Source: Candidatus Thorarchaeota archaeon (lineage in GTDB: Archaea; Asgardarchaeota; Thorarchaeia; Thorarchaeales; Thorarchaeaceae). Taken from it: a DNA stretch of 51,042 nt. The notes under the pieces were generated by a model, which saw nothing but the letters and a program-made list of their open reading frames with translations, ran no database searches and was not told where the DNA came from. The stretch spans positions 43,489-94,530 of the forward strand of contig JAGXOC010000002.1 of the NCBI GenBank assembly GCA_019894665.1, read 5' to 3'. Shown in pieces: positions 1 through 51,042 of the stretch. The position numbers were made by a program, and so were the translations under genes. Positions within the stretch are counted from its first letter, which is position 1, and every line of letters starts with the position of its first letter.

Positions 1-371
1 ATATCGGAACTGTTCGCATAACCACCCACAATCTCGCTGACCCGTCCAGATGCGAAAAAGTTTTGCATCGTGACTTGGAACAACCGGTCTCTTGCATGCA
101 TATACCCTTGTGCCATCATAGCATCAGAGTAAGACTCTGCATAGATGTGGGGGATTCCCAGATGGTCGATAATAACTTCAACCTCAGCATCCAGACCTGT
201 GAGTGTGATTGTTTGAGACCCAGGTCCTGGAGCTCCGTTGTCGAAGATTCCACCAACGGGTTGAATGATACCTAATCCTCCAGTCAAGGGACCAATTGGC
301 ATTGTCAGGATTATAATCAATGCTATCGGACCGATGAGCGAGAGGGCAAGGTTCACAACCTTTCTTTTCAT
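1..371 (-). CDS. Penicillin acylase family protein, N-terminal part only (gene runs off the window)
   Basis: This open frame was translated by hand from the ATG at 371; it is still open at base 1, so only about 123 residues are present. The N-terminus has two Lys/Arg residues and a hydrophobic stretch (signal peptide or anchor). It then shows typical penicillin-acylase A-chain features: a GIPHIYAES-like segment, an AQGYMHARDRLFQ segment and a GRVSEI segment. The family are Ntn hydrolases that cleave amide bonds, often of penicillins, acyl-homoserine lactones or unknown amides, and are usually exported. The catalytic Ser at the start of the B chain lies outside the window, so activity cannot be judged and the substrate is unknown. 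The upstream sequence on this strand reads GGAGAGAAA just before the ATG, a plausible ribosome-binding site. Confidence 0.8.
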   Translation of the reverse strand, partial: MKRKVVNLALSLIGPIALIIILTMPIGPLTGGLGIIQPVGGIFDNGAPGPGSQTITLTGLDAEVEVIIDHLGIPHIYAESYSDAMMAQGYMHARDRLFQVTMQNFFASGRVSEIVGGYANSSD

Positions 372-460
372 TTTCTCTCCAACTCTCAATTGTTCAATTT
401 AGATGCCATAAGCTTCGTGCCCTTTAAGCATTAGGAGAGATGTTTCAGGAGAGAAATCGA

Positions 461-913
461 CTAAATAGCGACATCATCATAGTCAAGAACACCAATCTGA
501 GCAGTCATCTTCCATTCATTTTGGACCTTCGAGTAGATCTTGCAGGTTCGACCTAACCAATGATTATCGACACCTGAGTCGTCACGCCAGAGTGTATCGA
601 TGTCGACCACTGCAAAAGCACCGTCACCTTCTTTCGAAACCTGGATTCTTTTGATTATGCGAACATTGTGAACGAGTTTGTATGTATTGAACAGGTCTTG
701 CCAACCTCGTTTCCAACGCTCATCATCGTAGCGACCCCACTCAATGACCCAGTTCATGGGATTGTGTGTCTTTGAATCAGGGGGCCAAGGCCAGACCATA
801 TCATGATGGAACACGGTCATCAGAAGGTCTACATCTTGCGTATCCCATGCCTTAGTTTCTCTGTTGACAATCTCTTCAATCTCAGCGACTACCGTTTCCA
901 ATGATACCACCAA
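461..913 (-). CDS. NTF2-like / SnoaL-like protein
   Basis: This 150-residue protein has the composition and layout of the NTF2/SnoaL cone fold. An N-terminal helix (ETVVAEIEEIVNRETKAW) is followed by a region rich in Asp, His and Trp (LMTVFHHDMVWPWPP), then beta strands including VVDIDTLWRDD and a final WKMTAQIGVLDY. Proteins of this family are small enzymes or ligand-binding proteins, and the ligand cannot be told from sequence. The start is uncertain: in-frame TTG (913), GTG (910) and TTG (901) are all possible, and none has a strong ribosome-binding site. The gene stands alone between the acylase gene and a small membrane protein on the same strand. Confidence 0.6.
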   Translation of the reverse strand: MVVSLETVVAEIEEIVNRETKAWDTQDVDLLMTVFHHDMVWPWPPDSKTHNPMNWVIEWGRYDDERWKRGWQDLFNTYKLVHNVRIIKRIQVSKEGDGAFAVVDIDTLWRDDSGVDNHWLGRTCKIYSKVQNEWKMTAQIGVLDYDDVAI

Positions 914-951
914 TTGGATTCCACTGAGATTGTGCGCCTTAAGTGATTATT

Positions 952-1281
952 CTATTTTCTCAGAAAATACCATTGAACTGCAAGATCAATCATTGGAATT
1001 ACAATAAAAGGGAGTCCAAGCATCATCGATACACCCCATACAAGTAATGGATTCGCAATAACTACAGGAATCTGTAGAGACCAGTTCCAAAATATCAATG
1101 ATTCAATAAGTGTAACTATAACCATGCCAAGTACCCCAAAATACAATGCCTTCTTGCACCCATTGAATCGATCTTCACCATCAGTTGACAGCCTGACAAA
1201 ACCATAGATGATGATAATCACAAATCCCCAAGATAATATTCCGAACAGTGGGTTTGGGGGAGCAGCGGGGTATCCTTGCAT
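952..1281 (-). CDS. Small membrane protein of unknown function
   Basis: I do not recognise this family. The 109-residue protein starts at ATG 1281 and has about four hydrophobic segments: near residues 12-31 (an Ile-rich run), 45-65, 70-90 and 92-105. It ends in WYFLRK. A short charged loop (STDGEDRFNGCKK) separates the first two segments, suggesting a small integral membrane protein with a cytoplasmic loop. There are no catalytic motifs. It lies 38 bases upstream of the SnoaL-like gene on the same strand and could be co-transcribed with it; the next gene on the other side is divergent. Confidence 0.5.
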   Translation of the reverse strand: MQGYPAAPPNPLFGILSWGFVIIIIYGFVRLSTDGEDRFNGCKKALYFGVLGMVIVTLIESLIFWNWSLQIPVVIANPLLVWGVSMMLGLPFIVIPMIDLAVQWYFLRK

Positions 1282-1387
1282 ACTGTACGTGTGGGTACCG
1301 ATGTTATTTCAGTATTCTGATTGAGGTTGTCTAGTGGGCAACCTTTTTCTGTAAGATACAATGCGAGTAAAGTGGTTGTGACCAATA

Positions 1388-2434
1388 ATGGTTAAGACAG
1401 AAACCTTTCGCGGTAGGGACTTCATAACCCTGCTCGACTATACAAAAGAGGAGATCGAGACCATCCTTGAGGTTGCCTTTGATTTAAAGCGTAAGTTCGC
1501 AATAGGTGAACCTCACAAACTTCTCGATGCAAAGACATTGTTCATGATCTTTTACAATCAGAGCCTTAGGACTCGAAACTCATTCGAGGCAGGAATGACC
1601 CAGATGGGAGGACACGCACACTTTCTAGACCCCAGCAAAATATATGCTCCAGCACTAGAAGGTGACGAGCAAGCCTATTCTACAGAACGCGTTTCTGATG
1701 TAGCTCGTGTCCTAGCAAGAATGGGTCACGGAATCGCAATTCGTTGTTACGGTGACCCTGTAGGCTGGCAATATGGACGTGCAAACGAAGTCATCAGGAA
1801 CTTTGCTCACTGGAGTCATATTCCAGTTATCAACATGGAAGATGACATCTATCACCCATGTCAGGGACTTGCAGACATCATGACAGTGAAAGAAAAGTAT
1901 GGTACATTCAAGAACGTGAAGTTTGTCATGTCCTGGGCATATTCACCATCCGTTCACAAGCCACTGGCTGTGCCACAGAGCGCAATTATTGCCTCGACCA
2001 AAGTAGGAATGGATACAGTGTTGGCTCATCCTAAAGGAATGGAGCTTGATGACGAGATCCTCAAACAGTGTAAAGCCCTCTCTGAAGAGAACGGTTCCAG
2101 TTTCGAGATTGTGAATGATATGGACGAGGCTTTCGAAGGTGCACACGTTGTGTATCCGAAGGCTTGGACTTGCAAGGAATTCATTCCGCCGTTCAACGAC
2201 AAGCCTGAGCTTGAGAAGTCACAAGCTGTGTTTGATAAGAACAAGCACTGGATCTGTGATGATGAGAAGATGGCCATCGCAGGACCAAAGGCACACTATA
2301 TGCACTGCCTTCCTGCTGACAGAGGTTTTGAAGTCAGCAACTCAGTTCTTGATGGTCCACAGTCTATAGCATTCGATCAAGCTGAAAACAGACTACATGG
2401 TCAGAAAGCAGTCATGGCATTGACTATGCGATAA
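1388..2434 (+). CDS. YgeW-like carbamoyltransferase (ornithine/aspartate carbamoyltransferase superfamily)
   Basis: The protein (348 residues) belongs to the transcarbamylase superfamily. It has a carbamoyl-phosphate loop with Leu in place of Thr (SLRTR instead of STRTR, about residues 60-64), an HPCQGLAD segment and an MHCLPADRG segment. The middle part (SWAYSPSVHKPLAVPQ, then GMDTVLAHPKG and a VVYPKAW segment) is much closer to E. coli YgeW, from memory, than to anabolic ArgF. YgeW belongs to the knotted transcarbamylases, whose amino acceptor is not ornithine. The acceptor here is therefore unknown. No arginine-pathway gene is nearby. The ATG at 1388 was chosen because the downstream sequence starts like the family (FRGRDFITLLDYT). 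A terminator follows directly. Confidence 0.75.
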   Translation: MVKTETFRGRDFITLLDYTKEEIETILEVAFDLKRKFAIGEPHKLLDAKTLFMIFYNQSLRTRNSFEAGMTQMGGHAHFLDPSKIYAPALEGDEQAYSTERVSDVARVLARMGHGIAIRCYGDPVGWQYGRANEVIRNFAHWSHIPVINMEDDIYHPCQGLADIMTVKEKYGTFKNVKFVMSWAYSPSVHKPLAVPQSAIIASTKVGMDTVLAHPKGMELDDEILKQCKALSEENGSSFEIVNDMDEAFEGAHVVYPKAWTCKEFIPPFNDKPELEKSQAVFDKNKHWICDDEKMAIAGPKAHYMHCLPADRGFEVSNSVLDGPQSIAFDQAENRLHGQKAVMALTMR

Positions 2435-2443
2435 TTTTGAACC

Positions 2444-2480
2444 GGGATGGGGTTACTCCCCACCCCTTCACTCTTTTTTC
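2444..2480 (+). terminator. Hairpin plus T-tract after the carbamoyltransferase gene
   Basis: GGGATGGGG (2444-2452) pairs with CCCCACCCC (2458-2466), with a single A/C mismatch and a 5-base loop. A T-rich run including TTTTTT follows at about 2471-2480. It begins ten bases after the stop codon. Archaeal termination relies mainly on the T-tract; the hairpin is strong as well. Confidence 0.6.
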
Positions 2481-2504
2481 TAAACGCTTGAACCCTCCTA
2501 ATTA

Positions 2505-2514
2505 GGGATATATG
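2505..2514 (+). promoter_or_regulatory. TATA-like box upstream of the 2548 gene
   Basis: The sequence GGATATATGC at about 2506-2514 lies 35-40 bases upstream of the ATG at 2548. That is the expected spacing for an archaeal TATA box feeding a short leader. It falls just after the preceding terminator, so the next gene probably has its own promoter. Confidence 0.4.
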
Positions 2515-2547
2515 CACAATTGCTCAAAGAGATTCGGTCACTGAAAA

Positions 2548-3147
2548 ATGACGGATCAGTTAGAACTCATGGTCAAATATCTAGTCCACCTGCAGTTCTA
2601 CTCAGAGGAAGAGGATGTCCTGTTCAGTCGCGACAAGAAACATCGTCTTTCGATAAAGGGCATCGGTCCCATAGTGATCGCTTTCGAAGAGGAGTTCAAG
2701 CGTAATATTCCTCTCATCAGACGAAAAGAGTTTCGTGCGTTTCTCGTTGAAGTGGCTAGGACAATTCCATTCGATATTGAACCAGTTCTTCTTCGATTCA
2801 ATGATAGTGTTCGTGAAATAGGAAGTCAAAATCTCACGGACGAGTTATCAGCAAACTTCTTGATTGGACCAATCAGGTCAGCTCTTCAGACTAGGGAATT
2901 TGAATCATGTATGTATGATATCAGAAGAGATGCGATACGCCGACAGGGGACTGACGATGCAAAGAAGATCGTTGATGAACGAATCTCTGGTTTCTACTCA
3001 ATGAACGAATTTTCAGTCTCAATGCTTCACAATCTAGCCCTACTAAATCTGCTAACCTCTCTATACGGTTCTGAAGAGGTTCAAGACAGAGTGGGGTTAA
3101 TACTGAAGCAATTCAGTGAAGAGTTGATTGTCAAGCTTTCCAAGTGA
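2548..3147 (+). CDS. Protein of unknown function, all-helical
   Basis: I do not recognise this 199-residue protein. It looks soluble and mostly helical, with many charged residues, no signal peptide, no membrane segment and no cysteine cluster. Notable segments are FSRDKKHRLSIKGIG near residue 26, a run of basic residues around LIRRKEFRAFLVEVAR, and a leucine-rich C-terminal helix (SMLHNLALLNLLTSLYG). The ATG at 2548 is the first plausible start after a TATA-like box. The gene converges on the tldE-like gene with a 13-base gap. The function cannot be inferred from context. Confidence 0.5.
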   Translation: MTDQLELMVKYLVHLQFYSEEEDVLFSRDKKHRLSIKGIGPIVIAFEEEFKRNIPLIRRKEFRAFLVEVARTIPFDIEPVLLRFNDSVREIGSQNLTDELSANFLIGPIRSALQTREFESCMYDIRRDAIRRQGTDDAKKIVDERISGFYSMNEFSVSMLHNLALLNLLTSLYGSEEVQDRVGLILKQFSEELIVKLSK

Positions 3148-3160
3148 TAAGCTGAGAAAA

Positions 3161-4543
3161 TTATTCTTTACTTGAACCTGAAAACCTGAATGATGGCAGT
3201 TTCATTGCAGGGACCATACCAATTGGCGGCAGTGCCAAGAAGTCCGGATACCTCCCAATCATATCAATCTCTTTGAAGAATCGCAGAACACCATCAGTGA
3301 ACCTGATGGTATGTAGAGGATATTTCACCTCACCATTTTCAACATACCACGCCCCATCTCGAGTGAGTGCTGTGAGCACCCCCTCAGTAGGATTGACGGG
3401 ATTCATGTAGTGGAAATGGGTAACTAGTACACCCTTCTTCGTTTCTGACACCATCTCATCAACCGATGAAGTCCCTTCTCCAACAATGATATGACGAGGG
3501 ATTGGTTCTGCAGGTCCCCACCACTTGGCATGGTTGCCAGTGCTTTCTACGCCATCTATTGTTGCGGTGAGAGTATCGTAGACCAGATTCTTGACAACCC
3601 CATTGTCGATGAGATCCACTCTCTGATGTGGCACACCCTCATCATCGAATAGTGACGCTCCAACAAGTCGTTGTTCTAGTGGATTATCCCAAAGCGAAAG
3701 ATTCTCTGAGAACAATTGCTCTCCGATGCGGTCTCTGAGAAAGCTCATGTATTCCTGATAGCGTCTTGCCCCGAATCCTATCAGACCAGTGAAGAATGTC
3801 AAACCAGCAGTTGCTGCAGGTTCAAGAATAACTTCGTATTCTCCAGGGTCGAGGTATTTCATTCCAAAACCAGACGCAGCTTTTTCAGCCGCAATTCTTG
3901 CTATCTCCTCAACCTTTAGTTGATTCACGTCTCGTCTTGCGTCAGTGGCCCACCCTGCGGTCTCTTCTTTATCATCTTTCGCTAGAACCGTGAATTCAGC
4001 ATCGCTAGTGGTCTGAATTTCATATGCATCAATACCCAAAGAATTAGCCACTATTTTCTCCTTTGTAGTGTTCTGCACGTAACCAGCCACTGCTTTGACT
4101 CTACTATCTACCGAGTGTGCAGTATCGATGGCAAGCTTAGCAAATTCAGCTCGCTTCTCAGGAGTCGTATTGTGAGTTGTTTCACATATCATACTTTTCT
4201 TGTCAAATGAACTAGAGTACTGCTTAGGAGTAGGTAATGATTTGAAGTCCTTATTCTCAGGGGATATTCGAGCTAGTGAAGCAGCTTGTTCAACCGCTTG
4301 TTTGATTTCATGGTCTTCAAAGACTTCAAACTCCACAGATCCACTCTTCTGACCAAAATAAACCACTACTCGAACCAGAGCATGTCTCTCAACAACATTC
4401 TGATCAATGATACTATTTGCTAATCTAGTAAGAGCCCTATTTGTAAGAGTGATTGTTGTTTGAGTCTGAGATGCCCCTAGTGCCTCTGCCTCTTTCAGAA
4501 TAAGTTCTATCTTGCTGTGAAGTAATTCCTTGTTGTTCTCCAT
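3161..4543 (-). CDS. tldE: TldE/PmbA-like subunit of the TldD/TldE metalloprotease
   Basis: This 460-residue protein is the second member of an adjacent TldD/TldE pair. In the characterised family TldD and TldE form a heterodimeric Zn protease that degrades unfolded or modified peptides (for example microcin B17 and CcdA), and TldE carries no HExxxH. This protein also lacks that motif, which fits TldE. Family-like segments include YLDPGEYEVILEPAATAGL, YVQNTTKEK, a VDLIDNGVV segment and a late VLTALTRDGAWYVENGE. The ATG at 4543 is one base after the TldD stop (TAAAATG), so the two are translationally coupled and probably made in equal amounts. Confidence 0.88.
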   Translation of the reverse strand: MENNKELLHSKIELILKEAEALGASQTQTTITLTNRALTRLANSIIDQNVVERHALVRVVVYFGQKSGSVEFEVFEDHEIKQAVEQAASLARISPENKDFKSLPTPKQYSSSFDKKSMICETTHNTTPEKRAEFAKLAIDTAHSVDSRVKAVAGYVQNTTKEKIVANSLGIDAYEIQTTSDAEFTVLAKDDKEETAGWATDARRDVNQLKVEEIARIAAEKAASGFGMKYLDPGEYEVILEPAATAGLTFFTGLIGFGARRYQEYMSFLRDRIGEQLFSENLSLWDNPLEQRLVGASLFDDEGVPHQRVDLIDNGVVKNLVYDTLTATIDGVESTGNHAKWWGPAEPIPRHIIVGEGTSSVDEMVSETKKGVLVTHFHYMNPVNPTEGVLTALTRDGAWYVENGEVKYPLHTIRFTDGVLRFFKEIDMIGRYPDFLALPPIGMVPAMKLPSFRFSGSSKE

Positions 4544-4544
4544 T

Positions 4545-6002
4545 TTATTTCCCCTCCATGATTCCTACTCTGACATTGTGGAACCTAGCCGTTCCACAAC
4601 CATGTCCAACATACATGACTTGAGGCGGTTGACCCTTTCCGCAGTTTGGAGTTCCCCAGATACGCCAGTCATCTTTCGAAGAAGCATCCATGCTACCCCA
4701 GAATTCTGGGGTGATTCCAGTATATGTGGGGTTCTTGAACATCTGTCCAACCTCTCCATCAACAATCTCCCAAGCAATCTCAGTGCCAAATTGGAAGTTC
4801 AGTCTCTTATCGTCAATGCTCCAGCTCTTGTTGGTGGACATTAGGATTCCGCACTTAGTATCTTCTATAATGTCGTTTCGAATCCAACCCGAAGGTTCCA
4901 GATTGATATTTACCATTCGGACGAGGGGAAGTTTTTGAGGGCTGTCCGCTCGCATAGCTCCTGAGCTTTCAGCAAGACCAACCAATGCAGCCGTTTCTCT
5001 TGAGGATTGATATCCAACAAATAACCCATCTTTCACAAGATCGATTCGTTTTGCTTTGACTCCTTCATCGTCAAATCCGAAAGTACCCAATCCACCGGGA
5101 ATTGTTGAATCGGAGGTCATAGTCACATGCTCACTCCCATATTTCAAAGAGTTGAGTAGATCAACAGTCATGAAACTAGTTCCAGCAAATGCAGCCTCTG
5201 TTCCAAGGACACGGTCAAGCTCAGTAGGATGTCCACAACTCTCATGGATTTGGAGCATGAGCTGATGCCCATCTAGTAGTAGAGTAGTCTTCTCGGTAGG
5301 GCATTGTTTCGCCTTTGTTAGAGCTATTGCCTCTTCAGCAATATGTTCAACATTCTCAATCAGTTTCTTTGACTCAAAGAATTCATAGCCACTGGTGGAA
5401 AAATCTCCTCTGAAAGAACCAGGGTAGGATCTTATTTGTGGCGGTGAGCCGGGAGAGATTGCCATACATGAAAATCCTCCACCACAGAAAACGATGTTCT
5501 GGGTTATGTATGCACCTTCAGTACTGCTGAAGATCTTGTCCTCCATATGTCCCCTGTAATCAGCTTTTGTGAATTTGATTATCTCTGGGTTATGCTCCCT
5601 TAGTCCTTTATCAACCTCGACGAGTTCAGCGACCTTCTGTTCAGTTGGCACCTTGAACGGATCTTTCTTGATAGGAGTCGAATAAGAACCAGTTTCGGTT
5701 TTGATGTCAACTAGTTCAACAGGTTTCTGTCTTGTTGATCCTGATGCTTTTGCTATCTGGACTGCTAGTTCAGCAACTCTGTGTATCTCATCCTTGGTGG
5801 GGTCGTATGAGCCCGCAAAACCCAAACCTCCATCTGCAAGACATCTAATGCCAAATCCAATCTCTTTCCTCAGCTCCATTACTGAGATGTTACCTAGTTT
5901 GATTGAGATGTCTTCGTCTTTGATGGTAACAATTCGAATATCAGCATATGAAGCACCAAGCTCTCTACATGTGTCTAGTGCATAATCTGTAAGGTCTCTC
6001 AC
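4545..6002 (-). CDS. tldD: TldD-like zinc metalloprotease subunit
   Basis: This 485-residue protein has the HExxxH zinc motif (HESCGH) within QIHESCGHPTELDRVLG, diagnostic of TldD. Other family features are the N-terminal YADIRI segment, TLLLDGHQLML just ahead of the zinc site, FGFDDEGVKAKRIDLVKDG downstream, and a C-terminal MYVGHGCGTARFHNVRVG segment. It acts in the cytoplasm with TldE. It is the first gene of the two-gene unit. About 217 bases separate its start from the Nudix gene end; that gap holds AT-rich sequence, including a TTAAAGTGTT run near 6112-6121, and no clear open frame. Confidence 0.9.
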   Translation of the reverse strand: MRDLTDYALDTCRELGASYADIRIVTIKDEDISIKLGNISVMELRKEIGFGIRCLADGGLGFAGSYDPTKDEIHRVAELAVQIAKASGSTRQKPVELVDIKTETGSYSTPIKKDPFKVPTEQKVAELVEVDKGLREHNPEIIKFTKADYRGHMEDKIFSSTEGAYITQNIVFCGGGFSCMAISPGSPPQIRSYPGSFRGDFSTSGYEFFESKKLIENVEHIAEEAIALTKAKQCPTEKTTLLLDGHQLMLQIHESCGHPTELDRVLGTEAAFAGTSFMTVDLLNSLKYGSEHVTMTSDSTIPGGLGTFGFDDEGVKAKRIDLVKDGLFVGYQSSRETAALVGLAESSGAMRADSPQKLPLVRMVNINLEPSGWIRNDIIEDTKCGILMSTNKSWSIDDKRLNFQFGTEIAWEIVDGEVGQMFKNPTYTGITPEFWGSMDASSKDDWRIWGTPNCGKGQPPQVMYVGHGCGTARFHNVRVGIMEGK

Positions 6003-6220
6003 CTGAACTTCACCAAGAGCGAACAGAGTTCCGGCCTGATAATACTCTTTCTGAAAGAATTCAATAGATAGAAAATGAGCAGAGAGCGCCGCCAGGAATA
6101 GTGAGGTAAAGAGTTAAAGTGTTGAGTTTTATGAAATCTTAGAGAAAACTCAATCGGTCGAAATGCCTCTGCTCAATAAATATTCTAGACAGGAAAAATA
6201 TGGAATCGAGTAACACAGTG

Positions 6221-6835
6221 TCAGATATTCAATTCATCGAGACGTCTGAAGAATTCACGAGTCAGAAATGCGCGGTACTTGAAACCACCCCATCCTGAAT
6301 CTTCCATGAGTTGAGCAACCTCTCCTACGAGTTGCCCACGTGACATCACAGTCGCATCAAAGATCTCTCTTGTGTCAACTGGTTTGATTTCGCCAACCAC
6401 TGGCTCAGCAAGAAAAACAAGTGAACGCCAAGGAATCGTACGATCTTTGCAGACAACTTCGAGGTGCATATCTAATACAAAACGGGTTAGTCGAACAGTC
6501 AAGCCAGTCTCTTCGTACATCTCACGAATCGCGGCATCCTCTAGGGGTTCCCCTGGATTTGCACCACCAGAAGGAGCACGGTATATACCGGTTCTAGCAT
6601 ATTGTGGTTTTTGAATCACAACGAAATTTCCATCATCCTGTCGAATGAAACAGGTGATGTCATGTAGACGACCCTTAGCCTCTGTACGCTTAACAAGCGT
6701 ACACTCAAATTTCCGAAAATCTGCTGTGAAAGCATGGACTTCAGGTTCACCGTATTTCTTCTTTAGTGCAGCCAATTCGTTGTCCTTGATATCGTTCAGA
6801 TGACTCGCCATCAGAAACGCAGGGTCAGGTGGCAT
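6221..6835 (-). CDS. Nudix hydrolase
   Basis: The protein (204 residues) contains a complete Nudix box, GX5EX7REUXEEXGU: GGANPGE at the start, REMYEETGL at the end and all spacings intact. It sits just after a strand reading TGIYRAPSGG. Nudix enzymes hydrolyse nucleoside diphosphates linked to another moiety, such as ADP-ribose, NADH or 8-oxo-dGTP. The adjacent divergent gene encodes a macro domain, a fold that binds or hydrolyses ADP-ribose, so an ADP-ribose pyrophosphatase role is a reasonable inference but not shown. The start may be 6835 or the internal Met at 6811 (MASHLND). Confidence 0.85.
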   Translation of the reverse strand: MPPDPAFLMASHLNDIKDNELAALKKKYGEPEVHAFTADFRKFECTLVKRTEAKGRLHDITCFIRQDDGNFVVIQKPQYARTGIYRAPSGGANPGEPLEDAAIREMYEETGLTVRLTRFVLDMHLEVVCKDRTIPWRSLVFLAEPVVGEIKPVDTREIFDATVMSRGQLVGEVAQLMEDSGWGGFKYRAFLTREFFRRLDELNI

Positions 6836-6908
6836 AAAGGTTGTGGGACGACAACCTTTTACGAAAAGGATTCCTTATTGTTTTCACTCGAAGTGGAGGA
6901 TGAGGTAT

Positions 6909-7436
6909 ATGGAGAAGAAGCTGGGTGCTGTTTTAGTCAAGACCTACCTTGGCGATATAACAGAACTCACCGTAGATGCGATTGCAAACGCTGCAAATTC
7001 AGACCTCTGGATGGGATCAGGAGTTGCAGGTGCCATCAAGTCTAAGGGAGGTCTACAAATCGAAAAGGAAGCTATCTCTATGGGACCGATAAGACCTGGA
7101 GAAGCAGTGATGACTACTGCAGGAGATCTTCCGTCAAAGTATGTTATTCATTGTGCAGGAATGCCGCCTGGGGGGAAGGCTACCTATTGGAAAGTGCTAG
7201 CATCAGTTCAAGCTGCACTAAACATAGCATCTAACCACAATCTGAGTTCTGTTGCGTTCCCGGCAATAGGAGCAGGAGTCGGGGGCTTATCAGAAGAGCA
7301 ATCTGCGAAAGCAATTGTCGAAGGTGTAGCCCATTATGCTCAGAAACCTGGTTCAGTAAAGGAAATAACACTCGTAGGTTTCAACAAGTATGCTTGTGAT
7401 TGCTTCTGCAATGCGGTCAAAGAATGTAAGGAGTAA
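6909..7436 (+). CDS. Macro-domain protein (ADP-ribose binding/hydrolysis)
   Basis: The protein has the canonical macro-domain order: a GDITELTVDAIANAANSDLWMGSGVAGAIKSKGG-type N-terminus (the NAAN and GGVAGAI-like loops that hold ADP-ribose), then GEAVMTTAGDL, YVIHCAG and VAFPAIGAGVGGL. The family includes mono-ADP-ribosyl hydrolases and O-acetyl-ADP-ribose deacetylases. Longer readings back to 6843 exist. I place the start at ATG 6909 (MEKKLGAVLVK) because GGAGG at 6895-6899 is correctly spaced for it and the preceding residues do not look like the family. It is followed five bases later by a related gene. Confidence 0.9.
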   Translation: MEKKLGAVLVKTYLGDITELTVDAIANAANSDLWMGSGVAGAIKSKGGLQIEKEAISMGPIRPGEAVMTTAGDLPSKYVIHCAGMPPGGKATYWKVLASVQAALNIASNHNLSSVAFPAIGAGVGGLSEEQSAKAIVEGVAHYAQKPGSVKEITLVGFNKYACDCFCNAVKECKE

Positions 7437-7441
7437 AGATC

Positions 7442-7888
7442 TTGGGTGGATGGTCTCTAGGAAACTTCAGCGTCATCGTTGAGCTCGGACACAATGATGA
7501 TTCGGACATTGACTTAGTTGTTAAGACCCAGAATATTCCCGTTGGGAGTGTTACTGTCAAAGAGGGGAGTAATGCCGAAGAAGTGCTATACTGGCCAGGC
7601 ATCTCAATGACCAACCCAGATCGGCGTGCAGCAATTTTCAATACGGCTCTGGGAGCCCTAGAGAGGGCAGATGGTATGAAAGCTCAGAAGGTAGGATTCT
7701 TCACCATGGGACTTGAGGTTTCTCGAATTCCAAGCTGGGAAGTGGCAGAGGAAATAGTGAAAGCAATTGCTAATCATTCAAAGACAGAGAGTAGTCTCAA
7801 CAGGATCTTACTTATTGCCAGCTCACCTATGCAGGTGAGCTCCTTTCAGTATGCGTTGAATAACGTCTCAATTCTTACTCAAGAGTAG
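7442..7888 (+). CDS. Degenerate macro-domain-like protein
   Basis: This 148-residue protein starts with TTG at 7442, preceded by a good ribosome-binding site (AAGGAG at 7427-7432), and immediately follows the macro-domain gene. The second half reads like the C-terminal half of a macro domain: AIFNTALGALERADGMKAQKVGFFTMG, then an alternating helix and strand ending in RILLIASS and FQYALNNV. The NAAN and glycine-rich ADP-ribose loops are not apparent. It may be a partner or inactive paralogue of the upstream protein. The assignment rests on pattern similarity only. The gene ends 2 bases from the convergent flavoprotein gene, across a short inverted repeat (CTCAAG/CTTGAG, 7878-7901). Confidence 0.5.
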   Translation: MGGWSLGNFSVIVELGHNDDSDIDLVVKTQNIPVGSVTVKEGSNAEEVLYWPGISMTNPDRRAAIFNTALGALERADGMKAQKVGFFTMGLEVSRIPSWEVAEEIVKAIANHSKTESSLNRILLIASSPMQVSSFQYALNNVSILTQE

Positions 7889-7889
7889 A

Positions 7890-9251
7890 TTACAACTTGA
7901 GCCGCCTGCGAGCAGCATCTGCAGATGAGACCAAAGGATCCCAAGTATCACAGATTGCGGGAGCATAACAGTTCTCAAAGTCAAACAGCTCTACGGCGTC
8001 AATGTTTTGTTGTATTCCCAAAGTCAGGACATTGAGACGCATTGCTGCATCCTCCTCACCAACAAGCTGGCCACCCACAAGCTTGCCAGTTTCTTTGTTG
8101 TAGAAGGTCTTCACCTTGAGTTCCTTTCCACCAATGTAGTATGGGGGTTTTGTGCTGCCCTTCATTGAGCCTTTGACCACAGGAATCTCCAACCTTTTTG
8201 CCATATCGTCGGTGAAACCAGTGCTTGCAATCTCAAGCCCGAAGAGTTTCGTTACCTTGGCACCAACAATTCCGGGGAATGTAACATTTCCACCTGCAGC
8301 ATTGATTCCGGCAACCCTACCCTGTCTGACCGCAACTGTACCGAGACCCCCAGCACAGGGTGTGCGTGTGATGAACTCAACATTCTCCGCACAGTCTCCG
8401 CATGCATAAATCTGGTCAATGCTTGTCATCATCTTATCATCAGTCTTGATACCTCGACTTTTTCCAATCTCAGCACCCGCTTTCTCAGCAAGTCTGGTGA
8501 GTGGTTTAACTCCGGTAGCAACAACAACAAAGTCTGCAGGAATCTCAGACACTACTTCATTCTCTCGACTCTGGATAACTACTGACTCGGGAGAGCCCTT
8601 ACCTTTGATTTCTTGTGCCGCTGTGTTATTGAGAATTTTAAGTCCATGTTCTCCACAGTGTTCTTCAACAATTTTAGCCATATCAGGGTCAACCATTGCT
8701 AGTAGGATGTGGGGCAAGAACTCAACAACAGTTACATCTAGACCTCTCTCGTGGAAGGCTTCAGCAGCTTCCATGCCCACTAGACCGCCCCCGATTATGA
8801 CCGCAGTCTTAGCTTTGTCAGCTTCAGCGGCAAGAGCTTTTGCATCATCTAGTGTTCTTAGACCATACACACGCTTCTTGTCTAGACCTTTAATGGGGGG
8901 ATCAGCATTCTCGGCTCCAGTAGCAAAAACAAGAGCGTCATAAATTAGCGTACCATCGCCCCCTTCACCAGAGTAAAAAAGTTCTCTCGACTTATGGTCA
9001 ATGTCAGTAACACTGGTACCTAATTTCGTTTCTATTTTCAGTGCGCCCCAATTATCGGGGGGCATCAACACCAAGTCATCAAAATCGGCGACTTTGCCTG
9101 AGATTGTATAGGGAAGACCACAGCGGGAGTATTGGGAATATGACTCCGAGTTGAAGACTGAAATCTCGACCTTTCTGTTGAATTTCCGTGCTTGCAGCGC
9201 AGCAGTAGCACCAGCAGCTCCGCAACCAATTACAGCAATGTGTTCAACCAT
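7890..9251 (-). CDS. FAD-dependent pyridine nucleotide-disulphide oxidoreductase, CoA-disulphide reductase/NADH oxidase type
   Basis: From Met at 9251 the protein begins with an FAD Rossmann motif (AVIGCGAAGATAA) and has the single redox Cys typical of CoA-disulphide reductase and NADH oxidase/persulphide reductase relatives (YSRCGLPY, Cys44). A second dinucleotide motif (VIIGGGLVGMEAAEAF) binds NAD(P)H, and YACGDCAE is the FAD-contacting ATG-type segment. The C-terminal dimerisation domain (LVGGQLVGEEDAAMRLN) is intact, so the protein is full length. It reduces CoA disulphide, sulphur species or O2; which cannot be decided. The longer frame to 9284 adds 11 residues ahead of the nucleotide fold and is less likely. 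Confidence 0.88.
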   Translation of the reverse strand: MVEHIAVIGCGAAGATAALQARKFNRKVEISVFNSESYSQYSRCGLPYTISGKVADFDDLVLMPPDNWGALKIETKLGTSVTDIDHKSRELFYSGEGGDGTLIYDALVFATGAENADPPIKGLDKKRVYGLRTLDDAKALAAEADKAKTAVIIGGGLVGMEAAEAFHERGLDVTVVEFLPHILLAMVDPDMAKIVEEHCGEHGLKILNNTAAQEIKGKGSPESVVIQSRENEVVSEIPADFVVVATGVKPLTRLAEKAGAEIGKSRGIKTDDKMMTSIDQIYACGDCAENVEFITRTPCAGGLGTVAVRQGRVAGINAAGGNVTFPGIVGAKVTKLFGLEIASTGFTDDMAKRLEIPVVKGSMKGSTKPPYYIGGKELKVKTFYNKETGKLVGGQLVGEEDAAMRLNVLTLGIQQNIDAVELFDFENCYAPAICDTWDPLVSSADAARRRLKL

Positions 9252-9519
9252 TTTGTTCAAACCCCAAGAATACACAATCGGCAAGTGTTTATCTTTGGCT
9301 TTAGGTTATCTGTGAGAGCCCGCTCAGAACCGATAAAAGGGTTGGTGTCAACTTTTGCTGACTGCAACGCTACGAGTTCTCGATAGGATGAAGAGGATGC
9401 GCGTTATCTTCTAAGAAGAAAGAGAAAGATGAAAGAAGATAATTCAGGTATTCAGCAAGCTATCCAGAAGTAAGATACCAGCAGAACCTGTAGATGTATA
9501 GAAAGCTCTAAAGAATAAA

Positions 9520-9552
9520 TGAAAAAGAAGCGCGGCCCTTATTGGGGCCGCC
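9520..9552 (-). terminator. GC-rich hairpin with T-tract downstream of the 9579-11150 gene
   Basis: GCGGCCC (9532-9538) and GGGCCGC (9545-9551) form a perfect 7-bp stem with a 6-base loop. Read on the minus strand it is followed by CTTCTTTTTCATTTATTC, a T-rich tract. It lies 27 bases after the stop codon of the minus-strand gene. The rest of the 9252-9578 gap shows only AT- and purine-rich sequence and no credible gene. Confidence 0.75.
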
Positions 9553-9578
9553 AGATTATCTTTCAGAAGATCCACAAA

Positions 9579-11150
9579 CTACTCTTCATCAGATGTTTCG
9601 TCTTCATCCTCATAATCATCAGAAGTGTCAGAGTCCTCAGAGGCGTCAACTGATTCCTCTTCATAACTCTCTTCTTCAGACTCGTCATCAACAGAAGATT
9701 CTGATTCCCCTTTGTCTTCCTCAACCTCATCTTCAGAAGTTTCTTCGACTTCCTCAGAGGTGTCTTCTGTTTCTTCTTCGCCCTCTTCCTCAGATTCTGC
9801 TTCAGCAGCAGCCTCCTCATCGGTTGGAAGAAGTTTCTTGCCTGCATCTTGATCAGCCACAAATTGCTTGATCTGTGTCTTTCTGGTGATATAGAGGGCA
9901 ATGATGACACCGAGAGATAGAGCCGCACCTACCAGAGTGATTGTGGTCTGCCAAGAGCTTGAACTATCACCTAGTAGTTGTTGCCAGGTAACAATAAGAA
10001 ATGCCAGACCTGCAATGTTCATGACAAAGGACCGGAGTGGAGTTCCAACCTTAGTAATCTCTGTTACTTCGGTATCAACCATTGCAGCTGCAATCACACC
10101 TGCATTATATTGAGTGGATTTTGTCTTCTTTGCCAAGGTCTTGACATCTGTTGATTTCTTCTTGCCCATCCATCGAAGTGCGGTAGGAACCTTTGAGGCG
10201 AGGAGCTCTGCATAAGCAACTCTAGCATCATCCTGTGTGAAATTGCACTTCTTGCACATGTCCAACTTCTTGTCCCAATCACGTTTACATTGAGGACACT
10301 TGTCCACTTGCCAAGCGTCGGGTGCGACTTCTCGAAGTCGTTGTCGCAATATGTACTCACTTACACCGCTGTCTTCTCGCCCTTCTTTCTTGCTTTTCTT
10401 CATACTATCGAGTAATGAAAAGAGAAGAGGTAACGCACCAAGCACTGTTAGATTTGGTAGCGAACGAATCTCGGATGCTTTCTTATGAATACCTCTCAGT
10501 TTGTACGCCGTCTTGAGACCTTCCCAGAGACTGTTGAAACCAACCGCAACACCATAGACAGCACCAACTGTTGCGACACTAGCTGTTATACCAGTGACAG
10601 ATGTGATTATATCAAAAAGTGTTGAAGGAAGGAGGAACTCGAACTGATGTTGCAGAATATTCTGAGTCGCGTTCCCTTCAACATAATAGCGAAAGTCTAC
10701 TGTTGCTTGGAAAACACCAGTGGCGAGATTCAGTGGTCCCAGTGACATCATCCCTGAGAAGTCCATGGAAGCGGTGACTGGAGGGATTGATACTGCTGGA
10801 TCAATATTGAACCAGGTGTTATTGGACGTATCAATGATCTGGATTGGGAACAGTGCAATCCCCTGATACCAAAACGTGATGGTACCACTGACATTGAGAT
10901 TGTGAGTCCCAGTCGCATTCAACTGCAGAGTCAAATCCATTGGTGCATCCAAATTTAATGGTAGAGGGGTACCAACACTGTAATCCTTGATGTTCATATC
11001 ATCCAGTGCAACATAGACAAACAGAGTACCATCTTCTATGAAGTCACCAGGGAATACTTGTGCATCTACTGACGTGACACTACCAACCATTGTTACAAGA
11101 AACAAAGCCATGAAACCTATGAATATTAGGCGTGAAGGGGAGCGACACAT
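9579..11150 (-). CDS. Membrane protein with extracellular beta domain, zinc ribbon and acidic tail; function unknown
   Basis: I do not recognise the 523-residue protein as a whole. In order it shows a signal peptide (about residues 8-30), a beta-rich exported domain with N-glycosylation sequons (about 31-178), a membrane segment (about 186-206), a basic linker, a CxxC...CxxC zinc ribbon (Cys285, 288, 299, 302) that should be cytoplasmic, two further membrane segments (about 374-391 and 403-421), and a tail from about 445 to the end made almost only of Glu, Asp and Ser. The arrangement suggests a membrane sensor or scaffold linking the outside to a cytoplasmic partner. Its neighbour is a CheY-like receiver gene on the same strand, 72 bases upstream, which could belong to the same pathway. 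Confidence 0.6.
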   Translation of the reverse strand: MCRSPSRLIFIGFMALFLVTMVGSVTSVDAQVFPGDFIEDGTLFVYVALDDMNIKDYSVGTPLPLNLDAPMDLTLQLNATGTHNLNVSGTITFWYQGIALFPIQIIDTSNNTWFNIDPAVSIPPVTASMDFSGMMSLGPLNLATGVFQATVDFRYYVEGNATQNILQHQFEFLLPSTLFDIITSVTGITASVATVGAVYGVAVGFNSLWEGLKTAYKLRGIHKKASEIRSLPNLTVLGALPLLFSLLDSMKKSKKEGREDSGVSEYILRQRLREVAPDAWQVDKCPQCKRDWDKKLDMCKKCNFTQDDARVAYAELLASKVPTALRWMGKKKSTDVKTLAKKTKSTQYNAGVIAAAMVDTEVTEITKVGTPLRSFVMNIAGLAFLIVTWQQLLGDSSSSWQTTITLVGAALSLGVIIALYITRKTQIKQFVADQDAGKKLLPTDEEAAAEAESEEEGEEETEDTSEEVEETSEDEVEEDKGESESSVDDESEEESYEEESVDASEDSDTSDDYEDEDETSDEE

Positions 11151-11222
11151 GATATTATCTCATCTCCGATAGCAACGCTAGAATTCGAGAGACGCTTCAG
11201 AACTGAAAAGGGTTTTGGAGGC

Positions 11223-11648
11223 CTAGCTGGCACTGGTTTGAGTGGTGGGTTCTTTAGTTCCTCGAATCATGTCTGCAACTTTTCGAGCCACGGACATGAA
11301 ACCTTCACTCTTTCTCATCACACCCTTCGCTCCTACTTCAGCTGCCTGTTTTACAGCAGCAGGATCAAAATATGCGGTGAGTAGATGGATATTCTTGACT
11401 CCAATCTCAGAGAGTTTTTGTGTACACTCTATTCCGTCCATCACAGGCATCTTCATGTCCATCAAGACAATATCTGGAAGTTTCCCATCATCAAGCAGCT
11501 TAGACGCCATCTCAATAGCCTGTTGTCCACTGGATGCAACTAGCAGTACAAAGTCATCTAAAAATCGTTTGAGATATACAAGCATGACCTCATGAATGGC
11601 TGGTTCATCATCCACTAATAGTATCCTAAAGGTCATCTGCATCCCCAC
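11223..11648 (-). CDS. CheY-like response regulator receiver protein
   Basis: This 141-residue single receiver domain shows the acidic pair (Asp13-Asp14 in LLVDDEP), the phospho-acceptor Asp64 in IVLMDMKMPVMDG, the switch Thr in HLLTAYF and the conserved Lys in VMRKSEGF. There is no output domain. It acts by phosphorelay and protein contact rather than by DNA binding. The only kinase-like sequence in the window is the ATPase fragment at 17557. The true start may be Met5 (MTFRILLVDDE). It is divergent from the aminotransferase gene, with a roughly 55-base shared promoter region. Confidence 0.9.
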   Translation of the reverse strand: MGMQMTFRILLVDDEPAIHEVMLVYLKRFLDDFVLLVASSGQQAIEMASKLLDDGKLPDIVLMDMKMPVMDGIECTQKLSEIGVKNIHLLTAYFDPAAVKQAAEVGAKGVMRKSEGFMSVARKVADMIRGTKEPTTQTSAS

Positions 11649-11703
11649 GTAAAATCGGTTAATGATGCTTTAATTTCGTATAGCCTTAATAACCGTGTGT
11701 TAT

Positions 11704-12852
11704 ATGGCACTTCGCGAACCTATTTATCTTGGAACTGAAATCAGTCTGCTAGAGGTTAGGAAATTGACATTTGACAGAATGCCCTTGGAAATATGGTTTG
11801 ACGACTACCAATTCGAGGTTGACTACGACATTGGGGAGAGTGGTACGAAGTTCCAGACAGTGAGGGAGCTTAGTATTGATCTCAACGAAGTAGAACTACG
11901 CTATGGATATCATGTGGGTCATCCTATTTTAAGAAAAGAGATAGCAAAACAGTACGAGGGTAATTCTATCGACAACGTTGCTGTAACCACTGGTGCAAGT
12001 GAGGCAAACTTTGCAATCATCGCTCATTTGGTTGGACCAAAAGATAACATCATCGTAGAACATCCAACATACCCCTCACTCTATCAGGTGGCACGGTCTC
12101 TAGGGAGAGACCTAACTCTCTTCAAACTTGACTGGGACAATGATTTCAGACCGGACATGGACAAACTCAGAAAGCTGGTCAAGCCCAATACAAAGCTGAT
12201 CTCCCTCACTCATCCAAACAATCCAACTGGTTCTGTGATAACCGAGGCTGAGATAAAAGAGGCTATTGAAATCGCAGAAGACGCAGGAGCCTATCTGATG
12301 GTTGATGAGACCTATAGAGACCTCATGTTCGACTCCCCTCCACCTCTTGCTGCAACCATGAGCCCTATAGCGATAAGCCTGACGAGCATGTCTAAAACTT
12401 GGGGGCTTCCGGGCATTCGCATTGGTTGGGCTGTTGCAGATAATTCGATTGTTGAAGCAATCAGAGCTGTAAGAGAACAGATCACCATTTGTAACTCATC
12501 TCTTGGAGAGGCTGTTGCAATGGAAGTGCTTTACAAGAAGGATGAGGTCCTCGCCAATATTATGAAAGCGGTGCTATCAAATTTCAAGATTGTTAAAGAA
12601 TGGATGGATTCCCAAGATTGGCTTGAGTGGATTGAGCCAAAGAGCGGAGTCATTGGTGCCCCGAGACTCAAACGGGGTGGGAGCACTGATCCCCTCTGTG
12701 AACTTCTTGTGACAAAATACAGAACATTCACAGTTCCAGGCTCTCGAATGGAATTAGATGGTTACTTTCGACTTGGATTCGGTGGGGAACAAGAGGAATT
12801 GATTAAGGGTCTTGAGCAACTGGGTAAGGCTCTGAAAGAGATTCACTCCTGA
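11704..12852 (+). CDS. PLP-dependent aminotransferase, class I/II
   Basis: The protein is a full-length fold-type I aminotransferase of about 382 residues. It has the VTTGASEANF cofactor-phosphate segment, HPNNPTGSV with the conserved Asn, VDETYRDL with the Asp that holds the pyridine nitrogen, and SMSKTWGLPGIRIGW with the PLP lysine. The C-terminal FRLGFGG carries the substrate-carboxylate Arg. The amino donor and product cannot be told from sequence. ATG 11704 is the likely start; GTG 11695 would add three residues. It is followed by the ssDNA-binding protein gene after 48 bases. Confidence 0.9.
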   Translation: MALREPIYLGTEISLLEVRKLTFDRMPLEIWFDDYQFEVDYDIGESGTKFQTVRELSIDLNEVELRYGYHVGHPILRKEIAKQYEGNSIDNVAVTTGASEANFAIIAHLVGPKDNIIVEHPTYPSLYQVARSLGRDLTLFKLDWDNDFRPDMDKLRKLVKPNTKLISLTHPNNPTGSVITEAEIKEAIEIAEDAGAYLMVDETYRDLMFDSPPPLAATMSPIAISLTSMSKTWGLPGIRIGWAVADNSIVEAIRAVREQITICNSSLGEAVAMEVLYKKDEVLANIMKAVLSNFKIVKEWMDSQDWLEWIEPKSGVIGAPRLKRGGSTDPLCELLVTKYRTFTVPGSRMELDGYFRLGFGGEQEELIKGLEQLGKALKEIHS

Positions 12853-12900
12853 ACAAAGTGTGGAGTTCTTTAGTACTCAGAGGAACGCATCTATGGATGA

Positions 12901-13401
12901 GTGTACACTTTGCAAGATGTGGGTGAATCGATAGAAACTCAGGAAGAGGATTGGACTCCAATTTCAAAACTGACAGTTGAATCAAGAGCAGTCAATGTTC
13001 GATTCTGTGTGGTCAAGAAAGGACTACAACGGCAAGTCACAGCAAGAGCCATAGGGAAACCCCATCTCATCACCGAGTGTGTTGTAGGTGATGAATCTGC
13101 AATCATTGCTCTGACGCTTTGGAATGATGACGTGGATGAGATAAACACCGGAAAATCATATGAGTTGTTGAACGGGTACATCAATCTCTATGATGAGAGT
13201 ATGAGCCTTTCAAAAGGACGTTGGGGTATCATTCGAGGAGCTTCTTCAGAAATTGTACAAGTTGATGAAACCACAAACATGAGTAGACCATTTATAGGTA
13301 GACCAAAGCGAAGGAAGCAGAAGAGGTCTCCAACAGGTCTTTCATTTCAGGGAACTCCAGGGAGAGAATCGAAGGGTTACTGTTCACGGAAGGGCTTTTG
13401 A
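12901..13401 (+). CDS. OB-fold single-stranded DNA-binding protein (archaeal SSB/RPA-like)
   Basis: This 166-residue protein begins with GTG at 12901; the nearby ATGs at 12893 and 12897 are out of frame. Residues about 15-115 match the archaeal SSB OB fold: PISKLTVESRAVNVRFCVV, then ECVVGDESAIIALTLWNDD, INTGKSYELLNGYINLYD and LSKGRWGII. A basic, disordered C-terminal tail follows (RPKRRKQKRSP), fitting nucleic-acid binding. It probably coats ssDNA during replication or repair. No strong ribosome-binding site is visible. Forty bases separate it from the 2PGK gene, so the two may be co-transcribed. Confidence 0.75.
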   Translation: MYTLQDVGESIETQEEDWTPISKLTVESRAVNVRFCVVKKGLQRQVTARAIGKPHLITECVVGDESAIIALTLWNDDVDEINTGKSYELLNGYINLYDESMSLSKGRWGIIRGASSEIVQVDETTNMSRPFIGRPKRRKQKRSPTGLSFQGTPGRESKGYCSRKGF

Positions 13402-13441
13402 GGTTGTTCTGATATGACACTGATACACAGGTGCAGATGTC

Positions 13442-14344
13442 ATGAGATTACGACTTCGAGATGAAGAAGTTCCATATCCCTTATTCACTATAAAGGGAAG
13501 ACTAAGACTGAGTGGACTCAATGATCAAGCTATCTCAGAGAGCATGCACAATTCAAAGGTTTCTACTTGTAAGACTGAAGAGGCACTCCTCAATTATGTG
13601 CGTGAATCTCTTAAGTCGTACGAACCTGAAGTCCGTTCCAATTTTGAAACACTCACCAAATATGAAGAACTTAGGGGAGATACTCCAGAGTTGCCTGCGA
13701 TTATAGTAATTCTTGAGGGAGCATCAGCAACTGGCAAGTCTTTGATAGCCCTCGAGCTTATGCGAGACCTCACTGCGACCAGATTCATCAGTACCGATTC
13801 AGTTCGTCAGGTTCTACGAAGTATCATGAACGAGGAGAAATATCCTGAATTGTTCTGTCATACATATCAAGCGCATACTCATCGGCAAGCAGGACCCGAA
13901 CACTTGGTCCCTGCTGTCAGAGGATTCCTAGCGCAATGTGAAATCATCACACCTCATATTGAAACTATGACAAAGAGGATTATTGCTGAAGGAGTCATTG
14001 CAGTGGTGGAAGGAGTCCAAATTCAGCCGGGCACGCTCCAAAGTATTAGTCCTGCCGTGATTGAAGTCCTGATCAATCCAGACGTCAAAACACACAGAGC
14101 AATGTTTGCAGGAAAGCATGAGAAGGGTAAACTGACAACAGTATCTGACGACCTGACAGTTAGGGACAAGGAGTTCGTGGCCACACGAGCAATACAGGAT
14201 TACATGATTGCGATTGCAGAGAAGAAAGACGTTCCGATCATCGCATTGACGGATTACGATGATGCTCGCCAAGAAATCTCAGACCTCATAATCTCAAGAG
14301 TAAGGAATCTCCTTAGTTCCTTTGAGGAAGGAGCCAGCACGTAA
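13442..14344 (+). CDS. 2-phosphoglycerate kinase-like protein
   Basis: This 300-residue protein has an N-terminal ATP-cone-like region (RLRLRDEEVPYPL, about residues 1-85). A P-loop kinase follows with Walker A GASATGKS and, closely matching archaeal 2-phosphoglycerate kinase, RFISTDSVRQVLRSIM. A VEGVQIQPG segment follows the helical part. The characterised enzyme makes 2,3-bisphosphoglycerate for cyclic-2,3-diphosphoglycerate, a thermoprotectant and phosphate store in some methanogens; other archaea have homologues of uncertain role. The stop codon overlaps the ATG of the next gene (TAATG at 14344), so the pair is translationally coupled. Confidence 0.8.
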   Translation: MRLRLRDEEVPYPLFTIKGRLRLSGLNDQAISESMHNSKVSTCKTEEALLNYVRESLKSYEPEVRSNFETLTKYEELRGDTPELPAIIVILEGASATGKSLIALELMRDLTATRFISTDSVRQVLRSIMNEEKYPELFCHTYQAHTHRQAGPEHLVPAVRGFLAQCEIITPHIETMTKRIIAEGVIAVVEGVQIQPGTLQSISPAVIEVLINPDVKTHRAMFAGKHEKGKLTTVSDDLTVRDKEFVATRAIQDYMIAIAEKKDVPIIALTDYDDARQEISDLIISRVRNLLSSFEEGAST

Positions 14345-15741
14345 TGAAGTGGAAGAATGAATCACTCGATAAATTGTTCAATCCAAGATCAATTGCAGTT
14401 GTTGGTGCATCAGACAAGTCAGATAAACTCGGAGCACTCAGTCTCATAGCACTTCGTGATTACAAAGGTAACGTATACCCAGTAAACCCTCGACTCAAGA
14501 CCATCGGCGATTTGAAATGCTATCCATCGATTGGTGACATCGGAGAACAGGTAGACCTAGCAATGATTGCTCTTGGACCTCAATATATTCTACCAACACT
14601 TTCTGAATGTGCAAAGGTAGGAGTAAAAGGTGCAATAATCTTCTCAGCAGGGTTCAAAGAACTCGGAGGAATTGGAGAAGAGCATCAGCGAAAGGTGAAA
14701 GAAGTAGCAGACGCAGGACACATTGCTGTTATTGGACCAAATTGTCTTGGTGCGGGGAACTCTAACATTAACCTGAATGCGACCTTCTTTCCGCATCCCG
14801 CTCCCATGAAGGGCGGCTCTGTTGCGATGGTTAGCCAGAGTGGGGGGGTCACAGGATTGATGATCTACCGAGCAGCTGATTCCGACCTCGGGATCTCTAA
14901 ATTCGCTAGTGTTGGAAATCGAGTGAACATAGACTTTCATGACATGCTGAAATATCTCAGAGAGGATTCAGAAACCGAAGTGATCTGTCTCTTTGTGGAA
15001 GGGACCGAGTATGCCCGAGAAATGACGGAAGAGATGAAAAAGACAACTCCAGAAAAACCAGTGATTGTTTTCAAAGTGGGAAAGACACCAGCATCTAGAG
15101 AAGCAGCACTGAGTCACACAGGAAGCCTCGCGGGCAATGCAGACCTCTATAGCGCTGCGATAAAACAGTCAGGAGCCATCGAGGCGGCGGGAGTCAGTGA
15201 GATGGTTGACACTGCCCGAATACTCACAATATGTAAGCATCGACCTATTGGTCGCAGGGTTGCAGTAGTGACTCATACATTGGGTATAGCATTGATTGCT
15301 GCTCAGACCCTTGAACTGAACGGAATCAATCTTCCGCTTCCATCAAAAGATGTTGCTGATAGAATTCAGTCGATGCTGAACATGCCTGTTGAAGTTACCA
15401 TCAAGAATCCTATTGATCTTCTTGCACAGGGATGGGCAAACCCAAAAATCTTTGCTGAAGCATTCAAACTGATTCTGAAGGAGGACCAATTTGACGCGGT
15501 CATGATTGTATTCTCTCCTAACTACCAAGAAGGAATCGGAGGAGGAGTACCCCTTGAAGAGATTATCCAAGCTACAAGGCAGGTCTCTAAACCGGTCGTT
15601 AGTGTCTTAGCTTCACCAGATTCTAACAAACCACCAGGCCATGAGATTCTAGAGGCTTCAGGTATCCCATTCTTCTCAAGCCCGCAAAGAGCAGCTCAAG
15701 CGCTAGCTAATTTGCTGAATCTCTCGAAATCGTTAAGATGA
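14344..15741 (+). CDS. acdA: ADP-forming acyl-CoA (acetyl-CoA) synthetase, alpha subunit
   Basis: The protein (465 residues) matches the alpha part of NDP-forming acyl-CoA synthetases. It has an N-terminal CoA-binding domain (LFNPRSIAVVGASDKSDKLG, then VYPVNP) and succinyl-CoA-synthetase-like domains with GPNCLGAGN, VAMVSQSGG and the phospho-histidine loop ALSHTGSLAGN. In archaea this enzyme makes ATP from acyl-CoA, ADP and phosphate at the end of peptide or sugar fermentation. The ATP-grasp beta subunit is not fused and not nearby, so it must be encoded elsewhere. The length equals the alpha subunit alone. Confidence 0.88.
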   Translation: MKWKNESLDKLFNPRSIAVVGASDKSDKLGALSLIALRDYKGNVYPVNPRLKTIGDLKCYPSIGDIGEQVDLAMIALGPQYILPTLSECAKVGVKGAIIFSAGFKELGGIGEEHQRKVKEVADAGHIAVIGPNCLGAGNSNINLNATFFPHPAPMKGGSVAMVSQSGGVTGLMIYRAADSDLGISKFASVGNRVNIDFHDMLKYLREDSETEVICLFVEGTEYAREMTEEMKKTTPEKPVIVFKVGKTPASREAALSHTGSLAGNADLYSAAIKQSGAIEAAGVSEMVDTARILTICKHRPIGRRVAVVTHTLGIALIAAQTLELNGINLPLPSKDVADRIQSMLNMPVEVTIKNPIDLLAQGWANPKIFAEAFKLILKEDQFDAVMIVFSPNYQEGIGGGVPLEEIIQATRQVSKPVVSVLASPDSNKPPGHEILEASGIPFFSSPQRAAQALANLLNLSKSLR

Positions 15742-15775
15742 GAAAAAAAGGGGGCTGCCGCACACAGCAGCAGCC
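15740..15775 (-). terminator. Hairpin and T-tract downstream of trpB2
   Basis: GGCTGC (15753-15758) pairs with GCAGCC (15770-15775). Read on the minus strand it is followed by CCCCCTTTTTTTCTC (15751 down to 15740), a clear T-tract about 45 bases past the trpB2 stop. It lies between two convergent genes; on the plus strand the trailing sequence is only GTTTC, so it should mainly serve trpB2. Confidence 0.7.
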
Positions 15776-15817
15776 GTTTCATCACATACCTTGCACAGTG
15801 AGGAGATCACTTGTGAA

Positions 15818-17143
15818 TTAGGAAATCCCGTTTGGAACATCACCATTCAGTGTGCCATCCATAAGAGCCCCGTATGCAGACATGTCAAAGTGCCCATGAC
15901 CTGAGAGGTTGAAGACAATAGTAGGTTGCTCATTATTCTTCTTAGCCTCGAGTGCAATGTCAATCGTCGCCTTAATGGCATGGGCAGATTCGGGGGCAGG
16001 CACGATACCTTCAGACTTTGCGAAAAGAACTCCTGCATTCAAAATATCAATTTGATTGAAAGCATAAGGGGTGATACGCCCTTCTTCAGTAAGAGCGCTG
16101 ATTGTTGGAGCAACTCCATGGTATCTCAGACCACCTGCGTGAATCTTGGGAGGAGTGAAATCAGCGCCCAAAGTGTACATTTTTAGTTTGGGAGTAAGCC
16201 CTGCAGTGTCACCGAAGTCGTAGCGGTACTCGCCTTTTGTTAGAGATGGACAGGCTGTGGGTTCAGCTGCGATGAACTTTGTATCGCGGAATCGATCGTT
16301 CGCCATAAATGGATAGGCTAATCCTGCAAAGTTGCTTCCACCGCCAACACACCCAACGACATAATCGGGAGTCTCATCAACACTATCAAACTGAGCAATT
16401 GCTTCTTGTCCTATGACGGACTGGTGTAGCATTACAAAGTTCAGAACAGAACCTAGAGTATACTTTGTATTGGCATTATTTACCGTGTCTTCAAGAGCCT
16501 CACTTATTGCTATACCAAGAGTCCCTGGATGGTCTGGTTGCTCTTTGTTAATCTTACGACCAAACTCTGTTAAGTTAGAGGGGCTTGGCACGATTTTTGC
16601 GCCATATGTTCGCATGAGAATACTACGGTATTGTTTCTGCTCGTAACTTATTCGAACCATGTATACCATAGCCTCAATATCAAAATATGCACATGCAAGT
16701 GCGACTGCACTACCCCACTGTCCTGCGCCTGTTTCGGTAGCCATCCGTTCAATGCCTTCCTTTTTGGCATAGTAGACTTGCGTAGCTGCTGTGTTTAGCT
16801 TGTGGCTACCAGTTGGTGAAACATCTTCTCGCTTGTAATAGATTCGACATTGAGTCTTTAGAGCACGTTCGAGACCTAGTGCCCTCTGTAGGGGAGTGGG
16901 TCGTCCTGATCTCATTAGTATTTCACGAACCTCTGTTGGTATCGCGATAGTTTTCTCACTAGAAACCTCTTGCATAACACACTCTTTTGGAAAGAGTGCC
17001 ATGAGAGCATCAGGACTTACAGGCTCCTCGGTTACCGGATTGATTGGTGGTGGAAGAGGATTCTTCAAATGTGGTAGGATGTTGAGAAAGTTTTTCGGTG
17101 TATCTTCAACATCTAGCTGGATTCTGGCTTTATCGTGTTTCAT
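15818..17143 (-). CDS. trpB2: Tryptophan synthase beta chain, TrpB2 type
   Basis: The protein (441 residues) has the PLP lysine in TGSHKLNTA (Lys115), ETGAGQWGSAVALA and the glycine-rich phosphate loop VGCVGGGSNFAG. Length, the N-terminal extension (about 60 residues before the core) and segments such as GRPTPLQRA mark it as TrpB2 rather than TrpB1. TrpB2 makes tryptophan from serine and indole, often with weak or no coupling to TrpA, and in archaea may salvage indole. No other trp gene is in the window, which fits a stand-alone TrpB2. It starts at ATG 17143. Confidence 0.92.
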   Translation of the reverse strand: MKHDKARIQLDVEDTPKNFLNILPHLKNPLPPPINPVTEEPVSPDALMALFPKECVMQEVSSEKTIAIPTEVREILMRSGRPTPLQRALGLERALKTQCRIYYKREDVSPTGSHKLNTAATQVYYAKKEGIERMATETGAGQWGSAVALACAYFDIEAMVYMVRISYEQKQYRSILMRTYGAKIVPSPSNLTEFGRKINKEQPDHPGTLGIAISEALEDTVNNANTKYTLGSVLNFVMLHQSVIGQEAIAQFDSVDETPDYVVGCVGGGSNFAGLAYPFMANDRFRDTKFIAAEPTACPSLTKGEYRYDFGDTAGLTPKLKMYTLGADFTPPKIHAGGLRYHGVAPTISALTEEGRITPYAFNQIDILNAGVLFAKSEGIVPAPESAHAIKATIDIALEAKKNNEQPTIVFNLSGHGHFDMSAYGALMDGTLNGDVPNGIS

Positions 17144-17394
17144 GTTTCATTCTCCGTCTAGGAATTGTTTCTGGGTGTGACTATCCTGTGCACTATTTTC
17201 ATTGATGAAATGGAGAGACATCTCAAAACGAGGAAGACATACGTTGGTAAGTACTACAGAAGAAGTTGACAAGATGAATGTGACATATGGTGTATGTACT
17301 AAACGGGCCGCGAAGGACCCGAATGCCATTGGCCAAGGCACACTCTCGTCATTTTTCAACACCCAGAAACGGTTACAGAAGCCGTTTCACAGTA

Positions 17395-17404
17395 CCTTAT
17401 AAGC
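17395..17404 (+). promoter_or_regulatory. TATA-like box in the 17144-17556 intergenic region
   Basis: CCTTATAAGC is a good archaeal TATA match. The expected start of transcription, about 25-30 bases on, falls on the palindrome at 17424-17445. The gap of 413 bases between trpB2 (minus) and the ATPase fragment (plus) otherwise holds AT-rich sequence and one 66-codon open frame with no family features that I do not accept as a gene. Confidence 0.4.
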
Positions 17405-17423
17405 ATTGTGCATAAATGTCCAT

Positions 17424-17445
17424 CAATGTACGTATATGTACATTG
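17424..17445. repeat. Perfect inverted repeat, candidate operator
   Basis: CAATGTAC and GTACATTG form perfect 8-base arms around a 6-base AT-rich centre (GTATAT). This is the size and symmetry of a site for a dimeric helix-turn-helix regulator. It overlaps the predicted transcription start of the rightward unit (17557 and perhaps 17961), so binding here would be expected to repress. Confidence 0.5.
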
Positions 17446-17556
17446 CTAGATTTCATTTTAATTTGAGGTGTTCTATGGATCTATCCAATCTTTTTTGAAG
17501 GAAACTTCTCGGATTCAAATCGTTGGTGACCAAGTTGAGTAGCTTGCAGAATATAG

Positions 17557-17865
17557 ATGATGGAATTGATTGTGAAATTAACCATGAGTGATGATGTAAG
17601 AGTAGAGGTCACCACAAGCCTCGTAGAAGATGGTGAGTTCTTGCGTTTTGATTTTGAGGACTGGGGACAAGGAATTGTCGAGCGGTTAAAGGAAAGGCTC
17701 TTGACGGGAATTGATGATCGGATTCGGAGGGTCTCTGGAGTGGGACTCACTCTTGTCAAACAGATTGTCGACCAATATTCAGGGACTGTTTGGGTTGAGA
17801 ATCGTGTAGAAGGAGAGTTCACAAAGGGTACACGATTTGTTGTCAGATTACCCAATGGCTGTTAA
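17557..17865 (+). CDS. Histidine-kinase-like ATPase domain fragment (stand-alone)
   Basis: This 102-residue protein contains only the second half of a GHKL ATPase domain. It has a G1-type box (FEDWGQGI), a short lid region and a G2-type box with following helix (GVGLTLVKQIVDQYSG), ending in GTRFVVRLP. The N-box that should precede G1 is not recognisable; the first residues (VKLTMSDDVRVEV) resemble what normally lies just after it. There is no phosphorylatable His, dimerisation or sensor domain. An in-frame TAG stands right before the start, so no longer version can be read without a frameshift. It may be a decayed kinase or a small ATP-binding regulator. The small GTPase gene follows 95 bases later. 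Confidence 0.6.
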   Translation: MMELIVKLTMSDDVRVEVTTSLVEDGEFLRFDFEDWGQGIVERLKERLLTGIDDRIRRVSGVGLTLVKQIVDQYSGTVWVENRVEGEFTKGTRFVVRLPNGC

Positions 17866-17960
17866 ATTGTAATTTCGCATTAAATCTTTCAATATCTAAT
17901 TTCCCAGAACGGTTAAATTACATAAATGTTCACAATCTCTAGTCATAGGAAGGGTATGCG

Positions 17961-18515
17961 TTGGAAGAAGAAGGCCCCAGATATGTGCTTAAAATGGTTG
18001 CACTTGGTGACGGGGCAGTAGGCAAGACAAGCTGCATTATGCGATATACCCAGAATAATTTTGGAGAATCATACAAAGCAACAATTGGAACAAACATCGC
18101 CGTAAAAGATGTTGACATTGAGCTTCAACCGGGTGAACCTTCCACTGCACAAGTTGTACTCTGGGATCTTGCAGGACAACCAACATACAAGGATCTTAGA
18201 TCAAGGTATATGGTTGGATCATCTATTGCGTTTCTCGTGTACGATGTGACCAGACCGCCAACATTTCTAAACGTGGCATCGTGGTATGACAGTTTCATCA
18301 AGGTCGCTCCTGATGCTATTGTTACCCTAGTCGCGAATAAAGTAGACAGAGATGATCGAGTGGTCCCTCCTGAGGCAGGAGAGATGGTCAGTAGATGGTT
18401 AAACATAGAATATATTGAGACCTCAGCTAAAACCGGAGAAAACGTAGAAAAGATGTTTACCAAGTGTGTTGAGTCCGCAATTCGAAAAGAGGAAAAGCGA
18501 CTTGGTAACAAATAA
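17961..18515 (+). CDS. Ras-superfamily small GTPase (Rab/Ras-like)
   Basis: The protein (184 residues) has all five G motifs: G1 GDGAVGKTS (residues 16-24), switch I with YKATIGTN (Thr41), G3 WDLAGQP (Asp69, Gln73), G4 NKVD and G5 ETSAKTGEN. The switch II sequence resembles Rab/Ras WDTAGQ with Leu for Thr. The start is TTG at 17961, preceded by an AGGAAGGG-type ribosome-binding site; nearby ATGs are out of frame. The C-terminus (EEKRLGNK) has no Cys, so it cannot be prenylated like eukaryotic Rab or Ras. Expanded sets of such GTPases are a hallmark of Asgard archaea. The cellular role is unknown. Confidence 0.92.
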   Translation: MEEEGPRYVLKMVALGDGAVGKTSCIMRYTQNNFGESYKATIGTNIAVKDVDIELQPGEPSTAQVVLWDLAGQPTYKDLRSRYMVGSSIAFLVYDVTRPPTFLNVASWYDSFIKVAPDAIVTLVANKVDRDDRVVPPEAGEMVSRWLNIEYIETSAKTGENVEKMFTKCVESAIRKEEKRLGNK

Positions 18516-18541
18516 TAACCAAGTCTGTATTTTTCCCACTT

Positions 18542-20074
18542 CTATGGCACTGGCACTGCTGCGAATGCATAGTCTAGAATGATACTCGGGAAGAGGAAGA
18601 GTGCAATCACAGCGATAACACAGATCACAACAGCGGCCATTGGGATTGCTGGCAGCTTGATCCGTGAATCATCAGGAGCATCCATCATGTAGGTGTACCT
18701 CAGCACTCGCAAGTAGTAACCAAGTGAGAACACCGAGTTCAGGAGACCAATGAGTGCGAGCCACCACATTCCGGCAACAACTGCACTCTGGAAGAGGACC
18801 AGCTTGGACCAGAACCCAACCGTGAGCGGCATCCCTGCCAGGGAGAGCATCAGAATGGCAAACAATCCAGCAGCCAGCGGTGCTCGTTTACTAAGTCCAG
18901 CAAGATCATCGTATGTAATCCTCTTAGCCAATCTGACTGAGAGTACCCATACTAGGATGAAAGCTGCAGTCTTCATCAAGGCGTGTGTGAACGCATGGAA
19001 AAGTGCGGCACCAACACCCAAATTGTAAGCAACAGAATTCACAGCAGGATCCATAGCGGAGGCTATACCTATGAAGAGATAGCCCATCATCGCTATGCTA
19101 CTGTATGCCAGCATTCTCATGATATCTTTCTGCGCGAGTGCCAATACATTGCCAATAATCATGGTGAGGATGGCGACTACAACGATAAGAAACACCCATT
19201 GAGTTTGAGCCACCACGAACCCAATGACTAGGATTCTCATTAGTGCCCCCACACCGGTCTTCTTGGACCCACCCGCAAGATACGCGGTGACGCTTCCATC
19301 TGCAGATGCATAGGCATCAGGAACCCATTGCCAACCGGGGAACACTCCAACTTTGAATCCAAAAGAGGCAATGAACAGAACCACAGCTAGAAGAATCGTA
19401 TAAGCTGCATTCGGAGTAGTGGCAAACATGCCCCAGATACCTTCGACGACCGATGCTACAACAACGAGGTCGGTTGAGCCTGTTACACCGTACACAAGGG
19501 CAATTCCAAACACCATCAACATTGTGGCAAGTAATCCCATGACGAAGTACTTTGTAGCACCATCAATTGCTTTACGTCCAGGACCAAGTGCAACAAGTAT
19601 GTATGTAGGTGTCGACATCAGCTCCCACGCTAGAAACAAGCCTACCAAGTTAGTTGCCATAACAACCCAGATTGCTCCTGCAAAGGATATCAGCAACATG
19701 AAGTTGTATGGACCTTTGTCACCACCATAAAGAGTTGAAGACATCAGCACTAGGAAGCCAACAATGAGTATGATGTAGATAAAGAAGTCAGCCATTGGGT
19801 CTCGCACAAACTGACCTCCAAATGATTCAGCACCAAGGACCGCGGGATCAAACATCACCATCTCAAGACCAGCGAGTATGAGACCGATGAAGCTGAGGCC
19901 AAGTGGGTTGTACTTTAGGCCAACTGCAAGTGCTAGAATTGCAAAGAAGATCAATGTCAGTGCGGGCAGGGACATGATCCAACCTGGTGGCACAATCGTC
20001 AACAGGAAATTAGTGATGGGAGAAAGAATCCCACGAATTATGTCTGCAATTTGACCTAGTTGAAGTAACATCAT
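18542..20074 (-). CDS. nuoN: Complex I antiporter-like subunit NuoN
   Basis: This 510-residue polytopic membrane protein is the last gene of the complex I operon. It has the proton-antiporter family core: LFLAWELMSTPTYILVAL with the TM5 Glu, FGFKVGVFPGWQWVPDAYASADGSVTAYLAG-type TM7-8 with Lys, and LAYSSIAMMGYLFIGIAS. It is one of the proton-translocating channels of the membrane arm. Its ATG overlaps the NuoM stop (ATGA, 20074-20071). I call it NuoN by gene order and by the VGVFPGWQWVPDAY segment, which matches NuoN better than NuoM. Confidence 0.88.
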   Translation of the reverse strand: MMLLQLGQIADIIRGILSPITNFLLTIVPPGWIMSLPALTLIFFAILALAVGLKYNPLGLSFIGLILAGLEMVMFDPAVLGAESFGGQFVRDPMADFFIYIILIVGFLVLMSSTLYGGDKGPYNFMLLISFAGAIWVVMATNLVGLFLAWELMSTPTYILVALGPGRKAIDGATKYFVMGLLATMLMVFGIALVYGVTGSTDLVVVASVVEGIWGMFATTPNAAYTILLAVVLFIASFGFKVGVFPGWQWVPDAYASADGSVTAYLAGGSKKTGVGALMRILVIGFVVAQTQWVFLIVVVAILTMIIGNVLALAQKDIMRMLAYSSIAMMGYLFIGIASAMDPAVNSVAYNLGVGAALFHAFTHALMKTAAFILVWVLSVRLAKRITYDDLAGLSKRAPLAAGLFAILMLSLAGMPLTVGFWSKLVLFQSAVVAGMWWLALIGLLNSVFSLGYYLRVLRYTYMMDAPDDSRIKLPAIPMAAVVICVIAVIALFLFPSIILDYAFAAVPVP

Positions 20075-21675
20075 GGTGCAACACCTCCAATGATGAATGT
20101 GGCGACTGCTTGAGTGAAGTCAAGGACAAGGTCGGGCCATACACCCAAGAGGATGACAGGTATCATCATCAAAATCGGAGCGATAAGGTCATTCCAAGAA
20201 GCATCAGAGACCTCCTTTTCGGGGTCAGGGTCGCTGAAAACGATACGGTTCAACATCCACAGGATATAGCCCACAGTAATGAAAATTCCAAAGGTTATGA
20301 TAGCAGACCAGAGGTAGATAACGACTGATCCGAAGATAATCAGAGCTTCAGCTATGAATCCACTGAACCCTGGCAGACCGAAGGCTGCAAAGGATGCGAG
20401 GATCAATATGGCCGAAAGCCGCGGCGCTTTATTCATGAGACCTTTGATATCAGGAATCTCTCGTGTCCCTGCGGAATACTTGAGTTGACCTGCCATGATA
20501 AACATCACAGAGATGATAGTTCCGTGGCTGAACATCATGAATATCGAGCCTTGAAGTGCCAAGTTTGCGGCATTGATAGCACCTGTATTTGCGGGATTAA
20601 GTGGATCAAGACCTATACCAAACGCAGCAACAGCGACGCCAAGCAAGACCCATGACATGTGGTTGATCGAAGTGTATGCGACGAGGCTTTTCAAATCGGT
20701 TTGAGCCATCGCTGTGAATGCAGCATAGATACATGTGAAAATGGCAAGCGCTGCGAATACGATACTCAAACGTGCGAATGCACTAGGCAACAACCAGAGT
20801 CCAAGCCGGATGAAGGTGTAGCCTCCCATCTTCAGCAAGATACCAGCAAGTATGACTGAGCCTGGAGTTGGTGCTTTGACGTGAGCCCATGGAAGCCAGT
20901 TGTGCAAGGGCCAGACAGGTAGCTTAACGCCTGCACCCATGAAGATGGCTAGAGCAAGGCCAATCTGAACTATGGGAGCCAAGTTTGGTAGCGTGTTTCT
21001 CAGTCCATCAGCCCCAATCAGTGCAAAAGTGTATGTACCAGTTGCATCACCTACAATGAGATACATCATGAAGAAAGCGACCAACATCACGGCTGAGCCA
21101 AGATGCGTATAGATGAAGAACTTCACAGCTGCATGCTGACTGCCTTCCTCACCCCATCTTCCAATGATGAAGAACATTGGGATGAGAACCAGTTCCCAGA
21201 ATATGAAAAAGCCGATCAGGTCCATGGACATGAATACACCCATGAGACCGGTCTGAAGAAGCATGAATAGTGCGTAGTAGAATCCCTCGGACTTGTTAAT
21301 GTGGTTTGAGCTGATTGCTGCAACGAACACCACGAGATTTGAGAGAAGAATCATTATGGCAGATAGCCCATCAACACCAAGAATGAACTGGAAGACAGTG
21401 TCTGTGGCACCAACTGGTATCGTGCCCATGACAAAGTAATCGACAAACTGCATTCCAGCAACTGAGTCAGTAGCCAGAATCTCGCTCGTGTCAACAGCCA
21501 GAACCAGCAGGAGTGATAGTACAAGTTCAATACCAGTGACCAGTAGCGTGATGACTCTGGCACCCTTCCCTGCAAAGTATGCTACTAATCCAGCAACAAG
21601 TGGTAGGATAAGCATGAACGCTAGAGGTCCAAAGGGCAATGAGTTCAAGATGTTTAAGGCGAAGTCGACTTGCAT
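20071..21675 (-). CDS. nuoM: Complex I antiporter-like subunit NuoM
   Basis: This 534-residue protein has about 14 membrane segments and clear NuoM signatures: FFIFWELVLIPMFFIIGRWG (TM5 Glu), KFFIYTHLGSAVML, LPVWPLHNWLPWAHVKAPTPGSVILAG and LKSLVAYTSINHMSWVLLG. It translocates protons in the membrane arm. It follows NuoL with a single base between stop and start and overlaps NuoN by 4 bases. A second NuoM-type protein is encoded upstream of NuoL. Confidence 0.92.
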   Translation of the reverse strand: MQVDFALNILNSLPFGPLAFMLILPLVAGLVAYFAGKGARVITLLVTGIELVLSLLLVLAVDTSEILATDSVAGMQFVDYFVMGTIPVGATDTVFQFILGVDGLSAIMILLSNLVVFVAAISSNHINKSEGFYYALFMLLQTGLMGVFMSMDLIGFFIFWELVLIPMFFIIGRWGEEGSQHAAVKFFIYTHLGSAVMLVAFFMMYLIVGDATGTYTFALIGADGLRNTLPNLAPIVQIGLALAIFMGAGVKLPVWPLHNWLPWAHVKAPTPGSVILAGILLKMGGYTFIRLGLWLLPSAFARLSIVFAALAIFTCIYAAFTAMAQTDLKSLVAYTSINHMSWVLLGVAVAAFGIGLDPLNPANTGAINAANLALQGSIFMMFSHGTIISVMFIMAGQLKYSAGTREIPDIKGLMNKAPRLSAILILASFAAFGLPGFSGFIAEALIIFGSVVIYLWSAIITFGIFITVGYILWMLNRIVFSDPDPEKEVSDASWNDLIAPILMMIPVILLGVWPDLVLDFTQAVATFIIGGVAP

Positions 21676-21676
21676 T

Positions 21677-23926
21677 CTATATCACTCCCAATGAAACAAG
21701 GGCGAGGATGACCAGCATTCCAATACCAAACATCACAACACTGACGTAATCGTTGATTCGTCCTGTCTGAGTCCCTGACAATCCAGACTCAGAGGCGCTG
21801 ACACTCTTTGTTGAGATACCCTCTGCAAACCCATCGACCACATTGTCGTCAAACCAACGAATCTTTGTGGAGATGGCAATTGCGGCATCAGCAGATTTGA
21901 AGTCGATGCCATCAATGATCTTTTCATCAACTCTGATTCGCCACATGGTAGCAAAGTTGAGAAACTTCCCAAGAAGCCAATGGTAACCTTCATTGATGTA
22001 CCATCTGTGCTTGAGGAAATTGTAGACTTTGCGTCTGAAGCCTTTCTCGCCAATGACTGTGTTTGGTTTGTCGGAATTCTTGATGTATATGATGTAGGCG
22101 GGGATGCCACCAACTGCAAGTGCACCAAGTGTAATGAGAAATGGTGGAAGTCCTGTTGGACTGAATTTGATGGAGATCATCTCAGTCAAGATCGCGCCCC
22201 AAGTGAGACTCTCTCCAAGCACAATGTTCTGAATGAATGGAAACACAACGAAAGCAATTACTGTGAATGCTGCCAGTAGGTATAGTGGAACCATCATAGC
22301 CGGACCTGGGTCGTGTGGTGTCTGATGGGAGTCATCATGATGTTCTTCTTCAGCATGAGACTCGGACTCATCCTCATGAGAGTCATGTGATTCATCCTGT
22401 GATGGACCATAGAATGTCATACCCATTAGCCGAAGGCTGTAGAATATCGTACAAGCGGCTGCTAATATCGAGAAGATGAACAGAACCCATCCAAGTGGGT
22501 TAGTCCAGACTACAGCCAATTCGTAAGTATACTCGATGATGGAGTCCTTTGACCAGAATCCTGAGAACGGTGGGATACCAGCTAGAGCCAGTACACCAAC
22601 CCACATGACGATGAACGTTTTCCGCATATGTTTACGGAGTCCGCCCATTTTTGAGATGTACTTTGTATGCACTGCATGTATCACTGCACCTGAAGACAGG
22701 AACAAGAGTGCCTTGAACGCGCCGTGTGCAACAACATGTAAGACACTACTCAGGTATGCCTCGGAATAACCATGACCCTCAGCTTGAAGGATTCCTCCAA
22801 CACCTAGTGATAATATCATGTAGCCAAGCTGTGACAGAGTTGAAAATGCCAGAATCTGTTTTAGCTCATTAGAAACCATTCCCATCGTTGCGGTCATTAT
22901 TGCGGTAATTCCACCAATAATCGCCACGATAATGAAAAAGGTGAGTGCAGCCTCAAACCCAAAGATTTGAGACGCGGTAAAACCAGGAGCGGGTGGTGCA
23001 ATATGCGTTTCTGAGATTCCAGATGCACTAACTATTGTGATCAAGAATCGTGCTGTTATGTAGACACCAGCCTTGACCATGGTCGCAGCGTGAATCAGAG
23101 CTGAAACTGAAGTTGGACCTGCCATAGCTTCTGGCAACCAGACCTGTAGTGGAGCCTGTCCTGACTTGCCAATTGCACCCAGGAAAATGAGGACAAGTGC
23201 AGGAATCAAGATACCTAGTGAGGCCATGTTCTCCCACCAGTTATTGGATAAGTGTACTGGGTCCATCATGTCTGTGAAGAGGAATGAGCCGGTGAACGTA
23301 AACAGAAGTAGAATACCACCCAGCATGAAGGCGTCACCAATTCGTGTGACGATGAAGGCCTTTGTACCTGCGTAAGAGTTGTACGCGCCCTCGGTCTCGA
23401 ACTGGAGCAAGGGGTTTGTCTGCTCATAGCCAGTTGGGTCCTCTTCAGGAGGATTCCTCTTATCGTTCCAGAAGCCAATGAGACCGTAGGAACAGAAGCC
23501 CATGATCTCCCATCCGATGAACCCAATAAGCAGGTTATTGCTCAGAACGAGTGTGAGCATACCTCCGCCGAATGCGAGCATCAGGAAGAAGAACCGACTG
23601 CGGTCACCCTCGTGAGCCATGTATTCTGTACTATAGACAAAGATTAGGAAACATAGAGTGCTAGCTAGAATGGCCATTATGATGGACAGTGCGTCAAGTA
23701 GAACACTGAACTCGAGGCTTAAGGCCGCAATCCACATCCAACTGGTAGTTTGAGTTGGGTGTCCAATCTCAGGGAGAAGAGACCAACAGAGGACCATAGC
23801 GATACCCATGAAGAAAGCAGGGGTCCAATCCCTCGCCTTCTCACTGAATCTTCCAACTAGTGGAACTAGTAATGAACCGCCCAAGGGAATTACGAGGATT
23901 AGATAATAGGGTAGACCGAACAGCAT
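21677..23926 (-). CDS. nuoL: Complex I antiporter-like subunit NuoL, enlarged
   Basis: This 749-residue protein has canonical NuoL features: FIGWEIMGFCSYGLIGFW (Glu140), AIGKSGQAPLQVWLPEAMAGPTSVSALIHAATMVKAGVY split over residues 251-289, and LAFSTLSQLGYM. It is longer than the usual 600-680 residues. A loop at 511-538 is almost all Asp, Glu, His and Ser. The C-terminal lateral-helix region (about 660-725) carries two similar segments, VDEKIIDG (666-673) and FDDNVVDG (692-699), 26 residues apart, where one is normal. GAGGTGA upstream of ATG 23926 is the ribosome-binding site. NuoL ties the antiporter modules together with its lateral helix. Confidence 0.92.
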   Translation of the reverse strand: MLFGLPYYLILVIPLGGSLLVPLVGRFSEKARDWTPAFFMGIAMVLCWSLLPEIGHPTQTTSWMWIAALSLEFSVLLDALSIIMAILASTLCFLIFVYSTEYMAHEGDRSRFFFLMLAFGGGMLTLVLSNNLLIGFIGWEIMGFCSYGLIGFWNDKRNPPEEDPTGYEQTNPLLQFETEGAYNSYAGTKAFIVTRIGDAFMLGGILLLFTFTGSFLFTDMMDPVHLSNNWWENMASLGILIPALVLIFLGAIGKSGQAPLQVWLPEAMAGPTSVSALIHAATMVKAGVYITARFLITIVSASGISETHIAPPAPGFTASQIFGFEAALTFFIIVAIIGGITAIMTATMGMVSNELKQILAFSTLSQLGYMILSLGVGGILQAEGHGYSEAYLSSVLHVVAHGAFKALLFLSSGAVIHAVHTKYISKMGGLRKHMRKTFIVMWVGVLALAGIPPFSGFWSKDSIIEYTYELAVVWTNPLGWVLFIFSILAAACTIFYSLRLMGMTFYGPSQDESHDSHEDESESHAEEEHHDDSHQTPHDPGPAMMVPLYLLAAFTVIAFVVFPFIQNIVLGESLTWGAILTEMISIKFSPTGLPPFLITLGALAVGGIPAYIIYIKNSDKPNTVIGEKGFRRKVYNFLKHRWYINEGYHWLLGKFLNFATMWRIRVDEKIIDGIDFKSADAAIAISTKIRWFDDNVVDGFAEGISTKSVSASESGLSGTQTGRINDYVSVVMFGIGMLVILALVSLGVI

Positions 23927-23936
23927 CTAAATCACC

Positions 23937-25469
23937 TCATGGAACAAAGATTCCTTGTACCGCCGGGACAATGACATCCAGTGCCAGTCCTGGGAATATT
24001 CCAAAGATTACAATGAGGACTCCAAGTATGATCATTGGAATGGTCATGAACCTGGAACTCTCTTTCACATCTTCCAATTCATCGGGATGGGGACCAAGGA
24101 AGACCTTCCAGAAGAAACGCAGCATGTAACCTGCGCTAAGAATTGAACTTGAAACTGCAAGGATAGTGAGAATGAGGAATGGTAGACTTGCAATAGCACC
24201 ACCTACGACTGCTCGCTCGAAACCTCCGAGGAACATCATCCACTCACTAGCAAATCCAGAAAGAGGAGGACTTCCTGCAATGCTCATCATTCCAATAGCA
24301 GCAGCAAAAGCCGTGATTGGCATCTTGTTCGAGAGACCGCCCATCTTATTGATATCACGAAGACCAGTCTGATGAATCACAGCACCTGCGGTCATAAACA
24401 AAAGACCCTTTGAGAAAGCATGGTTGATTAGATGGAACATTCCACCTGCAGCACCCATCGGCGAGTACACGCCCAAGGCAAAGAGAACGTATCCCATCTG
24501 AGACACCGATGAATAAGCAAGGAGTCTCTTGAGGTCAACCTGTGCCAGGGCCATGAAACCACCATAGAACATAGTGATGACCCCTAATGCCGCAACGAAG
24601 AATGATAGCGCAATAGCTGCGTCCGATAGCGTAAGGGTGCCGAACCGTACCAAAGCATAGGCACCAGTTTCGATCATAGCACCTGAAAGCAAGACTGAGA
24701 TTGGAGTGGGTGCTTCAGCGTGAACTGGTGGAAGCCACCAGTGGATGGGAAACACAGCCATCTTCACCAAGAATCCTGCAGCAAGTAAGATGAAGACAAG
24801 TTTGAGGAGAGTTCCAACTGTTATACCCAGTCCTGGAACGAGAGCAGCCGTAGCCAACCCAGCAATTCCAGGCTGAATTAGGGTTAAGTCAAAGGACCCT
24901 GTCAGTGAATAAAGAATCCCAAAACCAACCAGAATACAGACTGCGCCAGACTGGGTGTAGAGCCAGAACTTCATGGCAGTCCGTTTACGAGTCTCGGGTA
25001 ATCCCCAAAAGAGAATCAGGAAGTAGCTAGGTACGAGCATGAGCTCCCAAGCTATGAAGAATTCGATCAGGTTAGTGGCTAAGGTCACCCATTGCATGCC
25101 CATTAGAAAGAAGAGTGTGTTAGCAAAGAAAGTTGGTTTATTTGCACTATGCTCAGTATATCCAACAGCGTATACAACTGATAGAAAGCCTAGTACAACA
25201 ACTGCAAATGTGATTGGAAAAGCAATACCATCTAGTCTTAGGCCAAACTGTTCTAATAATCCGGACCAGGTGGCATACTCCTCGTATGTAGACCCGTTGA
25301 AAACTTGAAAGAAGGGATAGACCATTAATAGTGATGCAACGGCTGAAACTCCAACTGCAACTCTTCCTGCACTATTCTCAAGACGGTCCTTGAATGCATA
25401 GATCAGGAGCGCTCCAAAGAAGAGCACTGCCAATGAGAGGGCAGCAAAGGGGAGGTCTGTGAACTGCAT
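23937..25469 (-). CDS. Second NuoM-type antiporter-like subunit
   Basis: The protein (510 residues) is a fourth antiporter-like subunit in the same operon, placed between NuoI and NuoL. Its signatures are NuoM-like: FFIAWELMLVPSYFLILFWG, KFWLYTQSGAVCILVG, MAVFPIHWWLPPVHAEAPTPISVLLSGAMIETGAYALVRF and LKRLLAYSSVSQMGYVLFALG. The key TM5 Glu and TM7-8 Lys/His regions are present, so it is probably an active channel and not a relic. It starts directly after the NuoI stop codon (TAG then ATG). Standard complex I has only L, M and N. Confidence 0.9.
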   Translation of the reverse strand: MQFTDLPFAALSLAVLFFGALLIYAFKDRLENSAGRVAVGVSAVASLLMVYPFFQVFNGSTYEEYATWSGLLEQFGLRLDGIAFPITFAVVVLGFLSVVYAVGYTEHSANKPTFFANTLFFLMGMQWVTLATNLIEFFIAWELMLVPSYFLILFWGLPETRKRTAMKFWLYTQSGAVCILVGFGILYSLTGSFDLTLIQPGIAGLATAALVPGLGITVGTLLKLVFILLAAGFLVKMAVFPIHWWLPPVHAEAPTPISVLLSGAMIETGAYALVRFGTLTLSDAAIALSFFVAALGVITMFYGGFMALAQVDLKRLLAYSSVSQMGYVLFALGVYSPMGAAGGMFHLINHAFSKGLLFMTAGAVIHQTGLRDINKMGGLSNKMPITAFAAAIGMMSIAGSPPLSGFASEWMMFLGGFERAVVGGAIASLPFLILTILAVSSSILSAGYMLRFFWKVFLGPHPDELEDVKESSRFMTIPMIILGVLIVIFGIFPGLALDVIVPAVQGIFVP

Positions 25470-25901
25470 CTAACGGAACCTCCTTCCGCGCCACTTTAGT
25501 GGCTCTCGGTCAAGTGTTTCAATTTTCTCAGGACCATATATGAGGTCTTCCCGGTCGCCCTCACTCATGTCGACGACGGGAGTGTGGAAGAGCGCTTCAA
25601 ATTTACAGGCTTGAACACATAGACCACAAAAGACACATCGAGTATAGTCAAAATAAAGAGCGCAATCTTTCTCATACTTCTTGTCTTCCTTGTCCATTCT
25701 TATAGCCACCACTGGACATATGCGGACACATTGTGCACAAGCCGTACAGGATTTACGAACGTGGATGTGTCTGCCTCTTGTCCGCTCAGGATATTCTCTA
25801 TCTTCGAAAGGATAGAAATACGTGAAGGGTCTCTTGAAGACCTGTCTGAATGTGTGTTTCAGAATCTGGAAAAAGTCACCTAATACACTGAAGAAACCCA
25901 T
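25470..25901 (-). CDS. nuoI: Complex I iron-sulphur subunit NuoI
   Basis: The protein (143 residues) has two 4Fe-4S motifs, CTACAQCVRICP and CVFCGLCVQACK. The last Cys of the second is followed by Lys rather than Pro. It lies on the peripheral arm next to NuoB and passes electrons towards the N2 cluster. An N-terminal amphipathic helix (FFQILKHTFRQVFKRPF) is typical for membrane contact. It lies three bases from the NuoH stop. Confidence 0.92.
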   Translation of the reverse strand: MGFFSVLGDFFQILKHTFRQVFKRPFTYFYPFEDREYPERTRGRHIHVRKSCTACAQCVRICPVVAIRMDKEDKKYEKDCALYFDYTRCVFCGLCVQACKFEALFHTPVVDMSEGDREDLIYGPEKIETLDREPLKWRGRRFR

Positions 25902-25904
25902 TTT

Positions 25905-27065
25905 TTAGCCGCCTCCTAAGGGGAGCAATGCTGCTATTCCAGGAATATAGACTATTGCGAGCATTATGAGTATGATATTCAAGAGCGCAAGTGGAAGCAG
26001 ATACTTCCAGCAGTAGTGAACTATCTGGTCTTGTCTGAGTCGCTGGAATGACGAACTCACAAGTACAAAGAAGAAGAACGTGATGAGAAACTTCAGTACA
26101 AAGTTCACAGGACCAGCTAATGGACCGGTCAGAGGACCAATCGGGCCACCAAGGAACAAGGTCACAATCAATGCCGAGTAAAGCATCTGTTCCGCGAATT
26201 CGGCGAAATATGTGAGTGTGAAGTGGATGCCGGTGAATTCCGTTCTCCATCCAAAGATGATCTCAGAGTCTGCGACTGGAGCATCGAATGGGAATATACC
26301 CACGGATGCTATTGCTGCCACAAGGAATGTTGCTAGATTGATTGGTAGCAATACCGCAAACCAAATCGATGACTGTGCCGCAGCTATCCCCATGAGACTC
26401 AGGGACCCTGCAAGTAATGCGGGTCCGATGGTAGAGATTATCAGTGGAATCTCAGCTGCAAACTGATTGTTAGCAGCCCTGAAACCACCAATGAGCGAGT
26501 ATTTTGACCCGCTGACCCAGCCAGCTAATAGCGATATGACTGGCACTGCAGTCAGAAATGCAAAGACCAATACTAGACTCACTGAGAGGTCTGCGATAAA
26601 CCAATATTCAAGATCCCAAGGTATGAAAGCGAAGGGCAATAGGACAACTACTAGAAGCAACCCAGGAAGGAATCTGAACATCCATCGCCTGGCATTGTCT
26701 GGAATAATGGTCTCTTTAGCAATCAATTTGATAGCATCAGCAAACAGCTGAAGTCCACCATACTTGCCCAAGTGCACGGGACCACGCCGATCCTGAATTC
26801 TACCCCATAATTTCCGGGTAAACCAAACGGCCCATATCAGAGCCATGACCACGAATATCAAACCAGGGAAAATGATAGCGCGGAAGAGGAACATAAAGTT
26901 GGATGGAAGGAAAATGGTCGCCCATATCCACCGGAACAGATCATACACCCAATAGAAGATGAAGCTCACAATACCGTAAATCCACTGAATAATGCCGTAA
27001 ATCCATTCAGGAATGCCTGCAAGCCATGCAAAGAAGTCGAATTGCAACATGACACCTCCAATCAT
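25905..27065 (-). CDS. nuoH: Complex I membrane subunit NuoH
   Basis: This polytopic protein (about 386 residues) includes the conserved NuoH core: an RRGPVHLGKYGGLQLFADAIKL segment that lies beside the quinone channel, PFDAPVADSEIIFGWRTEFTG, and FTLTYFAEFAEQML. It links the peripheral arm to the pump modules. A longer reading to 27173 runs deep inside nuoD and is unlikely. I place the start at ATG 27065, which overlaps the NuoD stop (ATGA); ATG 27050, behind a close GGAGGT, is the alternative. The usual PEAEQE-type acidic motif is altered (PVADSE). Confidence 0.9.
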   Translation of the reverse strand: MIGGVMLQFDFFAWLAGIPEWIYGIIQWIYGIVSFIFYWVYDLFRWIWATIFLPSNFMFLFRAIIFPGLIFVVMALIWAVWFTRKLWGRIQDRRGPVHLGKYGGLQLFADAIKLIAKETIIPDNARRWMFRFLPGLLLVVVLLPFAFIPWDLEYWFIADLSVSLVLVFAFLTAVPVISLLAGWVSGSKYSLIGGFRAANNQFAAEIPLIISTIGPALLAGSLSLMGIAAAQSSIWFAVLLPINLATFLVAAIASVGIFPFDAPVADSEIIFGWRTEFTGIHFTLTYFAEFAEQMLYSALIVTLFLGGPIGPLTGPLAGPVNFVLKFLITFFFFVLVSSSFQRLRQDQIVHYCWKYLLPLALLNIILIMLAIVYIPGIAALLPLGGG

Positions 27066-28198
27066 CTGTCCCACCACCCTGGATATGGATCTAAGCTTCC
27101 AAATATCACAATAAAGTCCGCAAACTTCGAGCCAGGCACTAAGTCCTTCAAGGCATAGTACGAGGCGATACAAGGCCCACGAATCTTGGCACGATATGCA
27201 GTCTGTGCTTTATCTTGGGTCTTGAGCCACAGTGTTGTGATACCTCTTGTACCCTCTACTCGGGCATATGCTTCCCCTTCAGGAAGTCTGTTTGCTTTTC
27301 CACGAGCCTTAGGATCAATTATCGGTCCTTCGGGTATCTGAGGTATCAATTGTTTGATGATCTCACATGCAGTTTCAGCCTCAGCAAATCGCTGCTCCAT
27401 CCTGTCTAGAGCATCGCTTTGGCCTGGATGTTCAGGATTCTCTGTGATGGGTACTTCCCAGTCTACCATGTCATAAGCAAGGTTCGGATCGGGGTCATCC
27501 TTTCTCAGGTCCATTGGGATACCGCATGCTTTCATAGGTGGACCACTCAGTCCCCATTTGAGACCCTGCTTAACATCGTATAATCCAATGTTCTCAGTTC
27601 TTGCCCTGAATGTTGGACTTCCCATTTGCATGTCTCTGAATTTGGGAAGCCTGTCCTCGAACCTATCTAAGGCTCGATTAAGTTGTTTCATGGACTTCTC
27701 TGTGAAATCATACTTTACGCCTCCTGGAGTAGAGTACGAAACAGTGTGTCGTGAACCGGTGAGCTCTTCAAAGGCATCAAGGGAATACTCTCGGTCGACC
27801 CATGGCCAGAGAGCCATTGTGAAGAAACCAAGCTCAGCATTAAACTGACCCCACCAGAACTGGATGCTGTGTAGACGGGACATCTCCATCATGATAGTCC
27901 GCATCACTTTCGCACGTTCTGGCACTTCGATCTCTGCAATCTTCTCAACTGCTGCAACATATGGATACTCAGCTAAGAATGCCTCAAGCATACACATTCG
28001 TTCTAATATAAGAGCGCCTTGTCTGAAGTTCTTGTACTCAAGAACCTTCTCAGCAGAACGGTGGAAGTAGCCAGCGTTTGGATCGCACTCGACAACATAG
28101 TCACCAACCAGTGTCAATTTAGTTGCCCAGCCGTGTGCTGAAACATGTTGAGGACCAAACCAGAGCTCCATTGCGTCTTCAAGAATGTCAGGACTCAC
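27062..28198 (-). CDS. nuoD: Complex I 49-kDa-type subunit NuoD with altered quinone site
   Basis: The protein (378 residues) opens with GPQHVSAHG (His18, His22; His22 corresponds to the quinone-site His of complex I) and ends in SLDPYPGWWDR, the family's usual end. It is a full-length NuoD related to NiFe-hydrogenase large subunits. Nickel ligands are missing. Where complex I has Arg-Met-Asp-Tyr with the quinone-binding Tyr, this protein has ERMCM (66-70), so Asp and Tyr are replaced by Cys69 and Met70. It overlaps NuoC by four bases. With NuoB and NuoH it should form the acceptor site; the acceptor may not be an ordinary quinone. Confidence 0.92.
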   Translation of the reverse strand: MSPDILEDAMELWFGPQHVSAHGWATKLTLVGDYVVECDPNAGYFHRSAEKVLEYKNFRQGALILERMCMLEAFLAEYPYVAAVEKIAEIEVPERAKVMRTIMMEMSRLHSIQFWWGQFNAELGFFTMALWPWVDREYSLDAFEELTGSRHTVSYSTPGGVKYDFTEKSMKQLNRALDRFEDRLPKFRDMQMGSPTFRARTENIGLYDVKQGLKWGLSGPPMKACGIPMDLRKDDPDPNLAYDMVDWEVPITENPEHPGQSDALDRMEQRFAEAETACEIIKQLIPQIPEGPIIDPKARGKANRLPEGEAYARVEGTRGITTLWLKTQDKAQTAYRAKIRGPCIASYYALKDLVPGSKFADFIVIFGSLDPYPGWWDR

Positions 28199-28722
28199 TG
28201 GCTGTCACCTCCTGGTTCGGGTCGAGGTTTTGGTGGCGTTATTCCAGTCTCGTTCAGTCTGCTTCTGTCAGTCTGGAATCTCTTACGCATCGGATAAGCT
28301 CCATCCAGCTCATCAGGTAGTAGTAGAAGTCTTGGATCAGGATGATTCTTGACCTCGATTCCAAACATCTCTCGGACTTCCCTCTCATGCCATTCGAGTC
28401 CAGGAAAGATGTCACAGGTACTCTCTATCTCAGGTTTTTCACCCTCTAGAGAAACTCGCAATTGAAGTAGCAATCGACTAGTGTATGACCAGAAGATGTA
28501 GATGAGCTCGTATTGGTCATTCTCAAGGTCAACACCAAACATTGACTCAGGGAGAACATCTTGGATTTCCTCATCGATCAGTGTAACAACATCGCGTATC
28601 TTGTTGGCGGGAACAACAAGCTCAATCCTGTTATCGCCGAGAGGATTTGATGTAACTTCAGGAATCTTGTTAATGACTAATCTTCCGAAAGTGGAAGCAT
28701 TAGTTGTAGACGAGTCAGACAT
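28195..28722 (-). CDS. nuoC: Complex I 30-kDa-type subunit NuoC
   Basis: The protein has the diagnostic NuoC segment LEWHEREVREMFGIEVKNHPDPRLLLL followed by YPMRKRF (split by GAY). The open frame extends to 28755. I place the start at ATG 28722 because AAAGGAGG lies at the right distance upstream and the ATG follows the NuoK stop by one base (TAAGATG). The C-terminus (PKPRPEPGG) overlaps the NuoD start by four bases. It is a structural subunit of the peripheral arm. Confidence 0.92.
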   Translation of the reverse strand: MSDSSTTNASTFGRLVINKIPEVTSNPLGDNRIELVVPANKIRDVVTLIDEEIQDVLPESMFGVDLENDQYELIYIFWSYTSRLLLQLRVSLEGEKPEIESTCDIFPGLEWHEREVREMFGIEVKNHPDPRLLLLPDELDGAYPMRKRFQTDRSRLNETGITPPKPRPEPGGDSQ

Positions 28723-28723
28723 C

Positions 28724-29035
28724 TTATGGTTCCTCCTTTTGGATTGGTTGTCCAAGGTCCACTGTGTCGTATCGTCGGTTATACATCAGCATCAAGACCA
28801 GAGCCAAAGCAGTGTGAGCCGCTGCAACAGAGATAACGAGTATGATCAATCCTTGTCCTGTGAAAGTGAAGACTGGGCTATAGAGTGACATAGCCACAAG
28901 AGCGATGTTAACGCCATTACCCATGATTTCCGCACCAATGAGGATCCTGATGAGGTTCCTTTTGACCATCATGCCATAGCCGCCCAAACCTATCAACATG
29001 AATGCAAGAATAAGGTACCACGATAGAGGGACCAT
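28724..29035 (-). CDS. nuoK: Complex I membrane subunit NuoK
   Basis: This 103-residue, three-helix protein has the conserved buried Glu segment IRILIGAEIMGNGVNIALVA and a second-helix AAHTALALVLML. Start and NuoJ stop overlap by one base (TAATG at 29035). It belongs to the E-channel region of the membrane arm. Confidence 0.92.
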   Translation of the reverse strand: MVPLSWYLILAFMLIGLGGYGMMVKRNLIRILIGAEIMGNGVNIALVAMSLYSPVFTFTGQGLIILVISVAAAHTALALVLMLMYNRRYDTVDLGQPIQKEEP

Positions 29036-29679
29036 TATGCATCCACCTCCTCAGGTTCTTCAGCGGGTGGTTCTTCATCCACTGGAGATTCATCTTCTTC
29101 AATTGTAGGCTCAGCCTCTATGCCGAAGTCTCCACGAATGGATCCAATCTGTTCAGCTTTATCCATCTTCAAAAGAGCAATTGCCCCTACTAGTGAGGTG
29201 ACCATGATGAGTGCAATCATTTGCACATAGATGCCATTGTTAGCCCACAACCAAAGCGCAAGTTCATTCAGATCATTTGAGATTATTACAAAAGTCTCAT
29301 CAAATGACTCTGCCCACGGAAACAGTAATGCTAGGATACCAGAGAGTGCAGCGACAATAGCAGCAACCATTAATCCTATCCGTCGCTTTCTCTTCGATGC
29401 GAAAGTTTCCAAGGAGGAATCTTGGGCTCTTGGTAGTAGCAGGACTGCAAAGATAATGAGTGCACTGATTCCTCCTGTGTACACCGCTATCTGCATCCCT
29501 GCAATGAAAGGTGCCTCAAGTAAAAGGAAGAATCCAGCAACAAAAGATGCCATGAAACCAAAGAAGAATGCAGCATAGACTATCTCTTTGTGTTCAAGCG
29601 CGAGATATGCAAGAACCAACACAATACCAGCAATCAGGAGAAACTCTACCTGTTCAAAAGCTCCTTCAAAACCCTGCAC
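29035..29679 (-). CDS. nuoJ: Complex I membrane subunit NuoJ with acidic C-terminal tail
   Basis: This protein of about 214 residues has five membrane helices, including the conserved QIAVYTGGISALIIFAVLLL segment (positions as in the pi-bulge helix of NuoJ). The frame is open to 29760, but that would overlap nuoA by 80 bases. GTG 29679, preceded by GGAGGTCACTAAA and lying just after the NuoA stop, is the likely start. The last about 25 residues are mostly Glu, Asp and Pro (EEDESPVDEEPPAEEPEEVD), an unusual tail shared in style with the 30876-31448 protein. Confidence 0.9.
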   Translation of the reverse strand: MQGFEGAFEQVEFLLIAGIVLVLAYLALEHKEIVYAAFFFGFMASFVAGFFLLLEAPFIAGMQIAVYTGGISALIIFAVLLLPRAQDSSLETFASKRKRRIGLMVAAIVAALSGILALLFPWAESFDETFVIISNDLNELALWLWANNGIYVQMIALIMVTSLVGAIALLKMDKAEQIGSIRGDFGIEAEPTIEEDESPVDEEPPAEEPEEVDA

Positions 29680-29680
29680 T

Positions 29681-30136
29681 TTAGTGACCTCCTGCAGCAT
29701 GTGGTTCTTCTTTTCTTTCAGCCTTCGCCTTGCGATACGCCTCAAGGGTCTCTTCCCCATTAAGGAAAGATTGCGGGAGCATCTTCATTACGTAACCGAT
29801 TCCGCCCATGATGATCAACATGAAAACAATGACCTGCCACACAACTTCATACTTGGTTGCATCAGACCACAGGATGTTCGATGAAGAAAGAAGCCAGAGG
29901 AATGCACCCATCACATCAACGACGACGAAAAGAACAGTGTAGACGAAGTAATTGTAAGGGTAGGAAATCCTAGCCGGTCCTATGGGTTCTTCTCCACACT
30001 CATAAGTCGAAGTCTTCTCAGAGTTTTGAAGTACGTGAGGACGAAGTACCCATGATGCCAATAGCATCACTACAACTAGGACCACTGCAAGTAGGGCCCA
30101 TATCAAGACTGGGATGAAATCGAGAAACAACCTCAT
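29681..30136 (-). CDS. nuoA: Complex I membrane subunit NuoA
   Basis: The protein (151 residues) has three membrane helices and the conserved loop STYECGEEPIGPARISYPYNYF (split at SYP) whose Cys lies near the quinone cavity. It ends in a charged, His-rich tail. It is the first gene of the eleven-gene operon. AGGAG lies 11 bases upstream of ATG 30136. Confidence 0.92.
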   Translation of the reverse strand: MRLFLDFIPVLIWALLAVVLVVVMLLASWVLRPHVLQNSEKTSTYECGEEPIGPARISYPYNYFVYTVLFVVVDVMGAFLWLLSSSNILWSDATKYEVVWQVIVFMLIIMGGIGYVMKMLPQSFLNGEETLEAYRKAKAERKEEPHAAGGH

Positions 30137-30499
30137 TCTTAGAAAATCTCCTCTGATTTTTCTTCAACATTGTAATCTTTACTAGCACCGAACCAAACAT
30201 GGCGGTTATTGAAGATACCTACAAAATAAGTCGTGCCAAGAGTCTCCCTATTCATTGGTTTCAGGTTCCTTCTGTGCTAACTCATCAGCGACATGCCCAG
30301 TCTGTAACCCGTGCTATGTGGAGTGTTCGCCATTCTTAACGCTCCACAGTACGAATTTCTGCTGAACCATGTGCTTTGAAACTGAACGCGGTAGGAAAGT
30401 ACCGTGATAAAAACGCTTCGGGTTTTTTTTGACCACTCAAAGAAGTTAAATAGTGGGTGGGGCGGAACAACAACTCGATACAACATCCCATGATTGTAG
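30137..30499. other. Divergent intergenic region between nuoA and a small membrane gene
   Basis: These 363 bases hold no gene I can support. On the minus strand ACTTATTTTG (about 30222-30231) could be the TATA element for the nuoA operon. On the plus strand AGTTAAATAG (about 30444-30453) could serve the gene at 30500. A run of eight T follows CGGG at about 30418-30430, which might end a short leftward or rightward transcript. Open frames here lack family features. Confidence 0.3.
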
Positions 30500-30865
30500 G
30501 TGATTTATTTGACTAGTGGCGAAGAAGGCACATTCTTCTATTATCTTGCACTCTTGATTGGAATGGTTCTGTTAGGAGCTTATTTTTGGACACTCATGAA
30601 TGCAACAATTATCGGAGTGAGCATGATCCTCTATTTGACACTTGTTTTAGGTGGGATGCTCCTAGTAGGTTCGACGTTTGGTTTTTCATCAACCAATACA
30701 CGATCTAGTAGAGTTGGTCTTACCATGCTCACTGGAATCCTCGGAGGGATTCACATATTTCTCCTCTTTACAATATTTGATCTAATTGTAGGGATTATCC
30801 TGTTTGCATGGATGGGCATAGGACTTCTGATTGCGTTTGCTGCCTACAGCTGGCTTCATGAGTAG
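30500..30865 (+). CDS. Small four-helix membrane protein, unknown
   Basis: I do not recognise this 121-residue protein. It has about four hydrophobic segments (near residues 12-30, 37-58, 72-90 and 92-118) joined by short loops, one being SSTNTRSSRVG. The start is GTG 30500 or TTG 30509; the latter has TAGGTGA seven bases upstream. It is the only plus-strand gene within the complex I region and converges on an accessory gene, so it need not belong to the complex. Confidence 0.5.
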   Translation: MIYLTSGEEGTFFYYLALLIGMVLLGAYFWTLMNATIIGVSMILYLTLVLGGMLLVGSTFGFSSTNTRSSRVGLTMLTGILGGIHIFLLFTIFDLIVGIILFAWMGIGLLIAFAAYSWLHE

Positions 30866-30881
30866 GTAGTCAGACCTACTC
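30860..30881. terminator. Hairpin spanning both stop codons of convergent genes
   Basis: GAGTAGGT (30860-30867) and ACCTACTC (30874-30881) form a perfect 8-bp stem with a 6-base loop. The TAG stop of the rightward gene and the TAG stop of the leftward gene both lie inside the arms. It may act as a bidirectional transcript end, although no long T-tract follows on either side. Confidence 0.4.
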
Positions 30882-31448
30882 AGTTTCAGCATCAGGCACT
30901 GGCTCACTTGAGGCTTCAGTTGTTTCCTCAACAGTGGGTTCAGTAGTTTCTTCCTCACCTGCGGATTCTACTTCAGGTTCAACTTCTTCTTCTACTTCAG
31001 GTTCAGGTTCTGGCTCGGGACCATAATGCAAAGCACTTGTGTCCAGAATACCAGGTGAGTAACTCTCCTCACGATTATGCATCATGGAAAAACCAGCAGC
31101 TGTGATTATGGAACCTCCTAGACCCCAACAGGAGAGGTACAGAGTTGTTCCTACTGAGGGAAGGGCCATTACAAACTGATCAATGAAAACAACAAAGAAG
31201 AAGCCAACAAGAACTGAGAGTGCCATCATCAGATTCTTGCCTTTTCCTTTTTCAGGTCGGAAGTATCCAATCAAGAAGAAAACTAAGAGAATGGACATCC
31301 CACCGATGAGAGTGAACGAACCTGCGATGACCAAGGACGCAGCTGGCATCAAGAATCCAAGATAGATAAAGTTGAAGATGAATGCTGTAAGTATGATCAA
31401 GCCAAGAAAGAGCATACAATACGGATCACTATCTTGCCTGAGTGACAT
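30876..31448 (-). CDS. Membrane protein with acidic tail, coupled to the GlcD-NuoB gene
   Basis: I do not recognise a family. The 190-residue protein has about five hydrophobic segments in residues 10-130, a basic loop (RPEKGKGKN), and a C-terminal tail of about 55 residues made of Glu, Pro, Val and Thr repeats. ATG 31448 overlaps the stop of the upstream GlcD-NuoB gene by one base (TAATG), so the two proteins are made together. Because the partner is a complex I subunit without its own membrane anchor, this protein is a candidate accessory subunit or docking protein. That is inference. Confidence 0.6.
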   Translation of the reverse strand: MSLRQDSDPYCMLFLGLIILTAFIFNFIYLGFLMPAASLVIAGSFTLIGGMSILLVFFLIGYFRPEKGKGKNLMMALSVLVGFFFVVFIDQFVMALPSVGTTLYLSCWGLGGSIITAAGFSMMHNREESYSPGILDTSALHYGPEPEPEPEVEEEVEPEVESAGEEETTEPTVEETTEASSEPVPDAETE

Positions 31449-33388
31449 TACTGCATCATCCCCATTGCATCTTGATTCTCGTATTTCTGCTGCCAGTGAG
31501 TTGTACCTGCACGAATCTTGTTCTGCAGGATCAGATGTGCTCTGATGAAGTCAGCTGGCTTTGGTGGACAACCCGGAAGATAAACGTCCACAGGTACTAT
31601 TTTGTCAGGTGGTGTTGCTAGGCTGTAGCCTTCCCAGAACAGCCCGCCTGAGGCGACGCACTGACCAAAGGCAATGACGAACTTTGGCTCTGGCATCTGC
31701 TCGTAGATACGTCTGAGTCTTGGGGCCATCTTCTTGGTCAATGAACCGGAGATCCATAGAACGTCAGTCTGTCTTGGACCGAAGAGTGGGAGCATTCCGA
31801 ATCTCTCAAAGTCCCAACGGGGTGCAATTCCTGCGGCACCATCAACCATGCAACAGCCAATACCGAACTGCATTGGCCATGGACTATGAGCTCTGCCCCA
31901 CCTAAGCATCCATTTCAACGGGGGTACATTCTGCAACCATTTCAGAAGTATTGGCGCTATTCGACCCCAGCCATTTCTGAATAGGTCGAAGAATATCCAC
32001 ATGAAGTATTTTCCGATTCTGAGAATGAATGGTAACCAGTAGGCGAAAATCTTGCCCGGATTTGAAATCTCATTCTTGTCCCATGTGAGCTTTGCCGATC
32101 TTATTCTAGAGAGTCGTTGTTTTCCAAAGTACTGTGAAGCATAATTAGCGAACCAAATTCCTGTTGAGTGGACATGGCCACCGTGACGTTGTGCGATTTT
32201 GAAGATGACAAAGCTTTGTGACCAAGAGAGCATGTAGAAGTGTCTTCGCTCATCTTCGAGGAAGTAGCCCATCATGGTGACCCCTGTCTTAGAGTTCACA
32301 TAACCGTCAATGCCAGCCTTAGCTGATGCTTGTTCAAACTGGAAGTCATCAAGTATTGCGACCAGATTCTCTAGGGGTGCGAACGCCTGACCAACGACAA
32401 GTGTTGGTCCCTTCTTCTTAATCTTCATCGGATAATAACGGTCGTGCCATTCATGTTCTGCAACGTCATCACCGTAGACGACTCCGCGGTACATCTCAGT
32501 GACCTCTTCGACCACCTTGATGCCCTCCTCTATCTCTTCCTCATCACCCTCATAGACAACCATGAGTGAGCAATGATGGGCAGGAATCGGGAATGGCTTC
32601 TCACCTTCCCAGATTGCCTTCTTGAGGTCTGTATACTTTGATTCTTCAAACTTGATGGTGAAGGGTAGTGGACCATCCTCGAGTATCTTCTCGATAGCTA
32701 AGACCATCTGATAGTTCTCTTCAAAACTGGAAACTATCACTTTCATTGGCATGAGGGTCTTGATCTTTAGAGTGACCTTTGTGATGATTCCAAGAATACC
32801 TTCGGTATCACAGAATAGGTCAATGTCCTTGGTCTTGACAATCTTCCCGGTTGGTAGTACAACTTCCAACATGACAACGTTTTCATTGATATTGCCATAT
32901 TTGAGAGACCCAATACCGTCCCCACCCTGGGCAACCCAGCCGCCGATTGTTGCTGAGAGACCTGACGAGGGATAACAACGGATATCCAAGCCCTTCTTGT
33001 TCAACTCAAACTGAAGATTAGCCCAAGAGATGCCAGGTTCAACAATGATGATCAGGTTCTCCTCATCAACTTCGAGGATGTTGTTCATACGGCGAGTATC
33101 TACTACGACGCCACCCTTTCGGGGTATAGCACCTCCGTAGCCTGAGGTACCAGCGCCTCGGGGAACGAGTGGTACTTTCTCCTTCTGAGCGAATTTGTAA
33201 AGAGCACTGATCTCCTCAGGAGTCAGTGGTTGGACAATGGCATCAGGGGTTGTGTTCATAAGCCAACCAACTTGCTTTGGTAGAGAACCGACGTCTAGGG
33301 CTGAGAGAATCAATTCATGCTTCTCTGTCAGCAAACGGTCACCAAAAATCTCAGCGAGTTTCTCGTTCTGCTTACGCTTCAGGACCAT
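31448..33388 (-). CDS. Fusion protein: GlcD-type FAD-linked oxidase plus complex I NuoB
   Basis: This single 646-residue frame combines two families. Residues about 45-215 are a PCMH-type FAD-binding domain (VPRGAGTSGYGG at 75-86, GGWVAQGGDGIGSL at 149-162); about 216-446 is the FAD-oxidase C domain, ending in NPGKIF. A hydrophobic linker (about 449-490) follows. Residues about 498-630 are NuoB, with SPWPMQFGIGCC, four cluster N2 ligands (Cys512, 513, 577, 607), RWDFERFGM and VPVDVYLPGCPP. No separate nuoB exists in the window. The oxidase part has lost the usual metal-site motifs (GHxGDGNxH reads GYFLEDERRH; GEHGIG is also broken), so its substrate is open. The start has GGAGAG eight bases upstream. 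No internal ATG before the NuoB part has a good ribosome-binding site. Confidence 0.9.
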   Translation of the reverse strand: MVLKRKQNEKLAEIFGDRLLTEKHELILSALDVGSLPKQVGWLMNTTPDAIVQPLTPEEISALYKFAQKEKVPLVPRGAGTSGYGGAIPRKGGVVVDTRRMNNILEVDEENLIIIVEPGISWANLQFELNKKGLDIRCYPSSGLSATIGGWVAQGGDGIGSLKYGNINENVVMLEVVLPTGKIVKTKDIDLFCDTEGILGIITKVTLKIKTLMPMKVIVSSFEENYQMVLAIEKILEDGPLPFTIKFEESKYTDLKKAIWEGEKPFPIPAHHCSLMVVYEGDEEEIEEGIKVVEEVTEMYRGVVYGDDVAEHEWHDRYYPMKIKKKGPTLVVGQAFAPLENLVAILDDFQFEQASAKAGIDGYVNSKTGVTMMGYFLEDERRHFYMLSWSQSFVIFKIAQRHGGHVHSTGIWFANYASQYFGKQRLSRIRSAKLTWDKNEISNPGKIFAYWLPFILRIGKYFMWIFFDLFRNGWGRIAPILLKWLQNVPPLKWMLRWGRAHSPWPMQFGIGCCMVDGAAGIAPRWDFERFGMLPLFGPRQTDVLWISGSLTKKMAPRLRRIYEQMPEPKFVIAFGQCVASGGLFWEGYSLATPPDKIVPVDVYLPGCPPKPADFIRAHLILQNKIRAGTTHWQQKYENQDAMGMMQ

Positions 33389-33400
33389 GAGTGCACTCTC

Positions 33401-33470
33401 CAGCTCTTGAACAGAGCTGCTTACAGTCAGTGGCGTGGAAAGTAGTAGGATAAAAACCTAGCGAGGGAAG
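33401..33470. repeat. 70-base upstream element, copy A (promoter/leader of the GlcD-NuoB gene)
   Basis: This stretch aligns without gaps to 38001-38070, with about ten differences in 70. It lies 13-82 bases upstream of the GlcD-NuoB start. It contains an inverted repeat (AGCTC and GAGCT around TTGAACA) and the TATA-like GGATAAAAACC. The rest of the 33389-33717 gap holds a second TATA-like box for the rightward gene and no open frame of note. Confidence 0.75.
33448..33458 (-). promoter_or_regulatory. TATA-like box for the GlcD-NuoB gene
   Basis: On the minus strand the sequence reads GGTTTTTATCC. It is about 60 bases upstream of the start codon, giving a leader of about 35 bases that would contain the short inverted repeat at 33402-33418. 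Confidence 0.35.
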
Positions 33471-33638
33471 GTAATTTCACAATTATGTGTGAATACGATT
33501 GGTTTCATTGCTAGATGTTTGTTTTTCACACTCGTTCTTTCAACTAAATCGAATGGTTTCACACTGAACCTTAAATCTTGATTTTAGTTGCACAAAGTAA
33601 GAAGAATGATTGTTGTCATCTGGAGTATAGTACCAATT

Positions 33639-33650
33639 GAAATATAAACA
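33639..33650 (+). promoter_or_regulatory. TATA-like box for the first haem-motif surface protein
   Basis: GAAATATAAACA is a strong archaeal TATA match preceded by purine-rich sequence. It lies about 70 bases upstream of ATG 33718, predicting a leader of about 45 bases. Confidence 0.45.
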
Positions 33651-33717
33651 ACGAATACAGGCCAACTTTTGAAACCCGCCGTACTTGATACTCAAGAACC
33701 ACCTTGGTGAACGCGTC

Positions 33718-36700
33718 ATGAAGTCTTCTAAGAAACTATCAATTGTCATTATATTTTGTTTTCTTACCATTGTATTTTCAGGGGCCTATTCAGCTATAGG
33801 CAGACCTACTTTTACTAATGAGTGTGGGTCATCTGGGTGTCATGACACTCATACAATGACAATATCATCAAATGCTACTGGTCCTGTCAATGCCAATGTT
33901 GGCGTCAGCTTCACATTAGTTGTAGATGCAACATCAAATGATGGTGGTGCCAAATCGGGCGATATGGCAGTCGCAGTGTTGAGTGGATGGGCGGATAACA
34001 ACCAATTCTCGTTCACAGACCAGTCGATAATTGATGATGCGGCTGGAGATTCAAATGCGAATATCGCCGAGATGACTGTGACTTTTACTTTCACGCCCCT
34101 TAATGCTGGGTCTTGGACTCTTAGAATATGGACAGGTGCAAAAGGTGATCTGGCACAAGTCCTTGATGTGTCAGTGTCTGTCATATTAGCAGACTCTACT
34201 CCCCCTACAATTGACAGTCCCACAGACATGACAATCGATGAAGGAGATGTCACAAAGAGCATTACATGGAGTCCATCAGATGCAAATCCAAGCTCCTATG
34301 AGATTTTCGACGACAGTGTTTCTTGGCAGAGCGGCGTTTGGGGTGGTTCAACCATCACTGTGCAGCTTAGCTCACTTGGACTTGGGACTCACAACATAAC
34401 ACTCGCAGTTTGGGATGCAGTTGGTAATACCGCATGGGACCAGGTAGATGTTACTGTTGTCGATGGAACATTACCTCTCATAGACAGTCCTGCAAATGTG
34501 ACACACAGCGAGGGAGCCACTGGATACTCAATAACATGGGATCCAACAGATGTTCATCCGGTCAGCTACACAATCTATAGAGAAGGAACACCTGTGAAGT
34601 CAGGCGCATGGAATTCCAGCATTGAGACCATTACAATATCTGTAGATGGTCTTGCAGTTGGTACCTATAACTACACCATCGTAGCAACAGACGTTGGATC
34701 AAACACAGCTGTTGATACAGCGTACGTCATCGTCTATGACGGGACATCTCCAACTATAGATAGCCCAGCAGATGTATCATATGATGAGGGAGCAACTGGA
34801 TATTCTATCACATGGGACCCATCGGATGTGAATCCGGTCAGTTACATAATCTATAAAGATGCAGTACTAGTGAAATCAGGATCATGGAACTCAAGTTCGG
34901 AGACAATAAGCATTTCAGTCGATGGTCTTGCAGTGGGTTCATACAGTTACGTTTTGGAGGTGACTGACGTTGGTTCTAACACAGCTACTGACACAGTTGC
35001 TGTCATCGTTTCGGATGGCACAGTACCCACAATTGACAGTCCCATCGATATCACATATGATGAAGGAGTAACTGGATATTCCATCACATGGGACCCTTCA
35101 GACTTTAATCCTCAAAACTACACGATCTATAGGGATGGACTGGCTGTTAGATTCGGTTTATGGAATGCAAGTGTAGAAACTATCACAATCTCAGTCGACG
35201 GACTCTCTATGGGTTCATACACTTACATGCTTATTGTTGGTGATGTGGGTCTAAACACGGCATCAGATTCAGTTCTTGTCACTGTGCTTGACGGCACAAA
35301 CCCCACAATAGATAGTCCGATTGACCGGGATGTAGTCGAGGGTACAAGTGGCAATCAAATCACATGGAGTCCATATGACCTTCATCCGTCTTCTTACGAA
35401 ATCTATCGGGAAGATGTTCTTGTCAAATCAGGACTATGGAATAGCAGCTCAGAAACAATTACCTTCTCTGTTGATGGTCTCTCTTTGGGAGTCTATAACG
35501 TTACAATAGTTGTCTATGACACAACTTCAAGGGTAGCCATTGATACAGTGTATATCACTGTATATGACGGTACAACACCCGTCGTGGATAGCCCTGTAGA
35601 CATTGATTATCCAGAGGGGGATACAGGGTATTCTATAACTTGGGACCCTTCAGATCTACATCCAGTAAGTTATCAGATTCTGCGGGAAGGACTACCCGTA
35701 AAATCAGGTACATGGAACTCATCTAGTGAAACAATGACCGTTTCTGTTGATGGACTTTCAATTGGATCCTACAATTACACGATTGTGCTTGTCGATGTAG
35801 GTGGCAATACGATGACTGACGAAGTCACCGTTACAGTATACAATGCTGATGTGCCATCAATCAACCAACCAGCAAACCAGACTATTTCTGAGGGAGCTAC
35901 AGGTCTCTTCGTTACATGGAACCCATTGGACCTCAATCCATCATCATATGCAATTTACCAAGATGGAGTTCTTATGAAATCAGGTGCATGGAATTCTAGT
36001 TCTGAAACAATCAGTATATCGCTTGATGGATTAACACTCGGAACCTACAACTTCACAGCTCTAGTCACAGACCTTGACAGTAATACTGCAGCAGACACAG
36101 CGTGGGTCACCGTGGTCGATGGTACACCTCCAGTAATTGACAACCCTATTGACATCACTTACGATGAGGGAAGTCCTGGAGGAACTCTCACATGGAATCC
36201 AACCGACTTGCATCCAGTCAGCTATACGATCTACTTGGATGGTACTCCAGTCAAATCTGGACAATGGAACTCCAGTGGTGAGTCTATCTCGATATCAGTC
36301 AATGGACATCTAGTTGGGGATTATAATTACACAATTAGGGTCGTAGATGATGGAGGCAACTTTGGCATCGATACCGTATTCATCTATGTGTTGGACGGAA
36401 CACCCCCAACAATCGATACTCCTAGCGATATCAATTATAATGAGGGTGATGCTGGCGGGTCAATTACGTGGGATCCTTCGGATGCGTATCCAGTGAGTTA
36501 TGATATCTACAGAAATGAGGTTCTTGAGAAATCTGGTTTGTGGAACACCACTTCGGAGGCGATCTCCGTTTCTGTGACTGGTTTAGCTGTTGGACAATAT
36601 AACTTCACAATCATAGTGTATGATGTTGGTGGAAATTCTGTTTCAGACTTAGTTTGGGTCACAGTATCTGACGCAACACCTCCGACAATTGATACACCAA

Positions 36701-37953
36701 TTGATAGATCACTCAACGAAGGTCAATCTGGAGAAATAATCACATGGACTCCTGACGATCTGAATCCAACTGGTTATGAAATCTATATTGAAGATGTACT
36801 TGTGAGAATTGGTCAATGGAACTCGAGTTCAGAAACAATCTCGGTTTCACTTGACGGACTTGGATTAGGCATATACAACTTTACGCTGGTTGTCATTGAT
36901 ATTGGTCTGAACTCTGCAAATGATACCGTGTTGATAACTGTCCTTGATGGTACAGATCCAATAATCGATAGTCCTGCAGATGTCTACTATGGTGAAGGTG
37001 CAACTGAGTACAACATTACCTGGAATCCTTCAGATTTGCATCCAGTCAGCTACGAAGTCCTCCGTGAAGGTGTACAAGTCAAGACAGGTTTGTGGAACTC
37101 ATCTTCTGAAATCATAACAATCAATGTGGATGGTCTGATTCTGGGAACGTATAATTTCACAATCTATGTCTTGGACATTGGTGGAAACACAGCTAGTGAT
37201 ATAGTGTTCGTGTATGTTTCTGATGGCAGTGCTCCTACAGTAGATAGTCCTCCAGATGTGATCTACAACGAAGGCGATACTGGGTACTCCATAGTTTGGA
37301 ATCCAACAGATGCTCATCCATCAAGTTACGAAATCTATAGAGAAGATGTGCTTATTGTATCAGGATTATGGAATTCTTCTTCAGAATCAATCTCTGTATC
37401 GGTGGATGGTCACCAGTTTGGATCCTATAATTATACTGTCCTTGTGATTGATGTTGGAGGTAGTAGCGCACGCGATACTGTGTTTGTCTATGTTCAAGAT
37501 GGGACAGGACCAATAATCGATAGTCCTGCAGATGTCCTCTATATTGAAGGTGAAACCGGTCACACAATATCATGGAACCCATCTGATCTTCATCCAGCAA
37601 GTTATGAGATCTTCAGAGATGGCCTAGTAGTCAAATCAGGAGTATGGAACTCAAGCAGTGAAACGATATCGATTTCAGTAGATGGACTTTCCCCAGGAGA
37701 GTACAACTATACAGTTTCTGTAACAGACCTTGGAAGCAATTCTATTGCGGATCTGGTCATTGTCATGGTCGAAGCTGCAGCTACTTCATCAAATCCAACG
37801 ACTACTTCTCCATCAACTCAAACCACAACTTCTGAATCACCACCTCCACCAGCAATCCCAATGGAGCAGGTTTTGATTGTCATTTTGACTTGGGTTGGTA
37901 CTGGTGTTATTGTACTTCTGATTGCAGAAGGTATAATTCGAAAGACCCGCTAG
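33718..37953 (+). CDS. Surface protein 1: candidate haem c motif (CX4CH), 13 repeats, membrane anchor
   Basis: From ATG 33718 (longer frame to 33685 less likely) the 1411-residue protein has a signal peptide (about 1-26) and then ECGSSGCHDTH with Cys36, Cys41 and His42, a CX4CH motif able to bind haem c. A beta domain of about 120 residues follows, then thirteen repeats of 92 residues with the pattern P-x-I-D-S-P ... EG ... I-T-W-x-P-S-D ... SG-x-WNSS-x-E. A Thr/Ser/Pro stalk and a membrane helix ending in IIRKTR close the chain. Many Asn-x-Ser/Thr sites suggest glycosylation outside the cell. The layout recalls bacterial choice-of-anchor V proteins (CxxCH next to an Ig-like domain). The function is unknown. 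Confidence 0.8.
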   Translation: MKSSKKLSIVIIFCFLTIVFSGAYSAIGRPTFTNECGSSGCHDTHTMTISSNATGPVNANVGVSFTLVVDATSNDGGAKSGDMAVAVLSGWADNNQFSFTDQSIIDDAAGDSNANIAEMTVTFTFTPLNAGSWTLRIWTGAKGDLAQVLDVSVSVILADSTPPTIDSPTDMTIDEGDVTKSITWSPSDANPSSYEIFDDSVSWQSGVWGGSTITVQLSSLGLGTHNITLAVWDAVGNTAWDQVDVTVVDGTLPLIDSPANVTHSEGATGYSITWDPTDVHPVSYTIYREGTPVKSGAWNSSIETITISVDGLAVGTYNYTIVATDVGSNTAVDTAYVIVYDGTSPTIDSPADVSYDEGATGYSITWDPSDVNPVSYIIYKDAVLVKSGSWNSSSETISISVDGLAVGSYSYVLEVTDVGSNTATDTVAVIVSDGTVPTIDSPIDITYDEGVTGYSITWDPSDFNPQNYTIYRDGLAVRFGLWNASVETITISVDGLSMGSYTYMLIVGDVGLNTASDSVLVTVLDGTNPTIDSPIDRDVVEGTSGNQITWSPYDLHPSSYEIYREDVLVKSGLWNSSSETITFSVDGLSLGVYNVTIVVYDTTSRVAIDTVYITVYDGTTPVVDSPVDIDYPEGDTGYSITWDPSDLHPVSYQILREGLPVKSGTWNSSSETMTVSVDGLSIGSYNYTIVLVDVGGNTMTDEVTVTVYNADVPSINQPANQTISEGATGLFVTWNPLDLNPSSYAIYQDGVLMKSGAWNSSSETISISLDGLTLGTYNFTALVTDLDSNTAADTAWVTVVDGTPPVIDNPIDITYDEGSPGGTLTWNPTDLHPVSYTIYLDGTPVKSGQWNSSGESISISVNGHLVGDYNYTIRVVDDGGNFGIDTVFIYVLDGTPPTIDTPSDINYNEGDAGGSITWDPSDAYPVSYDIYRNEVLEKSGLWNTTSEAISVSVTGLAVGQYNFTIIVYDVGGNSVSDLVWVTVSDATPPTIDTPIDRSLNEGQSGEIITWTPDDLNPTGYEIYIEDVLVRIGQWNSSSETISVSLDGLGLGIYNFTLVVIDIGLNSANDTVLITVLDGTDPIIDSPADVYYGEGATEYNITWNPSDLHPVSYEVLREGVQVKTGLWNSSSEIITINVDGLILGTYNFTIYVLDIGGNTASDIVFVYVSDGSAPTVDSPPDVIYNEGDTGYSIVWNPTDAHPSSYEIYREDVLIVSGLWNSSSESISVSVDGHQFGSYNYTVLVIDVGGSSARDTVFVYVQDGTGPIIDSPADVLYIEGETGHTISWNPSDLHPASYEIFRDGLVVKSGVWNSSSETISISVDGLSPGEYNYTVSVTDLGSNSIADLVIVMVEAAATSSNPTTTSPSTQTTTSESPPPPAIPMEQVLIVILTWVGTGVIVLLIAEGIIRKTR
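34198..37779 (+). repeat. Thirteen tandem 276-bp coding repeats
   Basis: Successive units begin with Thr-x-Pro-x-Ile-Asp at an exact spacing of 276 bases (92 codons) for most units, and the region spans almost exactly 13 units. Protein sequence is conserved (ITWDPSD, WNSSSETI, VDGL, YNYTI, D-x-GGN), while DNA sequence varies at third positions, so the array is old enough to have diverged and is kept by selection on the protein. Confidence 0.85.
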
Positions 37954-38000
37954 ATGTTCAAAGCCAACTTATACCAAAGAAATCGGGAGTTGAAAATTAG

Positions 38001-38070
38001 GAGCTCATGAACAGAGCCGCTTACAGTCTGTAGCGTGGAAACTAGTAAGATAAAGACCTAGCGAGAGAAT
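38001..38070. repeat. 70-base upstream element, copy B (orphan)
   Basis: This is the second copy of the 33401-33470 element, in the same orientation, about 86 percent identical by eye. It lies between surface protein 1 and surface protein 2 and has no minus-strand gene to drive, unlike copy A. The remainder of the 37954-38269 gap is AT-rich with the TATA-like box described at 38205. Confidence 0.75.
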
Positions 38071-38204
38071 GGGAAAGTAACAAAATTCGAATCTTCTCAA
38101 GATACTTGACCATAATTTGAGATGATTTTATGACACTTTCAAAGTGAAACTTCTATCGATTTTTATTTACATTTCTAACATTTCTTGAATCATTTTGAAG
38201 TATG

Positions 38205-38213
38205 CTTATATAA
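38205..38213 (+). promoter_or_regulatory. TATA-like box for surface protein 2
   Basis: CTTATATAA matches the archaeal TATA consensus very well and is about 57 bases upstream of ATG 38270. Surface protein 3 follows after one base and likely shares this promoter. Confidence 0.5.
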
Positions 38214-38269
38214 CCAAATTTTGCAGGCGCTCATCCGTGTAGGGCACACTACGATTGAGGACCATAAAC

Positions 38270-40543
38270 ATGAACCAAAGGACAAGGGCCAAACTTGGAA
38301 TCACAGCTGCTTTTGCACTTCTTCTTTTTCTTGGAGCTACCGCAGCAATTGCAGAACCGGATTTCACTGCTGAATGTGGAGGGTGTCATTCTGTTCACCC
38401 CGCTTATTCGATGACCTCAAATGCAACTGGAACAGTCAATGCATACATTGGAATTCCATTCACTTTAACGATTGATTCCTCTCGACCTGCAATGGGTGGG
38501 GGTAGGTTCTTCTTCAGTATTCAGAGTGGTTGGGCGAATAATGATAACTTCACTTTTACTCCAACCCTTGTTGAGGATAATCAAGACGGAGACTTAGATT
38601 CATCGGTATGGACAATTTCTGTAGAAGTCACTTTCACACCACAAAGCCTTGGATCATATACAATCAGAGCATGGTGTGCATCAGAAACTGGATCAAGGAG
38701 TATTGATATCGCGGTGGATGTTGGAGAATCAGTCCCACCTACTATAGATAGTCCTCCAGATATGCAGGTGTCCGAAGGGAACATGTCAGCATATGTAACA
38801 TGGAATCCAACCGACACATATCCGGACAGGTATGAAGTTTATGACAACGAGGTCTTATCTTCGAGTGATGCATGGAACGGTTCGTCAATCACAATTGGAC
38901 TTGGTACTCTCTCGTTGGGAAATCACAATCTAACAATAGTTGTGTTTGATACGTCTGATAATATTGCAACAGACCAAGTGGATGTCTTAGTAGTTGATGC
39001 TGTTTTACCTGTCATAAACCACTTAGACAACACTACGATATCAGAGGGAACCTTAGCATCCCTGGAGTGGTCACCCTCAGACCTTAATCCTTCAAGTTTC
39101 GAATTGTATAGAGAAGAGAGCCTCATAGATTCAGGCATATGGAGCGGGGGTAATATTACTTCATCCCTCGTAGGTTTGACAATTGGGGAGTACAACTACA
39201 CAGTTGTCGTTTTTGATACAAGTGGAAACTCAGCTTCAGATACAACCTTTGTCACAGTAATTGATGATACGTTGCCCATTATTGATAATCCAGATGATAT
39301 TGAGTACTCAGAGGGCTCAACTGGAAATACAATCGTATGGGTTGCCTCTGATCAGAATCCAAGTACATTCACCATTTACAGAGATGAGATTATCATACGA
39401 TCAGATGCATGGACTGGGGCTCCAATTCTTCAATCAATCGATGGACTAGCAATAGGTGTCTACAATTACACAGTAGTAGTCACGGACACTAGCGGAAATT
39501 GGGTTTCAGATGAAGTGAATGTCACAGTGATATTCCCACCAGAACCGACTCTTGACCATCCAGCTGATCAGATAATAGACGAAGGCTCGACAGACAATTG
39601 GATCAATTGGATGCCAGATGATGTAGACCCCTCAAGGTATGAGATTTACCAAGACAGTATTCTGATCAAATCGGGACTATGGAACTCGAGTTCTGAAACA
39701 ATCTCAATATCCATTGATGGATTATCTGCTGGAGTTTATGACTTTGAACTCATTGTCTATGATGATCTAGATCACACAGCAACAGACTTAGTAATAGTGA
39801 TCGTGAATGATGTTACAACACCAACAATTGACTCACCAAGTGACTTCGCAATTAATGAAGGTGATATCGGTCAGATCATAGCCTGGGCCCCAGGTGACTC
39901 AAACCCTATTTTCTATGAGATCCAAATTGATGGTGTGTTGGTATGGTCAGGACTATGGAATTCCAGCGTAGAATCAATCATAGCATCATGTGATGGTCTA
40001 GTATACGGAACACATGTTTTCACGATAATCGTTACTGATGTTGGAGATAATTCAGTATCTGATGAAGTCACAATTACTGTTCTTGATGGAACAGCACCAA
40101 TTGTGAATAGTCCCGCAGATATTGTCTATCAGGTTGCAACCACAGGTCACAACATTACCTGGATACCTTCAGATGCTCATCCATCTCTGTTCATTATTGA
40201 GATCAATGGAGTAGTCATTCTATCTGGTGGATGGGATGGACAACCGATATTCATCAATGTAGATTGGTTGAGTGAAGGATCTTACGAATACACACTCACT
40301 GTTTTCGATAGTGGAGGGAACACTGAAACGGACATTGTGATTGTAACTGTAACAATTGATGACCCATCTGCAACAACAACAACAGAGACCACCACAGCAA
40401 CCACAACAAGTCCGGGATCAGGAATTCCGGTTAATGATGATGAACAAACGGAAGCTGCAACATTTAGCGCGGTCATGCTTTCAATGGGAATAATCATTGG
40501 TGTGCTTGGAATACTCTTGCTTGTAGACCGAAGGAGGCGCTAA
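38270..40543 (+). CDS. Surface protein 2: candidate haem c motif (CXXCH), 6 repeats, membrane anchor
   Basis: ATG 38270 gives a 757-residue protein (the frame also opens at TTG 38255). Signal peptide about 1-28; then AECGGCHSVHP with a canonical CXXCH (Cys36, Cys39, His40) and nearby His43 and Met48 as possible axial ligands. A beta domain follows, then six repeats of about 90 residues of the same family as in protein 1, a Thr-rich stalk (ATTTTETTTATTT), a membrane helix (LSMGIIIGVLGILLLV) and a basic end. It should sit on the outer face of the membrane. Haem attachment would need a Ccm system; a CcmF-type gene is at the right end of the window. Confidence 0.8.
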   Translation: MNQRTRAKLGITAAFALLLFLGATAAIAEPDFTAECGGCHSVHPAYSMTSNATGTVNAYIGIPFTLTIDSSRPAMGGGRFFFSIQSGWANNDNFTFTPTLVEDNQDGDLDSSVWTISVEVTFTPQSLGSYTIRAWCASETGSRSIDIAVDVGESVPPTIDSPPDMQVSEGNMSAYVTWNPTDTYPDRYEVYDNEVLSSSDAWNGSSITIGLGTLSLGNHNLTIVVFDTSDNIATDQVDVLVVDAVLPVINHLDNTTISEGTLASLEWSPSDLNPSSFELYREESLIDSGIWSGGNITSSLVGLTIGEYNYTVVVFDTSGNSASDTTFVTVIDDTLPIIDNPDDIEYSEGSTGNTIVWVASDQNPSTFTIYRDEIIIRSDAWTGAPILQSIDGLAIGVYNYTVVVTDTSGNWVSDEVNVTVIFPPEPTLDHPADQIIDEGSTDNWINWMPDDVDPSRYEIYQDSILIKSGLWNSSSETISISIDGLSAGVYDFELIVYDDLDHTATDLVIVIVNDVTTPTIDSPSDFAINEGDIGQIIAWAPGDSNPIFYEIQIDGVLVWSGLWNSSVESIIASCDGLVYGTHVFTIIVTDVGDNSVSDEVTITVLDGTAPIVNSPADIVYQVATTGHNITWIPSDAHPSLFIIEINGVVILSGGWDGQPIFINVDWLSEGSYEYTLTVFDSGGNTETDIVIVTVTIDDPSATTTTETTTATTTSPGSGIPVNDDEQTEAATFSAVMLSMGIIIGVLGILLLVDRRRR

Positions 40544-40544
40544 G

Positions 40545-42845
40545 TTGAAGAAATCATTCAAGTCCTTAGTCCTTCCATCACTTGCGCTACTGATTATTCT
40601 GCTTACAGGTGCATCGATGGTGATAGCTGACCCGAATTTAACAGCGGAGTGTGGTGGCAGCAGTTGTCACAGTACAATATCCCTCACAATCTCCTCAAAC
40701 GCTACAGGGACAGTGGATGCATCTCTTGGTGAACCTTTCAACCTCATTATTGACGCTGGAGGTTACACTAGAAGCGACCAAGCATTCTATGTGAATATTG
40801 AACCTAGTTGGGCAGATAATAATCAATTCTCTTTCACAACCACTTCTATACAGGATAATGCTACGGGTGATCTCAACTCCAACCTGAACGAGATTTCCAT
40901 CTCAGTAGATTTCACTCCGACATCAATCGGGGCATATACAATTAGAATCTGGACGGCTGGAAAGAATGATGTAGCGGGAAGCTTGGATGTTGCAGTGTCA
41001 GTTACAGTGAATGATGTCGCACCACCTGTAATCGATAGTCCTGTAGACAAGATAGTATCAGAGGGCGACAGTTCAGCAAATATAACTTGGAATCCGAGTG
41101 ATGCCTATCCAGACCGATACGAGATATTTGATAATATGACAAGTTGGTTATCAGGGAGCTGGGATGGAAGTGCTATCGTTGTTGGCTTAGACACACTATC
41201 TCTTGGATCACATAATATCACACTTGCTGTGTATGATATCGTTGACAACATGGCATCAGACCAAGTTGATGTCACGGTCATTGATGATACCCCACCAATA
41301 ATTACACCATTAGAGAACCAAGAAGTTGAGGAAGGGGCTCTGGTTTGGTTAACATGGACAGTTACTGATTTACATCCTGATTCCTATGAAATTTGGCGGA
41401 ATGATGTATCTATTGATTCAGGGGTTTGGGATGGTAGTGACATTTCCACTCCATTGAGCAGTGTTGGACTCGGTTTTTACAATTACACACTCTACGTGAG
41501 TGACGCAAGCAGCAATTCAGTAACAAGCCAAGTCAATGTCACGATTGTTGATGGAACCGCTCCGCTGGTTGATAGTCCACCAGATATAACATACCTAGAA
41601 GGGCAAACGGGTTACTCAATCGTTTGGACCCCGACAGACACTCATCCAAGCAGTTATGAGATACTAAGGAATGGAACGGTAATTCTTGAGGGAGACTGGA
41701 ATTCAACAGGAGAATCAGTTTCTGTTAATGTTGATGGGCTTGCCAAGAACACCTACAACTTCACATTCATTGCTTTTGATGTTGGAGGCAACTTTGTTAC
41801 AGATGAAGTGTTTGTTTCAGTGTTCAGTGCCGTGATTCCATATGTGAATCACCCTGATGATTTACACATTAGTGAAGGTACGTTGGGCACAGAAATAATT
41901 TGGTCTCCAATCGATTTGAATCCATTAAGTTATGAAATCTACAGAGATGAAGTTCTAATTAGATCTGGCTCTTGGAATACTAGTGGTGAAGTTATGGTAC
42001 TTCTAGTAGAAGGATATGCTCTTGGCGACTACAACTTCACAATCTTTGTAATTGATACAGACACAAATAACGCAACCGATACGGTTTGGGTTACTGTTTA
42101 CGATGGCACTTTGCCGACAATTAACTCACCCATTGACATAACATATGATGAGGGTCAGATTGGATTCGAAATTTCATGGACACCTTCAGATCTGCACCCA
42201 CAGTTTTATACAATCTATAGAAACACGATCGAACTCCAATCAGGACCATGGAATTCCTCTTCTGAAATTATCACCATCCAAGTTGGAAGTCTCAGTTATG
42301 GGGATTATAATTACACGATCAGTGTACTTGATGTTGGAGGTAACCTAGTATCTGATGAAGTGGAAGTGTTCGTCCTTGATGGAACTCCACCCGTTCTTGA
42401 TAGTCCAGCAGATATTCAGTATGAACAATTGACGACTGGAAACGGAATCACTTGGAATCCATCAGATATCAATCCGATTAGCTATTCAATAATCAGAAAT
42501 GGAACAGTTGTAAACTCCGGTGGATGGATTGGGTCATCAATTTTCATTCTTGTCGATTGGCTCATACCCGGCTCATACAACTTCACAATAATCGTAACTG
42601 ACATCGATGGAAATAGTGCCAGTGATACAGTCATGGTTATTGTAACGCCATCTGCCACTTCAACGGAAACAAGCACTACCTCTACAACAACGTCTGTAAC
42701 TACTCCTTCACCGACTCAACCAGATGATTCTATATTTGATGACGTCGCTATCGCACCTTTCGCTCTTATCGTTGGAACATGGGTAGGATTGATACTTGTG
42801 GTCGTAATTGTCTCGGAGGTCCTTGCCAGGAAAGGAAAATGGTAG
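40545..42845 (+). CDS. Surface protein 3: candidate haem c motif (CX4CH), 6 repeats, membrane anchor
   Basis: The protein (766 residues) starts with TTG at 40545, set by AAGGAGG about seven bases upstream; its stop-start gap to protein 2 is one base. Signal peptide about 1-28, then AECGGSSCHST with Cys36, Cys41 and His42 (CX4CH), at the same position as in proteins 1 and 2. A beta domain and six repeats follow, then a Ser/Thr stalk and a membrane helix ending in LARKGKW. First and last repeats resemble those of protein 2 (YPDRYE; GW-x-G with VDWL), so the two are sister copies. No second His or Met lies close to the motif, leaving the axial ligand open. Confidence 0.8.
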   Translation: MKKSFKSLVLPSLALLIILLTGASMVIADPNLTAECGGSSCHSTISLTISSNATGTVDASLGEPFNLIIDAGGYTRSDQAFYVNIEPSWADNNQFSFTTTSIQDNATGDLNSNLNEISISVDFTPTSIGAYTIRIWTAGKNDVAGSLDVAVSVTVNDVAPPVIDSPVDKIVSEGDSSANITWNPSDAYPDRYEIFDNMTSWLSGSWDGSAIVVGLDTLSLGSHNITLAVYDIVDNMASDQVDVTVIDDTPPIITPLENQEVEEGALVWLTWTVTDLHPDSYEIWRNDVSIDSGVWDGSDISTPLSSVGLGFYNYTLYVSDASSNSVTSQVNVTIVDGTAPLVDSPPDITYLEGQTGYSIVWTPTDTHPSSYEILRNGTVILEGDWNSTGESVSVNVDGLAKNTYNFTFIAFDVGGNFVTDEVFVSVFSAVIPYVNHPDDLHISEGTLGTEIIWSPIDLNPLSYEIYRDEVLIRSGSWNTSGEVMVLLVEGYALGDYNFTIFVIDTDTNNATDTVWVTVYDGTLPTINSPIDITYDEGQIGFEISWTPSDLHPQFYTIYRNTIELQSGPWNSSSEIITIQVGSLSYGDYNYTISVLDVGGNLVSDEVEVFVLDGTPPVLDSPADIQYEQLTTGNGITWNPSDINPISYSIIRNGTVVNSGGWIGSSIFILVDWLIPGSYNFTIIVTDIDGNSASDTVMVIVTPSATSTETSTTSTTTSVTTPSPTQPDDSIFDDVAIAPFALIVGTWVGLILVVVIVSEVLARKGKW

Positions 42846-42956
42846 CAATCTTAGAACTGAATAGTTCCAATGTTGATAAAATCTGAAGTGGAAAGATTTT
42901 AAGGTGCCTTGCACCGGTCCTCATCCATCAGTCACAAGTCGTGGAGACCAAAAACT

Positions 42957-44183
42957 ATGGACTTCCCAGCACTGAACGAACATAACCTTCAGGAATACGC
43001 CTTTACTTGTGCTCAATGTAGTTTTTGCCAAGTTGGGCATGGTGCTTGTCCGACGTACAAAGTGAAACGTCGGGATAGTTATTCTGGTAAAGGCAAGATG
43101 ATGTTGACCAGAGCTTTAATGCAGGGACGACTGAGACCATCTGAAGGTCTCGAAGGTCTCCGAGATGCAGTCTTTGGCTGCACTCTCTGTGGTGGCTGTG
43201 AAGAGGTCTGTCAGGTAGATATTCCCTTCGTGAAAATCTATCAGGTGTTGAGATCCGATTTCCAGAAACGCGGGATGTGGCCCGAAGAACTTGAGATGGC
43301 AAAAGAGACTCTGTTGAAGACCTTCAACATCCAAGGTCAAGCTCAGATGGACCGAATCGAAGGATGGTCCTATTGGCATCCCAACGAGGATGACGTTCTT
43401 GATAAACAAGGAACCCCAGCAAAGACTGCTTTCTTCTTTGGTTGTGCTTCATCCTTCAGGGGTGTTTCGATCCAAGCCACAATTGCTACAACTCTCGTCA
43501 TGGATAAGATAGGTGAGAGTTACACTATTCTTGGTGAAGAGGAGTATTGCTGCGGCGCGCCCATGATCATGACTGGTGACTTTGAAGCAGCGAGGGCTTT
43601 AGCTGAACACAACATCGAAGCCTACAAGAAGCTTGGAGTAGAAAGGATATTCACAAATTGCCCCGGATGTTACAAGATGTGGGCTCATGAGTATCATGAG
43701 TTCTTGGGTATTGATCATGGCTTTGAGATACTATACGGTGCTCAATATTTCGCAGACCTAATAGACAAAGGAAAGCTCACAGGCATGAACACGCCACTCG
43801 ACATGACCGTAACGTTCCATGATGGCTGTGACGCTGGAAGAAACGCTGGTTTCTATGAAGAGCCAAGAAAAGTCCTCGAACATTTACCAGGTGTCACATT
43901 TGAAGAGCTCCCACACAACAAAGCTAACAGCTTCTGCTGTGGTTCTGGTGGTGTCCTCAGAGCTGTAGATGCTGATTTCGCACTTGAAATCAACAAACTC
44001 AAGGTCGAGGACATTGAAGCAACGAATGCGAATGTGGTTGCATCTGCATGTCCCTCTTGTGTTGACTTCATGCATGATCAATTACCTCAAGCTGGTTCCA
44101 GTAAAACAGTGAAGGACCTAGCAGTCTTGGTTGCAGAGTCAATGGGTCTAACCTGGGATGGGCTCGATGAGATTTACGGTTGA
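42957..44183 (+). CDS. GlcF/HdrD-like iron-sulphur protein with two CCG domains
   Basis: The protein (408 residues from ATG 42957, GGAG upstream) has two N-terminal 4Fe-4S motifs: Cys18, 21, 24 and 31, with six instead of three residues before the last Cys, and Cys75, 78, 81 and 85 in the regular form. Two CCG domains follow: GCASS ... YCCGAP ... NCPGC, and DGCDAGR ... SFCCGSGG ... ACPSC. HdrD uses such domains to cleave heterodisulphide, GlcF and LutA to pass electrons from a GlcD-type flavoprotein. No signal peptide is seen, so it is cytoplasmic. It could partner the FAD domain of the GlcD-NuoB fusion; the genes are not adjacent. Confidence 0.88.
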   Translation: MDFPALNEHNLQEYAFTCAQCSFCQVGHGACPTYKVKRRDSYSGKGKMMLTRALMQGRLRPSEGLEGLRDAVFGCTLCGGCEEVCQVDIPFVKIYQVLRSDFQKRGMWPEELEMAKETLLKTFNIQGQAQMDRIEGWSYWHPNEDDVLDKQGTPAKTAFFFGCASSFRGVSIQATIATTLVMDKIGESYTILGEEEYCCGAPMIMTGDFEAARALAEHNIEAYKKLGVERIFTNCPGCYKMWAHEYHEFLGIDHGFEILYGAQYFADLIDKGKLTGMNTPLDMTVTFHDGCDAGRNAGFYEEPRKVLEHLPGVTFEELPHNKANSFCCGSGGVLRAVDADFALEINKLKVEDIEATNANVVASACPSCVDFMHDQLPQAGSSKTVKDLAVLVAESMGLTWDGLDEIYG

Positions 44184-44234
44184 TTTTGGAATTAACTAAC
44201 AATTCACATAGTTTCGATATGTAAATATACAGCC

Positions 44235-45512
44235 ATGCAAAGCTACAAAATAATGACTGTTGTCTCCGAAGTCCCCAAGCGTAAACAGCGAAAGTGGATC
44301 TATGAGGAGATTGTAGACAAAATCCCACCTTTCAGGTGGTTACCTCCAACATGGGATGTTGTAGCTCAGCTCTTTCTTGTCGAAGCGGTAGGTATCTTTG
44401 CGTCCATCTACTTCCAAATGCCATTTGAGGCAGTTATCATAGGATCTTTGATCATTGGTTATACAGTCATCTGGTCAGCAGGGTGCCTCTATGTCATACC
44501 CTCTATGCGTCGTCTCAGGAACCCCACAAATGAACAGGAACTCCGCGTCCTTCAAGAATACAAGGATGATCTTCTTTTGAACAGGTTTAATGAGCTTGCT
44601 GTAGGATCTCTATGTTTCATTGGAGTCATTGCATACGCATTTTGGGATCCTGCGTTCCTTCAACATTTCTTAGGTCCGGGATTCGGAAACCCGTTACTTT
44701 TCGTCTTGGTTCTCGTTCTCGCATGGGATGTTAGCTATAGGATGGGACTCTCATTTGTGACCACGTTGTTTGCAGCAAGAAGATCTATTGCATTAAGTTA
44801 TGCTGCAAGAAGGAGGAGGGGTTTGGAGTATACGGCATACTCGGAAGTGCGTACACTCAGGTTTCTAGATTCAGTCAATCTCTATTGGGGAGCGACAGCA
44901 GTGGTGCTCATTCCTGTTGCGACACACTCACCATTATTGCTAATGGGACTGTTGGCCTATCTTGCAGTTATCCTTGGACTTTCCGTCATCAGCTTTCTAG
45001 CCATGGAAACTGTTCCCTGGTTCCCTCCAGATGTTGAGAGTATTCTACACAATGAGAAATTTTCGTATGTAGGGTTATGCTCGAAAGGTCAATCACATGT
45101 GACTCCAGTGATTTTCGTTTACGATGGCAAGTACATATACGTAGGAATCTCTGTAGCTTCTGCAAAGTATCGAATAGTCAAAAAGAACCCGAAAGTTTCT
45201 ATTCTTGTTGATATGAGAGATCCTATCAATCCAATGCGGAACCGAGCTGTAATGATTAGAGGAAAAGCAATGGTTCTAGGAGAGATTTCACCTCTAGGCA
45301 TCATCAGAATGTACATCTATGGACTCTGGATGCTAAGAGTCCGCTCATTGTTTTCCAAGAAATATCCGCGATACATGAAATACTATGATAGAGAACAGGA
45401 TTTACCTCTGGCATGGCAAAATAAAGCCTTCATCTCAAGAGTGATGGTGCGAATAAAACCTGAGAGAATTACATACTGGCGTGAGGCAAAACCAAGGACA
45501 TTGAGAGTGTGA
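44235..45512 (+). CDS. Membrane protein fused to a flavin split-barrel (PNPOx-like) domain
   Basis: The protein (425 residues) has about six hydrophobic segments in residues 35-260. A domain of about 150 residues then matches the pyridoxamine-phosphate-oxidase-like split barrel: KFSYVGLCSKGQSHVTPVIFVYDGKYIYVG, KYRIVKKNPKVSILVDM and AVMIRGKAMVLGE. Such domains bind FMN, F420 or haem. Met at 44235 or 44253 may be the start. The following gene encodes a free copy of the same domain five bases later, so they likely work together. The membrane part is unfamiliar to me. Confidence 0.65.
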   Translation: MQSYKIMTVVSEVPKRKQRKWIYEEIVDKIPPFRWLPPTWDVVAQLFLVEAVGIFASIYFQMPFEAVIIGSLIIGYTVIWSAGCLYVIPSMRRLRNPTNEQELRVLQEYKDDLLLNRFNELAVGSLCFIGVIAYAFWDPAFLQHFLGPGFGNPLLFVLVLVLAWDVSYRMGLSFVTTLFAARRSIALSYAARRRRGLEYTAYSEVRTLRFLDSVNLYWGATAVVLIPVATHSPLLLMGLLAYLAVILGLSVISFLAMETVPWFPPDVESILHNEKFSYVGLCSKGQSHVTPVIFVYDGKYIYVGISVASAKYRIVKKNPKVSILVDMRDPINPMRNRAVMIRGKAMVLGEISPLGIIRMYIYGLWMLRVRSLFSKKYPRYMKYYDREQDLPLAWQNKAFISRVMVRIKPERITYWREAKPRTLRV

Positions 45513-45516
45513 TGAG

Positions 45517-46002
45517 ATGTTTCAGACAAAACCAATTAAGGCTCACACAAGAAAAACTGCAGAAATTCCAGAGGAAGCCCTCTCAATACTAAGAAAGGGT
45601 TTCTTTGCGTATTTGGGTACAGCTGAGCCGGGTTGTGACCCCCATCTAACAGCCATGTTCTTTGTCTGGGATGATGAATCCGAATCTATCTACATGGTGT
45701 CAACAAGGAAAAGTCGTAAGGTTGTCAACATTCGTCGAAATACACGAGTGTGCGTGACCGTTGATGAAAGAGATCCAAAGTCTCCAGCGGGAAATTGTGG
45801 GGTCATGATACAGGGACGTGCACAGCTGGTCGAAATGGAAATCGCAGATAATTTAGTAATGAATGAGTTCTTGAGCAAATACATGCATTTCCTAGGGCCT
45901 GGATATCCAATGGGATCAAGAATTGCCATACAGGTCAAGCCTCGGAAAATCTCATTCTGGATGGGAGCCAACTTCTCGCTATGGAAGGCTCATAAGGTGT
46001 GA
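45517..46002 (+). CDS. Pyridoxamine 5'-phosphate oxidase-like flavin/F420 split-barrel protein
   Basis: The protein (161 residues) has the split-barrel pattern: FFAYLGTAEPGCDPHLTAMFFVWDD, SIYMVSTRKSRKVVNIRRNTRVCVTVDE and GVMIQGRAQLVE. Archaeal members often use F420H2 or FMN to reduce small molecules; some bind haem. It follows the membrane-fused copy as a probable two-gene unit and converges on the UbiA-type gene. The substrate is unknown. Confidence 0.75.
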   Translation: MFQTKPIKAHTRKTAEIPEEALSILRKGFFAYLGTAEPGCDPHLTAMFFVWDDESESIYMVSTRKSRKVVNIRRNTRVCVTVDERDPKSPAGNCGVMIQGRAQLVEMEIADNLVMNEFLSKYMHFLGPGYPMGSRIAIQVKPRKISFWMGANFSLWKAHKV

Positions 46003-46014
46003 TTTCCCTATAAA

Positions 46015-47070
46015 CTAATCATGAGGCAAAGCTGCAGCCTTGGCTTTTTTCTCAGTGAATATGTAGAATCCTGATGCGATAGTTATGCATACAATTCCCC
46101 AAATTAGAACGCATATTGGTTCTCGTCCAAGTCCAATCATGACGTAAGACCAAGCTAGGAACAGACCTGTAAAAAGGTGATTCGCTACCGTACTTGCATA
46201 AGCAGGCGTGAGTGGAAGTGGTTGGTCATAATGTGTTAAGGCTGTGCGTGTGGCTAGAACAGCGATAGGCAAAGTCGCTACACCTAGAATAGTATACCAA
46301 CTTACGAGATTCAAAAGTATTGGAATTAACATTGAAAGATAAAGGGAAATCATGAGGACCGCATATCCCTTTGCAGCACGCTGACGGCCCAGACGAACAA
46401 CGATTGTTCTCTTACCAGCGTCTCTGTCAGCATCGTGATCTGGAAACTCGTTGATATACAGAACTGCTGTAATCAGGATAGCCACAGGAATCGATGGAAC
46501 CACAGCCTCCCAAGCTAATATCTGAGTCTGTACGAAAAATGCTCCGAGAGTCATGAGAACTCCAAAGTTCAAACCAATGAACACTTCACCATATCCTCGA
46601 CTGACGAAGCGGAATGGTGGTGCAGTATAGAAGAAACCTGATCCTATACCGATGACCCCGAGTATCAGGACTTCAATGCCTCTTGTGTATGCAAGATAGA
46701 CCCCAATCCCTCCACCAAGTACAAAGAAGACCATAGCCTCAGCAAAGACCTCGCGGGGGGACATCCATCCTCGCTGAATCATCCGACTTCCGCCGGTAAA
46801 TGGACGTACAAAATCAACGTTGGTATCGTCAGTCCCACTTAGGTGGTCATAATAATCATTAGCGATATTGGAGCCAATGTGAATGAATACTCCAGCAATC
46901 AGTGTCATTAAGAATACATCAAGAAGGAATATCCCACTATACGCCCAAGCAACGCACGTACCCAAAATGACTGGTACAATAGCAGCAGTTAGAAATGGTG
47001 CTCTCATCTCAGCAAGCCAGATTCGTACTTTTGCTGGTTTTTCTAGAGTTTCATCAGCACTGGAATTCAT
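46015..47070 (-). CDS. UbiA-superfamily prenyltransferase, MenA-like
   Basis: The protein (about 351 residues from ATG 47070; the longer frame to 47199 would overlap the divergent gene) has both Asp-rich prenyl-diphosphate motifs, NDYYD and DHDADRDAGKRT. It also has TGGSRMIQRG, typical of MenA (1,4-dihydroxy-2-naphthoate polyprenyltransferase), and about eight membrane helices. Proteins of this superfamily also make archaeal lipids or haem side chains, but the SRMIQ region and the divergent long-chain polyprenyl synthase favour menaquinone synthesis. Confidence 0.8.
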   Translation of the reverse strand: MNSSADETLEKPAKVRIWLAEMRAPFLTAAIVPVILGTCVAWAYSGIFLLDVFLMTLIAGVFIHIGSNIANDYYDHLSGTDDTNVDFVRPFTGGSRMIQRGWMSPREVFAEAMVFFVLGGGIGVYLAYTRGIEVLILGVIGIGSGFFYTAPPFRFVSRGYGEVFIGLNFGVLMTLGAFFVQTQILAWEAVVPSIPVAILITAVLYINEFPDHDADRDAGKRTIVVRLGRQRAAKGYAVLMISLYLSMLIPILLNLVSWYTILGVATLPIAVLATRTALTHYDQPLPLTPAYASTVANHLFTGLFLAWSYVMIGLGREPICVLIWGIVCITIASGFYIFTEKKAKAAALPHD

Positions 47071-47202
47071 GGTATGCACCCGATTATGGCACAACCTTTC
47101 CTCACATAGAAAAAGCTTGCCTTTCAAACCACGCTTGCAGAAGAAAGGTAACTGCTTTAAGGTGCTTACGATTAGAAGAAAAATATCTAGGTGTATCATC
47201 TA

Positions 47203-48246
47203 ATGTCTGAGCGACCTTCTGTTTACAATAGTTCTGAACCACAAACTAAGGTCGAAACAACGAGATTGATGGATACAACCGGACTTCTTGAGAACGAGAA
47301 GATTCGAACACGAATCAACCTCATTAATGAAGAGATTAAGCGCTGCCTTTTGGATGAAGATGGAGAACCAGCGATACTCTATGAAACCACTCGACACCTC
47401 ATTCTTGCTGGGGGGAAAAGGCTAAGGTCACTGTTACTGATACTTTGTAGTGAAGCAGTGGGCGGAACAGTAGTCGATGCTCTGCCATTTGCAGTTGCCA
47501 CTGAGTTTATTCAGACAGCTAGTCTAATCCATGATGATGTTATTGATGAAGATAGTATGCGCCGTGGTGTCGAAACCACCCACGAGAAATATGGAAGAAA
47601 GATGGCAATCATCGCAGGAGATCTGTTGGTCGCCATTGCAATCAAATTGATAGGTGAGAGGTCTACTCCCGAGTTACTTACGTATGTTGCAACGGGAGGG
47701 ATCAAAATGTGTGAAGGGGAAGCAGCCGATCTCTTGATGAGTCAGAACAAGGTGCAATCTTACACAACTGAAGCTGCCCTTGAAATCATAAGAATGAAGA
47801 CCGTTTCTTTCATGGTTTCTGCAGCCAAAATTGGAGCCATGCTAGGTAAAGCAGATCAGACTCAGTTAGAGGCTTTGATCAACTACTCTGAGATGCTTGG
47901 GTTTTCATTTCAGATCCGTGATGATATCCTCGATATTGTTGCTACACAAAACGGAACTGGAAAGACAGTCTTATCCGACCTACGAGGAAGTCGAAGCAAC
48001 TTTGTCCTTGCTCATGCTATGGAAAGCTGTTCTGCTAAACAGAAGGAAGAGTTTGTTCAGAAGATGAACGATGGGGTTACAGAATTCGTACTCGACCAAA
48101 TCAGTGAGCACAAATCAGTAGAGTATTCAAATGGGATTGCCAAGAAATACGTGCTGGCAGCCAAAGAGGCTATTCGTGGATTTGACTTTGCTAATGAAGA
48201 GCTGCTACTACTTCTCGCTGATTTTGCTGTGAAGCGGCTCTATTAG
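47203..48246 (+). CDS. Polyprenyl diphosphate synthase, long-chain type
   Basis: The protein (about 347 residues from ATG 47203) has the two Asp-rich motifs, DDVID within SLIHDDVIDEDSMRRG and DDILD, plus GGKRLRSLL near the start. Residues before the first motif are small (Ala at -5, Ser at -4), as in IspB-type octaprenyl and heptaprenyl synthases rather than short-chain farnesyl or geranylgeranyl synthases, which have bulky residues there. A product of more than 20 carbons, such as a menaquinone tail, is therefore likely. It is divergent from the MenA-like gene across about 130 bases. Confidence 0.82.
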   Translation: MSERPSVYNSSEPQTKVETTRLMDTTGLLENEKIRTRINLINEEIKRCLLDEDGEPAILYETTRHLILAGGKRLRSLLLILCSEAVGGTVVDALPFAVATEFIQTASLIHDDVIDEDSMRRGVETTHEKYGRKMAIIAGDLLVAIAIKLIGERSTPELLTYVATGGIKMCEGEAADLLMSQNKVQSYTTEAALEIIRMKTVSFMVSAAKIGAMLGKADQTQLEALINYSEMLGFSFQIRDDILDIVATQNGTGKTVLSDLRGSRSNFVLAHAMESCSAKQKEEFVQKMNDGVTEFVLDQISEHKSVEYSNGIAKKYVLAAKEAIRGFDFANEELLLLLADFAVKRLY

Positions 48247-48256
48247 TTCGGAAGAA

Positions 48257-49447
48257 TTAAATGAATTGATTCAGAATCTTTACCATTGTTTTTGATGCGA
48301 CATCAACCGGGAGGGGTAATCGACATCGAATCAATGGTTCGAGGAATCTAACTCCTGCAAGTCGCATACAGATGTCAGTAATCTCATCTGAAGGCATGAC
48401 TGTATCAGCGACTCTAAGGACGCTCAGCGCGGTATCTAGTTCCTTCCCAAACTCGCGTTTCCAAAGTACCTCATATTCAGAAAGAGCCACGCCTGTATTT
48501 AGATGGTCGGTTATCACATCCCCGGCAATCTCACCCCCGCAGAGAGCCGTGGGAATTCCGCCACCATTCGACGCCATGACATGACCAGCGGCGTCTCCTA
48601 CTAATAGGACATTCTCGGACCATGACTTCTTGAGTGGCCCACCGACAGGGATGATGGCCCCGACCCGACGAAGAATCTTAGCATCCTTCAGAGATGACGC
48701 TAGAGTCTTGAAAGCAAAACGTTTCAGATATTTACGAAGAGGTGTGTCGTCATGGGCTATGCTCCGCCTCATTCCAAAACCGACATTAACTAGTCCATCT
48801 CCCTTAGGGATTACCCATGCGTAACCACCCGGTGCAATCTTACCACCAAAGTACATATCCACCACAGATTCATCGAGGTCTGCACCACTCATAACATATT
48901 GGAGAGAAGGACTGAGGTCTTCTTCATTGTGTATAAAGTGATTTCCGAGTGATTGTGCCACTACAGAATTAGCACCATCTGCACCTACAACTAGTTTGGC
49001 TCTCGTTGTGATCTCTGTGTGACTAGTCTTGACGTTCAACTCGTTTCTCACTGAACTCTTCTTCACTGTTGAGCTCAAATGAAACTCCGCGCCAGCATCT
49101 TCAGCGAGATGAGCGAGATATTGGTCATACTTGCCTCTATCCACTATGTTAGCTTCAAAAGGAAACTCGTAGGCGGACCCATTCGGTGAGATCAAACGAA
49201 TTGTTTGAGTCCTGTTTGTGACGAACTTACTTGGTACATGGACTGCTCGAGGCATCCTCTTTGAACGAGGGAATAAGCTATGAGCCTCGGAGGGTGAAGG
49301 GATCAATTCACCACACTGAACAGGGATACCAACAGTGGATCTTCTATCAAACACAATCGTGCGGTAACCTTCTCCAGCCACAACCTTAGCTACAGTAGAA
49401 CCTGCGGGGCCAGCTCCAACAACCGCAACATCGTAGGATTGTACCAA
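48257..49447 (-). CDS. Geranylgeranyl reductase family flavoprotein
   Basis: The protein (396 residues) has an N-terminal FAD motif (VAVVGAGPAGSTVAKVVA), VQCGELIPSP, VVGADGANSVVA, GYAWVIPKG and the GD motif LLVGDAAGHVMASNGGGI. In archaea this family saturates geranylgeranyl chains of membrane lipids or of menaquinone. Start is TTG 49447; the ATG just upstream is out of frame. It converges on the polyprenyl synthase gene with a 10-base gap, so prenyl synthesis, transfer and reduction are encoded side by side. Confidence 0.88.
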   Translation of the reverse strand: MVQSYDVAVVGAGPAGSTVAKVVAGEGYRTIVFDRRSTVGIPVQCGELIPSPSEAHSLFPRSKRMPRAVHVPSKFVTNRTQTIRLISPNGSAYEFPFEANIVDRGKYDQYLAHLAEDAGAEFHLSSTVKKSSVRNELNVKTSHTEITTRAKLVVGADGANSVVAQSLGNHFIHNEEDLSPSLQYVMSGADLDESVVDMYFGGKIAPGGYAWVIPKGDGLVNVGFGMRRSIAHDDTPLRKYLKRFAFKTLASSLKDAKILRRVGAIIPVGGPLKKSWSENVLLVGDAAGHVMASNGGGIPTALCGGEIAGDVITDHLNTGVALSEYEVLWKREFGKELDTALSVLRVADTVMPSDEITDICMRLAGVRFLEPLIRCRLPLPVDVASKTMVKILNQFI

Positions 49448-49509
49448 TCATTATCCATCCAAAATTGTCTTTGATGATTGAACATGTCCGGGGTATAAAC
49501 CCTTCTTGA

Positions 49510-49555
49510 AAATAAATAAAAAAGAGAAAGATGGCCGAACATCACGTTCGACCAC
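49510..49555 (-). terminator. Hairpin and T-rich tract after the CcmF-type gene
   Basis: TGGCCGAAC (49532-49540) pairs with GTTCGACCA (49546-49554), with one mismatch and a 5-base loop. On the minus strand it is followed by CTTTCTCTTTTTTATTTATT. It lies about 12 bases after the stop codon of the CcmF-type gene. Confidence 0.7.
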
Positions 49556-49566
49556 TGAGAATCACT

Positions 49567-51042
49567 CTAGTTCCCTTCGAGATCTGAAACTATAGATTCT
49601 GCGTCTAGTTTGTCAGGTTTATCCTCTTCATCGCCATCTAAGTAAAGATGCCCATCTTTCCCCTTCAGAGATTTGAGAAGTCCCTGTATTTCAATTCCAA
49701 ATATTGGAATCATAGCTGCAACCATCAGAAAGACACCGATCCATACAAGAGACACAAAGGGTAGTATCTTTGTATGAATTGTGACCTGCATAATACCAGG
49801 TGCAATTGTCGTAAATCCTGTCACTGCGATGAACACATCTCTGAATGCTGTTGAGTCTAGATACACCTGATGACTTACCATATTCCAATCCGGATGTCCA
49901 GTGACAAGGGCGTAGCCTATCCCCGTTATCACCATACCTTGAGTTGTGTTCTCGATGACATTTATTGTAACAATCATATTGAAGTCGTGTTCGTGAATGA
50001 AGTACTGTAGGTTGATGTGTGCTACCTGGATAAAGACATTAGGTGCTATTTCTTGGATTTCATTGGTTCTATATCCTGAGTTGGTTTCATAGACAACGTT
50101 CTCGCTCATAAAAACACCGAACAGAAGGATAATCAATCCAAGGTGTAACATCAATCGTCCAATCTGACGTGTATTTACGATCTCGTCTTTTCCAGCCATC
50201 TGACGAATGAATGCAATCACAAGAAAGCCTATCGCCGCAATTGCTGGAACAATCAGAAAGTTTGCAGGCCAGTAGTTTGTTGGTAATGGACCAAAGCCAC
50301 CAAAGACCGATAGTGCTGCAACAACAGCACCAATACCAAAGACTATGAGTACAATGATGCCTCGTCGAAGATGATTCAGAAAGCTTGTTCTCATACAGAA
50401 GAATGCTGCTCCTATGAAGAAAATACAGGCTACATAGAATCCGATCCTGAAGAATTCAATATCAATTCCAATCATACTATCAGCAAGATTCACTGGATCA
50501 AATATAGCAATTCCAAGATTGTACGTTGCTGGAAGTGCAACACCAATTGTGGATGTTGCAGCTACTATGATTAAACCGATTAGAGCAGTCTTGATTGATA
50601 ATAGTCGAACATTGGAAGTATCGAAGAAACCAGGACCAGAGGACTCTTCATCGTCAGTCATGTCTCTAAAACCAGCATAGATTGCTAGTACCACTCCGAT
50701 TATGAAGGTTGAAAGCAGAGTGACCAACATGGTCCAGCTGATAAGTGATAGTCCGAAACCATGAACTGAAGAGAGGACCCCACTTCTTGTTGTCCACGTA
50801 GCAAAGAGCACGGTTATGTATGCCATCACTAGGAAGGAGTCGCGAATCACATCGTTCTTTCTGAGGGTAGGTTTCGCATGGTAGTATGCTGTTAAGAGCA
50901 ACCAAGGGATCAGTGATGTTGTTTCAACGGGATCCCATGCCCAATAGCCGCCCCAACCTAGAACAAGGTATGCCCAATAACCACCAATAGCGATACCAGC
51001 TGATAGCATCAGCCAGGCAAAGATTGTTGTGAACCTTACATA
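49567..51042 (-). CDS. ccmF: CcmF-type cytochrome c haem lyase, C-terminal part (gene runs off the window)
   Basis: The frame is open at the right edge, so the N-terminus is missing; 491 residues are present, about three quarters of a CcmF. The tryptophan-rich haem-handling WWD motif is complete (LGWGGYWAWDPVETTSLIPW) and is followed by the CcmF-specific FATWTTRSGVLSSVHGFG. About ten membrane helices follow, with an outside loop (about 390-460) before the last helix and a charged cytoplasmic tail. CcmF attaches haem to CXXCH motifs of exported apocytochromes. Its presence supports haem binding by the three surface proteins. Confidence 0.88.
   Translation of the reverse strand, partial: YVRFTTIFAWLMLSAGIAIGGYWAYLVLGWGGYWAWDPVETTSLIPWLLLTAYYHAKPTLRKNDVIRDSFLVMAYITVLFATWTTRSGVLSSVHGFGLSLISWTMLVTLLSTFIIGVVLAIYAGFRDMTDDEESSGPGFFDTSNVRLLSIKTALIGLIIVAATSTIGVALPATYNLGIAIFDPVNLADSMIGIDIEFFRIGFYVACIFFIGAAFFCMRTSFLNHLRRGIIVLIVFGIGAVVAALSVFGGFGPLPTNYWPANFLIVPAIAAIGFLVIAFIRQMAGKDEIVNTRQIGRLMLHLGLIILLFGVFMSENVVYETNSGYRTNEIQEIAPNVFIQVAHINLQYFIHEHDFNMIVTINVIENTTQGMVITGIGYALVTGHPDWNMVSHQVYLDSTAFRDVFIAVTGFTTIAPGIMQVTIHTKILPFVSLVWIGVFLMVAAMIPIFGIEIQGLLKSLKGKDGHLYLDGDEEDKPDKLDAESIVSDLEGN

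Follow-up and report, generated by a model that had tools for sequence, protein, structure and literature searches.

A flavoprotein fused to the NuoB subunit of a headless complex I in Thorarchaeota

Here we describe a thorarchaeotal gene of 646 codons without interruption that joins a PCMH/VAO-type FAD domain to a complete complex I NuoB subunit. It lies on the minus strand (33388 to 31448) of the window, as we call the whole stretch of 51,042 nucleotides of Candidatus Thorarchaeota DNA analyzed here, beside a nuoA-N operon that has neither a nuoB of its own nor an NADH module. The evidence supports a flavoprotein that is covalently part of the headless complex I of Thorarchaeota, a group related to the archaeal ancestor from which eukaryotes descend, and the fused flavin together with an adjoining disulfide-reductase-like gene suggests an ion pump that exchanges electrons with a soluble compound rather than with NADH. 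The link between archaeal headless complex-I-like pumps and soluble redox partners has been an open question resting on gene co-occurrence. The flavoprotein of the proposed partner, welded onto the subunit of the last cluster, testifies directly to contact and offers biochemists a construct ready to use, and it places an unusual energy-conserving complex, with one of the two quinone residues at its NuoD site, in the Asgard archaea.

An earlier note on this DNA, made from the sequence alone, had read one frame running from an FAD oxidase into a complete NuoB, and profile matches and an alignment of relatives bear this out. The protein is composed as follows, in window positions.

31448 to 33388, minus strand: FAD oxidoreductase-NuoB fusion, 646 aa (open frame, Pfam and NCBIfam matches, relatives' alignment)
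32051 to 33256, minus strand: PCMH/VAO-type FAD domain with FAD-oxidase_C, residues 45-446 (Pfam, alignment, fold match)
31886 to 32038, minus strand: linker, residues 451-501, modelled as three helices, aromatic and amphipathic (structure model)
31451 to 31885, minus strand: NuoB domain, residues 502-646, with the N2 ligands C512, C513, C577 and C607 (Pfam, NCBIfam, alignment)

The FAD part makes up about the first 450 residues, with Pfam matches to FAD_binding_4 at residues 48-186 (1.2e-40) and FAD-oxidase_C at 216-447 (1.2e-8). Similarity to NuoB sets in at about residue 493; the NCBIfam model nuoB_fam matches residues 493-627 with 165.8 bits against a cut-off of 142.7, and Oxidored_q6 matches residues 524-617 (2.2e-22). 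Among 20 aligned fusions, cysteines 512, 513, 577 and 607 are invariant, the adjacent CysCys being of the complex I type, and the FAD-binding half shows strong conservation, long parts of it being invariant. A shallow alignment gave a poor structure model of the fusion (pLDDT 50), and a deeper alignment was used instead; in the resulting model (pLDDT 87, pTM 0.73) the two domains are bridged by the three helices of residues 451-501, which are less confidently placed (pLDDT about 66-73).

The fold of the FAD domain matches those of D-lactate dehydrogenase and AGPS, which puts it in the PCMH/VAO superfamily. The narrower label of a GlcD-type oxidase, under which the earlier note had cast the domain as an electron entry, did not survive: the glcD model (TIGR00387) scores 148.8 bits on the fusion, far below its cut-off of 567.9, and an alignment with the paralog L079, which carries GHVGDGNFH and GEHG, shows that the GHxGDGNxH and GEHG metal and catalytic motifs are missing. 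On these two grounds we reject its identity as a GlcD-type hydroxyacid oxidase, and the missing motifs make a GlcD-type entry unlikely. The absence of C-terminal catalytic motifs found in characterized relatives could also mean that the domain has stopped trading electrons with N2 and serves a structural or regulatory purpose instead, since fusion domains can turn into scaffolds. Such a conversion would be at odds with the invariant stretches of the FAD-binding half and with a CCG gene that stays linked to the FAD domain (see below), and we regard it as quite improbable.

When looked for in relatives, the two-domain architecture proved to be common: 31 of the 47 genomes of the window's family (Thorarchaeota, Asgard archaea) carry it at or close to full length, and one further family genome has it cut by a contig end. 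The window's protein is 76-93% identical to the other 19 aligned fusions. No two-domain match in any other Asgard family was among the matches listed for 228 Asgard genomes, and a scan of 84,980 species genomes with two peptide patterns, which distant fusions would escape, returned only fusions of the Thorarchaeota family. Nearly all named carriers are filed as Candidatus Thorarchaeota; two bear the label Lokiarchaeota and two are called just 'archaeon'. Most or all carrier genomes are metagenome-assembled, which is a point in favor of a misassembly or an annotation artefact. Against it, the identical frame, full length and free of internal stops, recurs across the 31 family genomes, from many studies and independent metagenomes, one carrier being a chromosome record of 3.16 Mb (CP070761, L058). 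In practice this leaves no room for an assembly error or a local frameshift, and the probability of an artefact is negligible. The fusion is real.

The neighborhood of the fusion encodes the rest of a complex I, together with two small membrane proteins.

30876 to 31448, minus strand: conserved 190-aa membrane protein encoded immediately behind the fusion, with four predicted TM segments and outside any known family (position kept in most loci)
30500 to 30865, plus strand: 121-aa membrane protein ORF between the fusion unit and nuoA, no Pfam family (conserved in 25 loci)
29681 to 30136, minus strand: NuoA (NCBIfam match)
29035 to 29760, minus strand: NuoJ (Pfam match)
28724 to 29035, minus strand: NuoK (Pfam match)
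28195 to 28755, minus strand: NuoC (Pfam match)
27062 to 28198, minus strand: NuoD, with Met (RMCM motif) at the Nqo4 Tyr87 position and the His38 position retained (Pfam, alignment)
25905 to 27062, minus strand: NuoH (Pfam and profile matches)
25470 to 25901, minus strand: NuoI, eight invariant cluster cysteines (Pfam, alignment)
23937 to 25469, minus strand: extra NuoM-like antiporter subunit, a fourth pump (Pfam and profile matches)
21677 to 23926, minus strand: NuoL, 749 aa (Pfam and profile matches)
20071 to 21675, minus strand: NuoM (NCBIfam match)
18542 to 20074, minus strand: NuoN (NCBIfam match)

All core subunits (A, B, C, D, H, I, J, K, L, M and N) are thus found at one locus, NuoB in the form of the fusion, and four antiporter-type subunits (the NuoM-like extra, L, M and N) are encoded at 18542-25469 on the minus strand. 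A gene for a Ras-family small GTPase (17961-18515, plus strand) adjoins nuoN. The earlier description of the neighboring operon as holding the other core subunits while lacking nuoB and the NADH module is accurate, but operon and fusion do not form one uninterrupted unit, the 121-aa frame at 30500-30865 standing between them on the opposite strand. NuoF (PF01512) was not found in the window's own genome, which is 90% complete, and no F420H2-oxidizing FpoF/FqoF subunit is among the annotated genes of the window.

A separate nuoB elsewhere in the genome would have undone this assignment. Two proteins of the genome match PF01058, the fusion and a small subunit (C133), and the latter belongs to the cluster of a soluble, group-3b-like hydrogenase that also encodes NAD-binding and FeS proteins, so that we reject it as a second complex I nuoB. 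In 31 genomes the fusion is accompanied by an ortholog of NuoD (at least 74% identical); G219, with NuoD and no fusion, and G220, with the fusion and no NuoD, depart from this pattern, and both are fragmented drafts. The fusion is very probably the working NuoB of the adjacent headless complex I, and the proposal of a flavoprotein built into complex I is upheld in this sense.

While the covalent flavin on NuoB stands and the GlcD label does not, the earlier interpretation had missed two features that bear on how the complex might work, namely a CCG-domain partner and the absence of the quinone tyrosine of NuoD. The first is encoded upstream of the fusion.

42909 to 44183, plus strand: CCG-domain (HdrD/GlpC-like) iron-sulfur protein, proposed partner of the FAD domain (profile and structure matches, synteny, alignment)

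This gene lies divergently upstream of the fusion in all 25 loci with enough upstream sequence, and in 20 of them it is directly adjacent. The best profile matches of its product are TfrB, LdhH and GlpC, all below cut-off, and its solved relatives include HdrB; 18 cysteines, invariant in 24 sequences, make up two ferredoxin motifs and two complete CX34-35CCX35-36CxxC motifs. Three large proteins separate the CCG gene from the fusion in the window. These (33685-42845, plus strand) have weak T9SS-sortase/LapB-repeat matches, and homologs of one or another of them occupy that place in some relatives, not most. On the far side, a DUF7530 and pyridoxamine-oxidase-like protein (44235-45512, plus strand) often adjoins the CCG gene. 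The distance of 3-10 kb between CCG gene and fusion in some genomes, the window included, and their divergent transcription count against the reading that we favor below, as does the moderate confidence of the linker helices.

Other arrangements of these genes, together with the divergent synteny, provide separate lines linking FAD domain, CCG protein and complex I. FAD and CCG parts form one polypeptide of 1070 aa in G060, a genome of another Asgard family (L064 1547-4756); unfused nuoL/M/N, FAD, CCG and menA-like genes follow one another in this order on one strand in G217, with G057 alike; and an unfused FAD gene lies directly after the CCG gene in G016. The FAD protein of G016 (L061 9998-11494) ends with ...PPLKWIRNDM, at the place where similarity to NuoB begins, and judging from this sequence its gene may have lost the NuoB domain or may preserve the state before fusion. 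The fused FAD domains form one clade in a quick tree (SH-aLRT 97), with G016 as its sister (100). Several FAD-CCG pairs are also present on C221 of the window's own genome (L028 1-19990), two of the FAD proteins having C-terminal TM helices, in a cluster with a six-CxxCH cytochrome c, a DUF2231 membrane protein and CcmA/B/C-like genes; similar genes occur near the fusion in other genomes. Given the CCG gene upstream of the fusion, we read the flavin domain as half of a two-protein module, in which the CCG protein would bind the fused FAD domain, and the two probably constitute a redox module of this complex.

The second feature concerns the quinone site. Aligned with Thermus Nqo4, the NuoD proteins have Met at the Tyr87 position in all 25 fusion-linked rows (22 genomes) and retain His38; as Fpo/Fqo NuoD lay outside this comparison, the absence of Tyr87 cannot yet be called specific. 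Genes with a possible bearing on a lipid carrier lie at the other end of the window.

46015 to 47199, minus strand: MenA-like UbiA prenyltransferase, conserved neighbor (TIGR00751 above cut-off)
47191 to 48246, plus strand: polyprenyl diphosphate synthase, conserved neighbor (annotation, synteny)
48257 to 49447, minus strand: geranylgeranyl-reductase-like protein, conserved neighbor (profile matches, synteny)

A CcmF-like protein is also encoded in this part of the window (46015-51009). MqnA/D was not found in the window's own genome and MenD had no match above cut-off in 44 relatives' genomes, and the lipid carrier may therefore come from an unknown route. The MenA-like and isoprenoid neighbors, His38 of NuoD and the complex I type of the N2 CysCys mean that a quinone-like acceptor may still bind. 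Taken further, they lead to a ferredoxin:quinone complex I with a branch, in which a MenA-derived quinone would be reduced via a modified cavity, and FAD and CCG would serve as a second entry or exit sharing N2. The conserved MenA-like neighbor, the retained His38 and the placement of FAD, CCG and menA-like genes on one strand in G217 and G057 are consistent with this arrangement; with Met in place of Tyr87 in every fusion-linked NuoD aligned, and the quinone itself left unproven by the MqnA/D and MenD results, we consider it unlikely.

The reading that we tentatively favor, at a probability just short of even, is instead that N2 of this headless complex I trades electrons with the built-in flavin/HdrD-like module, from ferredoxin to disulfide and possibly in both directions. 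We infer an exchange of electrons between FAD and N2, with ferredoxin as the input and a disulfide as the acceptor. Reduced ferredoxin would donate electrons to NuoI, and the two [4Fe-4S] clusters of NuoI would hand them to N2 in the NuoB domain, from which they would travel through the fused FAD to the CCG protein encoded upstream. The latter, whose clusters would be two cubanes and two of the HdrB-like kind, would deliver the electrons to a disulfide-like acceptor in the cytosol, and the energy released would power the four antiporter-type subunits; in the reverse mode, an ion gradient would drive thiol oxidation and ferredoxin reduction. Textbook potentials lie near -450 mV for reduced ferredoxin and near -140 mV for a disulfide, a span comparable to known coupling; this span, the HdrD-like nature of the partner and the lack of hydroxyacid motifs favor the ferredoxin-to-disulfide direction, although we hold this direction with somewhat less assurance than doubt.

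Electrons might also run the opposite way, from flavin to N2, as the earlier note had allowed; an organic substrate or a dithiol would then reduce FAD via the CCG protein, and N2 would pass the electrons on to quinone. The normal role of GlcD/GlcF-like pairs is indeed the oxidation of substrates, and the fold shared with D-lactate dehydrogenase and AGPS fits such a role; the missing GHxGDGNxH and GEHG motifs do not, and by textbook potentials the gap from a hydroxyacid or thiol to menaquinone is too small to run four pumps forward, which makes this entry improbable. The CCG partner, the missing NuoD tyrosine and the redox energetics together favor a flavin exit or a reversible branch over entry from an organic substrate. 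The most far-reaching version of the ferredoxin-to-disulfide reading, in which N2 would react with the covalent flavin in place of quinone, yielding a quinone-independent Asgard complex I that pumps via FAD and the HdrD-like protein, is possible but doubtful.

No report of a covalent FAD-NuoB fusion was found in the open-access literature searched, in line with the earlier note, which knew of no such complex described. NuoB is also a fusion partner elsewhere in Archaea, but the complex I section of one survey mentions only B-C and B-C-D fusions, which join it to complex I subunits and to no flavoprotein (PMC11237513). The best solved match of the Thorarchaeota NuoD is MBS, the membrane-bound sulfane sulfur reductase of Pyrococcus (6u8y), which is without both quinone residues, His38 and Tyr87 (PMC7684303). 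The two are alike in keeping the first NiFe-type Cys and in missing Tyr87; the MBS proximal cluster is held by three Cys in a shortened loop, whereas the Thorarchaeota N2 has the adjacent CysCys and four Cys, and the His38 position is retained in Thorarchaeota and not in MBS. These ligands and His38 led us to reject an MBS-type enzyme. The 2M complex I of Nitrospira, for which an insertion in helix HL of NuoL is diagnostic, likewise has four pumping subunits by way of an additional NuoM, and no flavoprotein fusion was reported for it (PMC9040806).

Close parallels are also the Fpo/Fqo-like headless complexes of methanogens, Archaeoglobus and Bathyarchaeia, which share the eleven core subunits without NuoEFG and the presumed ferredoxin input at NuoI. 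Unlike them, the Thorarchaeota complex bears a covalent FAD oxidoreductase domain on NuoB and has a fourth antiporter subunit; judged against Thermus Nqo4, its NuoD also misses the quinone tyrosine. For Bathyarchaeia, Verstraetearchaeota and Archaeoglobi, earlier work has put forward a coupling between Fpo-like complexes and HdrD, along with hdrD-glcD pairs (PMC8407382, PMC6783470, PMC6474303), and these systems likewise bring together a pump, a GlcD-like flavoprotein and an HdrD-like CCG protein as one energy-conserving set. There the link was inferred from co-occurrence, whereas in Thorarchaeota flavoprotein and N2 subunit are one polypeptide: what was known before is the proposed Fpo-HdrD coupling, and what is new here is its covalent flavoprotein-NuoB version.

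Follow-up and report, generated by a model that had tools for sequence, protein, structure and literature searches.

Three open reading frames are found in tandem on the + strand of the window, a stretch of 51,042 nucleotides from a Thorarchaeon contig, and the coordinates that the first-pass annotation gave for them (33718-42845) were found to be correct. On the basis of open reading frames, hydropathy and Pfam repeats, they encode surface protein 1 (33718..37953, 1411 aa, ATG start), surface protein 2 (38270..40543, 757 aa, ATG at 38270 with an alternative TTG at 38255) and surface protein 3 (40545..42845, 766 aa, TTG start), and the start codon of protein 3 lies directly after the stop codon of protein 2. 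The divergent neighbour of this block encodes a GlcD-like FAD dehydrogenase fused to the complex I subunit NuoB (31448..33388, - strand), which is also a conserved neighbour, and upstream of the fusion a complex I run was named by eye as NuoN, M, L, M-like, I, H, D, C, K, J and A (18542..30136, - strand). Downstream of the block lies the gene of an HdrD/GlcF/TfrB-like iron-sulphur protein with CCG domains (42909..44183, + strand), followed by that of MenA, the 1,4-dihydroxy-2-naphthoate polyprenyltransferase of menaquinone synthesis (46015..47199, - strand; TIGR00751 132 bits, cut-off 102), and by CcmF, the cytochrome c haem lyase, which is partial at the contig end (49567..51042, - strand; PF01578 E 7e-13, TIGR00353 E 3e-29).

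Hydropathy analysis has shown a signal-like N-terminal segment in all three proteins, and a Thr-rich linker that leads to one hydrophobic helix, followed by basic residues, at the C-terminus; from this the motif-bearing domain is predicted to lie on the outer membrane face in each case. The N-terminal Ig-like domains, all on the + strand, are of CX4CH type in protein 1 (33799..34185, motif CGSSGCH at 33823-33843), CX2CH type in protein 2 (38354..38722, CGGCH at 38375-38389) and CX4CH type in protein 3 (40629..41012, CGGSSCH at 40650-40670; AlphaFold pLDDT 86.6), which bears out the motif types first read from the sequence. With the starts given above, the motif begins at Cys36 in each of the three proteins. 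The stalk of protein 1 is made of 13 Ig/PKD-like repeats spaced by 90-92 aa (34192..37752, approximate ends, + strand), within which a 276-bp DNA repeat unit with 74% matches is found at 34510-35096, and proteins 2 and 3 have six repeats each. These repeats match PKD/Ig-like Pfam models, and PF22352 scores above its cut-off in all three proteins. The earlier description of a signal peptide, a Cys36-...-CysHis motif, repeats of about 92 residues, a Thr-rich stalk and a membrane anchor thus holds for all three, and by their tandem Ig/PKD-like repeats, signal peptide and anchor they are Ig-repeat archaeal surface proteins. The Cys motif and the beta domain that had been described as adjacent are both present, but they form one domain, with the motif ahead of the first strand. 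Mature proteins 1 and 3 contain no cysteines besides the motif pair, and protein 2 has two more, at 136 and 574. A multihaem cytochrome or conductive filament was ruled out by the single haem-type motif per protein, and conduction along the stalk was rejected because the repeats are without cofactor motifs.

Of the distinct Thor-type domain ORFs, 47 extend over the motif region and all 47 have the motif, as CX2CH in 25, CX3CH in 3 and CX4CH in 19, and since it recurs in every complete Thor-type homologue, the C..CH pattern is more than chance. In an alignment of 15 sequences (mean column identity 51%) both cysteines and the histidine are invariant, and no conserved distal His or Met was found. 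Ahead of the motif lies a short X-Pro N-terminus, whose amine, as in cytochrome f, is a candidate for the sixth ligand if there is one. A fold search with the N-terminal domain gave an Ig-like/macroglobulin sandwich as the best match (Z 11.2, rmsd 2.6, 107 aa), along with complement/macroglobulin domains and antibodies; no cytochrome, cytochrome f included, and no Reeler structure was among the matches listed, though this excludes neither cytochrome f nor Reeler. The PDB sequence search with the domain profile and the IMG/VR scan for relatives found nothing, and with the full-length proteins as queries Pfam and NCBIfam identified the repeats but not the N-terminal domain. No full-length window protein matches the choice-of-anchor V family (NF041895) at E<=1; when five N-terminal domains were compared with it, one matched at E 0.008, and the Loki-like stalked relatives score 30-34 bits over the domain (30-35 bits for the closest relatives), below the curated cut-off of 42.

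An initial search of the genome gave two further paralogues of the domain. It sits on stalks of 0, 1, ~6 and 13 repeats, which supports the idea of a candidate haem on a stalk of variable length. At least four architectures contain the domain, and in one of them it is fused to a membrane module of four helices that is rich in His (haem-b-like), three of them invariant. Against Pfam this module gave only matches at E~0.01, to Cytochrom_B561 and DUF420, the Cytochrom_B561 match being found in one of 13 members of the class IV relatives (E 0.008); it has no convincing PDB relative by sequence, and the AlphaFold model of a class IV protein (pLDDT 66, pTM 0.40) is too weak for a fold search. In the Loki-like relatives the first Cys is mostly lost and Cys-His is kept. 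Those with Ccm carry HX2-4CH at the same spacings (6 HX2, 1 HX3, 4 HX4). Class IV and HXnCH genes adjoin CcmF, CcmC or CcmE in several genomes, and no multihaem cytochrome was detected in the Loki-like genomes with Ccm.

Cytochrome c maturation genes were sought in the genome by family search. Contig C221 carries CcmA and CcmB, both named by eye, as well as CcmC (E 1e-28) and CcmE (E 2e-7), the last with the motif CPSRY of the archaeal CxxxY type, and together with the partial CcmF these leave the haem reading unrefuted on a point which the first-pass annotation had named as one that would refute it. The search for the same N-terminal domain in related genomes, which it had also suggested, showed that the domain tracks Ccm (PF01578) across 227 Asgard genomes, with both present in 23, the domain only in 2, Ccm only in 16 and neither in 186 (Fisher p=5e-19). 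The corresponding counts are 17, 1, 1 and 19 within the family and 10, 0, 0 and 6 within the genus, where the domain is present in 10/10 Ccm-positive and 0/6 Ccm-negative genomes. Moreover, the Ccm-negative Thorarchaeota (L145 of the same genus and L147-L150) precisely lack the 9-kb block, and at these empty sites GlcD-NuoB and the CCG gene adjoin directly, at most ~220 bp apart. CcmF after geranylgeranyl reductase is absent in the congener L145. The GlcD-NuoB fusion itself was rejected as part of the same trait because it is also present in Ccm-negative Thorarchaeota. On the other hand, G154 (93% complete) and G162 have no detected Ccm and still carry the domain with a single Cys-His or CXCH, so Cys-His is not strictly tied to Ccm, and the co-occurrence could come partly from island-level gain and loss. 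A search of 18 genomes gave no haem b synthase that scored over the cut-off, and the AhbD search is uninformative, with sub-threshold radical-SAM matches only, in Ccm-positive and Ccm-negative genomes alike.

Domain genes typically lie among GlcD/HdrD-type dehydrogenases. The 505 kb around them hold 62 GlcD, 63 CCG, 22 four-helix, 14 DUF2231, 7 CcmF and 8 CcmB ORFs, whereas control DNA (338 kb, taken from a subset of these genomes) contains 2 GlcD, 2 CCG and none of the other four. The second domain locus of the genome also encodes a multihaem cytochrome.

The anatomy, the conserved motif, the Ccm genes of the genome, the empty site and the way in which the domain co-occurs and is syntenic with Ccm and the dehydrogenases were all observed, and from them we consider it probable that the products of the three genes are one-haem c-type cytochromes, tethered to the cell and part of a respiratory island linked to quinone. 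The earlier proposal of one haem c site on a stalk gains from the Ccm genes, the co-occurrence and the variable stalks. The motif region, where a haem pocket or a buried disulphide would lie, is weakly modelled by AlphaFold, at pLDDT 56-67. In the preferred reading, in which haem binding, the electron partners, the direction of flow and a stalk that gives reach and does not conduct are inferred, each protein is exported and anchored by its C-terminal helix, with the Ig-repeat, Thr-rich stalk holding the N-terminal Ig-like domain off the membrane. The Ccm system would attach one haem c covalently via the CX2/CX4CH cysteines, and the adjacent His would be the proximal ligand. Because one haem is not able to carry electrons the length of a protein stalk of tens of nanometres, it would need to work through tethered contact, with the domain exchanging single electrons by collision. 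Its cell-side partners would be the haem-b-like four-helix or DUF2231 membrane proteins and the multihaem cytochrome of the second domain locus, which complex I (with the GlcD-NuoB fusion) and dehydrogenases of the GlcD/HdrD type would feed from menaquinone. On the outer side, the domain may exchange electrons with a different redox protein of the cell surface, with a partner cell or with an acceptor outside the cell.

It is rather unlikely that C..CH is a site for copper, iron, zinc or non-covalently bound haem in a surface protein for redox or metal handling whose only tie to Ccm is the shared respiratory island. The HX2-4CH of the relatives is a good metal-ligand set, Cys-His persists in the two genomes without detected Ccm and a conserved distal haem ligand is absent, but every complete Thor copy has a strict CX2-4CH with spacings allowed for haem c, Ccm co-occurs tightly within one genus (10/0/0/6), and the stalk block and CcmF are jointly absent in the congener. 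Less probable still is an ordinary Ig-repeat adhesin whose two cysteines form a structural disulphide beside an incidental His. Such a protein gives no reason for the domain to occur together with Ccm and dehydrogenases, the Thor copies have an invariant His behind the second Cys, and the Loki-like loss of the first Cys with Cys-His retained is the opposite of what a disulphide predicts, although the PKD/Ig-like repeats, the Ig-like fold, the weak similarity to choice-of-anchor V and the motif pair as sole cysteines of mature proteins 1 and 3 are all in its favour. We find it highly improbable that the domain belongs to the maturation machinery, as a chaperone for haem or a holder of apocytochrome in place of CcmH: at least five paralogues per genome, some of them long-stalked, better fit clients, and Loki-like Ccm genomes without a multihaem cytochrome show no evident clients other than the domain proteins, even though archaeal System I works without CcmH (PMC4429474, citing Allen 2006) and class IV and HXnCH genes lie beside Ccm genes. 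Tethered one-haem cytochromes remain our preferred reading.

The Reeler domain of the eukaryotic CYBDOM proteins has, to our knowledge, no CXnCH. CYBDOM (Reeler-DOMON-cytochrome b561, SDR2/CG8399; PMC10691727) resembles the class IV relatives in that an extracellular beta-sandwich is followed by a b561-like membrane module, whereas its extracellular haem is b-type and sits in DOMON, and the resemblance to the archaeal proteins is one of architecture, with the Cytochrom_B561 match given above in one of 13 members. The predicted monohaem cytochromes c of Ignicoccus hospitalis (Igni_0579/0759 and Igni_1052; cluster 38, Kletzin et al. 2015, PMC4429474) are likewise archaeal, with CxxCH near the N-terminus ahead of a beta-sandwich, modelled there on the reelin-N domain of F-spondin, and with no clear distal ligand; the organism has Ccm and one of the proteins has a C-terminal TM helix. 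The Ig-repeat stalk, tandem array, CX3/CX4CH and four-helix membrane fusion found here set the present proteins and their relatives apart from cluster 38 as described (PMC4429474). The ANME S-layer multihaem cytochromes MHC-A/B (Chadwick et al. 2022, PMC9012536) are also archaeal surface proteins with a C-terminal TM helix, and MHC-B adjoins its own CcmF, a likeness to the present locus; however, they carry tens of haems as a conduit, whereas the proteins here have one haem site on a non-conducting Ig stalk.

Single-cysteine haem attachment has so far been described as unique to euglenozoan mitochondria (PMC8262978). The HX2-4CH of the Loki-like relatives suggests, from the motif, a single-thioether haem, and with haem this would be single-cysteine attachment by a prokaryotic System I. 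It is possible, though we hold it only tentatively, that the domain is the founder of an Asgard cytochrome family which spans one- and two-thioether attachment and carries haem on a variable stalk as a tethered extracellular carrier. If true, the HX2-4CH relatives would give a prokaryotic model for single-thioether cytochromes.

Asgard archaea, the relatives of the eukaryotes' ancestor, are mostly portrayed as fermenters or hydrogen/formate syntrophs. A study of one Thorarchaeal genome stated that an extracellular cytochrome is lacking (PMC8072921), and another screen counted only proteins with >3 CXXCH motifs (PMC9723726); one-haem CX4CH proteins would be missed because such screens use >3 CXXCH or CXXCH-only patterns. 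Judged from their sequences, the stalked proteins may explain extracellular electron passage in a lineage reported to be without extracellular cytochromes. If haem is carried, part of the Thorarchaea would have a possible route by which electrons of complex I and menaquinone reach the surface of the cell, and Thorarchaeal respiration or electron transfer to partners would become testable, which bears on the syntrophy models of eukaryote origin.

The three tandem forward-strand ORFs at 33718-37953, 38270-40543 and 40545-42845 (1411, 757 and 766 aa) were found to match the first-pass annotation, which was right in describing three surface proteins with one candidate haem c site each; Cys36 and the later Cys-His are equally placed in all three. 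They lie on contig C222 of a 3.04-Mb genome in 442 contigs. The mature N-terminus is predicted a few residues ahead of the motif and is typically X-Pro (RP, EP or DP), and the proteins carry 13, 6 and 6 Ig-like repeats with 29, 13 and 18 N-glycosylation sequons, respectively. At the DNA level the first repeats of protein 1 retain 74% matches in a 276-bp unit, and hence repeat copy number may change by recombination. The N-terminal domain of ~125 aa holding the motif is named by no model in Pfam and NCBIfam scans. AlphaFold2 modeling from 15 sequences (pLDDT 86.6, pTM 0.81) folded it as a beta sandwich, while the motif falls in an N-terminal arm of poor order. Among solved structures, Ig-like/macroglobulin domains come closest (VIA Z 11.2, rmsd 2.6 over 107 aa), a likeness that says nothing of domain function. 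Residues C8, C13, H14, F37, N64, F67, D76, D81, T96, P97 and G101 are invariant in the 15 aligned sequences; conservation does not extend to any distal His or Met.

The domain is present in 25 of 227 Asgard genomes, or 27 with a second profile; its named relatives are all Thorarchaeota and the rest are 'archaeon' MAGs, which identifies the host as a Thorarchaeon. At least six copies occur in the genome of the window, five from the first search and one, of the class IV type described next, at L064:1913-3124. At least four architectures were found, namely long stalks as in the window proteins, short stalks with one repeat (tandem pairs in loci L044 and L045), minimal proteins of ~200 aa (domain, linker and TM helix) and class IV proteins of ~410 aa, which combine the domain, a second Ig-like stretch and a four-helix membrane module in a single fusion. 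CX2CH and CX4CH are mixed across these classes and CX3CH is found in class IV. The three invariant His of the class IV module would form, by inference, a haem-b-like arrangement. The four-helix module (L064:14510-14917 and class IV C-terminal parts) matches no Pfam family above cut-off and could represent a new family of haem-b membrane proteins associated with dehydrogenases of GlcD (FAD) and CCG (HdrD/GlcF-like iron-sulphur) type.

A genome devoid of cytochrome c maturation (Ccm) would, according to the first-pass annotation, have refuted its haem proposal, but Ccm genes were found: CcmA and CcmB were recognized by eye, CcmC matches PF01578 (E 1e-28), CcmE bears the CxxxY motif of the archaeal type, and CcmF lies inside the window, where the contig end cuts it short. 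Both domain and Ccm, domain only, Ccm only and neither were counted in 23, 2, 16 and 186 of the 227 Asgard genomes (p=5e-19; 24, 3, 15 and 185 with the second profile, p=4e-19), in 17, 1, 1 and 19 within the family (p=1.6e-8) and in 10, 0, 0 and 6 within the genus (p=1.2e-4), p-values which overstate independence because the genomes are related. Despite this kinship, the joint switch inside one genus is informative. What speaks most strongly against a reading that depends purely on Ccm is a pair of genomes, G154 (locus L168, NDNCH) and G162 (L158, CNCH): in both, the motif belongs to a fusion of the domain with the four-helix module, GlcD/CCG genes adjoin, and CcmE and PF01578 went undetected.

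In the Loki-like family f20 the domain comes in stalked (~1518 aa), minimal and four-helix-fused forms, and its genes adjoin CcmA, B, C, E and F. Here another residue usually takes the place of the first Cys (HX2CH in six, HX3CH in one, HX4CH in four, TLGCH or TLSCH in three), the replacing His retains the 2-4 spacing, and two proteins have CXXGH. The HX2-4CH pattern speaks against a structural disulphide and suggests a single-thioether haem, although a metal site would fit equally. Single-thioether haem is known from Euglenozoa, with the motifs AAQCH and FAPCH (PMC8262978). Secreted HX2-4CH proteins of Ccm-bearing Loki-like genomes in which no multihaem cytochrome was detected, candidates for single-cysteine haem attachment, stand beside Ccm at L062:914-5467(-), L076:1444-2133, L076:2127-2807, L135:9151-9807, L136:7201-11757(-), L140:816-1502 and L143:7292-7984. 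At L060:8707-10050 and 10278-12977, two stalked relatives near two CcmF-like genes have CXXGH for CXXCH, the second Cys being gone and the His retained. The f20 genomes yielded nothing that matches the multihaem cytochrome of Thorarchaea, and a search of them for clustered CXXCH pairs gave no clear case, its three isolated matches reading as chance or zinc-ribbon-like; they may still encode single-haem CXXCH proteins elsewhere. Covalent haem on the window proteins is considered likely.

Two loci with domain genes recur, and around such genes GlcD and CCG reach ~20 times their density in control DNA. In the first locus (the window, L044, L045, L051, L055 and others), a GlcD-NuoB fusion closes the complex I run; one to three stalked-protein genes diverge from it, and a CCG gene comes after them. 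The GlcD-NuoB and CCG genes are directly adjacent in the Ccm-negative relatives L145 (a congener) and L147-L150, with MenA-like and prenyl synthase-like genes next; thus the 9.1-kb block of the window sits exactly in a conserved junction. In L145 a geranylgeranyl reductase is then followed by a 312-aa ORF and MutS, with no CcmF there. The fusion, at 31448-33388 (-) in the window, is a possible direct flavin input to archaeal complex I, and of 41 family genomes sampled most, Ccm-negative ones included, have it at full length; no NuoEFG genes were seen in the window. Two PPOX-type (pyridoxamine oxidase/F420-like) proteins, the second recognized by eye, lie at 44235-46002 between the CCG gene and MenA; the first is fused to a DUF7530 membrane region, and L145 has ORFs similar to the pair. 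MenA scores above cut-off in the window and indicates menaquinone or a similar quinone. The second locus is a large island, seen in L064 and L087 with its order largely kept in several other genomes: multihaem cytochrome, class IV protein, GlcD, CCG, FAD protein, CCG, GlcD, minimal domain protein, DUF2231 protein, CCG, GlcD, four-helix protein, GlcD, CCG, CcmA, B, C and E. Its NrfA/C554-like multihaem cytochrome (L064:212-1555 (-)) has mixed CX2CH, CX4CH and CX5CH-like motifs and a C-terminal helix, and is kept in most Ccm-positive Thorarchaea.

Among known proteins, the predicted monohaem cytochromes of Ignicoccus, which have a Reeler-like model, come nearest (PMC4429474); ANME S-layer cytochromes are also surface-anchored, but multihaem (PMC9012536). 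A Thorarchaeal extracellular cytochrome has been stated as lacking (PMC8072921), and no description of Thorarchaeal c-type cytochromes or Ccm was found in the literature searched, a partial coverage that leaves absence unproven. On balance, we favour tethered one-haem c-type cytochromes in a quinone-linked respiratory setting. Beyond anatomy, Ccm and synteny, the steps of this mechanism are what we infer. Electrons probably come from menaquinol, by way of four-helix or DUF2231 membrane proteins and the multihaem cytochrome, and the GlcD and HdrD-like proteins suggest that 2-hydroxy acids may be oxidized. An extended Ig domain is ~4 nm, and stalks of 6 or 13 such domains would be roughly 25-50 nm if extended. 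The stalk repeats have no cofactor motif and therefore electrons cannot run along the stalk; a haem at its far end would have to act by contact. The minimal and fused forms would remain at the membrane and the long forms would extend through the cell envelope, as tethered carriers of graded reach. The window proteins quite probably represent a new form of tethered one-haem cytochrome.
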